From the NCBI GenBank assembly GCA_017428565.1, contig JAFRQP010000078.1:1-47912 (forward strand): a DNA stretch of 47,912 nt, given 5' to 3'. Each line of letters begins with the position of its first letter. Within the stretch, counting starts at the first letter, position 1. The notes under the pieces were generated by a model. The model searched no databases and was not told the origin of the DNA. It was given only the letters and a program-made list of their open reading frames with translations. Both the position numbers and the translations under genes were made by a program. Shown here piece after piece: positions 1 through 47,912 of the stretch. Source of the DNA: Oscillospiraceae bacterium. Lineage in GTDB: Bacteria; Bacillota; Clostridia; Oscillospirales; Oscillospiraceae.

Positions 1-123
1 AATCGTGTCCTCTCCGCATGGCACCTCGATCGTAACTCTTCACAGAAAGGTGTCTCTTGGCACTTCACTACCAAAGATGCTCGTACAAAGCTTTTTCATC
101 TATATCCAGAAATAAAGTTTTAA
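1..123 (+). CDS. C-terminal end of an IS630-like transposase (partial, runs off left edge)
   Basis: An open frame enters from the window edge and gives 40 residues before a TAA at 121-123. It contains WHFTTKDARTKL and ends HLYPEIKF. From memory, the closing stretch FTT-x-DAR-x-KL-x-x-LYP is typical of the C-terminus of IS630-family (Tc1/mariner-type) DDE transposases. The catalytic domain lies outside the window, so the family call rests on this tail only. No terminal inverted repeat can be confirmed. It points the opposite way to asd, which ends 56 bases later. Confidence 0.45.
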   Translation, partial: NRVLSAWHLDRNSSQKGVSWHFTTKDARTKLFHLYPEIKF

Positions 124-155
124 GTGAAACAATGTACTACGTCGTTCCCCCGCTC

Positions 156-192
156 TCTTCACTTTTCACTTTTCACTCTTCACTCTTCACTC
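156..192. repeat. TTCACTT/TTCACTC short tandem repeat
   Basis: About five 7-8 base units of the type TTCACTC or TTTTCACT lie between the transposase tail and asd, and they run into the last codons of asd (its C-terminal SEE is encoded by the repeat). Similar low-complexity CTCAAAACT-type runs occur at 42293-42326 and 47851-47884. Confidence 0.6.
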
Positions 193-1184
193 ATCAGCCG
201 CAGGATCTGCACGGCGTTGGCCGCCGCGCCCTTGCGCAGCTGGTCGCCGCAGCACCAGAGCGTCAGCCCCCGCCGGTCGCTCAGGTCCCGGCGCAGACGC
301 CCCACCCAGACCGTATCGCCGTCCGTGCAGTCCAGAGGCGTAGGGTAGTCACGCCCGTCCAGATCCTCCGCCAGCCGGACGCCGGGGAAGGCGCGGATCG
401 CCTCCCGCGCGGCCTCCGGGGCAACGGGCTCCCGGGTGCGCAGGGTCATGGAGATGGAGTGGGAGCGCAGCACCGGCACCCGCACGCAGGTGCAGCTCAC
501 CCGCAGGCCCGGCGCGTGCAGGATCCGCCGCCCCTCGTTCTGCAGCTTCATCTCCTCGTCGGTGTAGCCGTTTTCCGTTTCCGCGCCGATGAAGGGGATC
601 ACATTCAGGGCGATCTGGGCGGGAAAGACCTTGTGCACGGGCTCCTCCCCCGCGGCGATGGCCCGCAGCTGCTCCTCCAGCTCCTTTAGTCCCGCCTGCC
701 CCGCGCCGGACACCGCCTGGTAGGTGCTGACCGTCATGCTCTCGATGGGCGAGAGGCGGTGGATGGGCGCCGCCGCCATGAGGCTGATCACCGTGGAGCA
801 GTTGGGGTTTGCGATGATCCCGCTGTGGGCAAAGGCGTCCGCCCCGTTGATCTCCGGCACCACCAGGGGCACCCCCGGCTCCAGCCGGAAGGCGGAGCTG
901 TTGTCAATGTACACCGCGCCGCTGCGGCGGATGGCGGGAGCCCAGCGGCGCGACTGCTCCGCCTCCACCGCGCCCAGGACATAGTCAAGCCCCGCGAAGG
1001 CGTCCTCCGTGGTCTCCCGCACCGGCAGCTCCCGCCCCGCGAAGGGCAGCCGCGCCCCCGCCGAGCGGGCGCTGGCCAGCAGGCGCAGCTCTGTCACCGG
1101 CAGCCGGTATTCCTCCAGGATCTTCCGCATCTCCTGTCCCACGGCGCCGGTGGCGCCCAAAATCCCGATCCGACAGCTTTTCAT
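180..1184 (-). CDS. asd: Aspartate-semialdehyde dehydrogenase
   Basis: This enzyme reduces aspartyl-4-phosphate to aspartate-4-semialdehyde with NADPH. That is the branch point to lysine/diaminopimelate, threonine and methionine. The 334-residue protein has the N-terminal Rossmann motif GATGAVG (residues 10-16), the catalytic cysteine in NPNCST (Cys129) and the C-terminal HSISM segment expected of the dimerisation/catalytic domain. The start at 1184 (MKSCRIGILG) is chosen because AAAGGGG lies just upstream and the family begins here; the open frame extends much further 5' but only as antisense to ilvA. It is divergent from ilvA across 174 bases. The length is normal for the family. Confidence 0.93.
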   Translation of the reverse strand: MKSCRIGILGATGAVGQEMRKILEEYRLPVTELRLLASARSAGARLPFAGRELPVRETTEDAFAGLDYVLGAVEAEQSRRWAPAIRRSGAVYIDNSSAFRLEPGVPLVVPEINGADAFAHSGIIANPNCSTVISLMAAAPIHRLSPIESMTVSTYQAVSGAGQAGLKELEEQLRAIAAGEEPVHKVFPAQIALNVIPFIGAETENGYTDEEMKLQNEGRRILHAPGLRVSCTCVRVPVLRSHSISMTLRTREPVAPEAAREAIRAFPGVRLAEDLDGRDYPTPLDCTDGDTVWVGRLRRDLSDRRGLTLWCCGDQLRKGAAANAVQILRLMSEE

Positions 1185-1283
1185 GTCTATCCCCTTTCCC
1201 AACACGTTTCCCTTCATTCTATGCGCCCCCGCGCCCGCTATGCGGCGAGGGCGCCTTCCCTGTTCCTTTTTTTGGATTCCCGA

Positions 1284-1312
1284 TTGCAATTCTACTCCGA
1301 TTGTTTTACAAT
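1284..1312 (+). promoter_or_regulatory. Promoter of ilvA
   Basis: TTGCAA (1284-1289) and TACAAT (1307-1312) are separated by exactly 17 bases. They lie 47 bases before the ilvA start, inside the asd-ilvA divergent region. This is a good sigma-A type match. No leader structure was seen. Confidence 0.65.
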
Positions 1313-1358
1313 GTACACAGCATCTTGCTTTCGCATACCGATATTTGGAGGGATTAAC

Positions 1359-2573
1359 ATGGAATTGGAACTGTACGATTTTGAACGTGCAGCCGAGCGT
1401 CTCAAACCCATCCTGCATCATACCGAGCTGGATCTGTCCTCCACCTTCTCCAAGGCCACCGGCGGCCAGATCTATCTGAAATGCGAAAATCGCCAGAAAA
1501 CCGGCTCCTTCAAGATCCGCGGCGCGTCCAACAAGATCGCCTGCATGATCGAGCGGGGCGAGAAGTGCCCGGTGGTGGCCTCCTCCGCCGGCAACCACGC
1601 CCAGGGCGTGGCCTACGCCTCCAGCCGCTTCGGCATCCCCGCCACCATCGTCATGCCCAAGGCCGCCCCCATCGCCAAGGTCCAGGCCACCGAGGGCTAC
1701 GGCGCCAAGGTGGTGCTCACCGGCTCCTGCTATGACGACGCCTATAACGAGGCGCTCCGCATCTGCGAGGAGGAGGGCGCCAAGTTCCTGCACCCCTACA
1801 ACGACCTGGAGGTCATCGCCGGTCAGGGCACCCTGGCGCTGGAGATCCTGGGCGATCTGCCCACGGCGGACATTATCATCGTCCCAGCCGGCGGCGGCGG
1901 CTTACTTGCCGGCATGGCCCTGGCGGCCCACCTGCTGAACCCCCGGGTGAAGGTCTACGGCGTCCAGGCCGAGGGAGCCCCCGCCATCGCCATGAGCTTC
2001 CAGCAGAAGAAGCTGGTCACCACCGAGACCGCCGCCACCATTGCCGACGGTATCGCCGTCAAGGTCCCCGGGGACATCACGGTGGATCTGATCAACAAAT
2101 ACGCCGCCGGGGTGGTCACCGTCTCCGAGAAGGAGATCGCCAACGCCATCCTGCTGCTGATGGAGCGCTGCAAGCAGATCGTGGAGCCCGCCGGCGCCAC
2201 GCCTCTGGCCGCCGTGCTCAGCGGCAAGATCGACGTGAAGGGCAAGCGGGTGGTCTGCCTCATGTCCGGCGGCAACGTGGACGTGAGCTTCCTGCAAAAC
2301 ATCATCGAGCAGGGCCTGGTGGCCCGCAACCGGCGCCTCAAGTTCGTCGCCACCCTGGCCGACCGTCCGGGCAGCCTGGTGCAGCTGCTGAACGTCCTGG
2401 CGGAAAAGCGCGCCAACGTCATCTCCATCTCCCACGACCAGCTCTACCGCCGGCTGAATCCGGGCCAGACCAACGTCCACGTGACCTGCGAGGTGGGCGG
2501 CGCGGAGCACGGCCAGGCCTGCATCGACGCCATCTCCGCCATGGGCGTGTATGTGGAGACCGAGTCGGAGTGA
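1359..2573 (+). CDS. ilvA: Threonine ammonia-lyase (threonine/serine deaminase) with ACT domain
   Basis: A PLP enzyme converting threonine to 2-oxobutanoate (and serine to pyruvate) through a reactive enamine. The 404-residue protein has the PLP lysine in TGSFKIRG (Lys52), the substrate-binding SSAGNHAQG loop, the phosphate-binding glycine loop PAGGGG and the SGGNVD motif. A single C-terminal ACT-like domain occupies roughly residues 325-404. That makes it the short one-ACT type found in tdcB/ilvA-like enzymes of Firmicutes, not the long two-ACT E. coli IlvA. TTTGGAGGG lies 8 bases before the chosen ATG. ridA follows on the same strand, which fits because RidA removes the enamine/imine this enzyme releases. 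Biosynthetic versus catabolic role cannot be told apart here. Confidence 0.93.
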   Translation: MELELYDFERAAERLKPILHHTELDLSSTFSKATGGQIYLKCENRQKTGSFKIRGASNKIACMIERGEKCPVVASSAGNHAQGVAYASSRFGIPATIVMPKAAPIAKVQATEGYGAKVVLTGSCYDDAYNEALRICEEEGAKFLHPYNDLEVIAGQGTLALEILGDLPTADIIIVPAGGGGLLAGMALAAHLLNPRVKVYGVQAEGAPAIAMSFQQKKLVTTETAATIADGIAVKVPGDITVDLINKYAAGVVTVSEKEIANAILLLMERCKQIVEPAGATPLAAVLSGKIDVKGKRVVCLMSGGNVDVSFLQNIIEQGLVARNRRLKFVATLADRPGSLVQLLNVLAEKRANVISISHDQLYRRLNPGQTNVHVTCEVGGAEHGQACIDAISAMGVYVETESE

Positions 2574-2652
2574 GCCCCTCCCCCTGTGGAGGTCGGCGTC
2601 CAGCCCATGGCCGGACCCGTTCATCAACGTTTTCTCTGCTTAGCATACCCCT

Positions 2653-2706
2653 CAGTCATCCGCCTTGCGTGAGACGGCGGATGCCAGCTCCCCTTTCAGG
2701 GGAGCC
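2653..2706. repeat. Intergenic repeat, family B (GTCAGCCGCC / AGGGGGAG type)
   Basis: The stretch has GCCTTGCGTGAGACGGCGG followed by the hairpin GCTCCCCT-TTC-AGGGGAGC. The same layout recurs at 5380-5445, 10185-10240, 10345-10415, 10500-10560, 13070-13115, 41200-41325 and 47760-47835. It lies between ilvA and ridA. Confidence 0.7.
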
Positions 2707-2727
2707 TATATGGAAAGGAGATTTGTA

Positions 2728-3099
2728 ATGAAAGCTGTTTCTACCAACAAAGCGCCCGCCGCCATCGGCCCCTATTCCCAGGCCCAGATCGTGGGCAATC
2801 TGGTCTACACCTCTGGGCAGATCCCCATCATCCCCGAGACCGGCGCGCTGGCCGAGGGTCTGGAGGCCCAGGCCCATCAGGTCTTCAAAAACCTGGGCGA
2901 GCTGCTGAAGGCCGCCGGCTCCGACCTCAGCAAGACCGTCAAGACCACCGTGTTCATCAAGAACATGAACGACTTCGGCGCCATCAACGCCATCTACGCC
3001 CAGTATTTCACCGAGCCCTTCCCCGCCCGCTCCTGCGTGGAGGTCGCCAGACTCCCCAAGGACGTGCTGCTGGAGTGCGAGGTCATCGCGGAGCTGTAA
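2728..3099 (+). CDS. ridA: RidA family 2-iminobutanoate/2-iminopropanoate deaminase
   Basis: RidA hydrolyses the reactive imines/enamines released by PLP enzymes such as threonine deaminase, so PLP enzymes are not damaged. The 123-residue protein has the family pattern: AIGPYSQA near the N-terminus, YTSGQIP, and the catalytic-site arginine in PARSCVEVA followed by LECEVIA. The start (MKAVSTNKAPAAIGPYSQ) is preceded by AAAGGAG; the longer open frame upstream would be translated from repeat DNA. It lies 154 bases after ilvA, with a repeat hairpin between them, and is closed by its own terminator. Confidence 0.93.
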   Translation: MKAVSTNKAPAAIGPYSQAQIVGNLVYTSGQIPIIPETGALAEGLEAQAHQVFKNLGELLKAAGSDLSKTVKTTVFIKNMNDFGAINAIYAQYFTEPFPARSCVEVARLPKDVLLECEVIAEL

Positions 3100-3148
3100 G
3101 CGCAACGCTTTCCCGTTGAGTTTTGCGCGATTTCCTATCGTGCAAAGA

Positions 3149-3188
3149 GCGAACCCCTGCCGGTTTCGGCAGGGGTTCGTTCTGTTTT
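3149..3188 (+). terminator. Rho-independent terminator after ridA
   Basis: Arms CGAACCCCTGCCG (3150-3162) and CGGCAGGGGTTCG (3167-3179) pair perfectly over 13 bp with a GTTT loop. A T-rich tail (TTCTGTTTTC) follows. Confidence 0.85.
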
Positions 3189-3243
3189 CACCGCGGGAAG
3201 CCAAAGGCCGCCCCTGCGGGAGCGCGGGACGGGGGACGCAGAT

Positions 3244-4074
3244 TTATTTCTCCGTTGTCGGGGCGTTTTCGTAAAACTGCCACTCGTATTCCAGCCAATT
3301 CACGACGTCGCCGTTTTGATTGAAAAACGTCGCTTTGCGCTCGTTGCCCTGGTCGTCATACTCGTATATATCCCAGGAATCGACGCCCCAGTTGGGGTTA
3401 TAGGATGTCACTTTGGTCAAATCGCCCTGGTCGTCGTACTCGCACTCGCGCCAAAGCTGGACGCTCCCGTCCCCGTAAAAAGCCCGCTCCTTGATCCATC
3501 TGCCCTGGGCGTCATATTCAAATTCTTCCCAGCGAATAAGGCTGCCGTCGGGGCGGAACATCGTCAGCTTGATCTCCCTGCCCTGGTCGTCGTACTCGTA
3601 TTCGAACCAGTAACCGTCAAAATTGCCGGCGGCGTCGTATTGGGTCCATTTGATCCGTTTTCCATCGTCGTCGTACTCGTACTCGTGCCATGCTTCGACC
3701 TCGCCGTAGGCGTCGTAAACCGTTGCCTTTCTCCTGAGATCCTTATCATCGTATTCGTATTCGAACCAGTTAAAGACCCAGCCGTCGGCTTTATGGCTCG
3801 TCCCTTTGATCAGATTTCCCCGCTCGTCGCGCTCGTACTCGACCCAGTACTCGACGCTGCCGTCGGCATCATAATGTGTTTCCTTGGTCAAATTGCCCCG
3901 GTCGTCGTACTCGTACTCGGTCCACATCATGAGGCTGCCGTCAGCGTAGTATTGAGTCTCTTTTGTCATGCGCCATTCGCCTGTGGGCGCAGGCTCCTCT
4001 GCAGTCTCCCCGCCGCAGGCCGTCAGGCACAGCAGCGTCAGCAGCGCAAGCAGGAGGGCAAGTGTTTTTCTCAT
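3244..4074 (-). CDS. YD-repeat lipoprotein
   Basis: A 276-residue predicted lipoprotein. The signal sequence MRKTLALLLALLTLLCLTAC ends in a lipobox with Cys20. After a short linker the mature part is built almost entirely of about eight 26-27 residue units of the form EYEYDD-x-G-xx-x-K-x-T-x-Y-xxx-G-xx-x-x-W, from residue 55 to the end. These resemble RHS/YD or MORN-like beta repeats. I know no named function; surface binding is plausible but not shown. AAGGAG lies 9 bases before the ATG at 4074. Its signal peptide and 5' flank are nearly identical to those of the lipoprotein at 5525-6454. Confidence 0.8.
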   Translation of the reverse strand: MRKTLALLLALLTLLCLTACGGETAEEPAPTGEWRMTKETQYYADGSLMMWTEYEYDDRGNLTKETHYDADGSVEYWVEYERDERGNLIKGTSHKADGWVFNWFEYEYDDKDLRRKATVYDAYGEVEAWHEYEYDDDGKRIKWTQYDAAGNFDGYWFEYEYDDQGREIKLTMFRPDGSLIRWEEFEYDAQGRWIKERAFYGDGSVQLWRECEYDDQGDLTKVTSYNPNWGVDSWDIYEYDDQGNERKATFFNQNGDVVNWLEYEWQFYENAPTTEK

Positions 4075-4160
4075 GGCAGATGCTCCTTTCGATCTTTTTT
4101 CGGAAAACGCGGAAGGGCAGGCCGGGCCCCAATGGGGAAACGTCGGTCTGCGCCGTAGGG
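4004..4160 (-). repeat. Duplicated signal-peptide/leader cassette, copy 1
   Basis: About 157 bp covering the signal-peptide codons, start codon, ribosome site and 5' flank of the YD-repeat lipoprotein. It matches 6384-6540 base for base except for a 6-base block just 5' of the start codon (GGCAGA here, GTCCAA there, as read on the plus strand) and one or two changes at its 3' edge. Confidence 0.9.
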
Positions 4161-4278
4161 GCGCATCACGATGCGCCCGCAGACGCGCGGAAACGGCTGG
4201 ATACACGGGCGATTCGGCTATCGCCCATGCGGGGAACGGGGGTCTATGCCGCAGGGGCTGACACCACCGGCGCTTCAC
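4161..4278. repeat. Intergenic repeats, family A (CCGTAGGGGC hairpins)
   Basis: Several CCGTAGGGGC/GGGGAACG units with small palindromes such as GGGGCGCATCACGATGCGCCC fill the gap between the two lipoprotein genes. No gene is seen here. Confidence 0.65.
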
Positions 4279-5130
4279 TCAACCGCCTTCGGGATAAAAG
4301 GCGATGACCTGCGCGTCGCTTGCGCTGATTACAAAGCATTCGTCGGCGCACAGGACATCCGGTCCTACATCCTCCCAGCAAGAGACAATCCAAATCAAAG
4401 GATCCTCCTGGTACATGATCAATTGTGGCACTTCGCGAGGAAAATAACCCTCTCGCTGAAATCGCTGCAGCAGCGCGTATCCGTAAAACATGGCCGTTTC
4501 CGCGTCCGGAACGCAGGGCTCTGTGAATCTGCGGCTGTCGTCGATCCGCTCCCAGCAGTTGCGCTCGCTTTCAGGCAGCTTCCGCACATTCTGCAGGAGC
4601 GCCGCTTTGTTTTCATCGGTCAGACGATACCGTTCCGCAGCCCCTTCTCCAGGCTTCGCCTCGGTTCCCTCCTCGCCCAGCCATATGCACACGACCTGCG
4701 CGTTATCTCTCCGCATGGCAAAGCAGACCTTTGCGCCGCTTTCCTCCGCGTCGGCGTCTCTCCAGCAGGAGATCACCCAAATCGCCGGCTCGTCCTGGTA
4801 CTCGACGCGCTGAAGAGCATAGCCGGAGAAAAAGCCGCTTTTTTGAAATCTGCGGAGAAGGACGGTCCCCAGCTCGATCGCGGTTTCCGCGTCGGGGACG
4901 AATTCTTCCCCCGTGAAGTAGCCGGTTTCGTCCAGATTCTCCCATTCGTTGCGTTCCCACTCCGGCATAACCTTAACCTTATTCATGAGCTCCTTCTGTT
5001 TCTCTACGGTCAGAACCCCGCGATCTGCACGATCCCGATCCGCCGCGTTTTCCTCCTGTCCGCAGGCCGGAAGAAAAACGGAAATCAAGATCAGCAGCAA
5101 CAGAATCGCCGAAAACGCTCGCTTGCTCAT
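4279..5130 (-). CDS. Lipoprotein with two tandem NTF2-fold immunity-like domains
   Basis: A 283-residue lipoprotein with lipobox LPAC (Cys23). The mature protein holds two copies of one domain, roughly residues 40-150 and 165-283. Shared landmarks are ER-x-x-WE, VPDAETA, LL-RRFQ or LLQRFQ followed by G-[FY]-F, a YQ-x-[DE]P-[AL]-IW-[VI]-[VI]-SCW segment, and CF-x-x-x-x-x-[DN]AQV. This pattern resembles the small NTF2-fold immunity protein family seen beside polymorphic toxins; I assign that by motif memory only. GGAGGGAG precedes the ATG at 5130. It is a neighbour of the YD-repeat lipoprotein. No toxin gene is next to it. Confidence 0.7.
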   Translation of the reverse strand: MSKRAFSAILLLLILISVFLPACGQEENAADRDRADRGVLTVEKQKELMNKVKVMPEWERNEWENLDETGYFTGEEFVPDAETAIELGTVLLRRFQKSGFFSGYALQRVEYQDEPAIWVISCWRDADAEESGAKVCFAMRRDNAQVVCIWLGEEGTEAKPGEGAAERYRLTDENKAALLQNVRKLPESERNCWERIDDSRRFTEPCVPDAETAMFYGYALLQRFQREGYFPREVPQLIMYQEDPLIWIVSCWEDVGPDVLCADECFVISASDAQVIAFYPEGG

Positions 5131-5239
5131 CTTCTCCCTCCGTTTCGTTCAAACTGCTTTTCTCTCGGTACGCAACGTAAAAACACCCTTTTTCACAAGC
5201 TGTTCCAGGAACACAGAGGGCGGTTTTCTGTGTCCATGG

Positions 5240-5500
5240 AAAACTACGGGCCGCCGAGGGCGTCGGCCCCTACGGGGGAACGTCGGTCTGCGCCGTAGGG
5301 AGCCATGCCTTCATGGCTCCGCTATTCTATCGCACATTGCCTGTGTCCGCGGAGCGATCAGGGGCGAAGGGTCGCTCCCTGCGGGACTCCCTCCGTCACG
5401 GCGCTTGCGTGAGACGCGCCGCGACACCTCCCTCAAAGAGGGAGGCAAGGTCTGCATCGTAGGGGCTGACGCCCCCGGCAGCCTGTTTGTGCGGATTTAT
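5240..5500. repeat. Intergenic repeats, families A and B
   Basis: The gap 5131-5524 has no gene. It contains CCCCTACGGGGGAACG, CGCCGTAGGGAGCCATG with its GAGCCATGCCTTCATGGCTC palindrome, a family B unit ending CCTCCCTCAAAGAGGGAGG, and a GTAGGGGCTGACGCCCC tail. Confidence 0.7.
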
Positions 5501-5524
5501 GGGCGCATGAGTCTCGGCGCTATG

Positions 5525-6454
5525 CTAAGGCCACGGATAAAAGCCGGCAAGGATCTCCTCGGTCTCGTCCGCGCCGCTGCAGGCGATTATAATGGTGAAG
5601 AAGATGCCGTCCTTCTCCGTGCACAGCATGGTCCGGTACATCTTCACACCGCTGAAGTCGTAAGAGAAGCGGTAACCCTCGTAATCCAGGCCCCAGAGTT
5701 CTCTCTGAAAGCGCCCGTGGTCGGCGGCAGGGATGCCCATGCCCTCATAATTCGCCGGGATGCTGCGGGACTTGGCGTCCATATACTCCGCCGGGGTGTT
5801 GGAAATGCTGCCGTCGCTGGAGGTGATGGGCGGCCGCTCCGCCATGAACTCCACCGTGCAAAAACCCGTGACATAATGGGAATACAACAAATAAGGCTCC
5901 ACGCAGAAATAAAAACGCTCGTCGAAGGGGATCTTTTCCCCGTTGAAATTGACCGACTCTATCAGATAGCCTCCGTCTTCCACATTGTCCCAGCCCATGC
6001 CCACGTCAAACAGCTTCTTCCCGTTCTGATCCGTCAGAACGTAATAGACCGTCGGCGTGATCCTGCTGGAATAGTTCGCCAGGTCCTGCTCCGGCGGCAG
6101 CTCCTCCGGATCCAACTCTTCCAGAAGCGCGAGGAAGCGCTCGTTTTCCAGGAGCTCTGTGCCGGGGACTGTCATGTGATGCGTATCTCTTTCGTCGCTT
6201 TCGTCCGCAAGCAGCCCCTCCAAGGTCAAAGGATAATAAAAATATACGTCCGCGTCGACGTAGTGGACGGCAAGCGTGCAGTCCTCCAGGCGCGTCTGCC
6301 CGAGGATGGGGTAAGGCTGCGGCTCCGGCGTCTCCGCCGGGGCGGTTGCCTCGGCGGCGGGCGCTTCGGTCGCGGCGGGCGTGGTCTCCTCGCCGCAGGC
6401 CGTCAGGCACAGCAGCGTCAGCAGCGCAAGCAGGAGGGCAAGTGTTTTTCTCAT
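5525..6454 (-). CDS. Lipoprotein with the conserved PPIT-DGS-TPAEYMDA C-terminal domain
   Basis: A 309-residue lipoprotein whose signal sequence (lipobox LTAC) is identical to that of the YD-repeat lipoprotein. A Thr/Ala/Pro-rich linker covers about residues 22-50. The C-terminal 105 residues contain PPITSSDGSISNTPAEYMDA, then RFQRELWGL, EGYR and TEKDGIFFTI, a domain shared with the proteins at 7451-8710 and 8745-10163. The function is unknown to me. ATG 6454 is preferred over the TTG two codons upstream, because GGAG then lies 8 bases away. Codon use matches the neighbours. Confidence 0.8.
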   Translation of the reverse strand: MRKTLALLLALLTLLCLTACGEETTPAATEAPAAEATAPAETPEPQPYPILGQTRLEDCTLAVHYVDADVYFYYPLTLEGLLADESDERDTHHMTVPGTELLENERFLALLEELDPEELPPEQDLANYSSRITPTVYYVLTDQNGKKLFDVGMGWDNVEDGGYLIESVNFNGEKIPFDERFYFCVEPYLLYSHYVTGFCTVEFMAERPPITSSDGSISNTPAEYMDAKSRSIPANYEGMGIPAADHGRFQRELWGLDYEGYRFSYDFSGVKMYRTMLCTEKDGIFFTIIIACSGADETEEILAGFYPWP

Positions 6455-6540
6455 GTCCAATGCTCCTTTCGATCTTTTTTCGGAAAACGCGGAAGGGCAG
6501 GCCGGGCCCCAATGGGGAAACGTCGGTCTGCGCCGTAGGG
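6384..6540 (-). repeat. Duplicated signal-peptide/leader cassette, copy 2
   Basis: Second copy of the 4004-4160 block (constant offset 2380). Identity stops abruptly at the repeat DNA on one side (after CGCCGTAGGG) and just past the lipobox codons on the other. Confidence 0.9.
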
Positions 6541-6665
6541 AGCCATGCCCTCATGGCTCCGCTGTTCTATCGCACGTTGCCTGTGTCCGCGGGCGATTCG
6601 GCTATCGCCCCTACGGGGAACGGGGGTCTGCATCGTAGGGACGACCATTGGTCGTCCGCTTGTCC
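6541..6665. repeat. Intergenic repeats, family A
   Basis: The units GAGCCATGCCCTCATGGCTC, ATCGCCCCTACGGGGAACG and GTAGGGACGACCATTGGTCGTCC form short palindromes. No gene is visible between 6455 and 6711. Confidence 0.65.
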
Positions 6666-6711
6666 GTCCCACTCCCACAAATACCAACACACTGTACCGT
6701 CCTCTGTGCTT

Positions 6712-6921
6712 TTACACCATGGTCCTGAATCCGGGGAAGATGCAGCAGAGCCCATAGATCAAAACCGCCATCAGGGCGAAGACCACCAAATAGAATAGCA
6801 GGATCGCGGCAATTCTTACGCCCCTCTTGCGCATGGTCAAGCTTTGCCACAGGGGCTCTGGAATGCGCTTCACGAAAAACAAGACGATCCCCCTGCAGAT
6901 CACATACAGTACTTCGTCCAT
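6712..6921 (-). CDS. Small membrane protein (69 aa)
   Basis: The product begins MDEVLYVICRGIVLFF. It has one clear membrane segment, VRIAAILLFYLVVFALMAVL, and a weaker hydrophobic N-terminus. I do not recognise the family. ATG 6921 is chosen because AGAAGG lies 8 bases upstream; the track-style GTG start two codons earlier lacks that spacing. It is 14 bases downstream of the next membrane gene on the same strand, so the two are probably cotranscribed. Confidence 0.6.
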   Translation of the reverse strand: MDEVLYVICRGIVLFFVKRIPEPLWQSLTMRKRGVRIAAILLFYLVVFALMAVLIYGLCCIFPGFRTMV

Positions 6922-6935
6922 AAACACCGCCTTCT

Positions 6936-7301
6936 TTAGAAGCCCTTTTTTCTCATTTTATATCGAAAATAGACTGATGCGCAAAAAATGCTGATAAAAA
7001 CGATTCCCCACAAAACCACTTGGTTGTACTGTAGCGGAATTTTCAGTTTGTGAAGGATTCTTTCGGTCTGAGCAGGGCCAAAAAGTTCATCTATTGTCTC
7101 AAAAAGGATAAACGGAACCACATAAAGAGCGGAAATGCACAGTAACACATTGTTCATGATCCATAACAATTTTTTCTTTATAGCGCACACCCTCTTTTTG
7201 CTCTCGAATTTTTCCTTAACGACATTGATGCGCACACTGGTGCGGCGATCCGTTCTTCCTGACCCAAGGACGGAGGATGCGGATTGCCACACCAGTGACA
7301 T
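6936..7301 (-). CDS. Two-helix membrane protein, start uncertain
   Basis: The open frame gives up to 121 residues, but its first 25 are encoded by a family C intergenic repeat and are unlikely to be real. A GTG at about 7232 (then RINVVKEKF) is a possible start; none has a good ribosome site. Two hydrophobic segments, NNVLLCISALYVVPFILF and VVLWGIVFISIFCASVYF, flank a short polar loop, and the tail ends in basic residues. I know no homologue. The neighbouring 69-residue membrane protein gene follows after 14 bases. Confidence 0.5.
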   Translation of the reverse strand: MSLVWQSASSVLGSGRTDRRTSVRINVVKEKFESKKRVCAIKKKLLWIMNNVLLCISALYVVPFILFETIDELFGPAQTERILHKLKIPLQYNQVVLWGIVFISIFCASVYFRYKMRKKGF

Positions 7302-7378
7302 CGGTCACTGGTTCGCAATGACACGGGGGGAACGCCCGTCTGCGCCGTAGGGGTCGGCGTCCTCGGCAGCGCACCGTG
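7276..7378. repeat. Intergenic repeat family C plus family A
   Basis: The family C unit GCGGATTGCCACACCAGTGA continues as CATCGGTCACTGGTTCGCAA; its CCAGTGAC/GTCACTGG parts form a palindrome. A family A unit (CGCCGTAGGGGTCGG) follows. Family C recurs at 13139-13185 and 41334-41378. Confidence 0.75.
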
Positions 7379-7379
7379 C

Positions 7380-7454
7380 TTACCGCAGCAGCCCCAGCAC
7401 CACCACCGCGGCTGTCGCCAGGGCGGCGATCAGCACGATCCAGCGGGTTTTCAT
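7380..7454 (-). CDS. 24-residue membrane peptide, translationally coupled
   Basis: This frame is too short for ordinary gene callers. It reads M-K-T-R-W followed by a hydrophobic stretch (IVLIAALATAAVVVLGLL) and one arginine before TAA. That is a single membrane helix with a positive N-terminus. Its ATG overlaps the stop of the lipoprotein gene before it (ATGA, 7451-7454), and AGGA sits 6 bases upstream inside that gene. Both point to translational coupling. The function is unknown; coupling suggests it acts with the lipoprotein. Confidence 0.6.
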   Translation of the reverse strand: MKTRWIVLIAALATAAVVVLGLLR

Positions 7455-8710
7455 GGCGTGTCCTCGCTTCCGCTTCTGTCCAGCGGGAAGAAGCCGGCCA
7501 GAACAGCCTCGCTCTCGTCCGTGCCCAGGCAGGTGATATAGATCGTGAAAAACAGGCCGTCCTTTTCCGTGGTCAGCATGGTCTGGAACATTTCAACGCC
7601 GTTATAGCTGACATAGCAGCGATAGCCCTCAAAGGCCAGGCCGCAGAGCTCGGTCTGAAAACGCTCGTGGTCGGCGACAGGGATGCCCAGCTCCGCGAAG
7701 TCCGCAGGAATGGCGCGGGACATGGCGTCCATGTACTCCGCCGGGGTGTCGGAAACGCTGCCGTCGCCGCCTGTGATGGGCGGCTGCTCCAGCGTGAGCT
7801 GCACCGTGGTCATATCCCGGGTCATCATCTGCTCCACATAGGGGATATGATTTGCCAGCAGCTCCTCCCTGCTGTAGGAGGCGTAGTCGGGGATGCCGAA
7901 GAGAGCCTGTCCGATCGCATCCCGATCCATCAGCTCCCAGTCCTCCACCGAGATCCCGATTCCGAAGGCGGACTGGCGATACACACCGTCCTCGATCCCG
8001 ATCTGGTTCGAAGGGGAAGCGTTCTCTTCCGGCGCGGCGGGCTGCCCGCCCCCCTCCAGGGGATAGAACAGCGCGGCCAGCTCGTCCAGGAAATCCGCGT
8101 CATAGCTGCTCAGCGATACGGTGACGGCATAGTTTCCGCAGCCGATCACGATCTGCTGGCAGTACCAATCCTGGACAGGCGTGGTGCAGGTGAAGCGGAT
8201 GCCGGGGTACTCCTCACCGACGAAAACAAAGGTGTTGGCTTCCACGTGGATGTTCGTGCAGCCGAAGTCCTCCAGCTGCTGCTGCACAGCCGGAAGGCTC
8301 AGATCCCGGTATCTCTCCGGGCTCTCCGTCCCTCCGGCGGGAAGCGTCACATCCTCCACCAGGATGTTGAGCCCCGCGCAGGCGTCCATCCGCTGGGCGG
8401 ACAGATCCGTAAAGCTCACACGGCCTCTCGCCGCGCTGGGCTGCGGATCCTCCTGCTGTACCATAAACCAATCCTCGTTCAGCCTGCAGCCGAAGCCCAG
8501 CTTTTGGTTAACATAATTGTATGTATTATTATTTTCTGTCAACTCTCCGGCGGGCAGCTCCGGATCCAGCGGAACCGCCGTCGGTGTGACCGCAGGCTCC
8601 GCCGTCGGCGCGGTCGCTTCCGGCGGGGAAGACTGCCCCCCTCCCGTGCAGCCTGCCAGCAGCGCCGCGGCCAGCAGCAGGCAGAGGATCCAGCTTTTCT
8701 GATGTTTCAT
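7451..8710 (-). CDS. Lipoprotein with the conserved PPIT-DGS-TPAEYMDA C-terminal domain, two-lobed
   Basis: A 419-residue lipoprotein with lipobox LAGC (Cys21) and a Thr/Pro-rich linker. It appears to have two lobes. Residues about 60-220 start YNYVNQKLGFGCRLNEDWF; residues about 235-410 start EDGVYRQSAFGIGISVEDWEL and contain PPITGGDGSVSDTPAEYMDA and TTEKDGLFFTIYIT. Both lobes open with an aromatic-Gly-x-G-then-xDW pattern, so they may be diverged copies of one fold (PsbP/DcrB-like is a guess). GGAGGGAC lies before ATG 8710. It is 34 bases after the related gene at 8745-10163 and overlaps the 24-residue peptide gene. Confidence 0.8.
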   Translation of the reverse strand: MKHQKSWILCLLLAAALLAGCTGGGQSSPPEATAPTAEPAVTPTAVPLDPELPAGELTENNNTYNYVNQKLGFGCRLNEDWFMVQQEDPQPSAARGRVSFTDLSAQRMDACAGLNILVEDVTLPAGGTESPERYRDLSLPAVQQQLEDFGCTNIHVEANTFVFVGEEYPGIRFTCTTPVQDWYCQQIVIGCGNYAVTVSLSSYDADFLDELAALFYPLEGGGQPAAPEENASPSNQIGIEDGVYRQSAFGIGISVEDWELMDRDAIGQALFGIPDYASYSREELLANHIPYVEQMMTRDMTTVQLTLEQPPITGGDGSVSDTPAEYMDAMSRAIPADFAELGIPVADHERFQTELCGLAFEGYRCYVSYNGVEMFQTMLTTEKDGLFFTIYITCLGTDESEAVLAGFFPLDRSGSEDTP

Positions 8711-8744
8711 TGCTCTGTCCCTCCGTATTCAAAAATGACCGATC

Positions 8745-10163
8745 TCAATCCAAGGGAGTAAAGCTCGCCAGAACGTCATCGGTCTCATCTTCGCCGACGC
8801 AGTTGATCATGATGGTGAAAAACACGCCGTTTCTCTCTGTGGTGAGGATCGTCATGACCGTTTCTCCGGTCTCAAAGCGGAATTGGAGGCGGTAGCCCTC
8901 AAAGGCCATGCCGCAGAGTTCGGTCTGAAAGCGCTCGTCGGAAGAGACGGTTGTGCCGAGGCTCGCATAGTCCCGGGGCAGGTTTCCGGCGTCGGCGTCC
9001 ATGTACTCCGCCGGGGTGTAGGAAACACTCCCGTCGCTGGTGGTGATGGGCGGCAGCTCCAGCAGGATCTGCATCTCGGTATCGCCCCGGCGCATCATCA
9101 GCTCCGGGTAGGGCATGTGCTTGGGCAAGAGCTCCTCCGGGCTGAAGGAGCCGTACCGGGGATCTCCGAAAACGAAGCGCCCGATCTCTTCCCGATCCCG
9201 CAGTTCCCAGCCCTCCAGGGGGAAGGCCAGGCCGAAGAAGGGCTGGCGGTATTCGCCGTCCTCGATGACACCCGGCTCCGGCAGGGCAAGCTCGCCCTCC
9301 GCCGTCTCCCGCAGGGTATCGGGCAGGGGCACCGTCTCCGCCAGGTCGAAGTCAAAGGTGAAACGCATCTCCATCCGCGCCGTGTCCTCGGCGGCATCCG
9401 GCAGATGCTCCCAGTCCTCAAACACATAGGGCGTGAGCTCGCTGAAATCGTAGTACACGCTCTGAGGGCGCAGGCTCTCCTTTTCCACGCAGAGGCTCAC
9501 CTCCACGCAAAGCCCCTCGGGATAGGCGTCCAGCTCCTGCAGCTGCAGGACGATGTCCAGCTCCTTGCTCAGCATGTCCTCCTCCCGCATCAGCCGCTCC
9601 ACTGGCAGGGCATAGCGGAAGCAAAGCAGCTCCGGCGCGTTCTCCAAGGGCTCCTGGCGGAAGTCCTCCGCCCAAGATGGCAGGAGCGTGTCCACGCCGA
9701 TCATCTGCCGCCGGGACTGATCCAGATCCTCCTGCTGCAGTCGGGTCATCGGGATGCGCTCCACGGGCTCGTCGTTATGTCTCATGGTGCAGACGTAGGT
9801 CTCGTCCTCCCAGGCGTAGTGGTACTCCGCCCGATCCTCCGCGTCCACGCCGGTTCCCTTGTCCCACCAGCGTGCGGAGATATAGAAGCTGAAGCTGCCG
9901 TCCGTGGCGCAGCGCTGGTTGATCTTTTCCTCGTAGCCGTACTGCCCCGGCAGGGAGAGGCAGCGGAACAGCATGTCAAAGGAGCAGTCCTGCTCCAGCC
10001 AGGCGCCCAGCGCCTCCCGCGCCTCCTGGGCGGTGTAGACCTTCTCCGCCGGGGCGCTCTGTTCGGCGGCTTCGTCCGGATTTGGCGGTGTGCTCTGCTC
10101 GGCGCCGGCACAGCCGGTCAGCAGCAGCGTCAGGAGCAAAAGCCAAGGGATCCAGCGTTTCAT
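8745..10163 (-). CDS. Large lipoprotein with the conserved PPIT-DGS-TPAEYMDA C-terminal domain
   Basis: A 472-residue lipoprotein with lipobox LTGC (Cys18), and the first gene of a likely three-gene operon running to 7380. Residues about 40-290 form a unique region rich in acidic residues, with no motif I recognise. From about residue 300 the shared module follows: EDGEYRQPFFGLAFPLEGWEL, then PPITTSDGSVSYTPAEYMDA, RFQTELCGMAFEGYR and TTERNGVFFTIMI. GAAAGGAG lies upstream of ATG 10163. It was probably produced by duplication with 7451-8710 and 5525-6454. Confidence 0.8.
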   Translation of the reverse strand: MKRWIPWLLLLTLLLTGCAGAEQSTPPNPDEAAEQSAPAEKVYTAQEAREALGAWLEQDCSFDMLFRCLSLPGQYGYEEKINQRCATDGSFSFYISARWWDKGTGVDAEDRAEYHYAWEDETYVCTMRHNDEPVERIPMTRLQQEDLDQSRRQMIGVDTLLPSWAEDFRQEPLENAPELLCFRYALPVERLMREEDMLSKELDIVLQLQELDAYPEGLCVEVSLCVEKESLRPQSVYYDFSELTPYVFEDWEHLPDAAEDTARMEMRFTFDFDLAETVPLPDTLRETAEGELALPEPGVIEDGEYRQPFFGLAFPLEGWELRDREEIGRFVFGDPRYGSFSPEELLPKHMPYPELMMRRGDTEMQILLELPPITTSDGSVSYTPAEYMDADAGNLPRDYASLGTTVSSDERFQTELCGMAFEGYRLQFRFETGETVMTILTTERNGVFFTIMINCVGEDETDDVLASFTPLD

Positions 10164-10601
10164 GTCGATCTCCTTTCTGTATGGGCCCCCTTGCCTAAAG
10201 GGGGCTGTCTGCCCGGAGGGCAGACTGGGGGATATCCCTTCTTTGCAGGCTCACCCAGTAGGCGGGCGATTCGTGAATCGCCCCTACGGGGGAACGACGG
10301 TCTGCCTCGTAGGGGCGACCTTCGGTCGCCCGTTTGTTCGTTATGCGCCTCCGACCCCTTCCGTCAGCCGCCTTGCGGGGGTCGGCGGCTGACACCTCCC
10401 CCGGAGGGGGAGGCAATGGCGGGCGACCAAAGGTCGCCCCTACGGGGGAAGTGTCGGTCTATACCGTAGGGGCCGACGCCCTCGGCGGCCCGACCCCGCG
10501 TCTCTCGACCCCTTCCGCCCAGTGTGCGCACTGGGCACCTCCCCCGGAGGGGGAGGCAAGGCGGGCGCGGAGGAGATGGCAGGGGGCGGTCCTCTGCTCC
10601 C
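10164..10601. repeat. Dense intergenic repeat array, families A and B
   Basis: No gene is seen in these 438 bases. They hold at least two family A units (GGGGCGACCTTCGGTCGCCC near 10313 and GGCGACCAAAGGTCGCC near 10423) and three family B units (near 10185, 10345 and 10500, the last two ending CTCCCCCGGAGGGGGAG). These are predicted to fold as hairpins in RNA and may act as terminators. Confidence 0.75.
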
Positions 10602-11945
10602 TCAATCCTCCGGAGGGATATTCTCAAACAGGTCGGTTTTTTCCACGTCCGGGCCCACCAGGCTGCGGTAGAGGCCGAAGCGGCGGCCGTCGTGGATGCT
10701 GTCCGCGCCGTAGATCGCATAGCGGCCGCCGTTATACTGGGTGACGCACTGCTGGAAGGCCAGCTCCGCCACCTCAAAGCCCGTGGCGCCGCCGAAATGC
10801 TCCAGCGGCACGTCATAGTCCAGGGTCACCATGTCCTCCTCTTCGCCGTAAAGGTGCAGATAGAGCTTGGGCACATCCCAGCCGCCGTAGCGCTCCCAGG
10901 AGGCGTAGTGGCACTGGGGGTCTCCCGCCAGGGCCACGGCCCGCTCCAGGCACTCCACGCCGAAGATATGCACCACATGGCCGGAATCGCCGTCCTCCGC
11001 CTGGCCTACCACCACCTGGGGCTTGAAGCGGCGCAGCTGCTCCACCAGGAAATTGGTCACATAGCTGCTGCCGTAGACCTCCCGGGCCTTGCTCAGCTTG
11101 TCCACATAGATGTCCGCGCACTCGGTCATCACGGGGTAGTGAGTCACCCCCGCCGTCCAGAGGCTGTCCAGCATCTCATGGCGGCGGTCTCCGGTGTGCC
11201 GCACGATGTAGCACATCTGCAGACGCCGCCCCTCGTCTATGTACTTGGGGATCAGACCGCCGAAGAAAATGAACTCATCGTCGCTGTGGGTGGAGACCAC
11301 CAGGATCTCCGGGTTCTCCCAGGGCTCTTCCCAGTCCTGTACCCAGGCGGGCTTGACCCCCACGGAAAAGGCGTAGATCTCCGTGATGCCGGTGTCCTTC
11401 CCCTCGCCCAGGTGCAGCTCTGCCTCCGTGCTCGGCACCGGCAGGGGGACGTACTCATGCACATAGCCGTGCTGCCCCTGCTCCCGGCTCTCGCCGCCGC
11501 TGGACACCGTCCAGGGCTCCGGCGGGCGCTCCCACTGAATGTACAGCGCGCCGATCTCCTCCTCTGCCCGGACGGTCACCGTGTCGCCCGGCCAGATCTC
11601 CTTCTCCGTATAATAGCTGCCGTCGCTCAGCTCCGGGTACTCCCTGCTCCGGCAGAACACCGAGACCGTGAGCTGCCGCGCCTCCGGCACCGGGGTCGGA
11701 GTGGGCTCCGGCGTGGGGGCGGGGGTGGGCTCCGGGGTGGGCTCGGGCGTGGGCGCGGGCTCCTCCGTGGGCGCGGGGGCGGGGCTCTGCGCCGCCGCCG
11801 CGCTTTCGGCGGAGGACGCGGGCGACGGGTCGGGGGCGGCGTTTTCCGTCAGCCCCTCCTGTCCCGCGGACGCGCGCTGCCAGATCAAAAGCCCCAGAAG
11901 GCCCCCCAGGAGCAGGAAAATCAGGCCAGAGATCAAACGCTTCAT
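10602..11945 (-). CDS. Membrane-anchored PIG-L/LmbE-type N-deacetylase
   Basis: A 447-residue protein. Residues 4-22 form an N-terminal anchor. A long Pro/Thr/Glu linker (about 35-90, with PEPTPEPTPAPTPEPT) follows, then an all-beta segment (about 90-205), then a PIG-L domain. The zinc motif is HSDDE (220-224), and the second metal histidine is in SGHVVHIFG near residue 325. The family removes acetyl groups from N-acetylglucosamine-type sugars, so the outside-facing domain could modify surface glycans; the substrate is unknown. ATG 11945 has AAGGAAG 9 bases upstream and is preferred over the ATG at 11963. It follows 12045-13052 on the same strand. Confidence 0.8.
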   Translation of the reverse strand: MKRLISGLIFLLLGGLLGLLIWQRASAGQEGLTENAAPDPSPASSAESAAAAQSPAPAPTEEPAPTPEPTPEPTPAPTPEPTPTPVPEARQLTVSVFCRSREYPELSDGSYYTEKEIWPGDTVTVRAEEEIGALYIQWERPPEPWTVSSGGESREQGQHGYVHEYVPLPVPSTEAELHLGEGKDTGITEIYAFSVGVKPAWVQDWEEPWENPEILVVSTHSDDEFIFFGGLIPKYIDEGRRLQMCYIVRHTGDRRHEMLDSLWTAGVTHYPVMTECADIYVDKLSKAREVYGSSYVTNFLVEQLRRFKPQVVVGQAEDGDSGHVVHIFGVECLERAVALAGDPQCHYASWERYGGWDVPKLYLHLYGEEEDMVTLDYDVPLEHFGGATGFEVAELAFQQCVTQYNGGRYAIYGADSIHDGRRFGLYRSLVGPDVEKTDLFENIPPED

Positions 11946-12044
11946 ATTTCTTCTTCCTTCCATACGAAAAGGCTTCGGAGCGCAGCTTCCGCGTCGGCCG
12001 CTCCGTTTTTTCAGTATACGCCATTCGGCGTTTTGCCGCAAGGC

Positions 12045-13052
12045 TCAGACGGCATTCCCCTCCGTGCCCGACGCTTCCCCTTCCACGGGAGCAGCGGGCT
12101 CCTCCGGGGCGTCCCCAGCGGGCTCCGGGTTCTCCTCCGGCTGGGCGGCGGGCACAGGCTCCGTCGGCTCCGCTTCGGCAGGCGGGGCCGGTTCCTCCGC
12201 CAGCGCCGGGAGCTCCGCGGCGGGGGCAGCCGGGGTCTCCCCGGGGCTGCGCTTCAGCCGGCCGGCCAGGTCGACCAGGTCAAAGCGGGCGTGGAGGGCC
12301 AGCAGGGCCGCGAGGATCACAAAGCACGCCGAGGCGGCGCCGATATGGAAGAACTTGGCGCCGAAGCTGAGCAGTGCAGCCGGTACCTCGTCCTCGCCCA
12401 CGATGCCGAAAAGCTTTTCCGGGAGGGCGTTGTCGCGGCGCACCGCGATCAGATTCAGCAGGAAAAGAGCCAGCGCCGTGAGGAAAAAGGCATAGCTCCC
12501 CCAGCGCTTGTCCCGGGCGACGCAGATCCCCGCGCAGATCGCCCCCAGCAGGGCCAGAGCGAGGAAGATCCAATACAGCAGCGCCTCGGTATGCCAGCGC
12601 CTGCCCAGCTGATCCAGCACGGCGACGAAATCCCGCATCATGCGGACATACTCCGCGTGCTGATCCGCTATCGACGGATACACCGGCTCCGTCTCCTCCC
12701 GATCCAGCTCCTCATTGCCCTCCTTCACGGCCACCGCCAGATAAGCGCTCATCGCCGCGGCGACCCGGGGGATCTCCCAAACGCGGAGCTTGCCGTGGAG
12801 GACCCGGATGATGCTGAAGCTCATGTCCTCGGCGTCCAGGGCATAGCCCTGCTCCGCGGCCTCGACGGACATCTCCGCGGCAGACTCCCGGATCACCTGC
12901 TCCACGTCCTCGTCCGCCGGCACAAAGAGGCTGAGCAGGTCCCAAAGGGTGGTGCCGTTGACGTTCAGCTTCATCCAGGGCAGCAGCAGCGTCAGCAGGC
13001 AGGCCGCCAGCAGCAGCCAGGCAAAGCCCTTTTTCATCATCGTTTTGCTCAT
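12045..13052 (-). CDS. Four-helix membrane protein with acidic Pro/Glu tail
   Basis: A 335-residue protein. An N-terminal helix (GFAWLLLAACLLTLLLPW) is followed by an extracytoplasmic loop of about 120 residues, three more helices (LLYWIFLALALLGAICAGI, AFFLTALALFLLNLIAV and ASACFVILAALLALHA) and a Pro/Ala/Glu-rich disordered tail from about residue 255. No catalytic motif is visible and I do not recognise the family. AAAGGAG precedes ATG 13052; longer starts lie in repeat DNA. It is 99 bases upstream of the PIG-L gene. Confidence 0.7.
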   Translation of the reverse strand: MSKTMMKKGFAWLLLAACLLTLLLPWMKLNVNGTTLWDLLSLFVPADEDVEQVIRESAAEMSVEAAEQGYALDAEDMSFSIIRVLHGKLRVWEIPRVAAAMSAYLAVAVKEGNEELDREETEPVYPSIADQHAEYVRMMRDFVAVLDQLGRRWHTEALLYWIFLALALLGAICAGICVARDKRWGSYAFFLTALALFLLNLIAVRRDNALPEKLFGIVGEDEVPAALLSFGAKFFHIGAASACFVILAALLALHARFDLVDLAGRLKRSPGETPAAPAAELPALAEEPAPPAEAEPTEPVPAAQPEENPEPAGDAPEEPAAPVEGEASGTEGNAV

Positions 13053-13065
13053 GTCGTTCTCCTTT

Positions 13066-13500
13066 CTATCTTGGCTCCCTCTTTGAGGGAGCAGTCCGCG
13101 CAGCGGACTGAGGGACTTGTACACGGAAGGGACGGGGGATGCGGATTGCCACGACAGTGACGTCGGTCACTGTCTCGCAATGACAGACCTTCGGTCTGCG
13201 CGGCCTGCGGGCCGCAGGATCGGGCCGCCGGGGAGCCCATGGCCGGGCCCCTGCGGGGAAACGTGGGTCTGCGCCGTAGGGGCGCTTCACGAAGCGCCCG
13301 CAAACGCCCGGAAACGAGGGGTCACGCGGGCGTTTCGGCTCTCGCCCCTGCGGGAAACGTCCGCCTGCGCCGTAGGGAGCTATGCCCTCATGGCTCCGCG
13401 CTTCCCTCTTCCCTCTGCCTTGCTGCGGAGCTTGTTTGTCCCGGGCCTCCAACCCCTTCCGTCAGCCGCGGGTGGAGGCAAGGCCGACCCAATGTCGCCC
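13066..13500. repeat. Dense intergenic repeat array, families A, B and C
   Basis: The gap 13053-13593 has no gene. It contains a family B unit (CTCCCTCTTTGAGGGAG), a family C unit (13139-13185, GCGGATTGCCACGACAGTGA...), family A units with GGGGCGCTTCACGAAGCGCCC and GAGCTATGCCCTCATGGCTC, and a truncated family B start near 13450. Confidence 0.75.
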
Positions 13501-13593
13501 GAACATCTCCTATGACAGCTATAACGGCTTAACACCCCATTACAAGCTGTATGTGATGGTTTTCTTGGAGCGGGGGAGGGAACGCTTCCGACC

Positions 13594-14895
13594 TCAGCTT
13601 CCGTAGACGTAGCCGCAGTATTTACAGTATACCCGGTCTCCTTCAGTGACCCATACATGGGGATCCAACGTATGATAGGGGCTTTTCCACGTCCAACAAA
13701 CCGAGCAGACCTTCGCGTGACCGTTTCTGTATGTCAGCCACATATCATATTGATGCGGCTTTTTTTCCAGCCACATCCGGTAGTGCCAGCCGCAGATGGA
13801 GCATACATATCTGCGTACGCCCGTTGAGGTGCAGGTGCTCTCCACGCTGTTCTCCTCATCCACTACCCAATCGTGGGTGTGACCGTCCCGTCCGGGCGCC
13901 TCCGGGTCGATGGGGACGCCGTCTCGCACATAATCCACCTCCCGCCAGGTCTCCTCCGGCGCCGGGCGCTCATTCTCGGGCACATCGTCTGCCGGCCTCT
14001 GCGGGAGCGCGGGGGTCTCTCCCCCCTCGCCCAGCACAACTGCCTGCGACAACTCCCGATTCCGGTAGCCGTGCCGATACACCAGCTCAATCTGCACGCT
14101 GTGATCCAGATTGTCCAGGATGATCTCCCCGGGAGGCGTTCCGTTTTCTCCATTCCAGTATTTCTCCCCGTCAATGAGCCAGTAATACGGTTCATACTCC
14201 TCCGGGTCGATGGGGAGCACGCGGGCCGTGATCGTGCCGCCGGGGTGGCGCTCGCCGGTGGTGGGCACGGTATAGTCGTACTCAAAGCAGACGTCCTCGT
14301 ACATCCAGCCCGCGGGCTGCCCGTCCTCGTCCACAAACTGCAGGTAGGCGTTGACGCAGGTCACGCGCCGCTCCTCCCGGAGCACCGCCTCCACCTTCCA
14401 GACGCCCTCGCTGTCAAATTCCAGACTGTAGAGCCTGCCGCCCGCGTCCACAGGCTCGCCGTTCACTTCCCAGTGATCCACGGTATAGCCCTCGGGCAGC
14501 ACCGCCCGGGCCAGATAGCGGCCCTCCTCGGTGAGATCCAGGATCTCCTTGCCGTCCACCCGGGCGTTGATCAGCGCGATCTGCCGCACAGTGGGGATCA
14601 GCACGGGCTCCTCCGCCTCCGGGCTGGGCTCCTCCGCCTCATCCGCGGGATGGATGCTCTCCGGCCGCTCCGCCGGCATGTGCCGGATCACCGCCGCCGT
14701 CAGCAGCACCAGCGCCAGGATCGCCGCCGCGCCGATCAGCAGGGGCTTTTTGGCGCGCCGGGGCCGGAAGCGGACCTCCGCCGCCTTGGCCCTGCCGTGC
14801 AGGCCCTTGTCGATGGCCTTCCAGATCCGCTCCTCCGCGCCGGGCGTGGGTCCCATGGGGCCAAATACGCTCTTGACCGCTGCTTCCATCGTCAT
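13594..14895 (-). CDS. Membrane-bound sigma-factor partner (anti-sigma-like) with C-terminal zinc ribbons
   Basis: A 433-residue single-pass protein. About 50 cytoplasmic residues precede one helix (LLIGAAAILALVLLTAAVI), and a long extracytoplasmic part follows. Near the C-terminus there are paired cysteines: C-x-x-x-G-x-RRYVCSICG, VCSVCW and YCKYCGYVYG, with nearby histidines (HTHDW, PHQYD, PHVW), suggesting zinc-ribbon folds outside the cell. It lacks the classic HxxxCxxC zinc anti-sigma motif. The anti-sigma role is inferred from its position: its ATG overlaps the stop of the ECF sigma gene (ATGA, 14892-14895). It may sense a cell-surface or metal/redox signal. Confidence 0.65.
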   Translation of the reverse strand: MTMEAAVKSVFGPMGPTPGAEERIWKAIDKGLHGRAKAAEVRFRPRRAKKPLLIGAAAILALVLLTAAVIRHMPAERPESIHPADEAEEPSPEAEEPVLIPTVRQIALINARVDGKEILDLTEEGRYLARAVLPEGYTVDHWEVNGEPVDAGGRLYSLEFDSEGVWKVEAVLREERRVTCVNAYLQFVDEDGQPAGWMYEDVCFEYDYTVPTTGERHPGGTITARVLPIDPEEYEPYYWLIDGEKYWNGENGTPPGEIILDNLDHSVQIELVYRHGYRNRELSQAVVLGEGGETPALPQRPADDVPENERPAPEETWREVDYVRDGVPIDPEAPGRDGHTHDWVVDEENSVESTCTSTGVRRYVCSICGWHYRMWLEKKPHQYDMWLTYRNGHAKVCSVCWTWKSPYHTLDPHVWVTEGDRVYCKYCGYVYGS

Positions 14896-15389
14896 AAGTC
14901 GATCCCTCCTTCCGCTCCAAGACTTTCCCGAAGGCTGTCCCGCCCCCGGCGAAGCCAGGTTTTGATCGTTCCCTCCGGTCGATGCAGGAGCTTTGCCAGC
15001 TCCTCCACCGAGTAACCCTCGTAATAATGCAGGTAAATGACCTTGCGGTACCGGTCCGGCAGGGCCAGGACCGCCGCCCGCAGGCTCGTCCCCGCCTCCC
15101 CGGGGGCGGGGCGGTTCTCCGCCGTCTCCAGGGGCAGCTCCCTGCGCCTGCTGCGCCGGAGCATGTCCTTGGCAAGATTGGCCGCCGTGAGGATCAGCCA
15201 GGCCTGCACCTGGCGCTTGTCGGCAAAGCTCTTCCCGCTCTGGGCCAGGCGCAGAAAGGCCTCCTGGGCCACGTCCTCGCTGTCCGGATGGTTCTGCATG
15301 TAGCTGAAGGCCATGCGATAGACCGAGGGCATAAATTCCCGATAGATCGTCCGCAGACTCATGCTGGCGAATTCCAGCTCCGCTTCCAT
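14892..15389 (-). CDS. ECF-type RNA polymerase sigma factor
   Basis: A 165-residue sigma-70 family factor of the extracytoplasmic-function class. Region 2 is around residues 15-75 (YRMAFSYMQNHPDSEDVAQE and VQAWLILTAANLAKD). Region 4 is around 105-158 (LPDRYRKVIYLHYYEGYS, then VEELAKLLHRPEGTIKTWLR). GAGGGGAG precedes ATG 15389. Its stop overlaps the start of the membrane partner gene. A typical ECF promoter lies 150 bases upstream, so autoregulation is likely. The upstream leader (15390-15541) holds no other gene. Confidence 0.88.
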   Translation of the reverse strand: MEAELEFASMSLRTIYREFMPSVYRMAFSYMQNHPDSEDVAQEAFLRLAQSGKSFADKRQVQAWLILTAANLAKDMLRRSRRRELPLETAENRPAPGEAGTSLRAAVLALPDRYRKVIYLHYYEGYSVEELAKLLHRPEGTIKTWLRRGRDSLRESLGAEGGIDL

Positions 15390-15541
15390 GCGCTCCCCTC
15401 TCTTTCTTTTTCAAATACGAAACGCGTGTATCCTTTGTTGCCTCGCGCTCGCGTCAGAAGAAGGCCGCGCCGCTCCGTTCCCGTCAAGCGGGACGAAGCC
15501 TGCGCTCCGCTCTCTGCTTCTCTCCGGCGCTTCTCTGTCCG

Positions 15542-15571
15542 TATAACGGATGAGATGCGGAAAAGGTTTCA
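15542..15571 (-). promoter_or_regulatory. Putative ECF-type autoregulatory promoter
   Basis: On the minus strand TGAAACCTTTT (15561-15571) is followed after 12 bases by CGTTATA (15542-15548). A TGAAAC -35 with a CGT-type -10 is the usual signature of many Firmicute ECF promoters. It lies upstream of the sigma gene. Confidence 0.55.
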
Positions 15572-15579
15572 ACTGTTTT

Positions 15580-15623
15580 GAAAAAAACAAAAAAATTTGC
15601 ACGCGGAGCTCGTCCGTGTGCAA
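15580..15623 (-). terminator. Rho-independent terminator of the glyA-acetyltransferase operon
   Basis: Read on the minus strand, TTGCAC-A-CGGA (15613-15623) pairs with TCCG-C-GTGCAA (15597-15607) around a 5-base loop, and a long T tract (TTTTTTTGTTTTTTT) follows. It begins 22 bases after the acetyltransferase stop. Confidence 0.85.
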
Positions 15624-15644
15624 TTTCAGTTGCTGTTGTGAAAA

Positions 15645-16253
15645 TCAGTAGTCCGTCACGTCGAAGGGGCGGCGCTGAAAGTAATAATCCCGGTCCTCCT
15701 CCGTGATCGGGCGGAGCACCCGGCAGGGGTTGCCCGCCGCCACCACCATGGGAGGAATGTCCTTCGTGACCACGCTGCCGCCGCCGATGACCGTGCCGCT
15801 GCCGATGTGCACGCCGGGCAGGATGGTGACGCTGCCGCCGATCCACACGTCGTCCCCGATGCTCACGTCGATGCCGTACTCATAGCCGGAGCGGCGGGAC
15901 TGGGGGTGGATGGGGTGGCCGGCGGTGTAGATGCTCACATTGGGGGCGATGAGCACCCGATCCCCAATGCGGACCCGGCCCACGTCCAGCACCGTCAGGT
16001 TGTAGTTGATCTCTACATCCTCGCCGAGGAAAATATTGTACCCGTAGTCGCAGCGCAGGGGCGGCAGGAGCTTCGACCGCTCCCCCAGACCGCCCAGCAG
16101 CTCTTTCAGCAGGGCGGGGCGCTCGTCCCAGCGCTCCGGCGGGAGATTGTTGAAGGCCCAGAGCTTCTCCTGGCAGGCGCGCCGCTCCTCGGTCAGCCCG
16201 TCCAGCCAGGCCTTGTAGGGCAGGTTTTTCAGCATCCGCTCTTTTTGATCCAT
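15645..16253 (-). CDS. Sugar O-acetyltransferase (maltose/galactoside acetyltransferase family)
   Basis: A 202-residue left-handed beta-helix acetyltransferase that moves acetyl from acetyl-CoA to a sugar hydroxyl. The N-terminal Mac domain (LKNLPYKAWLDGLTEERRAC) is followed by LRCDYGYNIFLGEDV, the catalytic histidine in YTAGHP, and hexapeptide repeats such as VWIGGSVTILPGV, IGSGTVIGGGSVVTKDIP and the closing AAGNPCRVLRPI. It is 10 bases after glyA, and its ribosome site overlaps the glyA stop, so they form an operon. The sugar substrate is not known. The length is typical for Maa/LacA enzymes. Confidence 0.9.
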   Translation of the reverse strand: MDQKERMLKNLPYKAWLDGLTEERRACQEKLWAFNNLPPERWDERPALLKELLGGLGERSKLLPPLRCDYGYNIFLGEDVEINYNLTVLDVGRVRIGDRVLIAPNVSIYTAGHPIHPQSRRSGYEYGIDVSIGDDVWIGGSVTILPGVHIGSGTVIGGGSVVTKDIPPMVVAAGNPCRVLRPITEEDRDYYFQRRPFDVTDY

Positions 16254-16263
16254 CTTCTCTTCC

Positions 16264-17505
16264 TCAGAGCTCCGGGTACAGGGGGAAGCGGCGGCAAAGC
16301 TCGATCATTTCCTCCCGCACCTGGGGCACGGCGGCCTCCCCCTCGTCCATCAGGCGGGCGATGGCGGCGCCGATGCGGCGCATCTCCTCCTCCTTCATGC
16401 CCCGAGTGGTGACGGCAGGGGTGCCGAAGCGCATGCCGCTGGTCTGCCGCATGGACTGGGTGTCGAAGGGGATGGTGTTCTTGTTGGCGGTGATATTGGC
16501 CTTGTCCAGCAGCTCCTGCACCTCATGGCCGGTCTTGCCCCGGCTCATGGTGTCGGCCAGCATGAGATGGTTGTCCGTGCCGCCGGAGACCAGGCGCACG
16601 CCCCGGCTCCGCAGCTCCTCGGCCAGGGCGGCGGCGTTTTTCAGGATCTGGCCCTGGTAGGCGCGGAATTCCGGCGTCAGCGCCTCCCCGAAGCAGACGG
16701 CCTTGGCCGCGATGATGTGCATCAGCGGGCCGCCCTGGGTGCCGGGGAACACGCCGGAGTTGATCTTCTTTTTCAGCTCCTCCTTGCAGAGGATCAGGGC
16801 GCCCCGGGGACCCCGCAGGGTCTTGTGGGTGGTGGTGGTCACCACATGGGCGTAGGGCACCGGGTTGGGGTGCAGCCCCGCGGCCACCAGACCCGCGATG
16901 TGGGCCATGTCCACCATGAGCCAGGCGCCCACCTCGTCCGCGATCTGGCGCATGGTCTTGAAGTCGATGAAGCGGGGATAGGCGCTGCCGCCGGCGATGA
17001 TCAGCCTGGGGCGGGCCTCCTTGGCCTTGTCCCGCACCTTGTCATAGTCGATGGTTTCGGTCTCCCGATCCACGCCGTAGAACTGGGCGTTGAAATACTT
17101 GCCGGAAATGGAAGCCCGGGAGCCGTGGGTCAGATGACCGCCGTGGGTCAGATCCATGCCCAGGATGGTGTCGTGGGGCTGGAGCAGGGCGATATATACA
17201 GCCATGTTGGCGTTGGAGCCGGAGTGGGGCTGGACGTTGGCGTGCTCGGCGCCGAAGAGCTTCTTGGCCCGCTCGATGGCCAGATACTCCACCTCGTCCA
17301 CATACTGGCAGCCGCCGTAGTAGCGGGCGGCGGGGTAGCCCTCGGCGTACTTGTTGGTCAGATGGCTGCCCATGGCCTGCAGCACGGCGGGGCTGACAAA
17401 GTTCTCCGAGGCGATCAGCTCGATATGATCCCGCTGGCGCTGCAGCTCCCGCATCATGGAGGCGTAGAGCTCCGGGTCCTGTCTCTTGATGATTTCATAG
17501 CTCAT
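16264..17505 (-). CDS. glyA: Serine hydroxymethyltransferase
   Basis: A PLP enzyme interconverting serine and glycine with tetrahydrofolate, the main source of one-carbon units. The 413-residue protein has ENFVSP near the N-terminus, [23 protein letters not shown], and the PLP lysine in [13 protein letters not shown] (Lys228). The C-terminal segment has the family's [15 protein letters not shown] lies upstream of ATG 17505. A perfect-consensus promoter stands 37 bases upstream. The acetyltransferase gene follows in the same operon. Confidence 0.96.
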
Positions 17506-17541
17506 GGCTTGTTTTCTCTCCGTTTTGTAAGAATCCGCTTG

Positions 17542-17570
17542 ATTATACCGCCCCTCCCCGCCGCTGTCAA
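17542..17570 (-). promoter_or_regulatory. Consensus sigma-A promoter of glyA
   Basis: On the minus strand TTGACA (17565-17570) and TATAAT (17542-17547) are separated by exactly 17 bases. Both hexamers match consensus fully. The leader before the glyA ATG is short, with no riboswitch-like structure seen. Confidence 0.85.
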
Positions 17571-17676
17571 CAACGGATCAAAGCCGCCTGGAAAGATTCT
17601 TTCGCGCCCGGCAGCGCCCGGTTTTTATGAAAAATCATCCTAAGCGCCGCCGATCGGATGCTCATGACGGAGCGCC

Positions 17677-17703
17677 ATCACCGGATTTGAACCACGGCCT
17701 GTG
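17677..17703 (-). pseudogene. tRNA-Pro 3'-half remnant (degenerate)
   Basis: On the minus strand this reads CACAGGCCGTGGTTCAAATC followed by CGGTGA. It resembles the tRNA-Pro segment CAAGAGGCCGCTGGTTCAAATCC with small gaps. The T-stem no longer pairs well and no acceptor arm remains. It looks like a scar of an older integration. Confidence 0.4.
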
Positions 17704-17743
17704 CGGCGATGGACGCCGCCCAGGCCGCTCCGCGGCCATGGAT

Positions 17744-17793
17744 TGAAAGGGCAAGAGGCCGCTGGTTCACGAAGCTATCTCCCGAAACCAAAT
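17744..17793 (+). pseudogene. Inverted tRNA-Pro 3'-half remnant
   Basis: On the plus strand TTGAAAGGGCAAGAGGCCGC continues into TGGTTCA. CAAGAGGCCGCTGGTTCA (17752-17769) is an exact 18-base match to the tRNA-Pro(GGG) sequence, but in the opposite orientation to attL, where the complement lies at 17846-17863. The rest of the T-arm and acceptor is degenerate. Confidence 0.45.
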
Positions 17794-17830
17794 AAAAGAG
17801 GGTATCTTTCGATACCCTCTTTTATTTGGT
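17787..17830. terminator. Perfect 20-bp-arm hairpin, ancestral tRNA-Pro terminator
   Basis: ACCAAATAAAAGAGGGTATC (17787-17806) and its exact complement (17811-17830) flank a TTTC loop. The ACCAAAT end overlaps attL, where it would follow the tRNA CCA end. It therefore looks like the original terminator of tRNA-Pro, now separated from it by the island. It also works as a boundary for glyA upstream transcription. Confidence 0.8.
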
Positions 17831-17872
17831 CCGAGTGACTGGATTTGAACCAGCGGCCTCTTGAACCCCATT
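17824..17872. repeat. attL, 49-bp direct repeat
   Basis: Identical to 40963-41011. It starts ATTTGGTCCGAGTGACTGG and ends CTTGAACCCCATT. It covers the CCA end, acceptor 3' strand, T-arm, variable loop and anticodon 3' half of tRNA-Pro, stopping in the anticodon loop, a usual crossover region for tyrosine integrases. Confidence 0.92.
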
Positions 17873-17974
17873 GAGCACCTTGCAACTTTATGCGGCATAA
17901 AAGTTCACGAAAATGCGCAAATCGAATTATTTTAAGAACTATATTTAATGTTTAGAACATTGCGTTTCTCCTTC

Positions 17975-18040
17975 ATTCCAGTCATTTTTACAGTCGCCTT
18001 GGGTTTGACTGGAACACGAATCAAACTATTGACTGGAACA
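17975..18040. promoter_or_regulatory. Candidate integrase arm-binding repeats, left end
   Basis: TTGACTGGAACA occurs twice (18005-18016 and 18029-18040, 24 bases apart), and ATTCCAGTCA occurs inverted at 17975-17984. The same word (GTTCCAGTCA, ATTCCAGTC) appears twice at the other end, 40881-40900. An arm-site role is inferred from position and repetition. Confidence 0.5.
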
Positions 18041-18066
18041 GATTTTTTAACGAAGAAGGAGTATAA

Positions 18067-18363
18067 TTATGACCATTCAATACCACAAATCTGGGGACTA
18101 TTATCTCCCAAAGCAATGGCCAAAAAGCCGCGCCTTGCCATTTCCTGTGCGTAGAGGCCCGAGGACTGTTCCTTGCAGGCACCGAACGGACCGGATACGG
18201 CGACGGCCGGGAGCTTGCCTTCCGCGTTTTTGGGCATATACATATCCGCCGCGAGGGTGATGCCGAAGTGATTGGCAAAGGTCACCTTGCTATGGTCCAC
18301 ATCCTCGCTTTTGAGGAACACCTTGTCCCATTCCCGGGTGGGTATGATGTTGTTACTGTTCAT
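18067..18363 (-). pseudogene. Truncated alpha/beta hydrolase (N-terminal fragment)
   Basis: Residues 1-85 look like the start of a secondary-metabolite or YcjY-type alpha/beta hydrolase: FANHFGITLAADMYMPKNAE, then LPAVAVSGPFGACKEQSSGL and YAQEMARRGFLAIA. Normally DPSFTGES-type sequence and the catalytic triad follow. Here the frame instead runs into 13 unrelated residues and stops. The nucleophile serine, aspartate and histidine are all missing, so it cannot be active. No good ribosome site precedes ATG 18363. It abuts the left end of the island, so element rearrangement probably removed the rest. Confidence 0.65.
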
Positions 18364-18377
18364 AACTAATTATACCA

Positions 18378-18416
18378 AAAATCAGCCGGATTTTCTATAT
18401 TTCCGGCTGACTTTTT
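18378..18416. terminator. Hairpin with T-rich flanks
   Basis: AGCCGGA (18384-18390) pairs with TCCGGCT (18402-18408). GACTTTTTG follows on the plus strand and GATTTTTGG on the minus strand, so it could terminate in both directions. Confidence 0.5.
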
Positions 18417-18424
18417 GAACTTTT

Positions 18425-18475
18425 TCGTGAAAAAGAACGACGCAACAGACTTGATTGTCCTTGCGTCGTTCTTTT
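18425..18475 (-). terminator. Terminator after the C69 dipeptidase gene
   Basis: AAAGAACGACGCAA (18432-18445) pairs with TTGCGTCGTTCTTT (18461-18474), a perfect stem of 14 bp. On the minus strand the 3' arm ends in CTTTTTC. It lies 43 bases after the dipeptidase stop. Confidence 0.8.
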
Positions 18476-18517
18476 CATTTTCATAGGGACTTTTTTTACC
18501 GCCCCAATTTCTTCCCT

Positions 18518-19981
18518 TCAGTTGTCGGAAAGGCGGAAGCCGTTCTTCATGCTCTCGCTCGCAGTCTGAAGCACTTTGTTCAGCGTTTTTACCGTCTCTT
18601 CCCGACACATGTCACAGAGTTTTCGGTTGGCTTCTTCCGTCCGAGAGAAGTCTCCGCTCTCCGCCATTATTCGGTCATATTCCCGCACAAGCTGCCTGCC
18701 GCGAATGTTCACGGCATCCTGATAACGCTCAATATCCTGAGAGGCGGCGGCAAAGCACTTGTCCGCCAAAGCGTTGATGAGCCGGCTGCTCCAGAAGAGA
18801 TTGTCCGTGGACGCATCCAGCGTCACCCTGCTGAGGTAGTCCGGCATTTTTGATGCATTCGCGTACACCGGGAGCCAGCAGGAGAAGGTCGTGGAGCCAA
18901 AGCAGATCCATTCCAGACCTTTGAGCGCTTCCGGTGCGTCCGGGCGAATCTGGCAGATGGAAGTGACGCCGGTACGGTTGATGCCGATGGAGCGGTACAT
19001 GCCGCGCTTTCCAGTGTCCTGGGCGGTATAGGGGTTATACGGTGTTCCCTGGTAATGCCCGGAGAGCAGGTACTGCACATCCTCAACGGCAACTTTGCGG
19101 TCCGGAACTAGCGACCAGGGGATGTGATCGCTCTCGGGAGTAAACTCCGCGTTCTCTCCGTCCCAGCGGTGGGAATACGGCGTCAGATAACGGCCCATAA
19201 ACCAGGCGCGGGGCGTATTGTAAATGTGATCCATATCCCGATGGGCGCCGAAGATCTCCCGCGGGTTGAAAACGCTGTTCTGATTGCAATCCAGATGATT
19301 CTCCGCGATGAATTCCCGCAGATCCGCCGAGCAGAGATTCGCTTTCTGCGCGCCGAAGGCATCTTTCAAATCAAAGCCGTCCATCCCAAACTGATTCGGG
19401 TTGATCACGACGGCTTCTTCCGGGATGCGCCTTGCCATCCAGTGGTGTCCGCCGATGGTCTCCAGCCACCAGACTTCGTTTTCATCGTTGAAGGCGATGC
19501 CGTTGGACTCATAGGTGCCGTACTGCTCCAGCAATGTGCCCAGGCGCAGCACGCCTTCACGGGCGCTGCGGATATAAGGCAGAATAAGAACGACAAGGTC
19601 TTCTTCCCCAATCCCGCCGGGAATATCCTTCTCCCGCCGGGAGGGGGCTTTTTTGTATTCCACCAGCGGGTCGGCCGCGAGGACGCGGGGATTTGTGGTG
19701 ATGGTCTCGGTAGCGGTCATACCGACGTTTGCCGCGTTGATGCCGGTAGCGGCCCAGACGCCCTGCTTCGGGTCGACGCTGGGGCAGGCGGTGTAGCGTA
19801 GAGGGTGGTCCGGCAGTAATATTTCCAGATGTGACAGAATGGTACGATACTTTTTCGGCTGTTTCTTCGGCTCAACCACAACCAGCTTCTTTACATCGAA
19901 GTGGCCGTCGTCCGTCCGGGCGATCATGGTGGAGCCGTCGTTGCTGGCTTTTCTGCCAACCAGAACAGTTGTACAGGACAT
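18518..19981 (-). CDS. C69 family dipeptidase (PepD-type)
   Basis: A 487-residue N-terminal-nucleophile hydrolase that cleaves dipeptides. The start MSCTTVLVGRKASNDGSTM is the diagnostic region: Cys3 would become the catalytic N-terminal nucleophile after processing, and ASNDGSTMIARTDD is the family's conserved block. Further motifs are YTACPSV, GIAFNDENEVWWLETIGGHHW and a C-terminal helical region. AGGAG lies 9 bases before ATG 19981. It sits on the same strand as the RidA-like gene and an aminotransferase remnant, and is probably read from the regulated promoter at 20819-20847. The closest kin are lactic and clostridial cytoplasmic dipeptidases. Confidence 0.9.
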   Translation of the reverse strand: MSCTTVLVGRKASNDGSTMIARTDDGHFDVKKLVVVEPKKQPKKYRTILSHLEILLPDHPLRYTACPSVDPKQGVWAATGINAANVGMTATETITTNPRVLAADPLVEYKKAPSRREKDIPGGIGEEDLVVLILPYIRSAREGVLRLGTLLEQYGTYESNGIAFNDENEVWWLETIGGHHWMARRIPEEAVVINPNQFGMDGFDLKDAFGAQKANLCSADLREFIAENHLDCNQNSVFNPREIFGAHRDMDHIYNTPRAWFMGRYLTPYSHRWDGENAEFTPESDHIPWSLVPDRKVAVEDVQYLLSGHYQGTPYNPYTAQDTGKRGMYRSIGINRTGVTSICQIRPDAPEALKGLEWICFGSTTFSCWLPVYANASKMPDYLSRVTLDASTDNLFWSSRLINALADKCFAAASQDIERYQDAVNIRGRQLVREYDRIMAESGDFSRTEEANRKLCDMCREETVKTLNKVLQTASESMKNGFRLSDN

Positions 19982-20078
19982 GAAAATGTTCTCCTTTTTC
20001 AGAAGTGCGTTAGTATACCCTGAAATGACTACACAAATTTTCTTCAAAAAGTACTTGACTTTTTATAGTTGGTCACCT

Positions 20079-20288
20079 CTAGCCATGCACGGCCAGGTTG
20101 CTCCGGCCGCGTACGATCTCTACAAACGCCTCGTCGACCTCAGCCGGCGCAGGGATAGATGGATTGCCTATGGAGTAATCGTACACTTTTTCTGCGCCCA
20201 AAACAACCGCCTGGCGCAACCCGTATTCAAAAAGCTCCCGGATGCAGGAGCGCTTTTTTCCAAGCGCCGCCATTTTTTCATTTACCAT
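20079..20288 (-). pseudogene. Truncated PLP-dependent aminotransferase (N-terminal fragment)
   Basis: About 69 residues match the start of class I/II aminotransferases of the type MVNEKM-x-ALG-x-[KR]-RS-x-IRELFEYG; DYSIGNPSIPAP is also present. After NLAVHG the frame meets a stop (TAG), and the PLP-binding lysine domain is gone. It lies 43 bases after the RidA-like gene, with GGTGAG before ATG 20288, so it was once the second gene of that operon. A deletion has joined its 5' end to the region before the C69 gene. Confidence 0.7.
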
Positions 20289-20331
20289 CAAAACTCACCA
20301 TCCTGTTAAAAGGCTCTCCCTTTGATCCATG

Positions 20332-20787
20332 TCAGATTTCAATGATTGCTTCAATCTCAACCGGGGCGTCCATCGGAAGCTGATTGACCCCTACTGCAGT
20401 GCGAGAATGACGACCGGCCTCGCCAAAAACATCATACAGGAGCTGAGAGGCGGCATTCACAACAATGTGTTGCTGGTTGAAGCCGGTTTTGCTGTTGACG
20501 AAGGCCTGTACCTTCACAACATTTTTGACCCGGTCGAGGTCGCCGAGATAAGCCCGCAGTGCGGAAAGCATATTGACGATGCATAGCCGCGCGGCCTCCT
20601 GCGCTTCTTCCAGCGAGACCTCTGCTCCTACATGGCCGGGAAAGCGCATAGCGCCATCGAACATCGGCACCTGACCGGCAACGAACAGAGCGTTGCCAAG
20701 CTGGCGGACGGGAAGATACAGCGCTTTTGGAGGGGAAGCCTCCGGCAGGCGGATACCAAGTTCCTCAATTCTTTTTTCAATCATCAT
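20332..20787 (-). CDS. RidA-family protein (island copy)
   Basis: A 151-residue member of the longer RidA/YjgF branch, starting MMIEKRIEELGIRLPEA. It has LPVRQLGNALFVAGQVPMF and QEAARLCIVNMLSALRAYLG, and ends in VNQLPMDAPVEIEAI. The usual catalytic arginine region reads RHSRTAVGVNQLP. GGAG lies 9 bases before the first ATG. It probably detoxifies imines made by the island's deaminase or aminotransferase, or acts on a related deaminated intermediate. It is divergent from the YitT gene across an operator/promoter region with repeated TTGTCAAT. Confidence 0.87.
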   Translation of the reverse strand: MMIEKRIEELGIRLPEASPPKALYLPVRQLGNALFVAGQVPMFDGAMRFPGHVGAEVSLEEAQEAARLCIVNMLSALRAYLGDLDRVKNVVKVQAFVNSKTGFNQQHIVVNAASQLLYDVFGEAGRHSRTAVGVNQLPMDAPVEIEAIIEI

Positions 20788-20818
20788 AATAGTTGGCTCC
20801 TTTGTTTGAGATGAATGC

Positions 20819-20847
20819 AGTATAGTTCAGTGAAAACAATTTGTCAA
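20819..20847 (-). promoter_or_regulatory. Promoter of the RidA-dipeptidase arm
   Basis: On the minus strand TTGACA (20842-20847) and TATACT (20819-20824) are 17 bases apart. The -35 element lies inside the inverted repeat at 20841-20860. Confidence 0.75.
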
Positions 20848-20869
20848 TAGCAATTGACAAATTGTCAAT
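20841..20869. promoter_or_regulatory. Operator: overlapping TTGTCAAT / ATTGACAA palindromes
   Basis: TTGTCAAT (20841-20848), ATTGACAA (20853-20860) and TTGTCAAT (20862-20869) form two overlapping palindromes with 4- and 1-base centres. The rightward -35 candidate TTGACA (20854-20859) of the YitT operon, with TACGGT 17 bases on, is also covered. The same motif lies at 29461-29481. Confidence 0.7.
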
Positions 20870-20909
20870 ATTGTGATACGGTATCCTCAACTTTGCTGGA
20901 GGTAGCGAA

Positions 20910-21812
20910 ATGCAAAACGGAAGCATCCTAAAAAAGAATTTAAACGCAGCGGCTTCTCTTCTGTTGGGAAACGCTCTCATTGCAATCAGTGTTCTTCTGT
21001 TTATTCGCCCAACGGGGATTATTCTGGGAGGCTCAACCGGGATCGGTCTGTCGCTTTCGCACTATTTCGGCCTGAATCCCGTCTGGGGGATTGCTGTGGC
21101 AAACGGACTTTTCCTGCTATTGGGGACCCTGGCGAAAGGAAAAACGCTGTTTATTGGCTCAGTTGCCAGTTCTATCCTGTATCCCCTGATCCTGGCGCTG
21201 GCAGAGCGGTTGCCGGTGAGCTGGCCGCTTGTTCAGGATCTTTTTCTTGCCGCAGTGATGGGCGCAGCCCTGATGGGATGCGGTGTGGGTCTGATTGTGC
21301 GAAGCGGCGGAGCATCCGGCGGTACGGATAATCTTGCCCTTGCCATTGGTCATTGGACACATCTTCCGGTTGCTCCGCTGCTGATTCTGTGTGATGTGCT
21401 GGTGCTGCTCCCGCAGGCCTTCTTTTCCAGCTTTGAACAGATCCTGTATGGGATTGTTTTTTCCGTAATGACGTCCTTTACCCTCAACCGCGTGATGATT
21501 TTGGGACAATCACAGCTTCAACTGTTTGTCATCTCAGAGAACAATCAGCGGATTCGTCAGAAGCTGCTCCATGAACTGAATATGGGGCTGACGATGCTTC
21601 AGGTTGAAACCGGAATACGCGGGACCAGGCAGGAGGCGATTCTCGCTGTCATTCATCCTCGCGCACTCTATCAGGTAACGGAAATGATTCATGCAGAGGA
21701 CCCGCGGGCATTCATTTCCATTGTGCAGGTCAAGGAAGTGCGAGGCCAGGGCTTCACGTTCGCGCGGGAACAATACCGGCCGGCGGAGCTGCAAAGCACA
21801 CAGGCAGGCTGA
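20910..21812 (+). CDS. YitT family membrane protein
   Basis: A 300-residue protein with about five membrane helices in residues 10-175, including LLGNALIAISVLLFI, GIAVANGLFLLLGTLA and LFLAAVMGAALMGCGVGLIV, followed by a cytoplasmic DUF2179 domain (from about residue 210: QLFVISENNQRIRQKLLHEL and EAILAVIHPRALYQVTEMI). The family motif R-SGGASGGTD is present. Transport activity is suspected for the family but the substrate is unknown. GGAGG lies 7 bases before ATG 20910. It is the first of five tightly packed genes (20910-28046), so it could export or import a compound handled by the peptidases. Confidence 0.88.
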   Translation: MQNGSILKKNLNAAASLLLGNALIAISVLLFIRPTGIILGGSTGIGLSLSHYFGLNPVWGIAVANGLFLLLGTLAKGKTLFIGSVASSILYPLILALAERLPVSWPLVQDLFLAAVMGAALMGCGVGLIVRSGGASGGTDNLALAIGHWTHLPVAPLLILCDVLVLLPQAFFSSFEQILYGIVFSVMTSFTLNRVMILGQSQLQLFVISENNQRIRQKLLHELNMGLTMLQVETGIRGTRQEAILAVIHPRALYQVTEMIHAEDPRAFISIVQVKEVRGQGFTFAREQYRPAELQSTQAG

Positions 21813-21874
21813 CACGCACAATGAACTGCAATCGGGTTTGCGTTTTTTAAATAGAGAAAGGAACGGGACAAACG

Positions 21875-23068
21875 ATGGGTATTATTGATGAAACGGTTAA
21901 GCGGCAGGATATCGGGAATATGAAAGACCTCATCACGCCTGATGTGCTGAAGCAGCATGGGATTGTCAGTTTCGCCGCTGCGGAGATGGACTTTAAGACC
22001 GCCCCATCCGTTATGGAATCCATTAGCGCCATAGTGCAGCGCGGGATCTACGGGTTTACCATTCCCACCCGGGAATACTACGACGCCGTGATCTGGTGGC
22101 ATCGGGAGATGCGTGACTGGGCGATTCAAAAAGAGTGGATTGTACCCACGCTTGGAACCATCTATTCCGTGGCGGAAGCGATTCGAATGACAAGCCACGA
22201 AGGGGAGAGCATCATTGTTCAGACGCCGGTATATTATCGCTACGAGCAGGCTGCCCGACGCCAGAACCGGAAGACGGTTCATAACCGGCTGAAAATTGTG
22301 AACGGGCGCTACGAGATGGATTTTGCCGATCTGGAAGAGAAGATGGCTGATCCGAATAACAAACTGCTGATCCTCTGTAATGCCCATAATCCAATCGGGC
22401 GTGTCTGGACAAGGCAGGAACTTCAGGAAGTCGCAAGAATCTCCCGAAAGTACGAAAAGCTTGTCCTCAGCGACGAAATCTTTGGCGAGATGGTTTTCAC
22501 AGGACAGAGCGCGACGCCGTACGCCTCGATTCCCGAGGGACAGGACTATGCGATCACAGTCACTTCGCTGGGGAAAGCCTTTAATTTTACCGGGGTGAAT
22601 CATGCGCATGCCATCATTCCTAATGAACGTCTTCGTGCGCGCTTTGAGATGCAAAAATACGCCGATCACTACGGAAGCGTCGGCCCGTTTGAGTATGCCG
22701 CCGTATTGGGCGCCTATTCTGAAGCCGGCAGGCAGTGGTTTGAAGCGGTGCGGGATTACATCGGAGGAAACGCCGAATATACCGCGCAGTTCCTGCGATC
22801 CAGACTTCCCCAGACGCATCTTTTCGCAACCGAGGGCACCAGCGTCTGCTGGGTGGACTGGAGTTTTCTCGGCCTGCAGGGGCAGGCATTGCACGACTTC
22901 TTTCTCCATGAGGCGCTGTTTGCGGTGGAAACCGGGGAAGTTTACGGGGAGGGCTGCGGAAGCATGACCCGCATAAACCTGTCAAGTCCGAGGAAACAGG
23001 TTCAGGACGCTCTGGAGCGGGTGTATGCCGCCATTGAGAAAAAGGGATTTGCGCATGAAGCTGTTTGA
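21875..23068 (+). CDS. MalY/PatB family PLP aminotransferase (C-S lyase type)
   Basis: A 397-residue fold-type I PLP enzyme. Family landmarks are FAAAEMDFKTAP near the N-terminus, YGFTIPT, CNAHNPIGRVW, the SDEIFGEMVF aspartate motif and the PLP lysine in TSLGKAFNFTG. MalY/PatB proteins often cleave cystathionine or other cysteine conjugates to pyruvate, ammonia and a thiol, while some are true aminotransferases. The motif set does not decide between them. AAAGGA lies before ATG 21875. Its 3' end overlaps the M19 dipeptidase gene by 14 bases, so they are coupled. An enamine product would suit the island RidA. Confidence 0.88.
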   Translation: MGIIDETVKRQDIGNMKDLITPDVLKQHGIVSFAAAEMDFKTAPSVMESISAIVQRGIYGFTIPTREYYDAVIWWHREMRDWAIQKEWIVPTLGTIYSVAEAIRMTSHEGESIIVQTPVYYRYEQAARRQNRKTVHNRLKIVNGRYEMDFADLEEKMADPNNKLLILCNAHNPIGRVWTRQELQEVARISRKYEKLVLSDEIFGEMVFTGQSATPYASIPEGQDYAITVTSLGKAFNFTGVNHAHAIIPNERLRARFEMQKYADHYGSVGPFEYAAVLGAYSEAGRQWFEAVRDYIGGNAEYTAQFLRSRLPQTHLFATEGTSVCWVDWSFLGLQGQALHDFFLHEALFAVETGEVYGEGCGSMTRINLSSPRKQVQDALERVYAAIEKKGFAHEAV

Positions 23069-24026
23069 CCTGCACTGCGACACGCTATTGCGCTGCTATC
23101 TGGAAAACTGCGGCCTCTGCCGAAATGACGGTCATCTGGATCTGGAAAAAATGGAACGCGGCGGGGCCCTTGCACAGTGCTTTGCGATCTTCCTCCCGTT
23201 TGAAGGCCTGCTCCGGGATGGCAGGCGCCTGAGGCCGTACGAGCTTTTTCAGGACATCCACCGGCTGTATGAACGGGAGATGGAGCAAAATGCGGGGCGC
23301 ATTGCCCCGACCCGAACGCTGCAGGAGCTGAAGGCACATCAGGCTGCCGGGGTGATCTCTTCCGTTCTGACGGTTGAAGACGGCGCGCTGCTGGAGGGCC
23401 GTCTGGAGCGTGTGAAAGAACTTTATGAAAAGGGCGTGCGCATGCTGACGCTGACGTGGAACTATGACAATTGCATTGGCAGTCCGAACAGCGCAAAGCC
23501 CGTGGAACATGCAAAAGGTCTCAAGCTCTTTGGGTTTCAGGTTCTGGAAGAAATGGAACGGCTTGGAATGGTTGTGGATGTGTCTCATCTTTCAGAGGGC
23601 GGCTTCTGGGATGTGGCGCGGGTCAGCAGAAAACCCTTTGTCGCTTCCCATTCCTGCGCACGCGCCCTGTGCGACCATCCGCGGAATCTGACAGATGCCC
23701 AGCTGCGTGCTCTGGCTGATCACGGCGGCGTAGTCGGCGTCAATTACAATGCGGAGTTTCTGCGCTGCAACAGCAAAAGAACCTGCGTAGACGATATCCT
23801 CCGGCACGTTGAATACATGCTGCAGGTCGCCGGGTCAGACGCTGTAGCATTGGGTTCGGACTTCGATGGAATCACCTGCGAACTTGAACTCGCTGATTAT
23901 GGAGAAACCGGAAAGCTGGTTCAGGCGTTAGCGCACCGGTACCCGGATTTTCTGGTTGAAAAGATCTGTTGCCAAAATGCGCTGCGCGTGTTGAAGGACT
24001 GCCTGGGAAGGAGGAACGACCAATGA
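23055..24026 (+). CDS. M19 family dipeptidase (renal dipeptidase type)
   Basis: A 323-residue zinc dipeptidase. The first metal site is HCD at residues 7-9 (FDLHCDTL). Later motifs are VDVSHLSEGGFWDV, ASHSCARALCDHPRNL and LGSDFDG, as in membrane dipeptidase. M19 enzymes cleave a broad set of dipeptides and tolerate a D-residue at the C-terminal side. No signal peptide is present, so it acts in the cytoplasm. The start at 23055 (MKLFDLHCDTL) has AAAGGG upstream and overlaps the aminotransferase end. Its stop overlaps the next ATG (ATGA, 24023-24026). Confidence 0.92.
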   Translation: MKLFDLHCDTLLRCYLENCGLCRNDGHLDLEKMERGGALAQCFAIFLPFEGLLRDGRRLRPYELFQDIHRLYEREMEQNAGRIAPTRTLQELKAHQAAGVISSVLTVEDGALLEGRLERVKELYEKGVRMLTLTWNYDNCIGSPNSAKPVEHAKGLKLFGFQVLEEMERLGMVVDVSHLSEGGFWDVARVSRKPFVASHSCARALCDHPRNLTDAQLRALADHGGVVGVNYNAEFLRCNSKRTCVDDILRHVEYMLQVAGSDAVALGSDFDGITCELELADYGETGKLVQALAHRYPDFLVEKICCQNALRVLKDCLGRRNDQ

Positions 24027-26098
24027 AAAAGAAATGTTTTACGCCGCAGGATATGGGAAAGCTGCGCTATCTCTCAGCGGTAACGGTATCCCGGGATGGA
24101 CGCCGGGCTGCCTGCGTCTGCAGCAGAGGAGATGAGGAGAGCGGCGCGTTCTTCTCCCATCTTCTTTTGGCGGATCTGGAAAAGGGAACGATAGAGCCCC
24201 TCTTCCCGGGGGAAAATCGAATTCGTTTTGAACAGCCACAGTTCGACTTGGACGGCGCCCTGTACTATCTTTCGGATCGGAGCGGCCTCTCACAACTGTA
24301 CCGGCTGCAGCCGGAAACCGGGGCCGAGGTTCGGCTGAGCACCGCGCGGCACGGGGTAACAAGGTATTCTCTTTCCGCGGATGGGCGAACGGCGGCAATT
24401 GAAATGAATCTGTGGCCGGAGGAAATCAAGGCAGGGTCGGCCTTTTCTCTGATGACGGACGCGGAACAAAGGGCCTGGGAAGAGGATCTGGAGTACAGGC
24501 CGTATGAAATTACGGATCTGACCTATAAAATGGATGAGTGGCATGGCATGCGTCATGGCGAGATGCCTCACATCGCGCGGATTGACCTGCGCACAGGTTC
24601 CCAGACCCTGCTCACCCCAGACGGTCCGGAGGCCTGCTGGCCCTGTCTGTCACCCGACGGAGAACGGGTCGCGTTTTACGGATATCCCCATACCGGGGCG
24701 TTCGGACGGCAGCCGGAACTGTTTCTCTGCGAAAAGGATGGAAGCGGCCTCCGGCAGTTGACAGACAACCAGGGCGTGTATGTGGACGGGTTTCCGCTCT
24801 TTTCTCCCTCCGGAGAAGAACTGCTCTTTGTCTCCATGCCGGAGACTGTGGATGGAAGTGTGATTCTGCTGCCGGCTGCCATCCATCTGGAGAATGGGGA
24901 GATCCGTCGCCTGATGGAGGAGACGGAGGATGCCGTTTGCCACGGAATCAACCCGCCGGCCGGAAACCGCACGGAATACGGAACCGCACGACGACCGTTC
25001 TGCCTGAGCGGGAATGGAGAGACGTTTTATTTCGTCTCGTCCTTCCAGGGCCGTGGGCAGATTTATCTCAAGTCGTTGTCCCGGCCTGCCGAGCCCGCTG
25101 CGGTGGTCATACCGGGCGAGACCGTGATTCGGGAGTTCGGGCTGTCGGAGAACGGAACGCTGGTCTACCTGATGTCCTCACTGAAGCATCCGCCGGAGCT
25201 TTTTGTCAGGCGGCCGGGGGACAGTGCGTCGCTGAAATTGACAGAAGTGAACGTCTGGCTGAACGAATATGAGCTGCCCGACACGGAGGAATTCTGGATT
25301 CCGACCCGTGACGGGAAGGCCAGGCTGCAGGTCTGGCTGATGCATCCCGCCGGGCAGAAGCCGGGAGAAAAATATCCTTCGGTCCTGTATGTGCGCGGCG
25401 GCCCGCCGGCGACTTACAACGCCGACTACTGGCACGAGTTTCACGCTCTGGCCTGCGCCGGTGTTGCGGTCATCTACACAAATCCGCGCGGCAGCCTCGG
25501 TTACGGAAAAGCCTTCTGCGCCGGCTCCATTGCCTGGAAACAGGAGGCCATGGACGATCTGCTCAGCGCGGTGGATGCGTGTGTCGAACGGGGAATGATT
25601 GATCCACGCCGTCTGGGCATTACCGGCGGGAGCTACGGCGGCTACATGACCAACAAACTCATCGGCCGGACAAAGGTCTTTGCCGCCGCTGTCAGTCAGC
25701 GATGCCTGGTGAACCCCGCGACTTCCTACGGAACGGGGGATATGGGCTTTGTTTCGTCCAGGCCGTCCGATCCGGGCTTCAGCATGCTGGAGTATCTGGA
25801 GGACCGTGCCCGGGGAAATCCGCTGACCTATATCGACAACATCAAAATTCCCCTGCTCCTTCTGCATGGGTATCAGGATTATCGCTGCAGCTTCGAGCAG
25901 GCGGAGCAGATGTTCATCGCCATGCGGGATCGAAATCCGGAGGTTCCGGTTCGCCTGGTCATGTTCCCGGGCGAAAACCACGGCATCGACCGGACCGGAA
26001 AACTTTACCACCAGGTTCAGCACCTGCAAGAGCTTTGCACGTGGTTCCAAAAACATCTCGGGGGAGAGGAGCGCAAGAATGGAAAAGAGACTGCCTGA
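24023..26098 (+). CDS. S9 family (prolyl oligopeptidase/acylaminoacyl peptidase type) serine peptidase 1
   Basis: A 691-residue protein without a signal peptide. An N-terminal beta-propeller (about 10-430, with repeats such as SADGRTAAIE, SPDGERVAFYG and FSPSGEELLFVS) precedes an alpha/beta hydrolase domain. The triad is Ser537 in TGGSYGGYM, an aspartate in LLLHGYQDYRC and a histidine in PGENHGID. YVRGGPPATY is the oxyanion region. Such enzymes trim short peptides, often acylated or proline-containing ones. Its 3' end overlaps the second S9 gene by 20 bases. The two S9 proteins are only distantly related copies, suggesting different specificities. Confidence 0.92.
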   Translation: MKKKCFTPQDMGKLRYLSAVTVSRDGRRAACVCSRGDEESGAFFSHLLLADLEKGTIEPLFPGENRIRFEQPQFDLDGALYYLSDRSGLSQLYRLQPETGAEVRLSTARHGVTRYSLSADGRTAAIEMNLWPEEIKAGSAFSLMTDAEQRAWEEDLEYRPYEITDLTYKMDEWHGMRHGEMPHIARIDLRTGSQTLLTPDGPEACWPCLSPDGERVAFYGYPHTGAFGRQPELFLCEKDGSGLRQLTDNQGVYVDGFPLFSPSGEELLFVSMPETVDGSVILLPAAIHLENGEIRRLMEETEDAVCHGINPPAGNRTEYGTARRPFCLSGNGETFYFVSSFQGRGQIYLKSLSRPAEPAAVVIPGETVIREFGLSENGTLVYLMSSLKHPPELFVRRPGDSASLKLTEVNVWLNEYELPDTEEFWIPTRDGKARLQVWLMHPAGQKPGEKYPSVLYVRGGPPATYNADYWHEFHALACAGVAVIYTNPRGSLGYGKAFCAGSIAWKQEAMDDLLSAVDACVERGMIDPRRLGITGGSYGGYMTNKLIGRTKVFAAAVSQRCLVNPATSYGTGDMGFVSSRPSDPGFSMLEYLEDRARGNPLTYIDNIKIPLLLLHGYQDYRCSFEQAEQMFIAMRDRNPEVPVRLVMFPGENHGIDRTGKLYHQVQHLQELCTWFQKHLGGEERKNGKETA

Positions 26099-28046
26099 AT
26101 TCGATGATCTGATCCAGTTGGAGCGTTTTCGCGGCGCGGACTACCGCGAGGCGGAAGAATTGGTCGTCTATACCTCGGCCTCCGGAATCCGGCTGCGGCA
26201 TCTGCGATCCGGCAGAGAAGAGCGTATCACCGCTGGAGGACGTAGGGAAGGGAACGCACGGTTCAGCCCGGACGGGAGCCGGATTCTCTTCACCTCCGGC
26301 TTCGCGGATGGGCAGAAGCTGTTCCTTTATGATCGGGAAACGAAATCGATTCGTCCGCTTACCACAATGCAGGGGCCCATCACGGAACCGATCTGGTCTC
26401 CGGACGGCGCTAAAATCCTGTTTGCCTCCCCTTCGGGAGAGCGCGGCGAGCGGCGCGCGCATCGTGACAGCGCCGTTGTGATTGAGGATTTCGGCTACAA
26501 ATTTGACGGCATGGGTTTCTATACGCCGACGAGTTTTCTCCAGCTCTTCGTAGTCGCGGCGGACGGGGGCGAGACCATACGCGTTACCGACGGCAAGTGC
26601 AATTTCATGCACCACAACTGGGCCTCCGACAGCCGGCATATCCTCTGCTGCAGCAATTTGTTCCGCGCCAAAGAAGAGTCGCTGGGCATGGACCTTCTCT
26701 ACATGGAAGCGAAGGAGCAGGGAGAGATTCGTCAACTTACCCAGGGGGTTTGGCTAGTTTCCTATCCGAATCCGCTGCGGCCCATCCCAACCCCCGACGG
26801 CAAGGCGGTTCTGGCGGGCATTCTGGATTTCCCGGCCGGGCAGAAAATGACCGACACCACCACCTATCCGGAGGTGTATCTGTATAAAATTCCGCTGGAC
26901 GGGTCGGAGATGGAGCGAATCTTTTTCCCCGACGATAGCTGCTATCAGTGCGTTCAGTTCCCGTATAACGCTGCCTGCGGATGGGGCTTTGACCGGGTGC
27001 AGCTGTCGGATGATGGGCAGGAGATCTTCTTTCACGGCGGCTGGCAGGGTCGTACGGTGCTCTATGGGCTCCCGACGGAGGGCGGCGCCGTCAGAACGGT
27101 ACTGAATGAACCCTTTGCGGTGCACGGCATCGGCACGGTTCAGAACGGAAAAGCGCTGCTGGCCATCTCCAGCGAAACCCGACCGGAGCGCTATGTGATT
27201 CTGGATACCCGCAGCGGGAATCTTCAGGAGACCGGAATTCAGTCCGCAGAGGAACTGGTTCGGAATGCCGCCTTCAGCCAGCCAGAAAACTTCTTTGTAA
27301 ACACCCTGGACGGCGATGGCAGGATTCATGGCTGGGTCATGCCGCCGCAGCGGAGGGAAGGGGGAAAGCGATATCCGGCGATCCTTTACATTCACGGCGG
27401 ACCGCATCCTTTCTACACCTATGGCTTTACGCTGGAGCATCAGTGCTTCGCGGCGGCCGGCTTTGCTGTGCTTTACTGCAACCCCCGAGGAAGCAGCGGC
27501 TATGGCAAAGCGCATCAGGACATCCGGAAGGCCTTTGACGGGCGCGCCTATGAGGACTGCCTTCAGTTTGTGGACGAGGCATGCCGAAGATTTCCATGGA
27601 TTGATCCCGACCGGATTGGGGTGACGGGAGGCAGTTATGGCGGCTATATGACCAACTATATGGCGACGCACTGCCGACGCTTCCGGGCCTATGTGTCACA
27701 GCGCAGCGTGGTGAACCAGTTGATTTCCTACGCCAGCAGCGACATGCAGGGCAGCAGCAAAAAGTACGGGAATTTTGAGGAGTTCATGATCGCCCAGCTG
27801 AAGGACTCGCCCGTCAGCTATGCCGAGCGCATTGACCGGCCTTTTCTGATCCTGCACGGAACCGATGATCTGCGAACCCCAGTGGAAGGGGCGCATCAGC
27901 TGTTTGTCGCCATCAAGGACACCCATCCCGACCTTCCGGTGCGGATGGTGCTCTATCCGCACACGGGGCATGATCAGCCGTCGAACCCGAAGCAGCAGAA
28001 GCATTATTATCATGAAATGCTGAACTGGTTTCGCACCTATCTGTGA
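26079..28046 (+). CDS. S9 family serine peptidase 2
   Basis: A 655-residue relative of the gene before it, also cytoplasmic. The propeller runs to about residue 390 (RFSPDGSRILFTSG, WSPDGAKILFASP). The hydrolase domain has YIHGGPHPFYTYGF, the nucleophile Ser519 in TGGSYGGYMTNY, an aspartate in LILHGTDDLRTPVEG and a histidine in PHTGHDQPS. AGGAG lies 7 bases before ATG 26079 inside the upstream gene. It is the last gene of the rightward operon and is closed by a strong hairpin shared with the convergent amidohydrolase gene. Confidence 0.92.
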   Translation: MEKRLPEFDDLIQLERFRGADYREAEELVVYTSASGIRLRHLRSGREERITAGGRREGNARFSPDGSRILFTSGFADGQKLFLYDRETKSIRPLTTMQGPITEPIWSPDGAKILFASPSGERGERRAHRDSAVVIEDFGYKFDGMGFYTPTSFLQLFVVAADGGETIRVTDGKCNFMHHNWASDSRHILCCSNLFRAKEESLGMDLLYMEAKEQGEIRQLTQGVWLVSYPNPLRPIPTPDGKAVLAGILDFPAGQKMTDTTTYPEVYLYKIPLDGSEMERIFFPDDSCYQCVQFPYNAACGWGFDRVQLSDDGQEIFFHGGWQGRTVLYGLPTEGGAVRTVLNEPFAVHGIGTVQNGKALLAISSETRPERYVILDTRSGNLQETGIQSAEELVRNAAFSQPENFFVNTLDGDGRIHGWVMPPQRREGGKRYPAILYIHGGPHPFYTYGFTLEHQCFAAAGFAVLYCNPRGSSGYGKAHQDIRKAFDGRAYEDCLQFVDEACRRFPWIDPDRIGVTGGSYGGYMTNYMATHCRRFRAYVSQRSVVNQLISYASSDMQGSSKKYGNFEEFMIAQLKDSPVSYAERIDRPFLILHGTDDLRTPVEGAHQLFVAIKDTHPDLPVRMVLYPHTGHDQPSNPKQQKHYYHEMLNWFRTYL

Positions 28047-28096
28047 AGGGTGCCCCGCCACATCGCTCAGAAACCTCAATCGGATCTGAAATAATC

Positions 28097-28146
28097 AACC
28101 CGGCCTGTTGAATCCTCAACGCAGGAATTCGACAGGTCGGGTTTTA
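28097..28146. terminator. Bidirectional terminator between convergent genes
   Basis: AACCCGGCCTGTTGAATCCT pairs, with two mismatches and a bulge, with AGGAATTCGACAGGTCGGGT. T-rich sequence follows on the plus strand (GGGTTTTA); the minus strand has only a weak T run. Confidence 0.75.
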
Positions 28147-28176
28147 CTCCGGCATTTTTGAAAAGACCGGACGGAA

Positions 28177-29406
28177 TCAGTTCAGGAGGTTCTTTTTTAT
28201 CTGGCCGTCCAGCATGACCAGCTTCACGTGATCGGCATGGGTCAGGCAACCGATATCCTCCAGCGGGTTGCCGTCAACAATAACCAGATCCGCGCATTTG
28301 CCGACGTCCAGCGAGCCGGTTTCGTCCTCGTTCATCATCAGATGCGCGGCGTGAATGGTGCCGGCCTGGATGGCCTCCCAATTGCTGAGCCCTGCTTTCG
28401 TCATCGCCTCGAACTCTCTGCCCAGCTCCAGATAAGAGGAGTTGGGGCTGTTGGTAAAGTCGGTCCCCAGAGCGATTCGAATTCCGGCGTCCCGCGCCAT
28501 ACGGACGCTGCGCACATGGGCTTCGGCGCTGCTTCTCACCTTTCTGGCCATCCATTCCGGAAGGTTGGGAATTCTGGCAACGCCCAGACTGACGCAGAGC
28601 GTCGTCACCAGGGTGGCGTCGCTGGCCTTCATTCGTTCCACTTCCCGCTCAGTGAGGTACATGCCGTGTTCAATGCAGGTGATGCCCGCAAGCAGAGCCT
28701 GATACGTTCCGTCGCTTCCCACGCAATGGGCGCAGGCATAGCTGTGGTGCCGTTTCGCTTCGTCCGAGATGGCCTTTAACTCTTCCGGAGAAAACTGCAC
28801 GTCATCCAGCCGATCCGTTGGCGAGGAAACGCCGCCGGTTGCACAGAGCTTGATGAACTTGGCGCCCGCGCGAAACTGCTCTCTCACTGCCATCACGCAA
28901 TCATCCACTCCGTCTGTCAGGCGGCAGAGGTGACTGCTGCGGTTGAACTCTTCCTTGCTCATCATCGGATCCAGATCCACATGGCCTGAAGTGATGCCAA
29001 GCACTTTCCCGCCCGGCAGAATTTTCGGCCCCCGCAGAATTCCGCGCTCGACCGCGCGAGAGAGATACAGCCCGTTTTCAGACATGTCGCGCACACCGGT
29101 AAAGCCCGCATCCAGAATCAGACCGCACTGGTATGCTCCGCCGAGCAGCTGATCACCGTAAAACCGGCCATCGGCAAAGCTGCCCGCGTTCTCCTCCCCG
29201 CTCAGATGCGCATGGCAGTCAATGAAACCCGGCATAACAGATCCGCCGGGAAAAGAATAGACAGGAACATTTTCTGCTTCCTCTGAAAACCCGTCCGCAG
29301 GACCCGCATACACAATCCGCCCGTCCTCAACCGCTATCAGACCGTCTTCTATGGTAAGCTTCGCGCGAACATCGAACACTCGACCTTTTATAATGTATTT
29401 CAGCAT
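28177..29406 (-). CDS. Metal-dependent amidohydrolase (COG1228, Xaa-dipeptidase/prolidase-like)
   Basis: A 409-residue member of the amidohydrolase superfamily. Metal ligands are HAH (His65, His67) in PGFIDCHAHLSG, the carboxylated lysine in AKFIKLCATGGV, a histidine in HHSYACAHCVG, ITCIEHG and the aspartate in ALGTDF. In this subgroup, characterised enzymes are cytoplasmic or secreted zinc carboxypeptidases or dipeptidases acting on Xaa-Pro/Arg/Lys or N-acyl amino acids; the exact substrate here is unknown. GGAAGGGG precedes ATG 29406. It is divergent from the M61-like gene, with the shared operator between the two promoters. Confidence 0.88.
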   Translation of the reverse strand: MLKYIIKGRVFDVRAKLTIEDGLIAVEDGRIVYAGPADGFSEEAENVPVYSFPGGSVMPGFIDCHAHLSGEENAGSFADGRFYGDQLLGGAYQCGLILDAGFTGVRDMSENGLYLSRAVERGILRGPKILPGGKVLGITSGHVDLDPMMSKEEFNRSSHLCRLTDGVDDCVMAVREQFRAGAKFIKLCATGGVSSPTDRLDDVQFSPEELKAISDEAKRHHSYACAHCVGSDGTYQALLAGITCIEHGMYLTEREVERMKASDATLVTTLCVSLGVARIPNLPEWMARKVRSSAEAHVRSVRMARDAGIRIALGTDFTNSPNSSYLELGREFEAMTKAGLSNWEAIQAGTIHAAHLMMNEDETGSLDVGKCADLVIVDGNPLEDIGCLTHADHVKLVMLDGQIKKNLLN

Positions 29407-29438
29407 GGCTTCCCCTTCCCTTCTGAAGTGATAAATGG

Positions 29439-29467
29439 ATACTAACAGAATATCAACAGATTGTCAA
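29439..29467 (-). promoter_or_regulatory. Promoter of the amidohydrolase gene
   Basis: On the minus strand TTGACA (29462-29467) and TAGTAT (29439-29444) are 17 bases apart. The -35 lies in the inverted repeat. Confidence 0.75.
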
Positions 29468-29481
29468 TTATATATTGACAA
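29461..29481. promoter_or_regulatory. Operator: TTGTCAAT-TATAT-ATTGACAA
   Basis: A perfect 8-bp inverted repeat with a 5-base centre. It supplies the -35 hexamers of both divergent promoters, so a bound protein would control both sides at once. The half-sites are identical to those at 20841-20869. Confidence 0.75.
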
Positions 29482-29503
29482 AAAGTTGCCTCCATGTTAT
29501 AAT
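29475..29503 (+). promoter_or_regulatory. Consensus promoter of the M61-transporter operon
   Basis: TTGACA (29475-29480) and TATAAT (29498-29503) with a 17-base spacer; both match consensus fully. The start of transcription should be near 29510, which argues against the ATG at 29515 and for the one at 29551. Confidence 0.88.
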
Positions 29504-29550
29504 CTGCATATCATATGGAATCAGAACCTGATACGATAAAGGAGGAACCT

Positions 29551-30954
29551 ATGGAAACCCTTCCACACCTGTCGATTACCCTGAGGCCCAGCATGGATGC
29601 ATCCTACCATTTTAAATTCTGTGATGTCAAGATGGAGCTTGAGACGCCTGAACTGGCTGCCGGGATGACGCTTGCCTCCCTGTGGAAGATGGTTGCCGGC
29701 GTCCCTCGCTGCCCGCTTGACCCGGAGGGGGTGTCAGCCTGTGACGCGGCCGGAGCACTTCCTCTCCGGGAGGCAACAGAGTCTTCGATGGGCTTTGAAA
29801 AGACCGCCTGGCAGACGGCTCGCGCAACGCAAGGCAACGTAGTGCTGTCCTATCGTTTCTTTCCCCGGGATGTCAGCGGCATCGACCGCTGCTATCCGAT
29901 TTTTGACACCATCTGCGAGGAAAACGGCGCACTGATTTGTGGAGTAACCAGCCTGGTCACGGTACCGGAAAAAGAGTATCGGTTTTCCCTGCATTGGGAC
30001 CGCACACTGTTGCCGGAAGGTGCGGATGTGACCGCGATCAAAGGGAACGGAGACTGCGAATTTGTCGGGAAGCCCAATGATTATGCCTTCTCCCTCTACC
30101 TGGTCGGGAAAATCCAGTGCGCTACGGACGACAGCGGGAAATACCGGGTCCTCTGGCTTTCAGAGCATCTTCCGGACGCGGATCGGGTCTATGCCCAGGT
30201 TCCTCCGCTGCTGCGCGAGATGTGCCGCTTCTTCCGGGATGAGGATTTGCATTACAGCATCTTCTTTCGGAAAGAGCCCTATTCCGTATCCAACAGCGGC
30301 ACTGCCTTTGACGGTGGATTTGCTTACGGATTCAGCGATTCCATGCCGCTTCGAATGGACGAGGCGCTCAATACTCTGGCGCACGAGATCGTCCACAACT
30401 GGCCTCAGCTGGAAAACCTTCAGGGCGAGAGCAGCTGGTATATGGAGGGAACTGCCGAATATTACAGCGTGATGGTTCCTCTGCGCAGTGGAATTGTGGA
30501 TGCGGAACAGGCCGCCGAATGGCTCACGCAGAAAAGCGTCAACTATTATAACAACCGCTTCCAGCGTCTCAGCAATGAAGAAGCCTATGCCAAAGCCTGG
30601 GAGAACCATGAGATTCAGCGGGTACCCTACGGCCGGGGACTGTTCTACCTTGCCCATGTGGATGTGTGCCTGAAAAATGCCAGTCATGGGGCACGCTGCT
30701 TGGATGATCTCATTCTGGAACTGGATCTGCGCAGGCGGCGCGGCGAAACGGTTCGGGTTTCCGACTGGCTTCAACTCGTCGAGCGAGAGCTTGGCCAGGA
30801 AGCGGTCGACGAATTCCGGGAGATTATGTCAGGGCGGAAGATGCTTTCACCGGAACCGGAATGGTTTGACGGCATCTTTGCTTGGAAACGCGGGGATTAT
30901 CAGAACATCAAGCAGGGCAGCATTGAGAACGCCCTGATTTGGTATAAAAAATGA
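29551..30954 (+). CDS. M61-like (glycyl aminopeptidase type) zinc peptidase without PDZ domain
   Basis: A 467-residue cytoplasmic gluzincin. The zinc motif is HEIVH (278-282), with the third ligand glutamate about 17 residues on in WYMEGTAEYY. The N-terminal 200 residues are beta-rich, as in the M61 family, and the C-terminus is helical. The typical C-terminal PDZ domain of M61 is missing. M61 enzymes release N-terminal Gly/Ala. The start at 29551 (METLPHLSITLRP) has AAAGGAGG 6 bases upstream. Its stop overlaps an ATG of the next frame (ATGA, 30951-30954), and the transporter follows directly. Confidence 0.78.
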   Translation: METLPHLSITLRPSMDASYHFKFCDVKMELETPELAAGMTLASLWKMVAGVPRCPLDPEGVSACDAAGALPLREATESSMGFEKTAWQTARATQGNVVLSYRFFPRDVSGIDRCYPIFDTICEENGALICGVTSLVTVPEKEYRFSLHWDRTLLPEGADVTAIKGNGDCEFVGKPNDYAFSLYLVGKIQCATDDSGKYRVLWLSEHLPDADRVYAQVPPLLREMCRFFRDEDLHYSIFFRKEPYSVSNSGTAFDGGFAYGFSDSMPLRMDEALNTLAHEIVHNWPQLENLQGESSWYMEGTAEYYSVMVPLRSGIVDAEQAAEWLTQKSVNYYNNRFQRLSNEEAYAKAWENHEIQRVPYGRGLFYLAHVDVCLKNASHGARCLDDLILELDLRRRRGETVRVSDWLQLVERELGQEAVDEFREIMSGRKMLSPEPEWFDGIFAWKRGDYQNIKQGSIENALIWYKK

Positions 30955-30974
30955 AAACAGAAAGGAACAGAATT

Positions 30975-32357
30975 ATGCCAGCCAAAACCAATGACCGCAT
31001 TTTGCCCCTGCGCGTAAAAATCGGATATCCCCTATCCGGAGTCGGCTCCACCCTGCAGATGCTGATCCAGATGTACTTCCTGCTGACCTTCTACGTCAGC
31101 TTCCTTGGAATCAGCGGAACCGCGGCCGGTCTCATCATCATGATCGCCAGAATCTGGGACTTTATCAACGATCCTATCATGGGCATGATCGTGGAGAAGG
31201 TCAAAAAGCCGGAAAAGTGCCTGTTCATCATGCGCTGTGCGCTGGTCCCGATCGCGATTTTTATGGTGCTGGTCTTCTGCGCGCCGAATCTCTCCTACAA
31301 CATGAAGATCGTCTGGGCGCTGGTCACGTTTATCTGCTTTGGGATGTCTCAGACAGCTTACAGCATTTCCAGTTATGCCCTTCAGCCAAGGCTCACTTCC
31401 AACAAGGTCGAGCGCTCCAAGCTGAATGTCTTTTCGCAGGTTTTCTCCGTTATCCTCAACGCCCTGGTTCCCGCTGTCACCATGCCGCTGGTCAGCTGGC
31501 TGGCCGGCTACGGTCAGACGACTGCCTTTGCCAAGGTAGCCGCGATCTACGCCGTGGTTTATATCATTACCGGACTGGTCGGAACCTTTCTGTGCCGCGG
31601 ATATGACAACGACGTGGAGGAAGACGCAGCAGCCCAGAAGGGAAAGTCGCCAAGTTTTGGTGAGATGATGAAGGCCCTGGCCGAGAATAAGGCCGCGCTC
31701 TCCATTCTGCTGATTCAGGTCATCAAAATGCTCTTCTCCTCCATCGCCGGCAGCGTCATGCTCTATTTCTGCACGTACAACCTTGGCAATGCGGACGCCA
31801 TGTCCCTCGCCTCCAGTATCGGCACCTTCGGCGGCCTGCTCCCGATGCTGTTCCTGGTTCCGCTGTATAAGAAGGTCGGCAATTCCGGCACCGGTCTGCT
31901 GGGCTGTATCGTCGCCATCGGAACCTATCTGGTGATGCTGATTTCCGGTGTGCCGAGCGTCACCTTCTATGTGGTCTGCTATGTGATCGGCAGCATCGGC
32001 ACAACGCTGGTTTCCGCCGTCATGACCCAGAACCTGATGGATTCCATCGACTATGGAGAATGGAAAACCGGGCACAAGAATACCGGCGTCATCATGTCTG
32101 CCTTCGGCATCGGAACCAAGATCGGCCTCGCCTTTGGCAGCTCCATTGCCGGATTTGTCCTGGGCGCGCTCCATTTTGACCCGAATGCCGCAACCCAGCC
32201 CGCCAGCGTGCTGAAGGCGTTCTTCCACATCTCCATCACGGGACAGATGTTTGTGTTTGTGGCGATTTTCCTGCTGCTGCTCGTGATCCGCAGAATTGAA
32301 AAGAAGCTCCCGCAGATGCGCCAGGAAGTGCTGGAACGAAAAGCGGCACAGGCGTAA
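30975..32357 (+). CDS. GPH/MFS family cation symporter
   Basis: A 460-residue, 12-helix transporter of the glycoside-pentoside-hexuronide branch of the MFS. Signatures are the WDFINDPIMG motif near residues 55-65 and SIDYGEWKTG near 360. Known members carry sugars or uronides with sodium or protons, but many gut relatives are uncharacterised. Its place between peptidases and a deaminase suggests it brings in the peptide or amino-acid substrate (inference). AAAGGA lies 8 bases before ATG 30975; the ATG at 30951, coupled to the M61 stop, is an alternative that adds 8 residues. Confidence 0.88.
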   Translation: MPAKTNDRILPLRVKIGYPLSGVGSTLQMLIQMYFLLTFYVSFLGISGTAAGLIIMIARIWDFINDPIMGMIVEKVKKPEKCLFIMRCALVPIAIFMVLVFCAPNLSYNMKIVWALVTFICFGMSQTAYSISSYALQPRLTSNKVERSKLNVFSQVFSVILNALVPAVTMPLVSWLAGYGQTTAFAKVAAIYAVVYIITGLVGTFLCRGYDNDVEEDAAAQKGKSPSFGEMMKALAENKAALSILLIQVIKMLFSSIAGSVMLYFCTYNLGNADAMSLASSIGTFGGLLPMLFLVPLYKKVGNSGTGLLGCIVAIGTYLVMLISGVPSVTFYVVCYVIGSIGTTLVSAVMTQNLMDSIDYGEWKTGHKNTGVIMSAFGIGTKIGLAFGSSIAGFVLGALHFDPNAATQPASVLKAFFHISITGQMFVFVAIFLLLLVIRRIEKKLPQMRQEVLERKAAQA

Positions 32358-32383
32358 CGTTACCGGTTTCGGAGAGAAACAGT

Positions 32384-33584
32384 ATGGAATACGGCGTTAC
32401 ATTGGAGATGATCGAGGAGGCCAGGGAAGCGCTGACCGGTTTTTCGGAGGTCACCCCGGTTGTCAGCTCCTCCAGATTGGGGAAAAAACCTTTTCATCAA
32501 ATCCGAGAATCTGCAGAAGACCGGTTCGTTTAAGATTCGCGGCGCCTACAACACAATTCGTCAGCTTTCCCCTGAGGACGCCGCCCGCGGAGTGATTGCC
32601 TGCTCTGCTGGAAATCATGCGCAGGGCGTGGCGCTTTCGGCCGCGCAGCTGGGAATTCGTTCGGTCATTTGCATGCCGGAAGGCGCGCCGATTTTGAAGG
32701 TGGAAGCTACCAGAAGCTATGGAGCAGAGATTGTTCTGGTACCGGGCGTGTATGACGATGCTTCAAGAGAAGCGGAGCGACTTTCGAGGGAAAAAGGATA
32801 TCTCTTTGCGCATCCGTTCAACGACCCGGATGTGATCGCAGGACAGGGCACCATTGGCCTGGAGATTCTGGATCAGGTGAAGGATGTGGAGCAGATCCTT
32901 GTACCGGTAGGAGGCGGCGGCCTAATCAGCGGTATTGCCGTGGCGGTAAAGTCCATTCGTCCGGATGTCCGCGTGATCGGCGTGCAGTCCGCCATGGTAC
33001 CCTCAATGCTTGTCTCCAGAAGAACCGGAAAAGTAACTACCGTCAAAGGGAACGCAACCATTGCGGATGGAATACATGTTTTAACGCCGGGCGACCTGAC
33101 GTTTCATCTGGTACAGGAATACGTGGATGAAATAGTCACCGTCACCGAGGACGAGATTGCCGCAGCGATCGTTGCGCTCCTGGAAGGACCGAAAACTGTG
33201 GCGGAAGGGGCGGGAGCTACCGCGGTGGCAGCGTATCTCTTCCGGCGGGTCGACGTAGGGCGCAAAACCGTGGCCGTGGTCTCGGGTGGAAATGTGGATA
33301 TCACAACCCTGTCGAGAATCATAACCAAGGGCCTGCAGAAAACCGGCAGAATTACTCAGTTCCGGACGAAGCTGACAGATAAAGCCGGAAATCTTGCACA
33401 ACTCCTGGCCTGCGTAGCGCAGAACGGCGCGAATGTTCTGAATATCGAGCATGAACGGGAGGATGCCAAGACCGAAGTCAACTCCTGCGTGGTAACCATG
33501 ACGCTGGAGACCAGGGACAGCGCCCACGTCCTTCAGATTCGTGAGGATCTTGACCGGAGAGGGTATGGGCTGTTATATGACTGA
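32384..33584 (+). pseudogene. Threonine/serine ammonia-lyase with ACT domain, frameshifted
   Basis: The start (MEYGVTLEMIEEAREALTGF) is in one frame and the rest (from KNLFIKSENLQKTGSFKIRG) is one base ahead. The shift falls at GGGGAAAAAACC around 32479-32490, so a single inserted base in a homopolymer would explain it. The remainder has the PLP lysine in TGSFKIRG, the SAGNHAQG loop, the PVGGGG loop and a C-terminal ACT domain (about the last 80 residues). The gene could be dead, or the base could be a sequencing error, or the product could be rescued by slippage. It resembles the chromosomal ilvA and would supply keto acids and ammonia from threonine or serine. The transporter gene is 26 bases upstream. 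Confidence 0.75.
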
Positions 33585-33614
33585 ACAGAAGATGGGACCG
33601 ACCGTATGAATTGC

Positions 33615-33657
33615 ACCCGGGAACTGGGAGGGGATCACAGTTCCCGGGTCGATTTTT
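33615..33657 (+). terminator. Terminator after the deaminase
   Basis: ACCCGGGAACTG (33615-33626) and CAGTTCCCGGGT (33638-33649) form a perfect 12-bp stem, followed by CGATTTTTCC. Confidence 0.88.
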
Positions 33658-33677
33658 CCAGGTCAGGATGAAGCAGG

Positions 33678-33717
33678 TTGACAAATTGTTGCTTTTGCGG
33701 GACCCTTGTGGTATAGT
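33678..33717 (+). promoter_or_regulatory. Regulator promoter with a partial operator
   Basis: TTGACAAATTGT (33678-33689) is shared exactly with the operator at 20854-20865. Just downstream, TTGCTT (33689-33694) and TATAGT (33712-33717), 17 bases apart, form a promoter. This suggests autoregulation. Confidence 0.6.
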
Positions 33718-33745
33718 TTCAGCAGTGGAAGGGAAGGTGCGGAAG

Positions 33746-34381
33746 ATGGCAGAGAAAGAAACAGCATTGGAATTTCTGATTCGAACAGCCGAAGCGATTG
33801 CGTCTACGTTCGGAAGCAACTGTGAAACCCTGATTCAGGATATGCAGCAGCCGGGTCATCCCATTGTGGCAATTTTTCATTCCCATGGGCGACAGCCCGG
33901 TTCCACGGAAGACGTCTTTGGCTCAGATCTCAACCCCCAGATGTTGTATGAATATATTCAGGAAGACTCTGTTAACACCATGGTTGTCACAAAAGCAGGG
34001 CGTACCATCAAGTCGACGACCATCCATTACAAGGGAAGCGATTTCCACTACGCGCTCGGCATCAATTTTGATTACACCGCGCTTCTTCCGGCGATTGCGA
34101 TCGTGCGCGACTTGACCGAGACGGGAGAGGAACTGGACGAACATCTGGAACGACAGCGAAGCCTTCGAATTGATGAGCTGTTCGAAGATTGCGTTGCCAG
34201 CATTGGAAAGCCGATCCCAAGCATGAAAAGGCAGGATAAGCTTTATCTGATCCGGCTTCTGAAGGACCGGAAAGTTTTTGACCTGCAAAAATCCGTTACT
34301 TATGTGGCGGAACGTTTGGGAACCTCACGGTATACAATTTATAAATACATCCACGAGATTGAAGAAAATCACGAATTGTAA
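33746..34381 (+). CDS. YheO/DauR-type transcriptional regulator
   Basis: A 211-residue protein. The N-terminal PAS-like YheO domain (about 10-115: FGSNCETLIQDM, IKSTTIHYKGSDFHYALGIN) is followed by a linker and a C-terminal helix-turn-helix (about 160-210: VTYVAERLGTSRYTIYKYIHE). This is the architecture of the DauR D-arginine utilisation repressor and relatives. It sits directly downstream of the cargo and upstream of nothing else regulated, so it most likely reads the shared TTGTCAAT operators. The ligand is unknown; a D-amino acid or a peptide product is a reasonable guess. ATG 33746 has GGAAGG upstream; the longer frame starts before the promoter. Confidence 0.85.
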   Translation: MAEKETALEFLIRTAEAIASTFGSNCETLIQDMQQPGHPIVAIFHSHGRQPGSTEDVFGSDLNPQMLYEYIQEDSVNTMVVTKAGRTIKSTTIHYKGSDFHYALGINFDYTALLPAIAIVRDLTETGEELDEHLERQRSLRIDELFEDCVASIGKPIPSMKRQDKLYLIRLLKDRKVFDLQKSVTYVAERLGTSRYTIYKYIHEIEENHEL

Positions 34382-34436
34382 GTCCGCAGGCGATATGACA
34401 AGGGCGAGCTGCTGCAAAAAATACCTGAAAAAACTG

Positions 34437-34580
34437 CAGCCGGGATACGGATCACTCTTTCTGCGTGAATCTGTATCCCGGCTGATTCGTCTGGAAGAAA
34501 CGGTTGGCTTGGTTTTCTGGTAAGGCATTTTGAGGCCGCGGAACCGTTGGAAACAACCGGCTCCGCGGCCTTTGTTCGTT
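34437..34580 (+). terminator. Two hairpins after the regulator gene
   Basis: CAGCCGGGATACGGAT (34437-34452) pairs with ATCTGTATCCCGGCTG (34469-34484) but has no T tail. AGGCCGCGGA (34533-34542) pairs, allowing one bulge, with TCCGCGGCC (34562-34570), followed by TTTGTTCGTT. Together they insulate the cargo from the mobility module. The rest of 34581-34777 has no recognisable gene, only a possible decayed minus-strand coding trace. Confidence 0.65.
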
Positions 34581-34777
34581 ATAGGGAATACGATTGTTCA
34601 CGACCTGCGCGTTATCTGCGTAGAAAGGCTATCCCTGGTCGGTCTTTTTTGCCATACCCTTTTTTGCCTCTGTCATGTATTTTGAAATGGTGCTGTCATG
34701 CCATCAGCCTGTTTTTTAGCTTTTTCCACATAATATGTATAGAAGGACAGTGCAGGGATTAGCCCATAAGCACGGGT

Positions 34778-35599
34778 TTATTTCTTCTTCGCCTTGTTTT
34801 TCCCGCGCTTGCTTGGCTGGTCTTTGAGCAGAGAGGACTTTTTGAGGATGTTGATCAGACTCACAAACTCTTCCTTCGTCAGTTTGTCGTAGTCGATCCC
34901 GAGCTGCTTACAGAACAGGCGGGCCTGTCGCTCTTCGGGACTGCCCTCGTAGCTCATGGCCGCTTCCAGTTCCTGCCGCGCCGTGTCGGAGGGATTGACT
35001 GCATCCGCTGTAGTCGTGTCCTTTATGTGGGCCTCCCGGATATCCCGGATGATCCCATCCAGATCGTCGTGTACGACCCGGCTGAAATACTCGTTCTCGT
35101 CGATCTGCGCCAGCTCCAGCGTCCGCATGTACAGATCGTTCTCGCCCGGATTATGCTTCTCCATAACGGTTTTCCTCGCTTCGGCCAGAACGACGTTCAT
35201 GTCATGCACCCGCATGGCCGCGATCCGATCTACACAGATCTCCGTGTCCACCATGAGGCACTGAAAGTCCTTGTGCGTGGCGATCTCACATAACAGGCGG
35301 TTGTTGATCTTCCCGCTTGCCAATAGCTTCAGCATATCATCACTCAGATGCAGACCGGCCAGGTCTGTGTCTGGGTGATTTTTCATTTCCGAGACTCCCA
35401 GCAGGTAATCTGTCGAGACGCCGTAATACTCCGCCAGCGTCACGATGCTGAACGGGCTGATGTCCTTGTAGTCGTCTGTCTCGTAGCTGCCGAGGGCAGA
35501 TTTGGAAAGACCGGTGGCTTCGGCAAGCTCTTCCAGCTTCATCCTGCGTTCCACGCGAAGATCCTTCAAACGCTCGGGAACAGACACTTTTACATACAT
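34778..35599 (-). CDS. Xre-family HTH regulator of the element
   Basis: A 273-residue protein. The N-terminal helix-turn-helix (RLKDLRVERRMKLEELAEAT, GLSKSALGSYE) covers about residues 10-70, with the YYGVSTDYLLG closing motif. The rest is helical and acidic with a very basic C-terminus (KRGKNKAKKK). It faces away from the relaxase cluster, as lysogeny-like repressors of integrative elements do. AGGAG lies 9 bases before ATG 35599. An extended -10 (TGGTATAAT) lies about 40 bases upstream at 35638-35646. The target genes are not known. Confidence 0.82.
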   Translation of the reverse strand: MYVKVSVPERLKDLRVERRMKLEELAEATGLSKSALGSYETDDYKDISPFSIVTLAEYYGVSTDYLLGVSEMKNHPDTDLAGLHLSDDMLKLLASGKINNRLLCEIATHKDFQCLMVDTEICVDRIAAMRVHDMNVVLAEARKTVMEKHNPGENDLYMRTLELAQIDENEYFSRVVHDDLDGIIRDIREAHIKDTTTADAVNPSDTARQELEAAMSYEGSPEERQARLFCKQLGIDYDKLTKEEFVSLINILKKSSLLKDQPSKRGKNKAKKK

Positions 35600-35637
35600 A
35601 TTTGTTCTCTCCTTTGCCGGAAAACTCTCATATTCGC

Positions 35638-35646
35638 ATTATACCA
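35638..35646 (-). promoter_or_regulatory. Extended -10 promoter of the Xre gene
   Basis: On the minus strand TGGTATAAT (35638-35646). No convincing -35 is seen, which an extended -10 can tolerate. Confidence 0.5.
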
Positions 35647-35876
35647 CATCATTTCCTTGATCGTGGATTTTTTTGTGTTTTCGCCCGGATTTCCTACATC
35701 CTGGATATACGGGAGGAGGCCGTTTTTCTTGCTACGATATGGTCAGAAAAGTGAATGACCGTCCGAGCTGAGATAAACCGCCAAGATCTTGAAAAAGGGA
35801 GCGCGTCCCGTGAGGGGCGACGGCACAGCGCCAAGCAGGGTTGCCTGTCAGGAAACAGCAAGGGTAGAACGGCAAG

Positions 35877-36173
35877 CTGCTGCTCCGCTTCGATCTCTCC
35901 CGTAAGACAGACCGGGAGATCTGGGAATGGCTGCATGAAAAGAGCGAATCGCAGACGCTCTCCATGAACGCCTTTCTGATCGACGGGCTGAAAAAGCTGA
36001 TGGCGCAGGAGGCAAACGAAAACCCGCTGGATGCACATGCCCTGGCAGAGGAGATCTGCCGGGAGCTGCGTGCCCAGCGGCTTTTTGTGCCTTCCGAGGG
36101 CGAAAGCCCGGAATCCACGGTGGAGACAGAGGAGCTCTCTGCCGACATCCTGGATTTCGCCAACAGCTTTTGA
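35877..36173 (+). CDS. Ribbon-helix-helix relaxosome-type protein, unusual start
   Basis: An in-frame run of about 98 codons reads LLLRFDLSRKTDREIWEWLH..., then SMNAFLIDGLKKLMAQEANE, and ends LSADILDFANSF. A short beta strand (LLLRFDL) followed by two helices is the ribbon-helix-helix pattern of accessory mobilisation proteins. The frame has an in-frame TAG at 35865 just before it and no ATG until Met at 35964, so translation would have to begin at CTG 35877 or 35880 (weak AAGGG upstream) or make a shorter protein that lacks the strand. It precedes the oriT-like region and the MobV relaxase on the same strand. Confidence 0.5.
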   Translation: MLLRFDLSRKTDREIWEWLHEKSESQTLSMNAFLIDGLKKLMAQEANENPLDAHALAEEICRELRAQRLFVPSEGESPESTVETEELSADILDFANSF

Positions 36174-36423
36174 TGCTTTCAAAATGATAGCACACGGTTG
36201 AAGGTGTGCTTTCAATTTGAAAGCACGGATCGGCGAGGCAAAGCAACCGGCGATCCGGCGAAGGGGTACAGGGGAAAACGCATTTCCCCCTGTGCTCTCG
36301 GCAGAGCCCACGACACTTTGCAGCTCTTCGGGCTGAAAGTGTCATAGTGGGTTACACACTTTGAGAAAGCTGTGGAACGCGTCCCCAGCTCCCGTAAACA
36401 ACCGAGAATGGAGGTGAAAACCA
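36174..36423. other. Putative origin of transfer (oriT)
   Basis: The gap before the relaxase is rich in hairpins. The key part is GACACTTTGCAGC (36312-36324) pairing with GCTGAAAGTGTC (36332-36343), then ATAGTGGGTTACACACTTTG. From memory, MobV plasmids such as pMV158 have an AAAGT-ATAGTGTG/TTA nick region after a similar inverted repeat, so the nick is expected near 36350. Upstream, AGCACAC/GTGTGCT (36189-36212) and GGGGAAAA/TTTCCCC repeats may bind the RHH protein. Confidence 0.65.
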
Positions 36424-37728
36424 ATGAGCAAAAACTATGCCGTCGCCCGCGTCGTGCAGTACACACAGGCAGGCGTCGGCAAAGCGGAGCGCCATATCGA
36501 GCGCAAAAACCAAAACTATGAAAACATGAACGTAGATCTCTCCCAGTCTCTCCGGAACGTCCACTTCAAATGCTGTGAGGATCCGACTTACAGCCAGCAC
36601 TTGGACAGGCTGGTAGAGGAAGGGATCGTTTCCCTGCACGGTTTGAAACAGGATGCCAAGGTCTTCGACGAGATGATCTTCGACGTGAACACCGACTATT
36701 TCGAGGAACACGGAGGCTATGACTACGCCATCAAGTTCTACTGGGAAGTGTACCGCTTCGCACAGAAAGAGTACGGCCCGGAGAATATCGTCTCGGCGGT
36801 CATGCACGCCGACGAGCTCAACACCGCGGTCAGTGAGCAGATGGGCTATCCGGTCTACCACTACCATCTGCATGTCGTAGCCCTGCCGGTGGTGGAGAAG
36901 GAGATCCGCTACTCCAAGCGATGCAAAGATCCGGAGTTGGTCGGCAAGGTCAAGGAGGTCGTCCATCAGATCAGCCATTCCAAAAAGTGGGCCTCGCAGA
37001 AGGTCACGGACGAGGACGGAAAGACGCATCTGGTCAAGTCCTACAGTCTCCTGCAGGATCGTTTCTTTGAGCACATGCGGGGCGCCGGGTTCGAGGACTT
37101 CGAGCGCGGCGAGCGCGGCAGCACCGCACAGCACCTTTCCGTCACGGAGTTCAAGGTCAAGAAAGAGACGGAACGGCTGGAGAATTTGCAGGTCACGGCT
37201 AAGGTCATGGAGGACAGCATCGACTTTCTCGATAAACAGACGGAGGAAGCCCAGCAGAAGGCCGACAAGGCTCAGGCGCGGGTGGACAAGCTCGTGCCCA
37301 AGATGGAGCAGATCGAAGACCTGGCCCGCAAATACACCAACGACGCCGACCAGGTGCTGCCCCAGCCAGACATGCTGGAATCTGCCAAGTCCTACCGGGA
37401 AAAGAAAGCCATGCCTTTATATCGCAAGATCATCAACGTGCTGCGCAATCTCTTCGACAAATACCTGACACTGAAACACGACTATGAGGATCTCCAGCGG
37501 AAGTATGACAGGGAGATCGAAAGCGGCAATCAGATGAAGAAGACGATCAAAAATCTCAACGAGGAAAAGGACAGTCAGTCTGTCATCGTCGCCAAGTTCT
37601 ACGCTCTGTGCCGCGGTTTCGGGAAGGAGTATATCGAATCTCAGGCTATGGGCGTTTTGGAGCGAGAAGATCAGGAGCGACAGCAAAAGAAGCTGGCGCG
37701 CAAGCGCCATGAACGGGACGCGAGGTAA
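36424..37728 (+). CDS. MobV-family relaxase (Mob/Pre type)
   Basis: A 434-residue relaxase that would nick oriT and pilot the strand in mobilisation. Residues 1-220 form the Mob_Pre domain: YAVARVVQYTQAGVGKAERH near the start, where His/Arg residues serve catalysis, then VMHADE and YHYHLHVVALPVV, the metal-binding histidine cluster. Residues 250-434 are coiled coil (RLENLQVTAKVMEDSIDFLD and many K/E/Q heptads). GGAGG lies 10 bases before ATG 36424. The oriT-like hairpin lies directly upstream. The primase gene follows after 57 bases. Confidence 0.87.
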   Translation: MSKNYAVARVVQYTQAGVGKAERHIERKNQNYENMNVDLSQSLRNVHFKCCEDPTYSQHLDRLVEEGIVSLHGLKQDAKVFDEMIFDVNTDYFEEHGGYDYAIKFYWEVYRFAQKEYGPENIVSAVMHADELNTAVSEQMGYPVYHYHLHVVALPVVEKEIRYSKRCKDPELVGKVKEVVHQISHSKKWASQKVTDEDGKTHLVKSYSLLQDRFFEHMRGAGFEDFERGERGSTAQHLSVTEFKVKKETERLENLQVTAKVMEDSIDFLDKQTEEAQQKADKAQARVDKLVPKMEQIEDLARKYTNDADQVLPQPDMLESAKSYREKKAMPLYRKIINVLRNLFDKYLTLKHDYEDLQRKYDREIESGNQMKKTIKNLNEEKDSQSVIVAKFYALCRGFGKEYIESQAMGVLEREDQERQQKKLARKRHERDAR

Positions 37729-37785
37729 CGGGTCGGTCAGTTTTGACCGCCCTTCATTCCAAAAAGAAAAGAGGTGAAAGAAGAA

Positions 37786-39090
37786 TTGGACGAGACAATC
37801 GAAATACCGGAATGGTTCGACGGAAAAAAGATCAACGAGACCCTGTTTTGTCAGGAGTTTCTTGAGGAGCACCCAATGGTCTGCGTAAAGGGCACTTTCT
37901 TCACAGTGGAGAAGCGCATCACCGACGAGCGCGAGCTGAAAAAGCTGATCTATGACAAGCTCAAAGGAACGGTCAGCAGCGGTGTAGCGAAAAAGCTGGA
38001 CAGCATTCTGGAGCTGCTGCGGTCCGAGGCCTATCTGGAAGAGCTGCCCCTGCAGACCGACCGCATCCATGTGGCCAACGGCACCCTGTTCTTGGACGGC
38101 ACGTTTACAGAGAACAAGGACTACTGCCGTAACCGACTGGCTGTGAACTATGCGCCGGATGCACCTACGCCGGAACACTGGCTCAGCTTTCTCCGTGAGC
38201 TGCTGGATGAAGAGGATATTCCCACGCTCCAGGAGTACCTGGGCTACTGCCTGATCCCCACGACAAAAGCGCAGAAGATGCTGATGCTGATAGGCAAGGG
38301 CGGCGAGGGCAAGAGCCGGATCGGAGCGGTGCTCCGGGCGATCCTCGGCGACAACATGGTCAACGGGAATCTGAACAAGGTGGAGACCAACCGCTTCGCC
38401 CGCGCAGATCTGGAGCATGCGCTGCTGATGGTGGACGACGATATGAAGACCGAGGGTCTCCCTCAGACCAACTATCTGAAATCCATTATCACGGCGGAGC
38501 TGCCTATGGACTTAGAGAAGAAGAGCCAGCAGAGCTACCAGGGCGAGCTGTACTGCCGCTTCCTCGGATTCGGGAACGGCTCGCTGAAAGCCCTGTATGA
38601 CCGCAGCGACGGATTCTTTCGGAGACAGATCATCCTGACCACCAGACGAAAAAGCAACGACCGTGTGGACGATCCCTTTCTCTCGGAAAAGCTGATTGCC
38701 GAGAAGGAAGGGATTTTTCTCTGGATGTTGGAAGGGCTGAAACGCCTGATCGCCAACAATTACAAGTTTACGATCAGCCAAAAGGCCCAGGAGAACATGA
38801 CGGAGGCTGTGAGCGACGGCAACAACATCGTCGAGTTCATGGCCTCCGAGGGCTATTTCCGGTTCAAGGCGGATTACGAGGTCAGCACCAAAGACCTGTA
38901 CGCGGTGTACAAGCTCTGGTGTGAAGACAATTCCCTCAAACCGCTGAGTGAACGAAGCTTCAGTACCTTCCTGCACGAAAATGAAGATCGCTACAATCTG
39001 GAGGCGACGAACATTGTTTATATCGGCAACGGGCGTCGGGTCAGGGGCTTCATGGGCATTGAGCTGCAGGTCAAGCCAAACAATTTCTGA
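37786..39090 (+). CDS. SF3 helicase / P4-type primase C-terminal protein
   Basis: A 434-residue protein of the phage/plasmid primase P4 family, C-terminal part. D5_N-like sequence (about 100-150) leads into the SF3 helicase with Walker A GKGGEGKSR (about residue 170), the acidic Walker B in ALLMVDDDMK, and RRQIILTTRR as sensor/arginine finger. The polymerase domain typical of full-length P4 alpha is absent. TTG 37786 is chosen because GAGGTG lies 9 bases upstream; a GTG at 37774 overlaps that ribosome site. It probably supports replication of the circular element. A 25-bp inverted repeat follows. Confidence 0.82.
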   Translation: MDETIEIPEWFDGKKINETLFCQEFLEEHPMVCVKGTFFTVEKRITDERELKKLIYDKLKGTVSSGVAKKLDSILELLRSEAYLEELPLQTDRIHVANGTLFLDGTFTENKDYCRNRLAVNYAPDAPTPEHWLSFLRELLDEEDIPTLQEYLGYCLIPTTKAQKMLMLIGKGGEGKSRIGAVLRAILGDNMVNGNLNKVETNRFARADLEHALLMVDDDMKTEGLPQTNYLKSIITAELPMDLEKKSQQSYQGELYCRFLGFGNGSLKALYDRSDGFFRRQIILTTRRKSNDRVDDPFLSEKLIAEKEGIFLWMLEGLKRLIANNYKFTISQKAQENMTEAVSDGNNIVEFMASEGYFRFKADYEVSTKDLYAVYKLWCEDNSLKPLSERSFSTFLHENEDRYNLEATNIVYIGNGRRVRGFMGIELQVKPNNF

Positions 39091-39105
39091 AAAACAACGC
39101 AAATG

Positions 39106-39171
39106 ATCCGTACATGCGTACAAGCGTACGGGTCAAACCGCGCAGTCGTACGCTTGTACGCATGTACGGAT
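39106..39171. repeat. Perfect 25-bp-arm inverted repeat
   Basis: The left arm 39106-39130 (ATCCGTACATGCGTACAAG...) and right arm 39147-39171 are exact complements around a 16-base loop. The arms contain repeated CGTAC words, which gives several possible folds. TGTTTT follows, so it may terminate transcription; an origin or protein-binding role is also possible. Confidence 0.85.
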
Positions 39172-39217
39172 GTTTTAAACCCTAATCTTAAAAATTAAAG
39201 AAAGAAGGATTATTACC

Positions 39218-39448
39218 ATGAATACGACAAGAAACGAGATCAAAGCAAGAATCGTCGGCGCGGGCCTTACGATGCAGGAGACGCTGGATCGGCTCCGCAG
39301 GAAGTATGGATGGAGCGATTCCGCCTCCAACCTCTCCAACAAGCTGCAGCGGAATTCGCTGCGCTACCGGGAGGTCGTGGAGCTGGCCGACGTGATCGGA
39401 TATGAGCTGATCTGGGTACCGAGAAAGCGAGGGCCTGCGGATGACTAA
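39218..39448 (+). CDS. Small HTH-like element protein (76 aa)
   Basis: MNTTRNEIKARIVGAGLTMQ, then ETLDRLRRKYGWSDSASNLS, with NKLQRNSLRYREVVELADVI. Helices and the SNLSNKLQR turn suggest a DNA-binding helix-turn-helix. Similar short proteins are common in Firmicute integrative elements beside excisionase genes and are sometimes mislabelled as flavin oxidoreductases. AAGGA lies 8 bases before ATG 39218. It overlaps the excisionase gene by 8 bases, so they are coupled. Confidence 0.65.
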   Translation: MNTTRNEIKARIVGAGLTMQETLDRLRRKYGWSDSASNLSNKLQRNSLRYREVVELADVIGYELIWVPRKRGPADD

Positions 39449-39632
39449 CGCCGACATTGAAAGAATGCCCTATACGCTGAACGCGCAGCAGGTGGCGGAG
39501 ATCCTCGGCATCGCCAAGAACTCCGCCTACACGCTGATGCACAGCGAGGGCTTTCCCACGCTGCACATCGGGCGCAGGTTGGTCGTTCCCAAGGAGAAGC
39601 TGCTCCAATGGATGGACGATCAGCTCGAATAA
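39441..39632 (+). CDS. Excisionase-type HTH_17 protein
   Basis: A 63-residue winged-helix MerR-like excisionase: YTLNAQQVAEILGIAKNSAY, then FPTLHIGRRLVVPKEKLLQW. The family directs integrases towards excision. GAGGG lies upstream of ATG 39441, which is within the end of the previous gene. The integrase gene begins 122 bases later, after a terminator-like hairpin, so the two may be regulated apart. Confidence 0.83.
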   Translation: MTNADIERMPYTLNAQQVAEILGIAKNSAYTLMHSEGFPTLHIGRRLVVPKEKLLQWMDDQLE

Positions 39633-39638
39633 GAAAGG

Positions 39639-39675
39639 ATTCCAGCCGGGTTTTATGCCCGACTGGAATTTTTTC
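39639..39675 (+). terminator. Terminator between excisionase and integrase
   Basis: ATTCCAGCCGGG (39639-39650) pairs, with one wobble, with CCCGACTGGAAT (39658-39669), followed by TTTTTT. Its arms contain the same ATTCCAG word as the candidate integrase arm sites. Confidence 0.8.
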
Positions 39676-39754
39676 AGAAAACACTTGAAAAATCTAGAAA
39701 GTTATGTAAACAACGGGTTCGGAGAAACTCATTGTTCTGAGGAAAGGAGTTATT

Positions 39755-40909
39755 TTGTCAAAGAAACGCTGTAACGGCGAAGGTACAATCAACAAAAGAA
39801 AAGACGGGCGCTGGGAATGCTCCATCATGTTCGGCTTCCAAAAGGACGGACGCAGACGGCGCAAATCCTTTTACGGCAGGACCCGCAAGGAAGCGCTGGA
39901 CAAGATGCACGACTTCAAGCAGAAGCTGGAGGCCGGGCTCATCACCCTGGACGAGCGGCCCCTGGTGCAGCCGGATATCCTGTTTTCCCAGTGGGCGGAC
40001 ACCTGGTACGAGGGTCACAAGGACAGCATCTCCAAGACGACCCAGCAGAGCTACAAGTACACGCTGGCCACGCTGAAAGAGATGATCGGGGATCGGCCGG
40101 TCAACACCATCAAGGCAATGGACATCGAAGACCTGCTGCGGGATCTTCGAAAAGAGGGCAAGTCCGACAGCTATGTGGCCAAGGCGCGCGGCATGCTGTA
40201 CCAGATCATGAACAAGGCCGAGGCCAACGAGCTGATCCGGCGCAATCCGGTGGCCTGCGCGGAGAAGATGCGGGCAAACAAGCCGATGGAGGCGAAGGAA
40301 GCGTTTACCGCCGAGGAGGTCAAAAAGCTGATGCAGGAGCTTCCGCGCGACAAGTACGGTGACAGTATCCGGCTGATGCTCGGCACCGGGATCCGAATGC
40401 AGGAGCTGCTGGCACTGGAGCCGCGGCTGATCGAAAAGGACGGCTCCGTGATCCATATCCGGCAGGCGGTGAAAACCGTGTCCGGGAAAGTGGAGATCGG
40501 ACCGACCAAATCCCGCGACAGCCTCCGCGATGTTCCCATACCCGAAGGTCTGCGGCCAATGGTCGTCTCCTTGCGAAATACGGAGGATACTTACATCTTT
40601 CAATCGCCCAATAAGGAGCAGCCTTTTGATCCGAAGCACTACCGGGACAAGTTCAAGCAGTATGTGAGCGCTGTTAAGGGCGTCCGGGTCTTGACACCGC
40701 ATTCCTGCCGGCACACCTATGTGAGCCAGCTGCAAGCCCTGGGCGTGGACCTTGCGACGATCCAAAGCATGGTCGGTCACGCGGATCTGGACATGACGCA
40801 GCACTATCTGCACGTTCAAAACCCGGTAAAACAAAAGGCGGTGCAGGCGTTTGATCGGGCATTTCTGGGCAATAAAGCTGGTTCCAGTCAGATTCCAGTC
40901 GGCCCATAA
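39755..40909 (+). CDS. int: Tyrosine site-specific integrase
   Basis: A 384-residue tyrosine recombinase. It has an N-terminal AP2-like arm-binding domain (GEGTINKRKDGRWECSIMFG), a SAM-like core-binding domain (about 65-160) and a catalytic domain with Arg in GTGIRMQELLAL, HSCRHTYVSQL, VGHADLDMTQHY where the final Tyr is the nucleophile, and a basic cluster. The start is TTG 39755, with AAAGGAG 6 bases upstream. It lies 54 bases from attR, and its last codons overlap two GTTCCAGTCA-type words. It would insert the element into the 3' half of tRNA-Pro. Confidence 0.93.
   Translation: MSKKRCNGEGTINKRKDGRWECSIMFGFQKDGRRRRKSFYGRTRKEALDKMHDFKQKLEAGLITLDERPLVQPDILFSQWADTWYEGHKDSISKTTQQSYKYTLATLKEMIGDRPVNTIKAMDIEDLLRDLRKEGKSDSYVAKARGMLYQIMNKAEANELIRRNPVACAEKMRANKPMEAKEAFTAEEVKKLMQELPRDKYGDSIRLMLGTGIRMQELLALEPRLIEKDGSVIHIRQAVKTVSGKVEIGPTKSRDSLRDVPIPEGLRPMVVSLRNTEDTYIFQSPNKEQPFDPKHYRDKFKQYVSAVKGVRVLTPHSCRHTYVSQLQALGVDLATIQSMVGHADLDMTQHYLHVQNPVKQKAVQAFDRAFLGNKAGSSQIPVGP
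40881..40901. promoter_or_regulatory. Candidate integrase arm-binding repeats, right end
   Basis: GTTCCAGTCA (40881-40890) and ATTCCAGTCG (40892-40901) lie inside the last codons of int. They match the left-end TTGACTGGAACA words in complement. Confidence 0.5.
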
Positions 40910-40929
40910 AAGTCTGAACTTTTTAGCAA

Positions 40930-40960
40930 GAAAAATCCCCGATTTCTTTCGAAATCGAGG
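40930..40960 (-). terminator. New terminator of tRNA-Pro supplied by the element
   Basis: On the minus strand CCTCGATTTC-GAAA-GAAATCGGGG pairs with one wobble and is followed by ATTTTTC. It starts about 6 bases after the tRNA CCA end. Confidence 0.78.
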
Positions 40961-40962
40961 AA

Positions 40963-41011
40963 ATTTGGTCCGAGTGACTGGATTTGAACCAGCGGCCTCT
41001 TGAACCCCATT
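40963..41011. repeat. attR, 49-bp direct repeat inside tRNA-Pro
   Basis: Identical to attL (17824-17872). The bases beyond 41011 differ from those beyond 17872, which sets the inner limit of identity. Confidence 0.92.
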
Positions 41012-41041
41012 CAAGCGCGCTACCATCTGCGCTACACCCGG
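40966..41041 (-). tRNA. tRNA-Pro (anticodon GGG)
   Basis: A 76-base tRNA with encoded CCA. The acceptor is CCGGGTG/CACTCGG (one G-T pair), the D-arm GCGC...GCGC, the anticodon arm CTTGA-ATGGGGT-TCAAG with anticodon GGG and G37, and the T-arm GCTGG-TTCAAAT-CCAGT. It reads CCC and CCU. Complete copy; the 49-bp att identity covers its 3' part, so the gene stays intact after integration. Confidence 0.95.
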
Positions 41042-41112
41042 GTCTCCTCAGAGGAAGCTCCGAAAAGCCCCTCCTGTATCTAAAACAAAGCCCTTGGCCT
41101 TGCCGCCCGATT

Positions 41113-41141
41113 ATATTAGCACAAGTGTGCGCCAAGGTCAA
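41113..41141 (-). promoter_or_regulatory. Promoter of tRNA-Pro
   Basis: On the minus strand TTGACC (41136-41141) and TAATAT (41113-41118) are 17 bases apart, about 70 bases before the tRNA. Confidence 0.6.
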
Positions 41142-41179
41142 GCATTATTTTTTCCGAATTTGCGATTTTTTTCGAGGAC

Positions 41180-41380
41180 GCGGCGAGCGGCGCAAAGCCC
41201 CCTCGCCTGGAGGGGGTGGCCGAGCGAAGCGAGGCCGGTAGGATCCGGGTGCGAACGAGGGAAATGGTTCCCCCAGTCCCCCTTGCTCCGCTCGGGCGAC
41301 AGCCCCCTTTAGGCAAGGGGGCCAAAGGGAGACGCGGATTGCCACACCAGTGACATCGGTCACTGGTTCGCAATGGCAGT
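41180..41380. repeat. Intergenic repeats, families B and C
   Basis: CCCCTCGCCTGGAGGGGGTGG is followed by a long family B unit with GCCCCCTTT/AGGCAAGGGGGC, and then a family C unit (41334-41378, GCGGATTGCCACACCAGTGA). No gene is seen between the tRNA and 41404. Confidence 0.75.
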
Positions 41381-41403
41381 GGGGCGCGGCGGGCTGCCCG
41401 CGC

Positions 41404-42273
41404 TCACTCCGTAAAGTGGATGTGGTTGTTGATATGCTCCTCGCAGAAGCAGTGGTAGCCGGCACAGCGGGAGCAGTAGCGGAACTCCAGCTCGGGATTG
41501 GTGGCGTCCGTCCGGCCGCAGACCGCGCATTTGTGGTGGTAGAGCTGCTCCTTCTGCTCCCGGCGGGCGCGCTCCTTTTCCCGCTCGATGCGGGCGCTCT
41601 CCCGGCGGAAGTTCACCACGGTGTCGCTGGGCTTGCGGGGGCGGCGGTTCCACAGCTCCACGCCAAAGAAGACAAGATAGTTCAGCAGCGCCACCAGAGG
41701 CAGCAGGTTCAGCGGGAACTGGGACGCGTCTCTCACCACCCTGTAGGCGAAGAGGCCCAGATCCACCAAAGCCAGCCACTTCATCTTCACCGGGATGATC
41801 ATGAACAGCTGCACCTGCATGTCCGGGAACAGGGTCGCCACCGCGAAGAACAGGGACAGATACAGGTAATAGCCGGTCATGCCGGTCATGCGGGCGCCGG
41901 TGATGAAGTACATCAGGAAGCCGAAAAGGACCGAGAAGAACCAGCCCAGCAGCATGAACAGATTGAACTGCACCGTGCCCCAATACTGCTCCAGCAGCAT
42001 GCCCATCCAATAATAGAAATAGAAGAACAGCAGCGCCAGAAGGGGGTTGAATTCATAGCTGACGAACAGGAAGGTCACCAGCCGCCAGACCTGGCCGTGG
42101 AGGATGGCCCAGGCGTCAAAGGTGAGGTATGTGAGCAGGGTGAGGTTGCCCAGCAGATTGCAAAGGATCCAGGACAGCACGCAGCCGCCCACCAGATAGC
42201 GCATCAGACGCGGGATGCCGAAACGGGGATGCTTGTATGCAAAGCGCGCCACCAGGCGCATGGGATCTTTCAT
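41404..42273 (-). CDS. Rhomboid-like membrane protein with C-terminal zinc finger
   Basis: A 289-residue protein with about six helices between residues 25 and 210 (YLVGGCVLSWILCNLLGNLT, PLLALLFFYFYYWMGMLLEQ and FNLFMLLGWFFSVLFGFLMY). A charged coiled segment (RRESARIEREKERARREQKE) and a C-terminal cysteine-histidine cluster (CAVCGRTD, YCSRCAGYHC, EEHINNHIH) follow, likely binding two zinc ions. The overall layout, including W-R-x-VTF-x-F and the Y-WG-T-x-x-FN segment, resembles rhomboid/Derlin or DUF1751 proteins. The rhomboid GxSG serine motif is not seen, so it is probably not a protease. AGAGGTG lies before ATG 42273. Confidence 0.7.
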   Translation of the reverse strand: MKDPMRLVARFAYKHPRFGIPRLMRYLVGGCVLSWILCNLLGNLTLLTYLTFDAWAILHGQVWRLVTFLFVSYEFNPLLALLFFYFYYWMGMLLEQYWGTVQFNLFMLLGWFFSVLFGFLMYFITGARMTGMTGYYLYLSLFFAVATLFPDMQVQLFMIIPVKMKWLALVDLGLFAYRVVRDASQFPLNLLPLVALLNYLVFFGVELWNRRPRKPSDTVVNFRRESARIEREKERARREQKEQLYHHKCAVCGRTDATNPELEFRYCSRCAGYHCFCEEHINNHIHFTE

Positions 42274-42292
42274 GAAATCACCTCTTGCGGGG

Positions 42293-42412
42293 GAGTTTTG
42301 AGATTTGAGTTTTGCGTTTCGAGAGGATGGGGATCGGCTTTTCCGGAAAAACGGAAGACTGGGCTCTCCATTCCTTCGTTCCTTCATTCCTTCATCCCTT
42401 CTCCACGTTTTT
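42293..42412. repeat. Simple repeats TTTGAGTTTTG and TTCATTCC
   Basis: GAGTTTTGAGATTTGAGTTT (42293 on) and CCTTCGTTCCTTCATTCCTT (42370 on) are low-complexity runs. The first is the complement of the CTCAAATCTCAAAACTC run at 47860. No gene is seen in 42274-42535. Confidence 0.6.
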
Positions 42413-42535
42413 CTATCATACCCTCTCCCCGAGGCAAAGTCTATAAAAATTTGTAAATTTGCAAAGTAGTGCTTCCTTTTTTCTATCGGCTGTGGTATGC
42501 TTTATCAGTAAAACTATAACTTGGGGTCGTATGCG

Positions 42536-43291
42536 ATGGAGAAGGAAACCGGGATCCAAAACGAGATCATCGAAGGGCGCAACGCCGTGCAGGAGGCTCT
42601 GCGGGCAGGCCGCGCCATCGACAAGCTCTATATCAACAAGGGCGAGGTGGACAAAACCCTGGGCCACATCGCCTCCACCGCCCGGGACAAGGGCATTGTG
42701 GTGGTGGAGTGCGACCGGCGCAAGCTGGATTTCATGTCCCAGACCCACGCCCACCAGGGCGTCATCGCCCTCTGCGCCGTGCGGGACTACTGCAGCGTGG
42801 AGGAGCTCTTCGCCGTGGCCGAGGAGCGGGGCGAGCCCCCCTTCTTCGTGGTCTGCGACGAGATCAGCGACGGGCACAACCTGGGCGCCATCATCCGCTC
42901 TGCCGAGTGTGCGGGCGTCCACGGGGTCATCATCCCCAAGCGGCGCAGCGCGGGGCTCACCGCCATCGTGGACAAGGCCAGCGCCGGCGCCGCCGAGCAT
43001 ATGCCGGTGGCCCGGGTCCCCAACATCCCCGCCGCCCTGCAGGAGCTGAAAAAGCGGGGCGTCTGGATCTACGGCACCGCGGCCGATGGGGAAAAGGATC
43101 TGTGGCACACTGATTTCTCCGGCCCCATCGCCCTGGTCATCGGCTCCGAGGGGGACGGGATGGGCCGTCTGGTGCGGGAGAGCTGCGATTTCATCGTGAG
43201 CCTGCCCATGAAGGGGCGGGTCAGCTCCCTGAACGCCAGCGCCGCCGCCGCCATCACCCTGTACGAGATCCTGCGTCAGCGCAGCCTGTAA
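42536..43291 (+). CDS. rlmB: 23S rRNA 2'-O-methyltransferase, TrmH/SpoU family
   Basis: A 251-residue SPOUT methyltransferase that uses SAM to 2'-O-methylate a guanosine in 23S rRNA (G2251 in E. coli numbering). The N-terminal substrate domain (IIEGRNAVQEALRAG, with HQGVIALC) is followed by three conserved motifs: DGHNLGAIIRSAECAGVHGV, IALVIGSEGDGMGRLV and LPMKGRVSSLNASAAAAITL, which form the trefoil knot and dimer interface. ATG 42536 has GGGG 9 bases upstream; the TTG at 42521 is less likely. The large envelope protein gene follows after 32 bases on the same strand. Confidence 0.9.
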   Translation: MEKETGIQNEIIEGRNAVQEALRAGRAIDKLYINKGEVDKTLGHIASTARDKGIVVVECDRRKLDFMSQTHAHQGVIALCAVRDYCSVEELFAVAEERGEPPFFVVCDEISDGHNLGAIIRSAECAGVHGVIIPKRRSAGLTAIVDKASAGAAEHMPVARVPNIPAALQELKKRGVWIYGTAADGEKDLWHTDFSGPIALVIGSEGDGMGRLVRESCDFIVSLPMKGRVSSLNASAAAAITLYEILRQRSL

Positions 43292-43323
43292 CCATGCCAT
43301 TCAAGGAAGCAGAGGGATTGTAA

Positions 43324-46300
43324 ATGAGTCAGATTCCCTTGAATCAAGAAGAAAAGCGCGAAGCCGCGGATTTCTCTGTCAAAGACATCCTGGCGGACTA
43401 TCGCGCCATGGAGGCGGACGGTCAGGTCCCTCCTCCCGATCCCCCGCAGCGCCGGATCTCTTCCGCCGCGCTCTCGTCCCTGCAGGCGGAGCCGGAACGG
43501 GAGGATGACGGCGTGCGCATCTACCGGCCGCGCCGGGATCGCGCCCAGGAGCAGGAGCGGCTTGCCGCCCGCTGGGGCGAGAAGCCCCTTGCGCCCCCGG
43601 AGCCCGAAGAGGAGCCGGAGCCGGAGGAGGAGCCCGAAGAGGAGCAGCCCCGGAGCCGCTTCCATCCCGCCGGGCTGTTCTCCGGTCTGATGAGCCGCTT
43701 CGGCCGCGGCAAGCGGGCCGAGGCCGCTCCCCAGGCGGAGCCCGCGCCGGAGGAGGCGCGGGAGCTGCCCAGCTTTGACGAGCTGGTCTGGGGCGAGGAG
43801 AAGAAAAAGCGTGCCCCCGTGCGGATCCTGGAGGAGGAGCCGGAGGAACGGCCCGTCCCCGCGGCGGAGCCCGCCCCGGCCGGAAGGCCCGCACGTCCGG
43901 AGCGCCCCAGGCCTGTGGAGCGGCCCGCCCCCATGGAGGCGGAGCCGGAGATCCACATTCCGGAGTCTGAGCTCAACGGGCTCTCGGTAGACGCCATCCT
44001 GGCGGACTACTGGGCGGGCTTTTCCGATGAGGAGAGCCCCGCCGCACCCGTCAGCCGCCGCGCCCGTCGGGAGCAGGCGGAGCCTGCGCGCCGGGAGGAC
44101 CGTTCCGCCCCCGCGAAGGCCCCTCGCAGGCCGGAGGTCGCCTCGGCGGCGTCCGCGCCCGTGAAGCCGGAGCCCGCGCCGTCTGTCAAGGCCGCCCCCG
44201 CTGAGGCTCCGTCGGAAATGTCCGTGGACGACATTCTGTCGGAGTTCTGGGCCAATTATTCGGAGGAGGAGACGCACGCCCCTCGGGACGACGCTCCCCG
44301 CTCCCGCCGGGAAGCTGCCCGCAGGAGAGAGGAGGATACATCCGTCCCCCCTACTGGCGCGGCCTCCTCGGCCGCAGAAACTAAGCCTTCCCTCTCCCGC
44401 CGGGAGCGGAACGAGGCTGCCCGCCGTCCGGCCAAGAGCCGCCGGGCGGAGGAAAACAGAAAACAGGAACAGCCCCGGCACGCCTCCGGGGACAGGAAGC
44501 CCCGGAAAGAGCAGCACAAGGGCAGCCGGCGCCCGGAACGGCAGAAGCCCAGCCGGGAAAGCCAGCCCTCCGCCCTCCGGGAGCCGGAGATCTCCAGCTT
44601 CCAGCCGCCTGCGCCGCCCCCGCCGCCGCCTCCCCCCGTGGACCCGACGGAGCCGGCCGCGCTGTTCGGCTTCCTGCGCCGGGAAAAGGCCGCGCCGGAA
44701 CCGAAGCCGGAACCGAAGCCGGAGCCCAAGCCCGAGCCCAAGCCGGAACCCAAGCCAAGGCCCGCTCCGGCCCGCCGGCCGGCCCCTGCCCCGGCGAAAC
44801 GCGCACAGCCCAAAGAGACTAAAGATGAGGATGTTGAGTTCGGCACCATGTCCGTAGATGATATTTTAGCGGAATACAACGACATATTGGCCGCCCTGCC
44901 CGCCGCCGCGGACGCCATCGGCGCCGAGCGCGCAGCACGGGCAGAGGCGGAAGCACAGCCCGATCCGGCCCCTGCGCCGGCGCCCGCGCCCCGGGGCAAT
45001 GTCTCCCGCATGGAGGCGGAGGCCCGGGATCTGCTGGCCCAGATGCGCAGCGGCAGCCTGCCGAAGGCCCCGGCCGAGAGGCCCCGGGGCGGTCTGCGCC
45101 GCTCCGCAGCCGCGGAAAAGGCGCCGGAGAAGCGGACGCCCGCTCCCGCGGAGCGGAAGCCAGAGAGCTCGTCCGCGCCCGCGCCGGAGACGGCCGCCCC
45201 CGCCGCCATGCCCAGCGTGGCGGACGCCGAGTGGGGCGACACGCTGAAGCGTCTGCTGGGCCAGGACCCGGCTCCGCCCCAGCCGGCGGCTGCTGCGGAG
45301 CCCTCCAAAACCGAGGCGCCCAGCTATGTGCCCCGGCGCTCGGCCCGCAGCTTCGCCGTCCCCAGCGAGGAGGTGGACCCCCGCTTCAATCTGAGCGGCG
45401 AGCGCAAGAGCACCATGGTCTTCGGCGGCAAGGAGCTGGATCTGAGTCCCGAGGAGGGCTATGTGCCCCCCAAGGCCGCGGAGAACGTGGGCTTCCACTG
45501 GGTGGCCGGCGAGGAGGAGCTGCCGGAGAAGCCGGTGGAGAAAAAGCCCCTCTTCGGCGGCGAGCGGAAGCCGCTTTTCGGCAAGGGCAAAAAGCCCGCC
45601 GCCGAGAGCCCGGCGCCGGAAGAGCCGGCCGAGGGCTATGACGACCGGAAAAAGCCCGAATACGCCCCCGACCGGGACTATGAGGGCGAGGAGGACGAGG
45701 CGGAAGACCCCGGCGCCTTCCCCAGCTTCGGCCAGTATCTGTCCGGCATGGTGTCGGGCCTGCTGGTGCGCCTGCTGGGCGTGCGGCGCAGCCGCGGCGG
45801 CGACGCCGCCGGCACCATGGAGGACGAGGACGAGGATCTGGGGCCTGAGGTCTCCCCCGCCGCCGCCTCCAAGTATTACGGCTCCTTTGTGCTCAGCCTG
45901 CGGATGCGCCTTCGCATCGGACTGGTGCTGCTGCTGGTGATGGCCTGGATCGCCCTGGGTCTGCCCGTCTCCGGCGCGCTGCGCTCGGTGCGGGTGGCCT
46001 CCGGCATGACGCTGGCCATCCAGCTCACCATTTTACTGCTGGGTCTGGACGTGGTCACCGGCGCCGCCGTGAACCTGGCCAGAGGGCGCTTCGGCGCGGA
46101 CTCCCTGGCGGTGCTCAGCTGCGTGCTGACCAGCGTGGACGCCCTGTCCGTGGCCCTGGGCTTCATGGGCACGGCCCACGTGCCTCTCTGTCTCATCTCC
46201 AGCGCCTCCTTCCTGGGCGTGCTGTTCAGCTCTCTGGTCAGCGCCCGGGGTCTGCGGAAGGCCCTGCGGGTGCCGGCCATCGGCAAGCGCTGCTACGGCG

Positions 46301-47466
46301 TCACCGCCGAGCGGGAGATCAAGGGCAGCGGGCTGACCCTGCTCAAGTCCCTGCGCCCGTCCAAGGGCTTCGTCCGGCGCACCGAGGAGGCCGCCCCCGA
46401 CGAGACCGTGTTCAACCGGCTCTCGCCGGTGCTGGCCCTGCTGGCCCTGCTGCTGGCCCTGATCGTGGCCATCGCCAAGCAAGCCTTCGGCGAATTCCTG
46501 TACATCCTGACGGTGATCCTGTGCCCCGCCGTGCCGCTGACGGCGCTGCTGGCCTTCGCCCTGCCCTATCTCTTCGGCTCCCTGCGGATCTTCCACAGCG
46601 GCGCCGCCATCGCCGGCTGGTCCGGCGTCAGCGACATCGGCAGCAGCGACAATCTGATCGTCACGGACCGGGATCTCTTCCCCGAGGGCAGCGTGGAGAT
46701 CGACACCGTCCGCATCTTCGCGGAGATGCAGCCCGAGACCATCATCTCCTACGCCGGCACCATGGTCTGCGCCTCCGGCTCGGATCTGGCGCCCTGCTTT
46801 GCGGAGCTGATGGAGAAAAACGGCTGCCCCATGCGCCGGGTGGAAGGCTTTGAGTACCTCTCCGGCGGCGGCATGAAGGGCGTGATCGACGGCAGCGTAA
46901 TCCTCTGCGGCGGTCTGGATCTGATGCGGCTGATGAACGTGCGCGTGCCCTACCGGCTGGTGGGCAAGACCACGGTGCTGCTGGCGGTGGACGGCATCCT
47001 CTGCGGCATCTTCAACATGAAGTACGAGGGGCAGCCCCAGGTGCGCAAGGCCCTGGTGGGACTGATCCGCTCCAACCGGCACCCCATCTTCGCCATCCGG
47101 GACTTCCTGGTGACGCCGGATATGCTGTCCGACTGCTTTGAGGTCGCCACCGACGGCTACGACTTCCCGCCCTACATCGACCGCTTCGCCATCTCCGAGG
47201 CCGAGCCCTCCGCCGACAGCAAGCTGGCCGCCGTGGTCTGCCGGGAGGGTCTGGGCCCCCTGTCCCATATGGCCGACACCGGACGCAGCATTTTCGTGGC
47301 CACCCGGGTGAACCTGCTGATCACCGTGCTGGCGGCGGTGCTGGGCGTGTTCGTCTGCTTCTTCCGGCTGCTCAGCGTGGGCACCGTGGCCAACGGCTTC
47401 CTGCTGCTGTTCCTGGTGCTCTGGGCCCTGCCCGTGGCGCTGGTGAGCATTTTCCTGAAATTGTGA
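43324..47466 (+). CDS. Giant disordered/membrane protein with degenerate P-type-ATPase-like region
   Basis: A 1380-residue protein. Residues 1-860 are low-complexity, Pro/Glu/Arg/Ala-rich, with a (PKPE) run near 460-475. Four spaced motifs are present: FSVKDILADY (17), LSVDAILADY (219), MSVDDILSEF (299) and MSVDDILAEY (509), probably short helices that bind a partner. From about 865 there are several helices (IGLVLLLVMAWIALGLPVSG and more). Then comes a P1B-like order: ILCPAVPLTALLA, GAAIAGWSGVSDIGSSDNLI, VTDRDLFPEGSVEI, GVIDGSVILCGG and LLAVDGILCGIFN, then two C-terminal helices. The DKTGT and TGD-type motifs are altered or lost, so it is unlikely to pump ions. The role is unknown. AGAGGG precedes the ATG. 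Confidence 0.72.
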   Translation: MSQIPLNQEEKREAADFSVKDILADYRAMEADGQVPPPDPPQRRISSAALSSLQAEPEREDDGVRIYRPRRDRAQEQERLAARWGEKPLAPPEPEEEPEPEEEPEEEQPRSRFHPAGLFSGLMSRFGRGKRAEAAPQAEPAPEEARELPSFDELVWGEEKKKRAPVRILEEEPEERPVPAAEPAPAGRPARPERPRPVERPAPMEAEPEIHIPESELNGLSVDAILADYWAGFSDEESPAAPVSRRARREQAEPARREDRSAPAKAPRRPEVASAASAPVKPEPAPSVKAAPAEAPSEMSVDDILSEFWANYSEEETHAPRDDAPRSRREAARRREEDTSVPPTGAASSAAETKPSLSRRERNEAARRPAKSRRAEENRKQEQPRHASGDRKPRKEQHKGSRRPERQKPSRESQPSALREPEISSFQPPAPPPPPPPPVDPTEPAALFGFLRREKAAPEPKPEPKPEPKPEPKPEPKPRPAPARRPAPAPAKRAQPKETKDEDVEFGTMSVDDILAEYNDILAALPAAADAIGAERAARAEAEAQPDPAPAPAPAPRGNVSRMEAEARDLLAQMRSGSLPKAPAERPRGGLRRSAAAEKAPEKRTPAPAERKPESSSAPAPETAAPAAMPSVADAEWGDTLKRLLGQDPAPPQPAAAAEPSKTEAPSYVPRRSARSFAVPSEEVDPRFNLSGERKSTMVFGGKELDLSPEEGYVPPKAAENVGFHWVAGEEELPEKPVEKKPLFGGERKPLFGKGKKPAAESPAPEEPAEGYDDRKKPEYAPDRDYEGEEDEAEDPGAFPSFGQYLSGMVSGLLVRLLGVRRSRGGDAAGTMEDEDEDLGPEVSPAAASKYYGSFVLSLRMRLRIGLVLLLVMAWIALGLPVSGALRSVRVASGMTLAIQLTILLLGLDVVTGAAVNLARGRFGADSLAVLSCVLTSVDALSVALGFMGTAHVPLCLISSASFLGVLFSSLVSARGLRKALRVPAIGKRCYGVTAEREIKGSGLTLLKSLRPSKGFVRRTEEAAPDETVFNRLSPVLALLALLLALIVAIAKQAFGEFLYILTVILCPAVPLTALLAFALPYLFGSLRIFHSGAAIAGWSGVSDIGSSDNLIVTDRDLFPEGSVEIDTVRIFAEMQPETIISYAGTMVCASGSDLAPCFAELMEKNGCPMRRVEGFEYLSGGGMKGVIDGSVILCGGLDLMRLMNVRVPYRLVGKTTVLLAVDGILCGIFNMKYEGQPQVRKALVGLIRSNRHPIFAIRDFLVTPDMLSDCFEVATDGYDFPPYIDRFAISEAEPSADSKLAAVVCREGLGPLSHMADTGRSIFVATRVNLLITVLAAVLGVFVCFFRLLSVGTVANGFLLLFLVLWALPVALVSIFLKL

Positions 47467-47494
47467 TCCGGATCATCGTGAGTCCGCGTCCATG

Positions 47495-47533
47495 AAAAAC
47501 TCCCCCGAAGCAGGACTTCGGGGGAGTTTCTTT
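47495..47533 (+). terminator. Terminator after the giant membrane protein gene
   Basis: AAACTCCCCCGAAG (47497-47510) and CTTCGGGGGAGTTT (47516-47529) form a perfect 14-bp stem with a CAGGA loop, followed by CTTTG. Confidence 0.88.
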
Positions 47534-47884
47534 GCAGGCCGCCGGGGAGCCCATGGCCGGGCCCCTACGGGGAAACGGTGGTCTATGCCGTAGGGGCGGG
47601 GCATAGCGACGCGCGAGTAACGCGCGACGATCCCAGCTCTGCTTATCCCCGCCCGCTTGTTCGTCATGCGCCCGTGTCCGCAGGCGACCAAAGGTAGCCC
47701 CTACGGGGAACGTCGGTCTACGCCGTAGGGGCTGCCGCCCTCTGCAACCCGAGCCCTCATCTCTCGACCCCTTCCGTCAGCCGCCTCGCGCGGGATCGGC
47801 GGCTGCCACCTCCCCCGGAGGGGGAGGCAAGGGCGTTGGCCCTACGTTCCTCTCTCTCCTCAAATCTCAAAACTCAAAACTGAA
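47534..47884. repeat. Intergenic repeats, families A and B, to the right edge
   Basis: Two family A units (CCGTAGGGGCGGGGCATAG near 47589 and CCGTAGGGGCTGCCGCCC near 47720) and one family B unit (47760-47835, ending CTCCCCCGGAGGGGGAGG) are followed by a CTCAAAACT run. No gene is recognised in 47534-47912. Confidence 0.7.
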
Positions 47885-47912
47885 AAGCGCCGGCCCCGGA
47901 TGTGAGCGGTCA

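What the first reader, a model, noticed from the sequence alone, without database searches (positions are those of the whole stretch)
20332..34381. A candidate regulon for uptake and breakdown of small, perhaps modified or D-residue-containing, peptides
RidA, C69 and M19 dipeptidases, two S9 peptidases, COG1228 amidohydrolase, an M61-like peptidase, a MalY/PatB enzyme, a threonine-type deaminase, YitT and a GPH transporter sit together with one YheO/DauR-type regulator. Six different peptidase/amidase folds in a single controlled set suggest an unusual substrate. M19 tolerates D-residues and DauR relatives sense D-amino acids. GPH transporters are usually linked to sugars, so a glycopeptide is another option. 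I know of no described system with this exact combination.
Basis: inference. Interest (0 to 1): 0.85.

Follow-up and report, generated by a model that had tools for sequence, protein, structure and literature searches.

The report
Mobile island carrying a peptide-digestion regulon
A set of peptide-cutting and amino-acid-breaking enzymes with its own switch sits inside a mobile DNA island and recurs as a unit in distant relatives, so it looks like a transferable kit for feeding on small peptides.

Summary
The gene list is real: RidA, YitT, MalY/PatB-like, M19, two S9, COG1228, M61-like, GPH, threonine-deaminase and YheO-type genes fill 20332-34381. One control is supported: the three exact copies of TTGACAAATTGT in the 2.69-Mb genome precede ridA, yitT and the regulator gene. 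Conservation is supported: S9+S9+M61-like+COG1228+MalY+YheO-type recur together in two other genomes, one outside the class. Both carry Opp-type peptide-transport genes where the window has GPH, which points to peptides.

Not supported: D-residues (M19 is outside the shared set; the Rid protein resembles Rid1) and glycopeptides. C69 lacks the operator.

Most likely: a YheO-type repressor controls uptake and cytosolic hydrolysis of peptides; MalY and the deaminase release enamines that Rid hydrolyses. This scheme is inferred. YheO-RidA pairing is published; I found no description of this combination in the listings I saw.

The parts
17824..17872 (.). left end (attL-like): 49-bp copy of the 3' end of tRNA-Pro
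   Evidence: perfect direct repeat with 40963-41011
18067..18363 (-). short fragment resembling the start of an S15/alpha-beta hydrolase, 98 aa
   Evidence: PF02129 21.1 bits, below its 23-bit cut-off
18518..19981 (-). C69 family dipeptidase; probably outside the regulon
   Evidence: NF033678 588 bits, PF03577; no operator copy nearby
20085..20288 (-). 68-residue open stretch like the start of a PLP aminotransferase (likeness recalled, not searched)
   Evidence: translation
20332..20787 (-). RidA-family protein, closest to the Rid1 subfamily
   Evidence: PF14588; solved relatives 3d01, 9bk9 PA0814, 9bkb ACIAD3089
20836..20847 (-). operator copy TTGACAAATTGT in the ridA promoter; TTGACA-17-TATACT
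20854..20868 (+). perfect dyad TTGACAAATTGTCAA in the yitT promoter; TTGACA-17-TACGGT (weak -10)
20910..21812 (+). YitT-type membrane protein (PF02588 + DUF2179)
21875..23068 (+). MalY/PatB-like PLP lyase
   Evidence: TIGR04350 300.6 bits, below cut-off; cystalysin 1c7n E 2.7e-66 and cysteine-S-conjugate beta-lyases
23055..24026 (+). M19 dipeptidase
   Evidence: PF01244; solved M19 dipeptidases 3ly0, 3fdg
24023..26098 (+). S9 serine peptidase, first copy (S9a)
   Evidence: PF00326; best NCBIfam Dpp5 166.6 bits, far below cut-off 900
26079..28046 (+). S9 serine peptidase, second copy (S9b)
   Evidence: PF00326; Dpp5 159 bits, below cut-off
28177..29406 (-). COG1228-type metal-dependent amidohydrolase, prolidase-like
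   Evidence: NF051886 247 bits, below cut-off 500; top solved hit prolidase 3feq/3n2c E 7.9e-53
29453..29489 (.). divergent promoters with looser operator-like sequence (TTGACAATCTGTTGA minus, TTGACA-17-TAGTAT; TTGACAAAAAGTTGC plus, TTGACA-17-TATAAT)
29551..30954 (+). M61-like metallopeptidase with HEIVH...E
   Evidence: PF05299 24.4 bits; H278, E279, H282, E299 invariant in the five aligned sequences
30951..32357 (+). GPH/MFS_2 cation symporter; cation-site residues kept
   Evidence: TIGR00792
32384..33584 (+). threonine ammonia-lyase, frame-shifted near its start in this assembly (open part 32460-33584)
   Evidence: TIGR01127 475 bits; reading frames
33678..33692 (+). operator copy TTGACAAATTGT(TGC), 68 bases before the regulator's start codon
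33746..34381 (+). YheO-type regulator (PAS_6 + HTH_22)
34778..35599 (-). Cro/C1-type regulator of the element
   Evidence: PF01381
36424..37728 (+). Mob_Pre (MobV-type, name recalled) relaxase
   Evidence: PF01076 123.7 bits; relatives in 24 of 200 family genomes, own genome included
37774..39090 (+). primase/helicase-type replication protein (DUF5906, D5_N)
39755..40909 (+). tyrosine integrase
   Evidence: PF00589; phrog_1 236 bits
40963..41011 (-). right end (attR-like): 3' end of the intact tRNA-Pro (GGG) gene 40966-41041

Best explanation
A 23.1-kb integrative, probably mobilizable, element in tRNA-Pro carries an inducible peptide-catabolism regulon. Shown from sequence: the element's end repeats, integrase, relaxase and primase, the gene set, and a cluster-specific operator-like sequence at the ridA, yitT and regulator promoters. 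Inferred: the YheO-type protein is a repressor that binds these sites and lets go when an amino-acid or peptide signal is present. The symporter (here GPH; Opp-type ABC in relatives) brings in peptides. Cytosolic S9 peptidases, the M61-like peptidase and the COG1228 and M19 dipeptidases cut them to amino acids. MalY/PatB and threonine deaminase then split Cys-, Ser- or Thr-type residues, releasing enamines (2-aminoacrylate, 2-aminocrotonate) that the Rid1-like protein hydrolyses to keto acids for fermentation.
For: Element: 49-bp perfect repeat 17824-17872 / 40963-41011 covering the tRNA-Pro 3' end; the 1-kb bins starting 18001 to 40001 have G+C 0.49-0.60, those from 10001 to 16001 0.62-0.68 and from 43001 0.66-0.72; Int, Mob_Pre, DUF5906/D5. 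The tRNA-Pro beside the rhomboid-type gene was found in 6 of 17 fetched same-genus stretches; in two (L096, L099) phage tail or head genes lie within about 12 kb of it and in one (L102) an integrase lies next to it, i.e. a hot spot. Regulon: TTGACAAATTGT exact 3 times in 2,692,212 bases, all in this cluster; 0 of 2000 shuffles of the 427 joined intergenic bases and 2 of 300 shuffles of the island had a copy. Unit: L077 (G276, another family of the order) has S9a 39%, S9b 42%, M61 38%, YheO 41%, MalY 43%, RidA 64%, COG1228 65%; L154 (G1120, same phylum, not same class) has S9a 41%, S9b 39%, MalY 49%, M61 41%, COG1228 52%, YheO 42%. Both carry an OppC-type permease and SBP_bac_5 gene. In 12 of 23 readable loci of closer relatives of the regulator an adjacent gene belongs to one BLAST cluster; the two members scanned are M20 peptidases, one PepV/Sapep-like. 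Rid: closest to Rid1, whose members deaminate 2-aminoacrylate and rescue a ridA mutant (PMC5619798, passages). Regulator: YheO-type Cj1387c represses the adjacent RidA-type gene (PMC4519771, passages).
Against: No expression or binding data. Six further sites lie within one mismatch of TTGACAAATTGT: one is the other strand of the 20854 dyad, five are on other contigs, and the reversed control pattern gave one. The COG1228 and M61 promoters differ from it at two positions, and TTGACA is itself the -35 box. In relatives the motif is patchy (see Tried and rejected). RidA was not found by tblastn in L154 and, with the window's RidA at E 1e-8, in none of the 35 regulator stretches. M61-like identity rests on a weak hit and HExxH. 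No uninserted chromosomal site was shown. GPH substrate unknown. The genome is 83.7% complete in 105 contigs.
Confidence: 0.63

Rival explanations
1. The regulon targets peptides with a sulphur-linked or other beta-substituted alanine (cysteine conjugates, lanthionine). Peptidases free the residue, MalY cleaves the C-S bond, and the Rid protein removes 2-aminoacrylate.
For: MalY/PatB-like is the one amino-acid-level enzyme seen in all three full clusters; its closest solved relatives are cystalysin and cysteine-S-conjugate beta-lyases; L003 (Dysosmobacter MAG) has YheO-type, a COG1228-type amidohydrolase (26% to the window's), an amino-acid permease, MalY (43%) and a short RidA-like ORF, with no S9/M61 hit.
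Against: TIGR04350 score is below its cut-off; MalY-type enzymes also act on plain cysteine or cystathionine (recalled); threonine deaminase suggests Ser/Thr use as well; the RidA-like ORF of L003 is only 83 aa with matches of 32 and 29 residues.
Confidence: 0.22
2. The regulon degrades D-residue-containing peptides.
For: M19 present; regulator of the PAS_6/HTH_22 family to which DauR belongs (recalled).
Against: No M19 hit in L077 and L154; no racemase or D-amino-acid dehydrogenase among the cluster's family hits; Rid1-type proteins had no significant activity on iminoarginine (PMC5619798, passages); a YheO-type regulator is reported as linked to a RidA-type gene, not to D-amino acids (PMC4519771, passages).
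Confidence: 0.05
3. The regulon degrades glycopeptides or Amadori-type sugar-amino acids, taken in by the GPH symporter.
For: GPH family over its cut-off.
Against: No sugar-processing gene among the cluster's family hits; Opp-type genes stand in the two other clusters; the substrate pocket differs at two positions from all six E. coli GPH proteins compared while the cation site is kept. The last point is weak, as galactoside-binding residues are conserved only among MelB orthologues (PMC8329300, passages).
Confidence: 0.04
4. The amidohydrolase is the main enzyme and opens amide bonds of foreign compounds (as ochratoxin-degrading relatives do); the rest only recycles the amino acid.
For: Solved relatives include ochratoxinase and other amide hydrolases.
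Against: The top solved hit is a prolidase; two S9 and the M61-like peptidases travel with it.
Confidence: 0.04

Closest known systems
YheO-type repressor with adjacent RidA-type gene (Cj1387c/Cj1388, CfiR/CfiP; PMC4519771: section 20 and passages read)
   Same: PAS_6+HTH regulator with a RidA-family gene under its control; the paper reports homologues elsewhere as always linked
   Different: here ridA is about 13 kb from the regulator (one gene away in L077), the shared operator also precedes yitT-malY-M19-S9-S9, and the context is peptide breakdown, not flagella
Rid1 subfamily enamine/imine deaminases (PA0814, ACIAD3089; PMC5619798: passages read)
   Same: among the nearest solved relatives; an arginine aligns at the HxR(T/A)AVGV motif
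   Different: no activity data here; not tied to a peptide cluster in the passages read
Opp/Dpp-coupled intracellular peptide utilisation (recalled general kind)
   Same: peptide uptake plus cytosolic peptidases; the two relative clusters have Opp-type genes
   Different: the window uses a GPH symporter, has a dedicated regulator and PLP lyases, and sits on a mobile element
Prolidase-like COG1228 amidohydrolases (3feq/3n2c; Cc2672 3mtw)
   Same: family and overall sequence
   Different: below the NF051886 cut-off; specificity untested
Integrative and mobilizable elements with tyrosine integrase at tRNA 3' ends (recalled general kind)
   Same: integrase next to tRNA, direct repeats, relaxase, replication protein
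   Different: cargo is a catabolic peptide regulon; movement not shown

Membership tests
integrative and mobilizable element | flanking direct repeats at an integration site | tested here: met
   49-bp perfect repeat, tRNA-Pro 3' end
integrative and mobilizable element | integrase inside the ends | tested here: met
   PF00589, phrog_1
integrative and mobilizable element | relaxase but no own conjugation machinery | tested here: inconclusive
   Mob_Pre found; only the named ORFs were family-scanned, and ORFs under 90 aa were not listed
integrative and mobilizable element | excision or transfer | not testable with these tools
   needs cells
YheO/RidA repressor pair | PAS_6+HTH regulator | tested here: met
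YheO/RidA repressor pair | RidA-family gene in the same control | tested here: inconclusive
   same exact 12-base site at both promoters; binding not tested
YheO/RidA repressor pair | RidA gene adjacent or one gene away | tested here: not met
   about 13 kb apart in the window; one gene (malY) between them in L077
DauR-type D-amino-acid regulon (recalled) | D-amino-acid dehydrogenase or racemase in the set | tested here: not met
   none among the family hits of the cluster
PatB family C-S lyase (TIGR04350) | score over curated cut-off | tested here: not met
   300.6 against 340
Caulobacter-type Xaa-Pro dipeptidase (NF051886) | score over curated cut-off | tested here: not met
   246.9 against 500
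GPH symporter (TIGR00792) | score over curated cut-off | tested here: met
   253.2 against 231.35
peptidase M61 | catalytic-domain profile and HExxH zinc site | tested here: met
   24.4 against 22 bits, HEIVH; the relative in L154 is below the cut-off, 20.9
peptidase M61 | fold | not testable with these tools

The most novel reading that the evidence does not exclude
A transferable, self-regulated unit for digesting thioether- or otherwise beta-substituted-alanine-containing peptides, in which a YheO subfamily with the operator TTGACAAATTGTCAA couples peptide hydrolysis, C-S lyase cleavage and enamine clean-up, with interchangeable transporters, spread between classes of bacteria by integrative elements.
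Probability: 0.17. Interest if true: 0.72.

Novelty: new variant of a known kind. Interest (0 to 1): 0.52.

Why it matters
It links a regulator family whose signal was called unknown in the paper read (YheO-type; PMC4519771, passages) to peptide catabolism, supplies a concrete operator to test, and shows nutrient use moving as cargo on an integrative element. The GPH/Opp swap gives a testable case of a non-sugar GPH substrate.

Tried and rejected
Regulator-anchored search: 36 of 150 family genomes, own included, matched at E 1e-20 or better. I extended 35 regulator stretches and L003. In these 36, tblastn at 1e-8 showed MalY and a 26% amidohydrolase match only in L003, a 26% YitT match in L035, 27-28% deaminase matches in L065, L067 and L068, and no S9, M61 or RidA match (a short RidA-like stretch in L003 appears). 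So the regulator alone does not predict the cluster, and I do not reproduce the general YheO-RidA linkage of PMC4519771 with this query; distant RidA forms could be missed.

Rarity, own genome included, samples overlapping: M61-like in 5 of 295 order genomes at E 1e-15 and 1 of 391 class genomes at E 1e-30; COG1228 relative in 5 of 394 order genomes at E 1e-80, 1 of 10 genomes of the G276 family at E 1e-80 (own genome not in this sample), 2 of 319 phylum genomes at E 1e-90; S9b in 2 of 197 order genomes at E 1e-80. L079 and L080 carry an M61-like gene alone; L078/L116 adds only an 81-residue COG1228 match. L113 and L114 pair COG1228 with RidA and an S10-type carboxypeptidase.

Operator in relatives: L077 has three sites within one mismatch of TTGACAAATTGT, two before S9a and the ABC operon, one inside a permease gene; L154 has four within two mismatches, three upstream of the binding-protein gene and one inside malY; sites with two mismatches are expected by chance about once per 20 kb (own estimate), so L154 is weak. 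Of 30 regulator genes (29 loci) 3 (L003, L039, L054) had TTGACN5GTCAA with at most one mismatch within the 300 bases before or first 30 bases of the matched frame; L077's had none.

Empty site: sought in 17 same-genus stretches. SHMT, the left neighbour in the window, was not found in any of them, so the left chromosomal junction is unconfirmed.

Neighbour survey of the regulator: 28 loci, 5 unreadable, 23 used; the ORF picker was crude and in some loci starred an opposite-strand ORF.

GPH pocket comparison: suggestive only. Metal-dependent bile-salt hydrolase idea: abstract, outline and section 9 of PMC13081902 read; that family has an extra C-terminal domain and lies mostly in Desulfovibrionaceae; set aside. 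Papers: searches; I saw the listed titles and abstract beginnings (lists capped), and none described this gene combination; one search returned none. Open-access library only.

Full report
What is there. The window is contig C69 of a 2.69-Mb, 105-contig, 83.7% complete genome. In order: C69 dipeptidase (-), Rid protein (-), then yitT-malY-M19-S9-S9 (+), COG1228 amidohydrolase (-), M61-like-GPH-threonine deaminase (+) and the YheO-type regulator (+). Several neighbours overlap by a few bases inside the two plus-strand operons. The deaminase is frame-shifted near its start in this assembly; I cannot tell decay from a sequencing error.

A mobile element. The 49 bases at 40963-41011, which cover the 3' end of tRNA-Pro, recur without a mismatch at 17824-17872. 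Between them lie the peptidase cluster, a C1-type regulator, a Mob_Pre relaxase, a DUF5906/D5-type primase-helicase and, next to the tRNA, a tyrosine integrase. G+C in the 1-kb bins starting 18001 to 40001 is 0.49-0.60, in those from 10001 to 16001 0.62-0.68 and from 43001 onward 0.66-0.72; the bins at 17001, 41001 and 42001 are 0.56, 0.61 and 0.58. In same-genus relatives a tRNA-Pro beside the rhomboid-type gene was seen in 6 of 17 stretches fetched; phage head or tail genes lie within about 12 kb of it in two (L096, L099) and an integrase next to it in one (L102). So this looks like an integration hot spot with the cluster as cargo. A relaxase 81% identical is in another genus of the family, and relatives at E 1e-60 or better are in 24 of 200 family genomes, own genome included. 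The left chromosomal junction is not confirmed.

One control. The perfect dyad TTGACAAATTGTCAA at 20854 is the only site within two mismatches in the genome. TTGACAAATTGT occurs exactly three times in the genome: before ridA, before yitT, before the regulator gene. Six more sites lie within one mismatch: one is the other strand of the dyad, five are on other contigs; the reversed control pattern gave one. Shuffles of the same 427 intergenic bases gave no copy in 2000 trials; shuffles of the island gave a copy in 2 of 300. At ridA and yitT the site covers the -35 box, which fits repression; at the regulator gene it lies 68 bases before the start codon and no promoter of this spacing was called there. 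The amidohydrolase and M61 promoters carry looser versions, two positions off, so their membership is likely but weaker. C69 has no site. In relatives the motif is patchy.

A conserved unit. Searching with the M61-like, S9b and COG1228 proteins led to two other clusters. L077 (another family of the order) holds S9a, S9b, M61-like, YheO-type, MalY, RidA (64%), Opp-type ABC genes and COG1228 (65%). L154 (same phylum, outside the class) holds S9b, S9a, MalY, M61-like, COG1228, a GntR/aminotransferase regulator, YheO-type, an OppC-type permease and a binding protein; RidA was not found there. M19, C69, YitT, GPH and the deaminase gave no hit in these two stretches. A smaller version is in a Dysosmobacter MAG, L003: COG1228-type amidohydrolase (26%), YheO-type, amino-acid permease, MalY (43%) and a short RidA-like ORF. 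COG1228 with RidA also occurs in L113 and L114 next to an S10-type carboxypeptidase. The cluster is rare: counts are in Tried and rejected. Rarity, wide spread and the element in the window fit horizontal transfer; no tree was built, and no integrase was recognised in L077 or L154, where I looked only by tblastn with the window's integrase (and query sets).

How it most likely works. Shared by all three full clusters are two S9 peptidases, the M61-like peptidase, COG1228, MalY and the regulator; the transporter varies (GPH, Opp, Opp). The common denominator is therefore peptides. In 12 of 23 readable loci of closer relatives of the regulator (28 tried, 5 unreadable) an adjacent gene belongs to one BLAST cluster; the two members scanned are M20 peptidases, one PepV/Sapep-like. 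MalY and the deaminase should make enamines, and the Rid protein is near Rid1, whose members deaminate 2-aminoacrylate and rescue a ridA mutant but had no significant activity on iminoarginine (PMC5619798, passages). A YheO-type protein is a shown repressor of a neighbouring RidA-type gene (PMC4519771, passages). These steps combined give the repressor-peptidase-lyase-Rid scheme; the scheme itself is inferred.

What is not supported. D-residues: M19 is outside the shared set and no D-amino-acid enzyme is among the cluster's family hits. Glycopeptides: no sugar gene among them, and GPH is the swapped part. The GPH protein keeps D55, N58, D59, G117, T121 and K377 (MelB numbering) and differs from MelB and five other E. 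coli GPH proteins at 120 and 124, but galactoside-binding residues are conserved only among MelB orthologues (PMC8329300, passages), so this is weak.

Standing. Parts are known; the YheO-RidA link is published. The combination, its operator and its place on an integrative element were not described in the listings that my searches returned, which cover only an open-access library and capped lists.

Noticed in passing
window 32384-32480: Threonine-deaminase gene shows a one-frame break near its start; decay or assembly error.
   Followed up: partly
window 18067-18363 and 20085-20288: Two short gene remnants (S15/alpha-beta hydrolase-like, sub-threshold; aminotransferase-like by recall) inside the element, perhaps earlier cargo.
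   Followed up: partly
G000 contig C22 6520-7816 (L153): A second, broken Mob_Pre copy in the same genome (69% and 86% in two frames) with a different integrase nearby.
   Followed up: partly
L077 1729-2823; L003 8931-9905: Octopine-dehydrogenase-type gene beside the L077 peptidase cluster; a ketopantoate-reductase-type gene beside the L003 amidohydrolase.
   Followed up: no
window 17683-17830: More partial tRNA-like pieces, one inverted, and an inverted repeat left of the left repeat; perhaps traces of earlier insertions.
   Followed up: no
L113 214-3655, L114 7973-11035: S10-type carboxypeptidase, RidA and COG1228 amidohydrolase grouped in another family, a possible cousin system; no hit to the window's YheO-type regulator in the stretches read.
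   Followed up: partly
L102 4364-5521: A different integrase at the same tRNA-Pro in a same-genus genome.
   Followed up: partly
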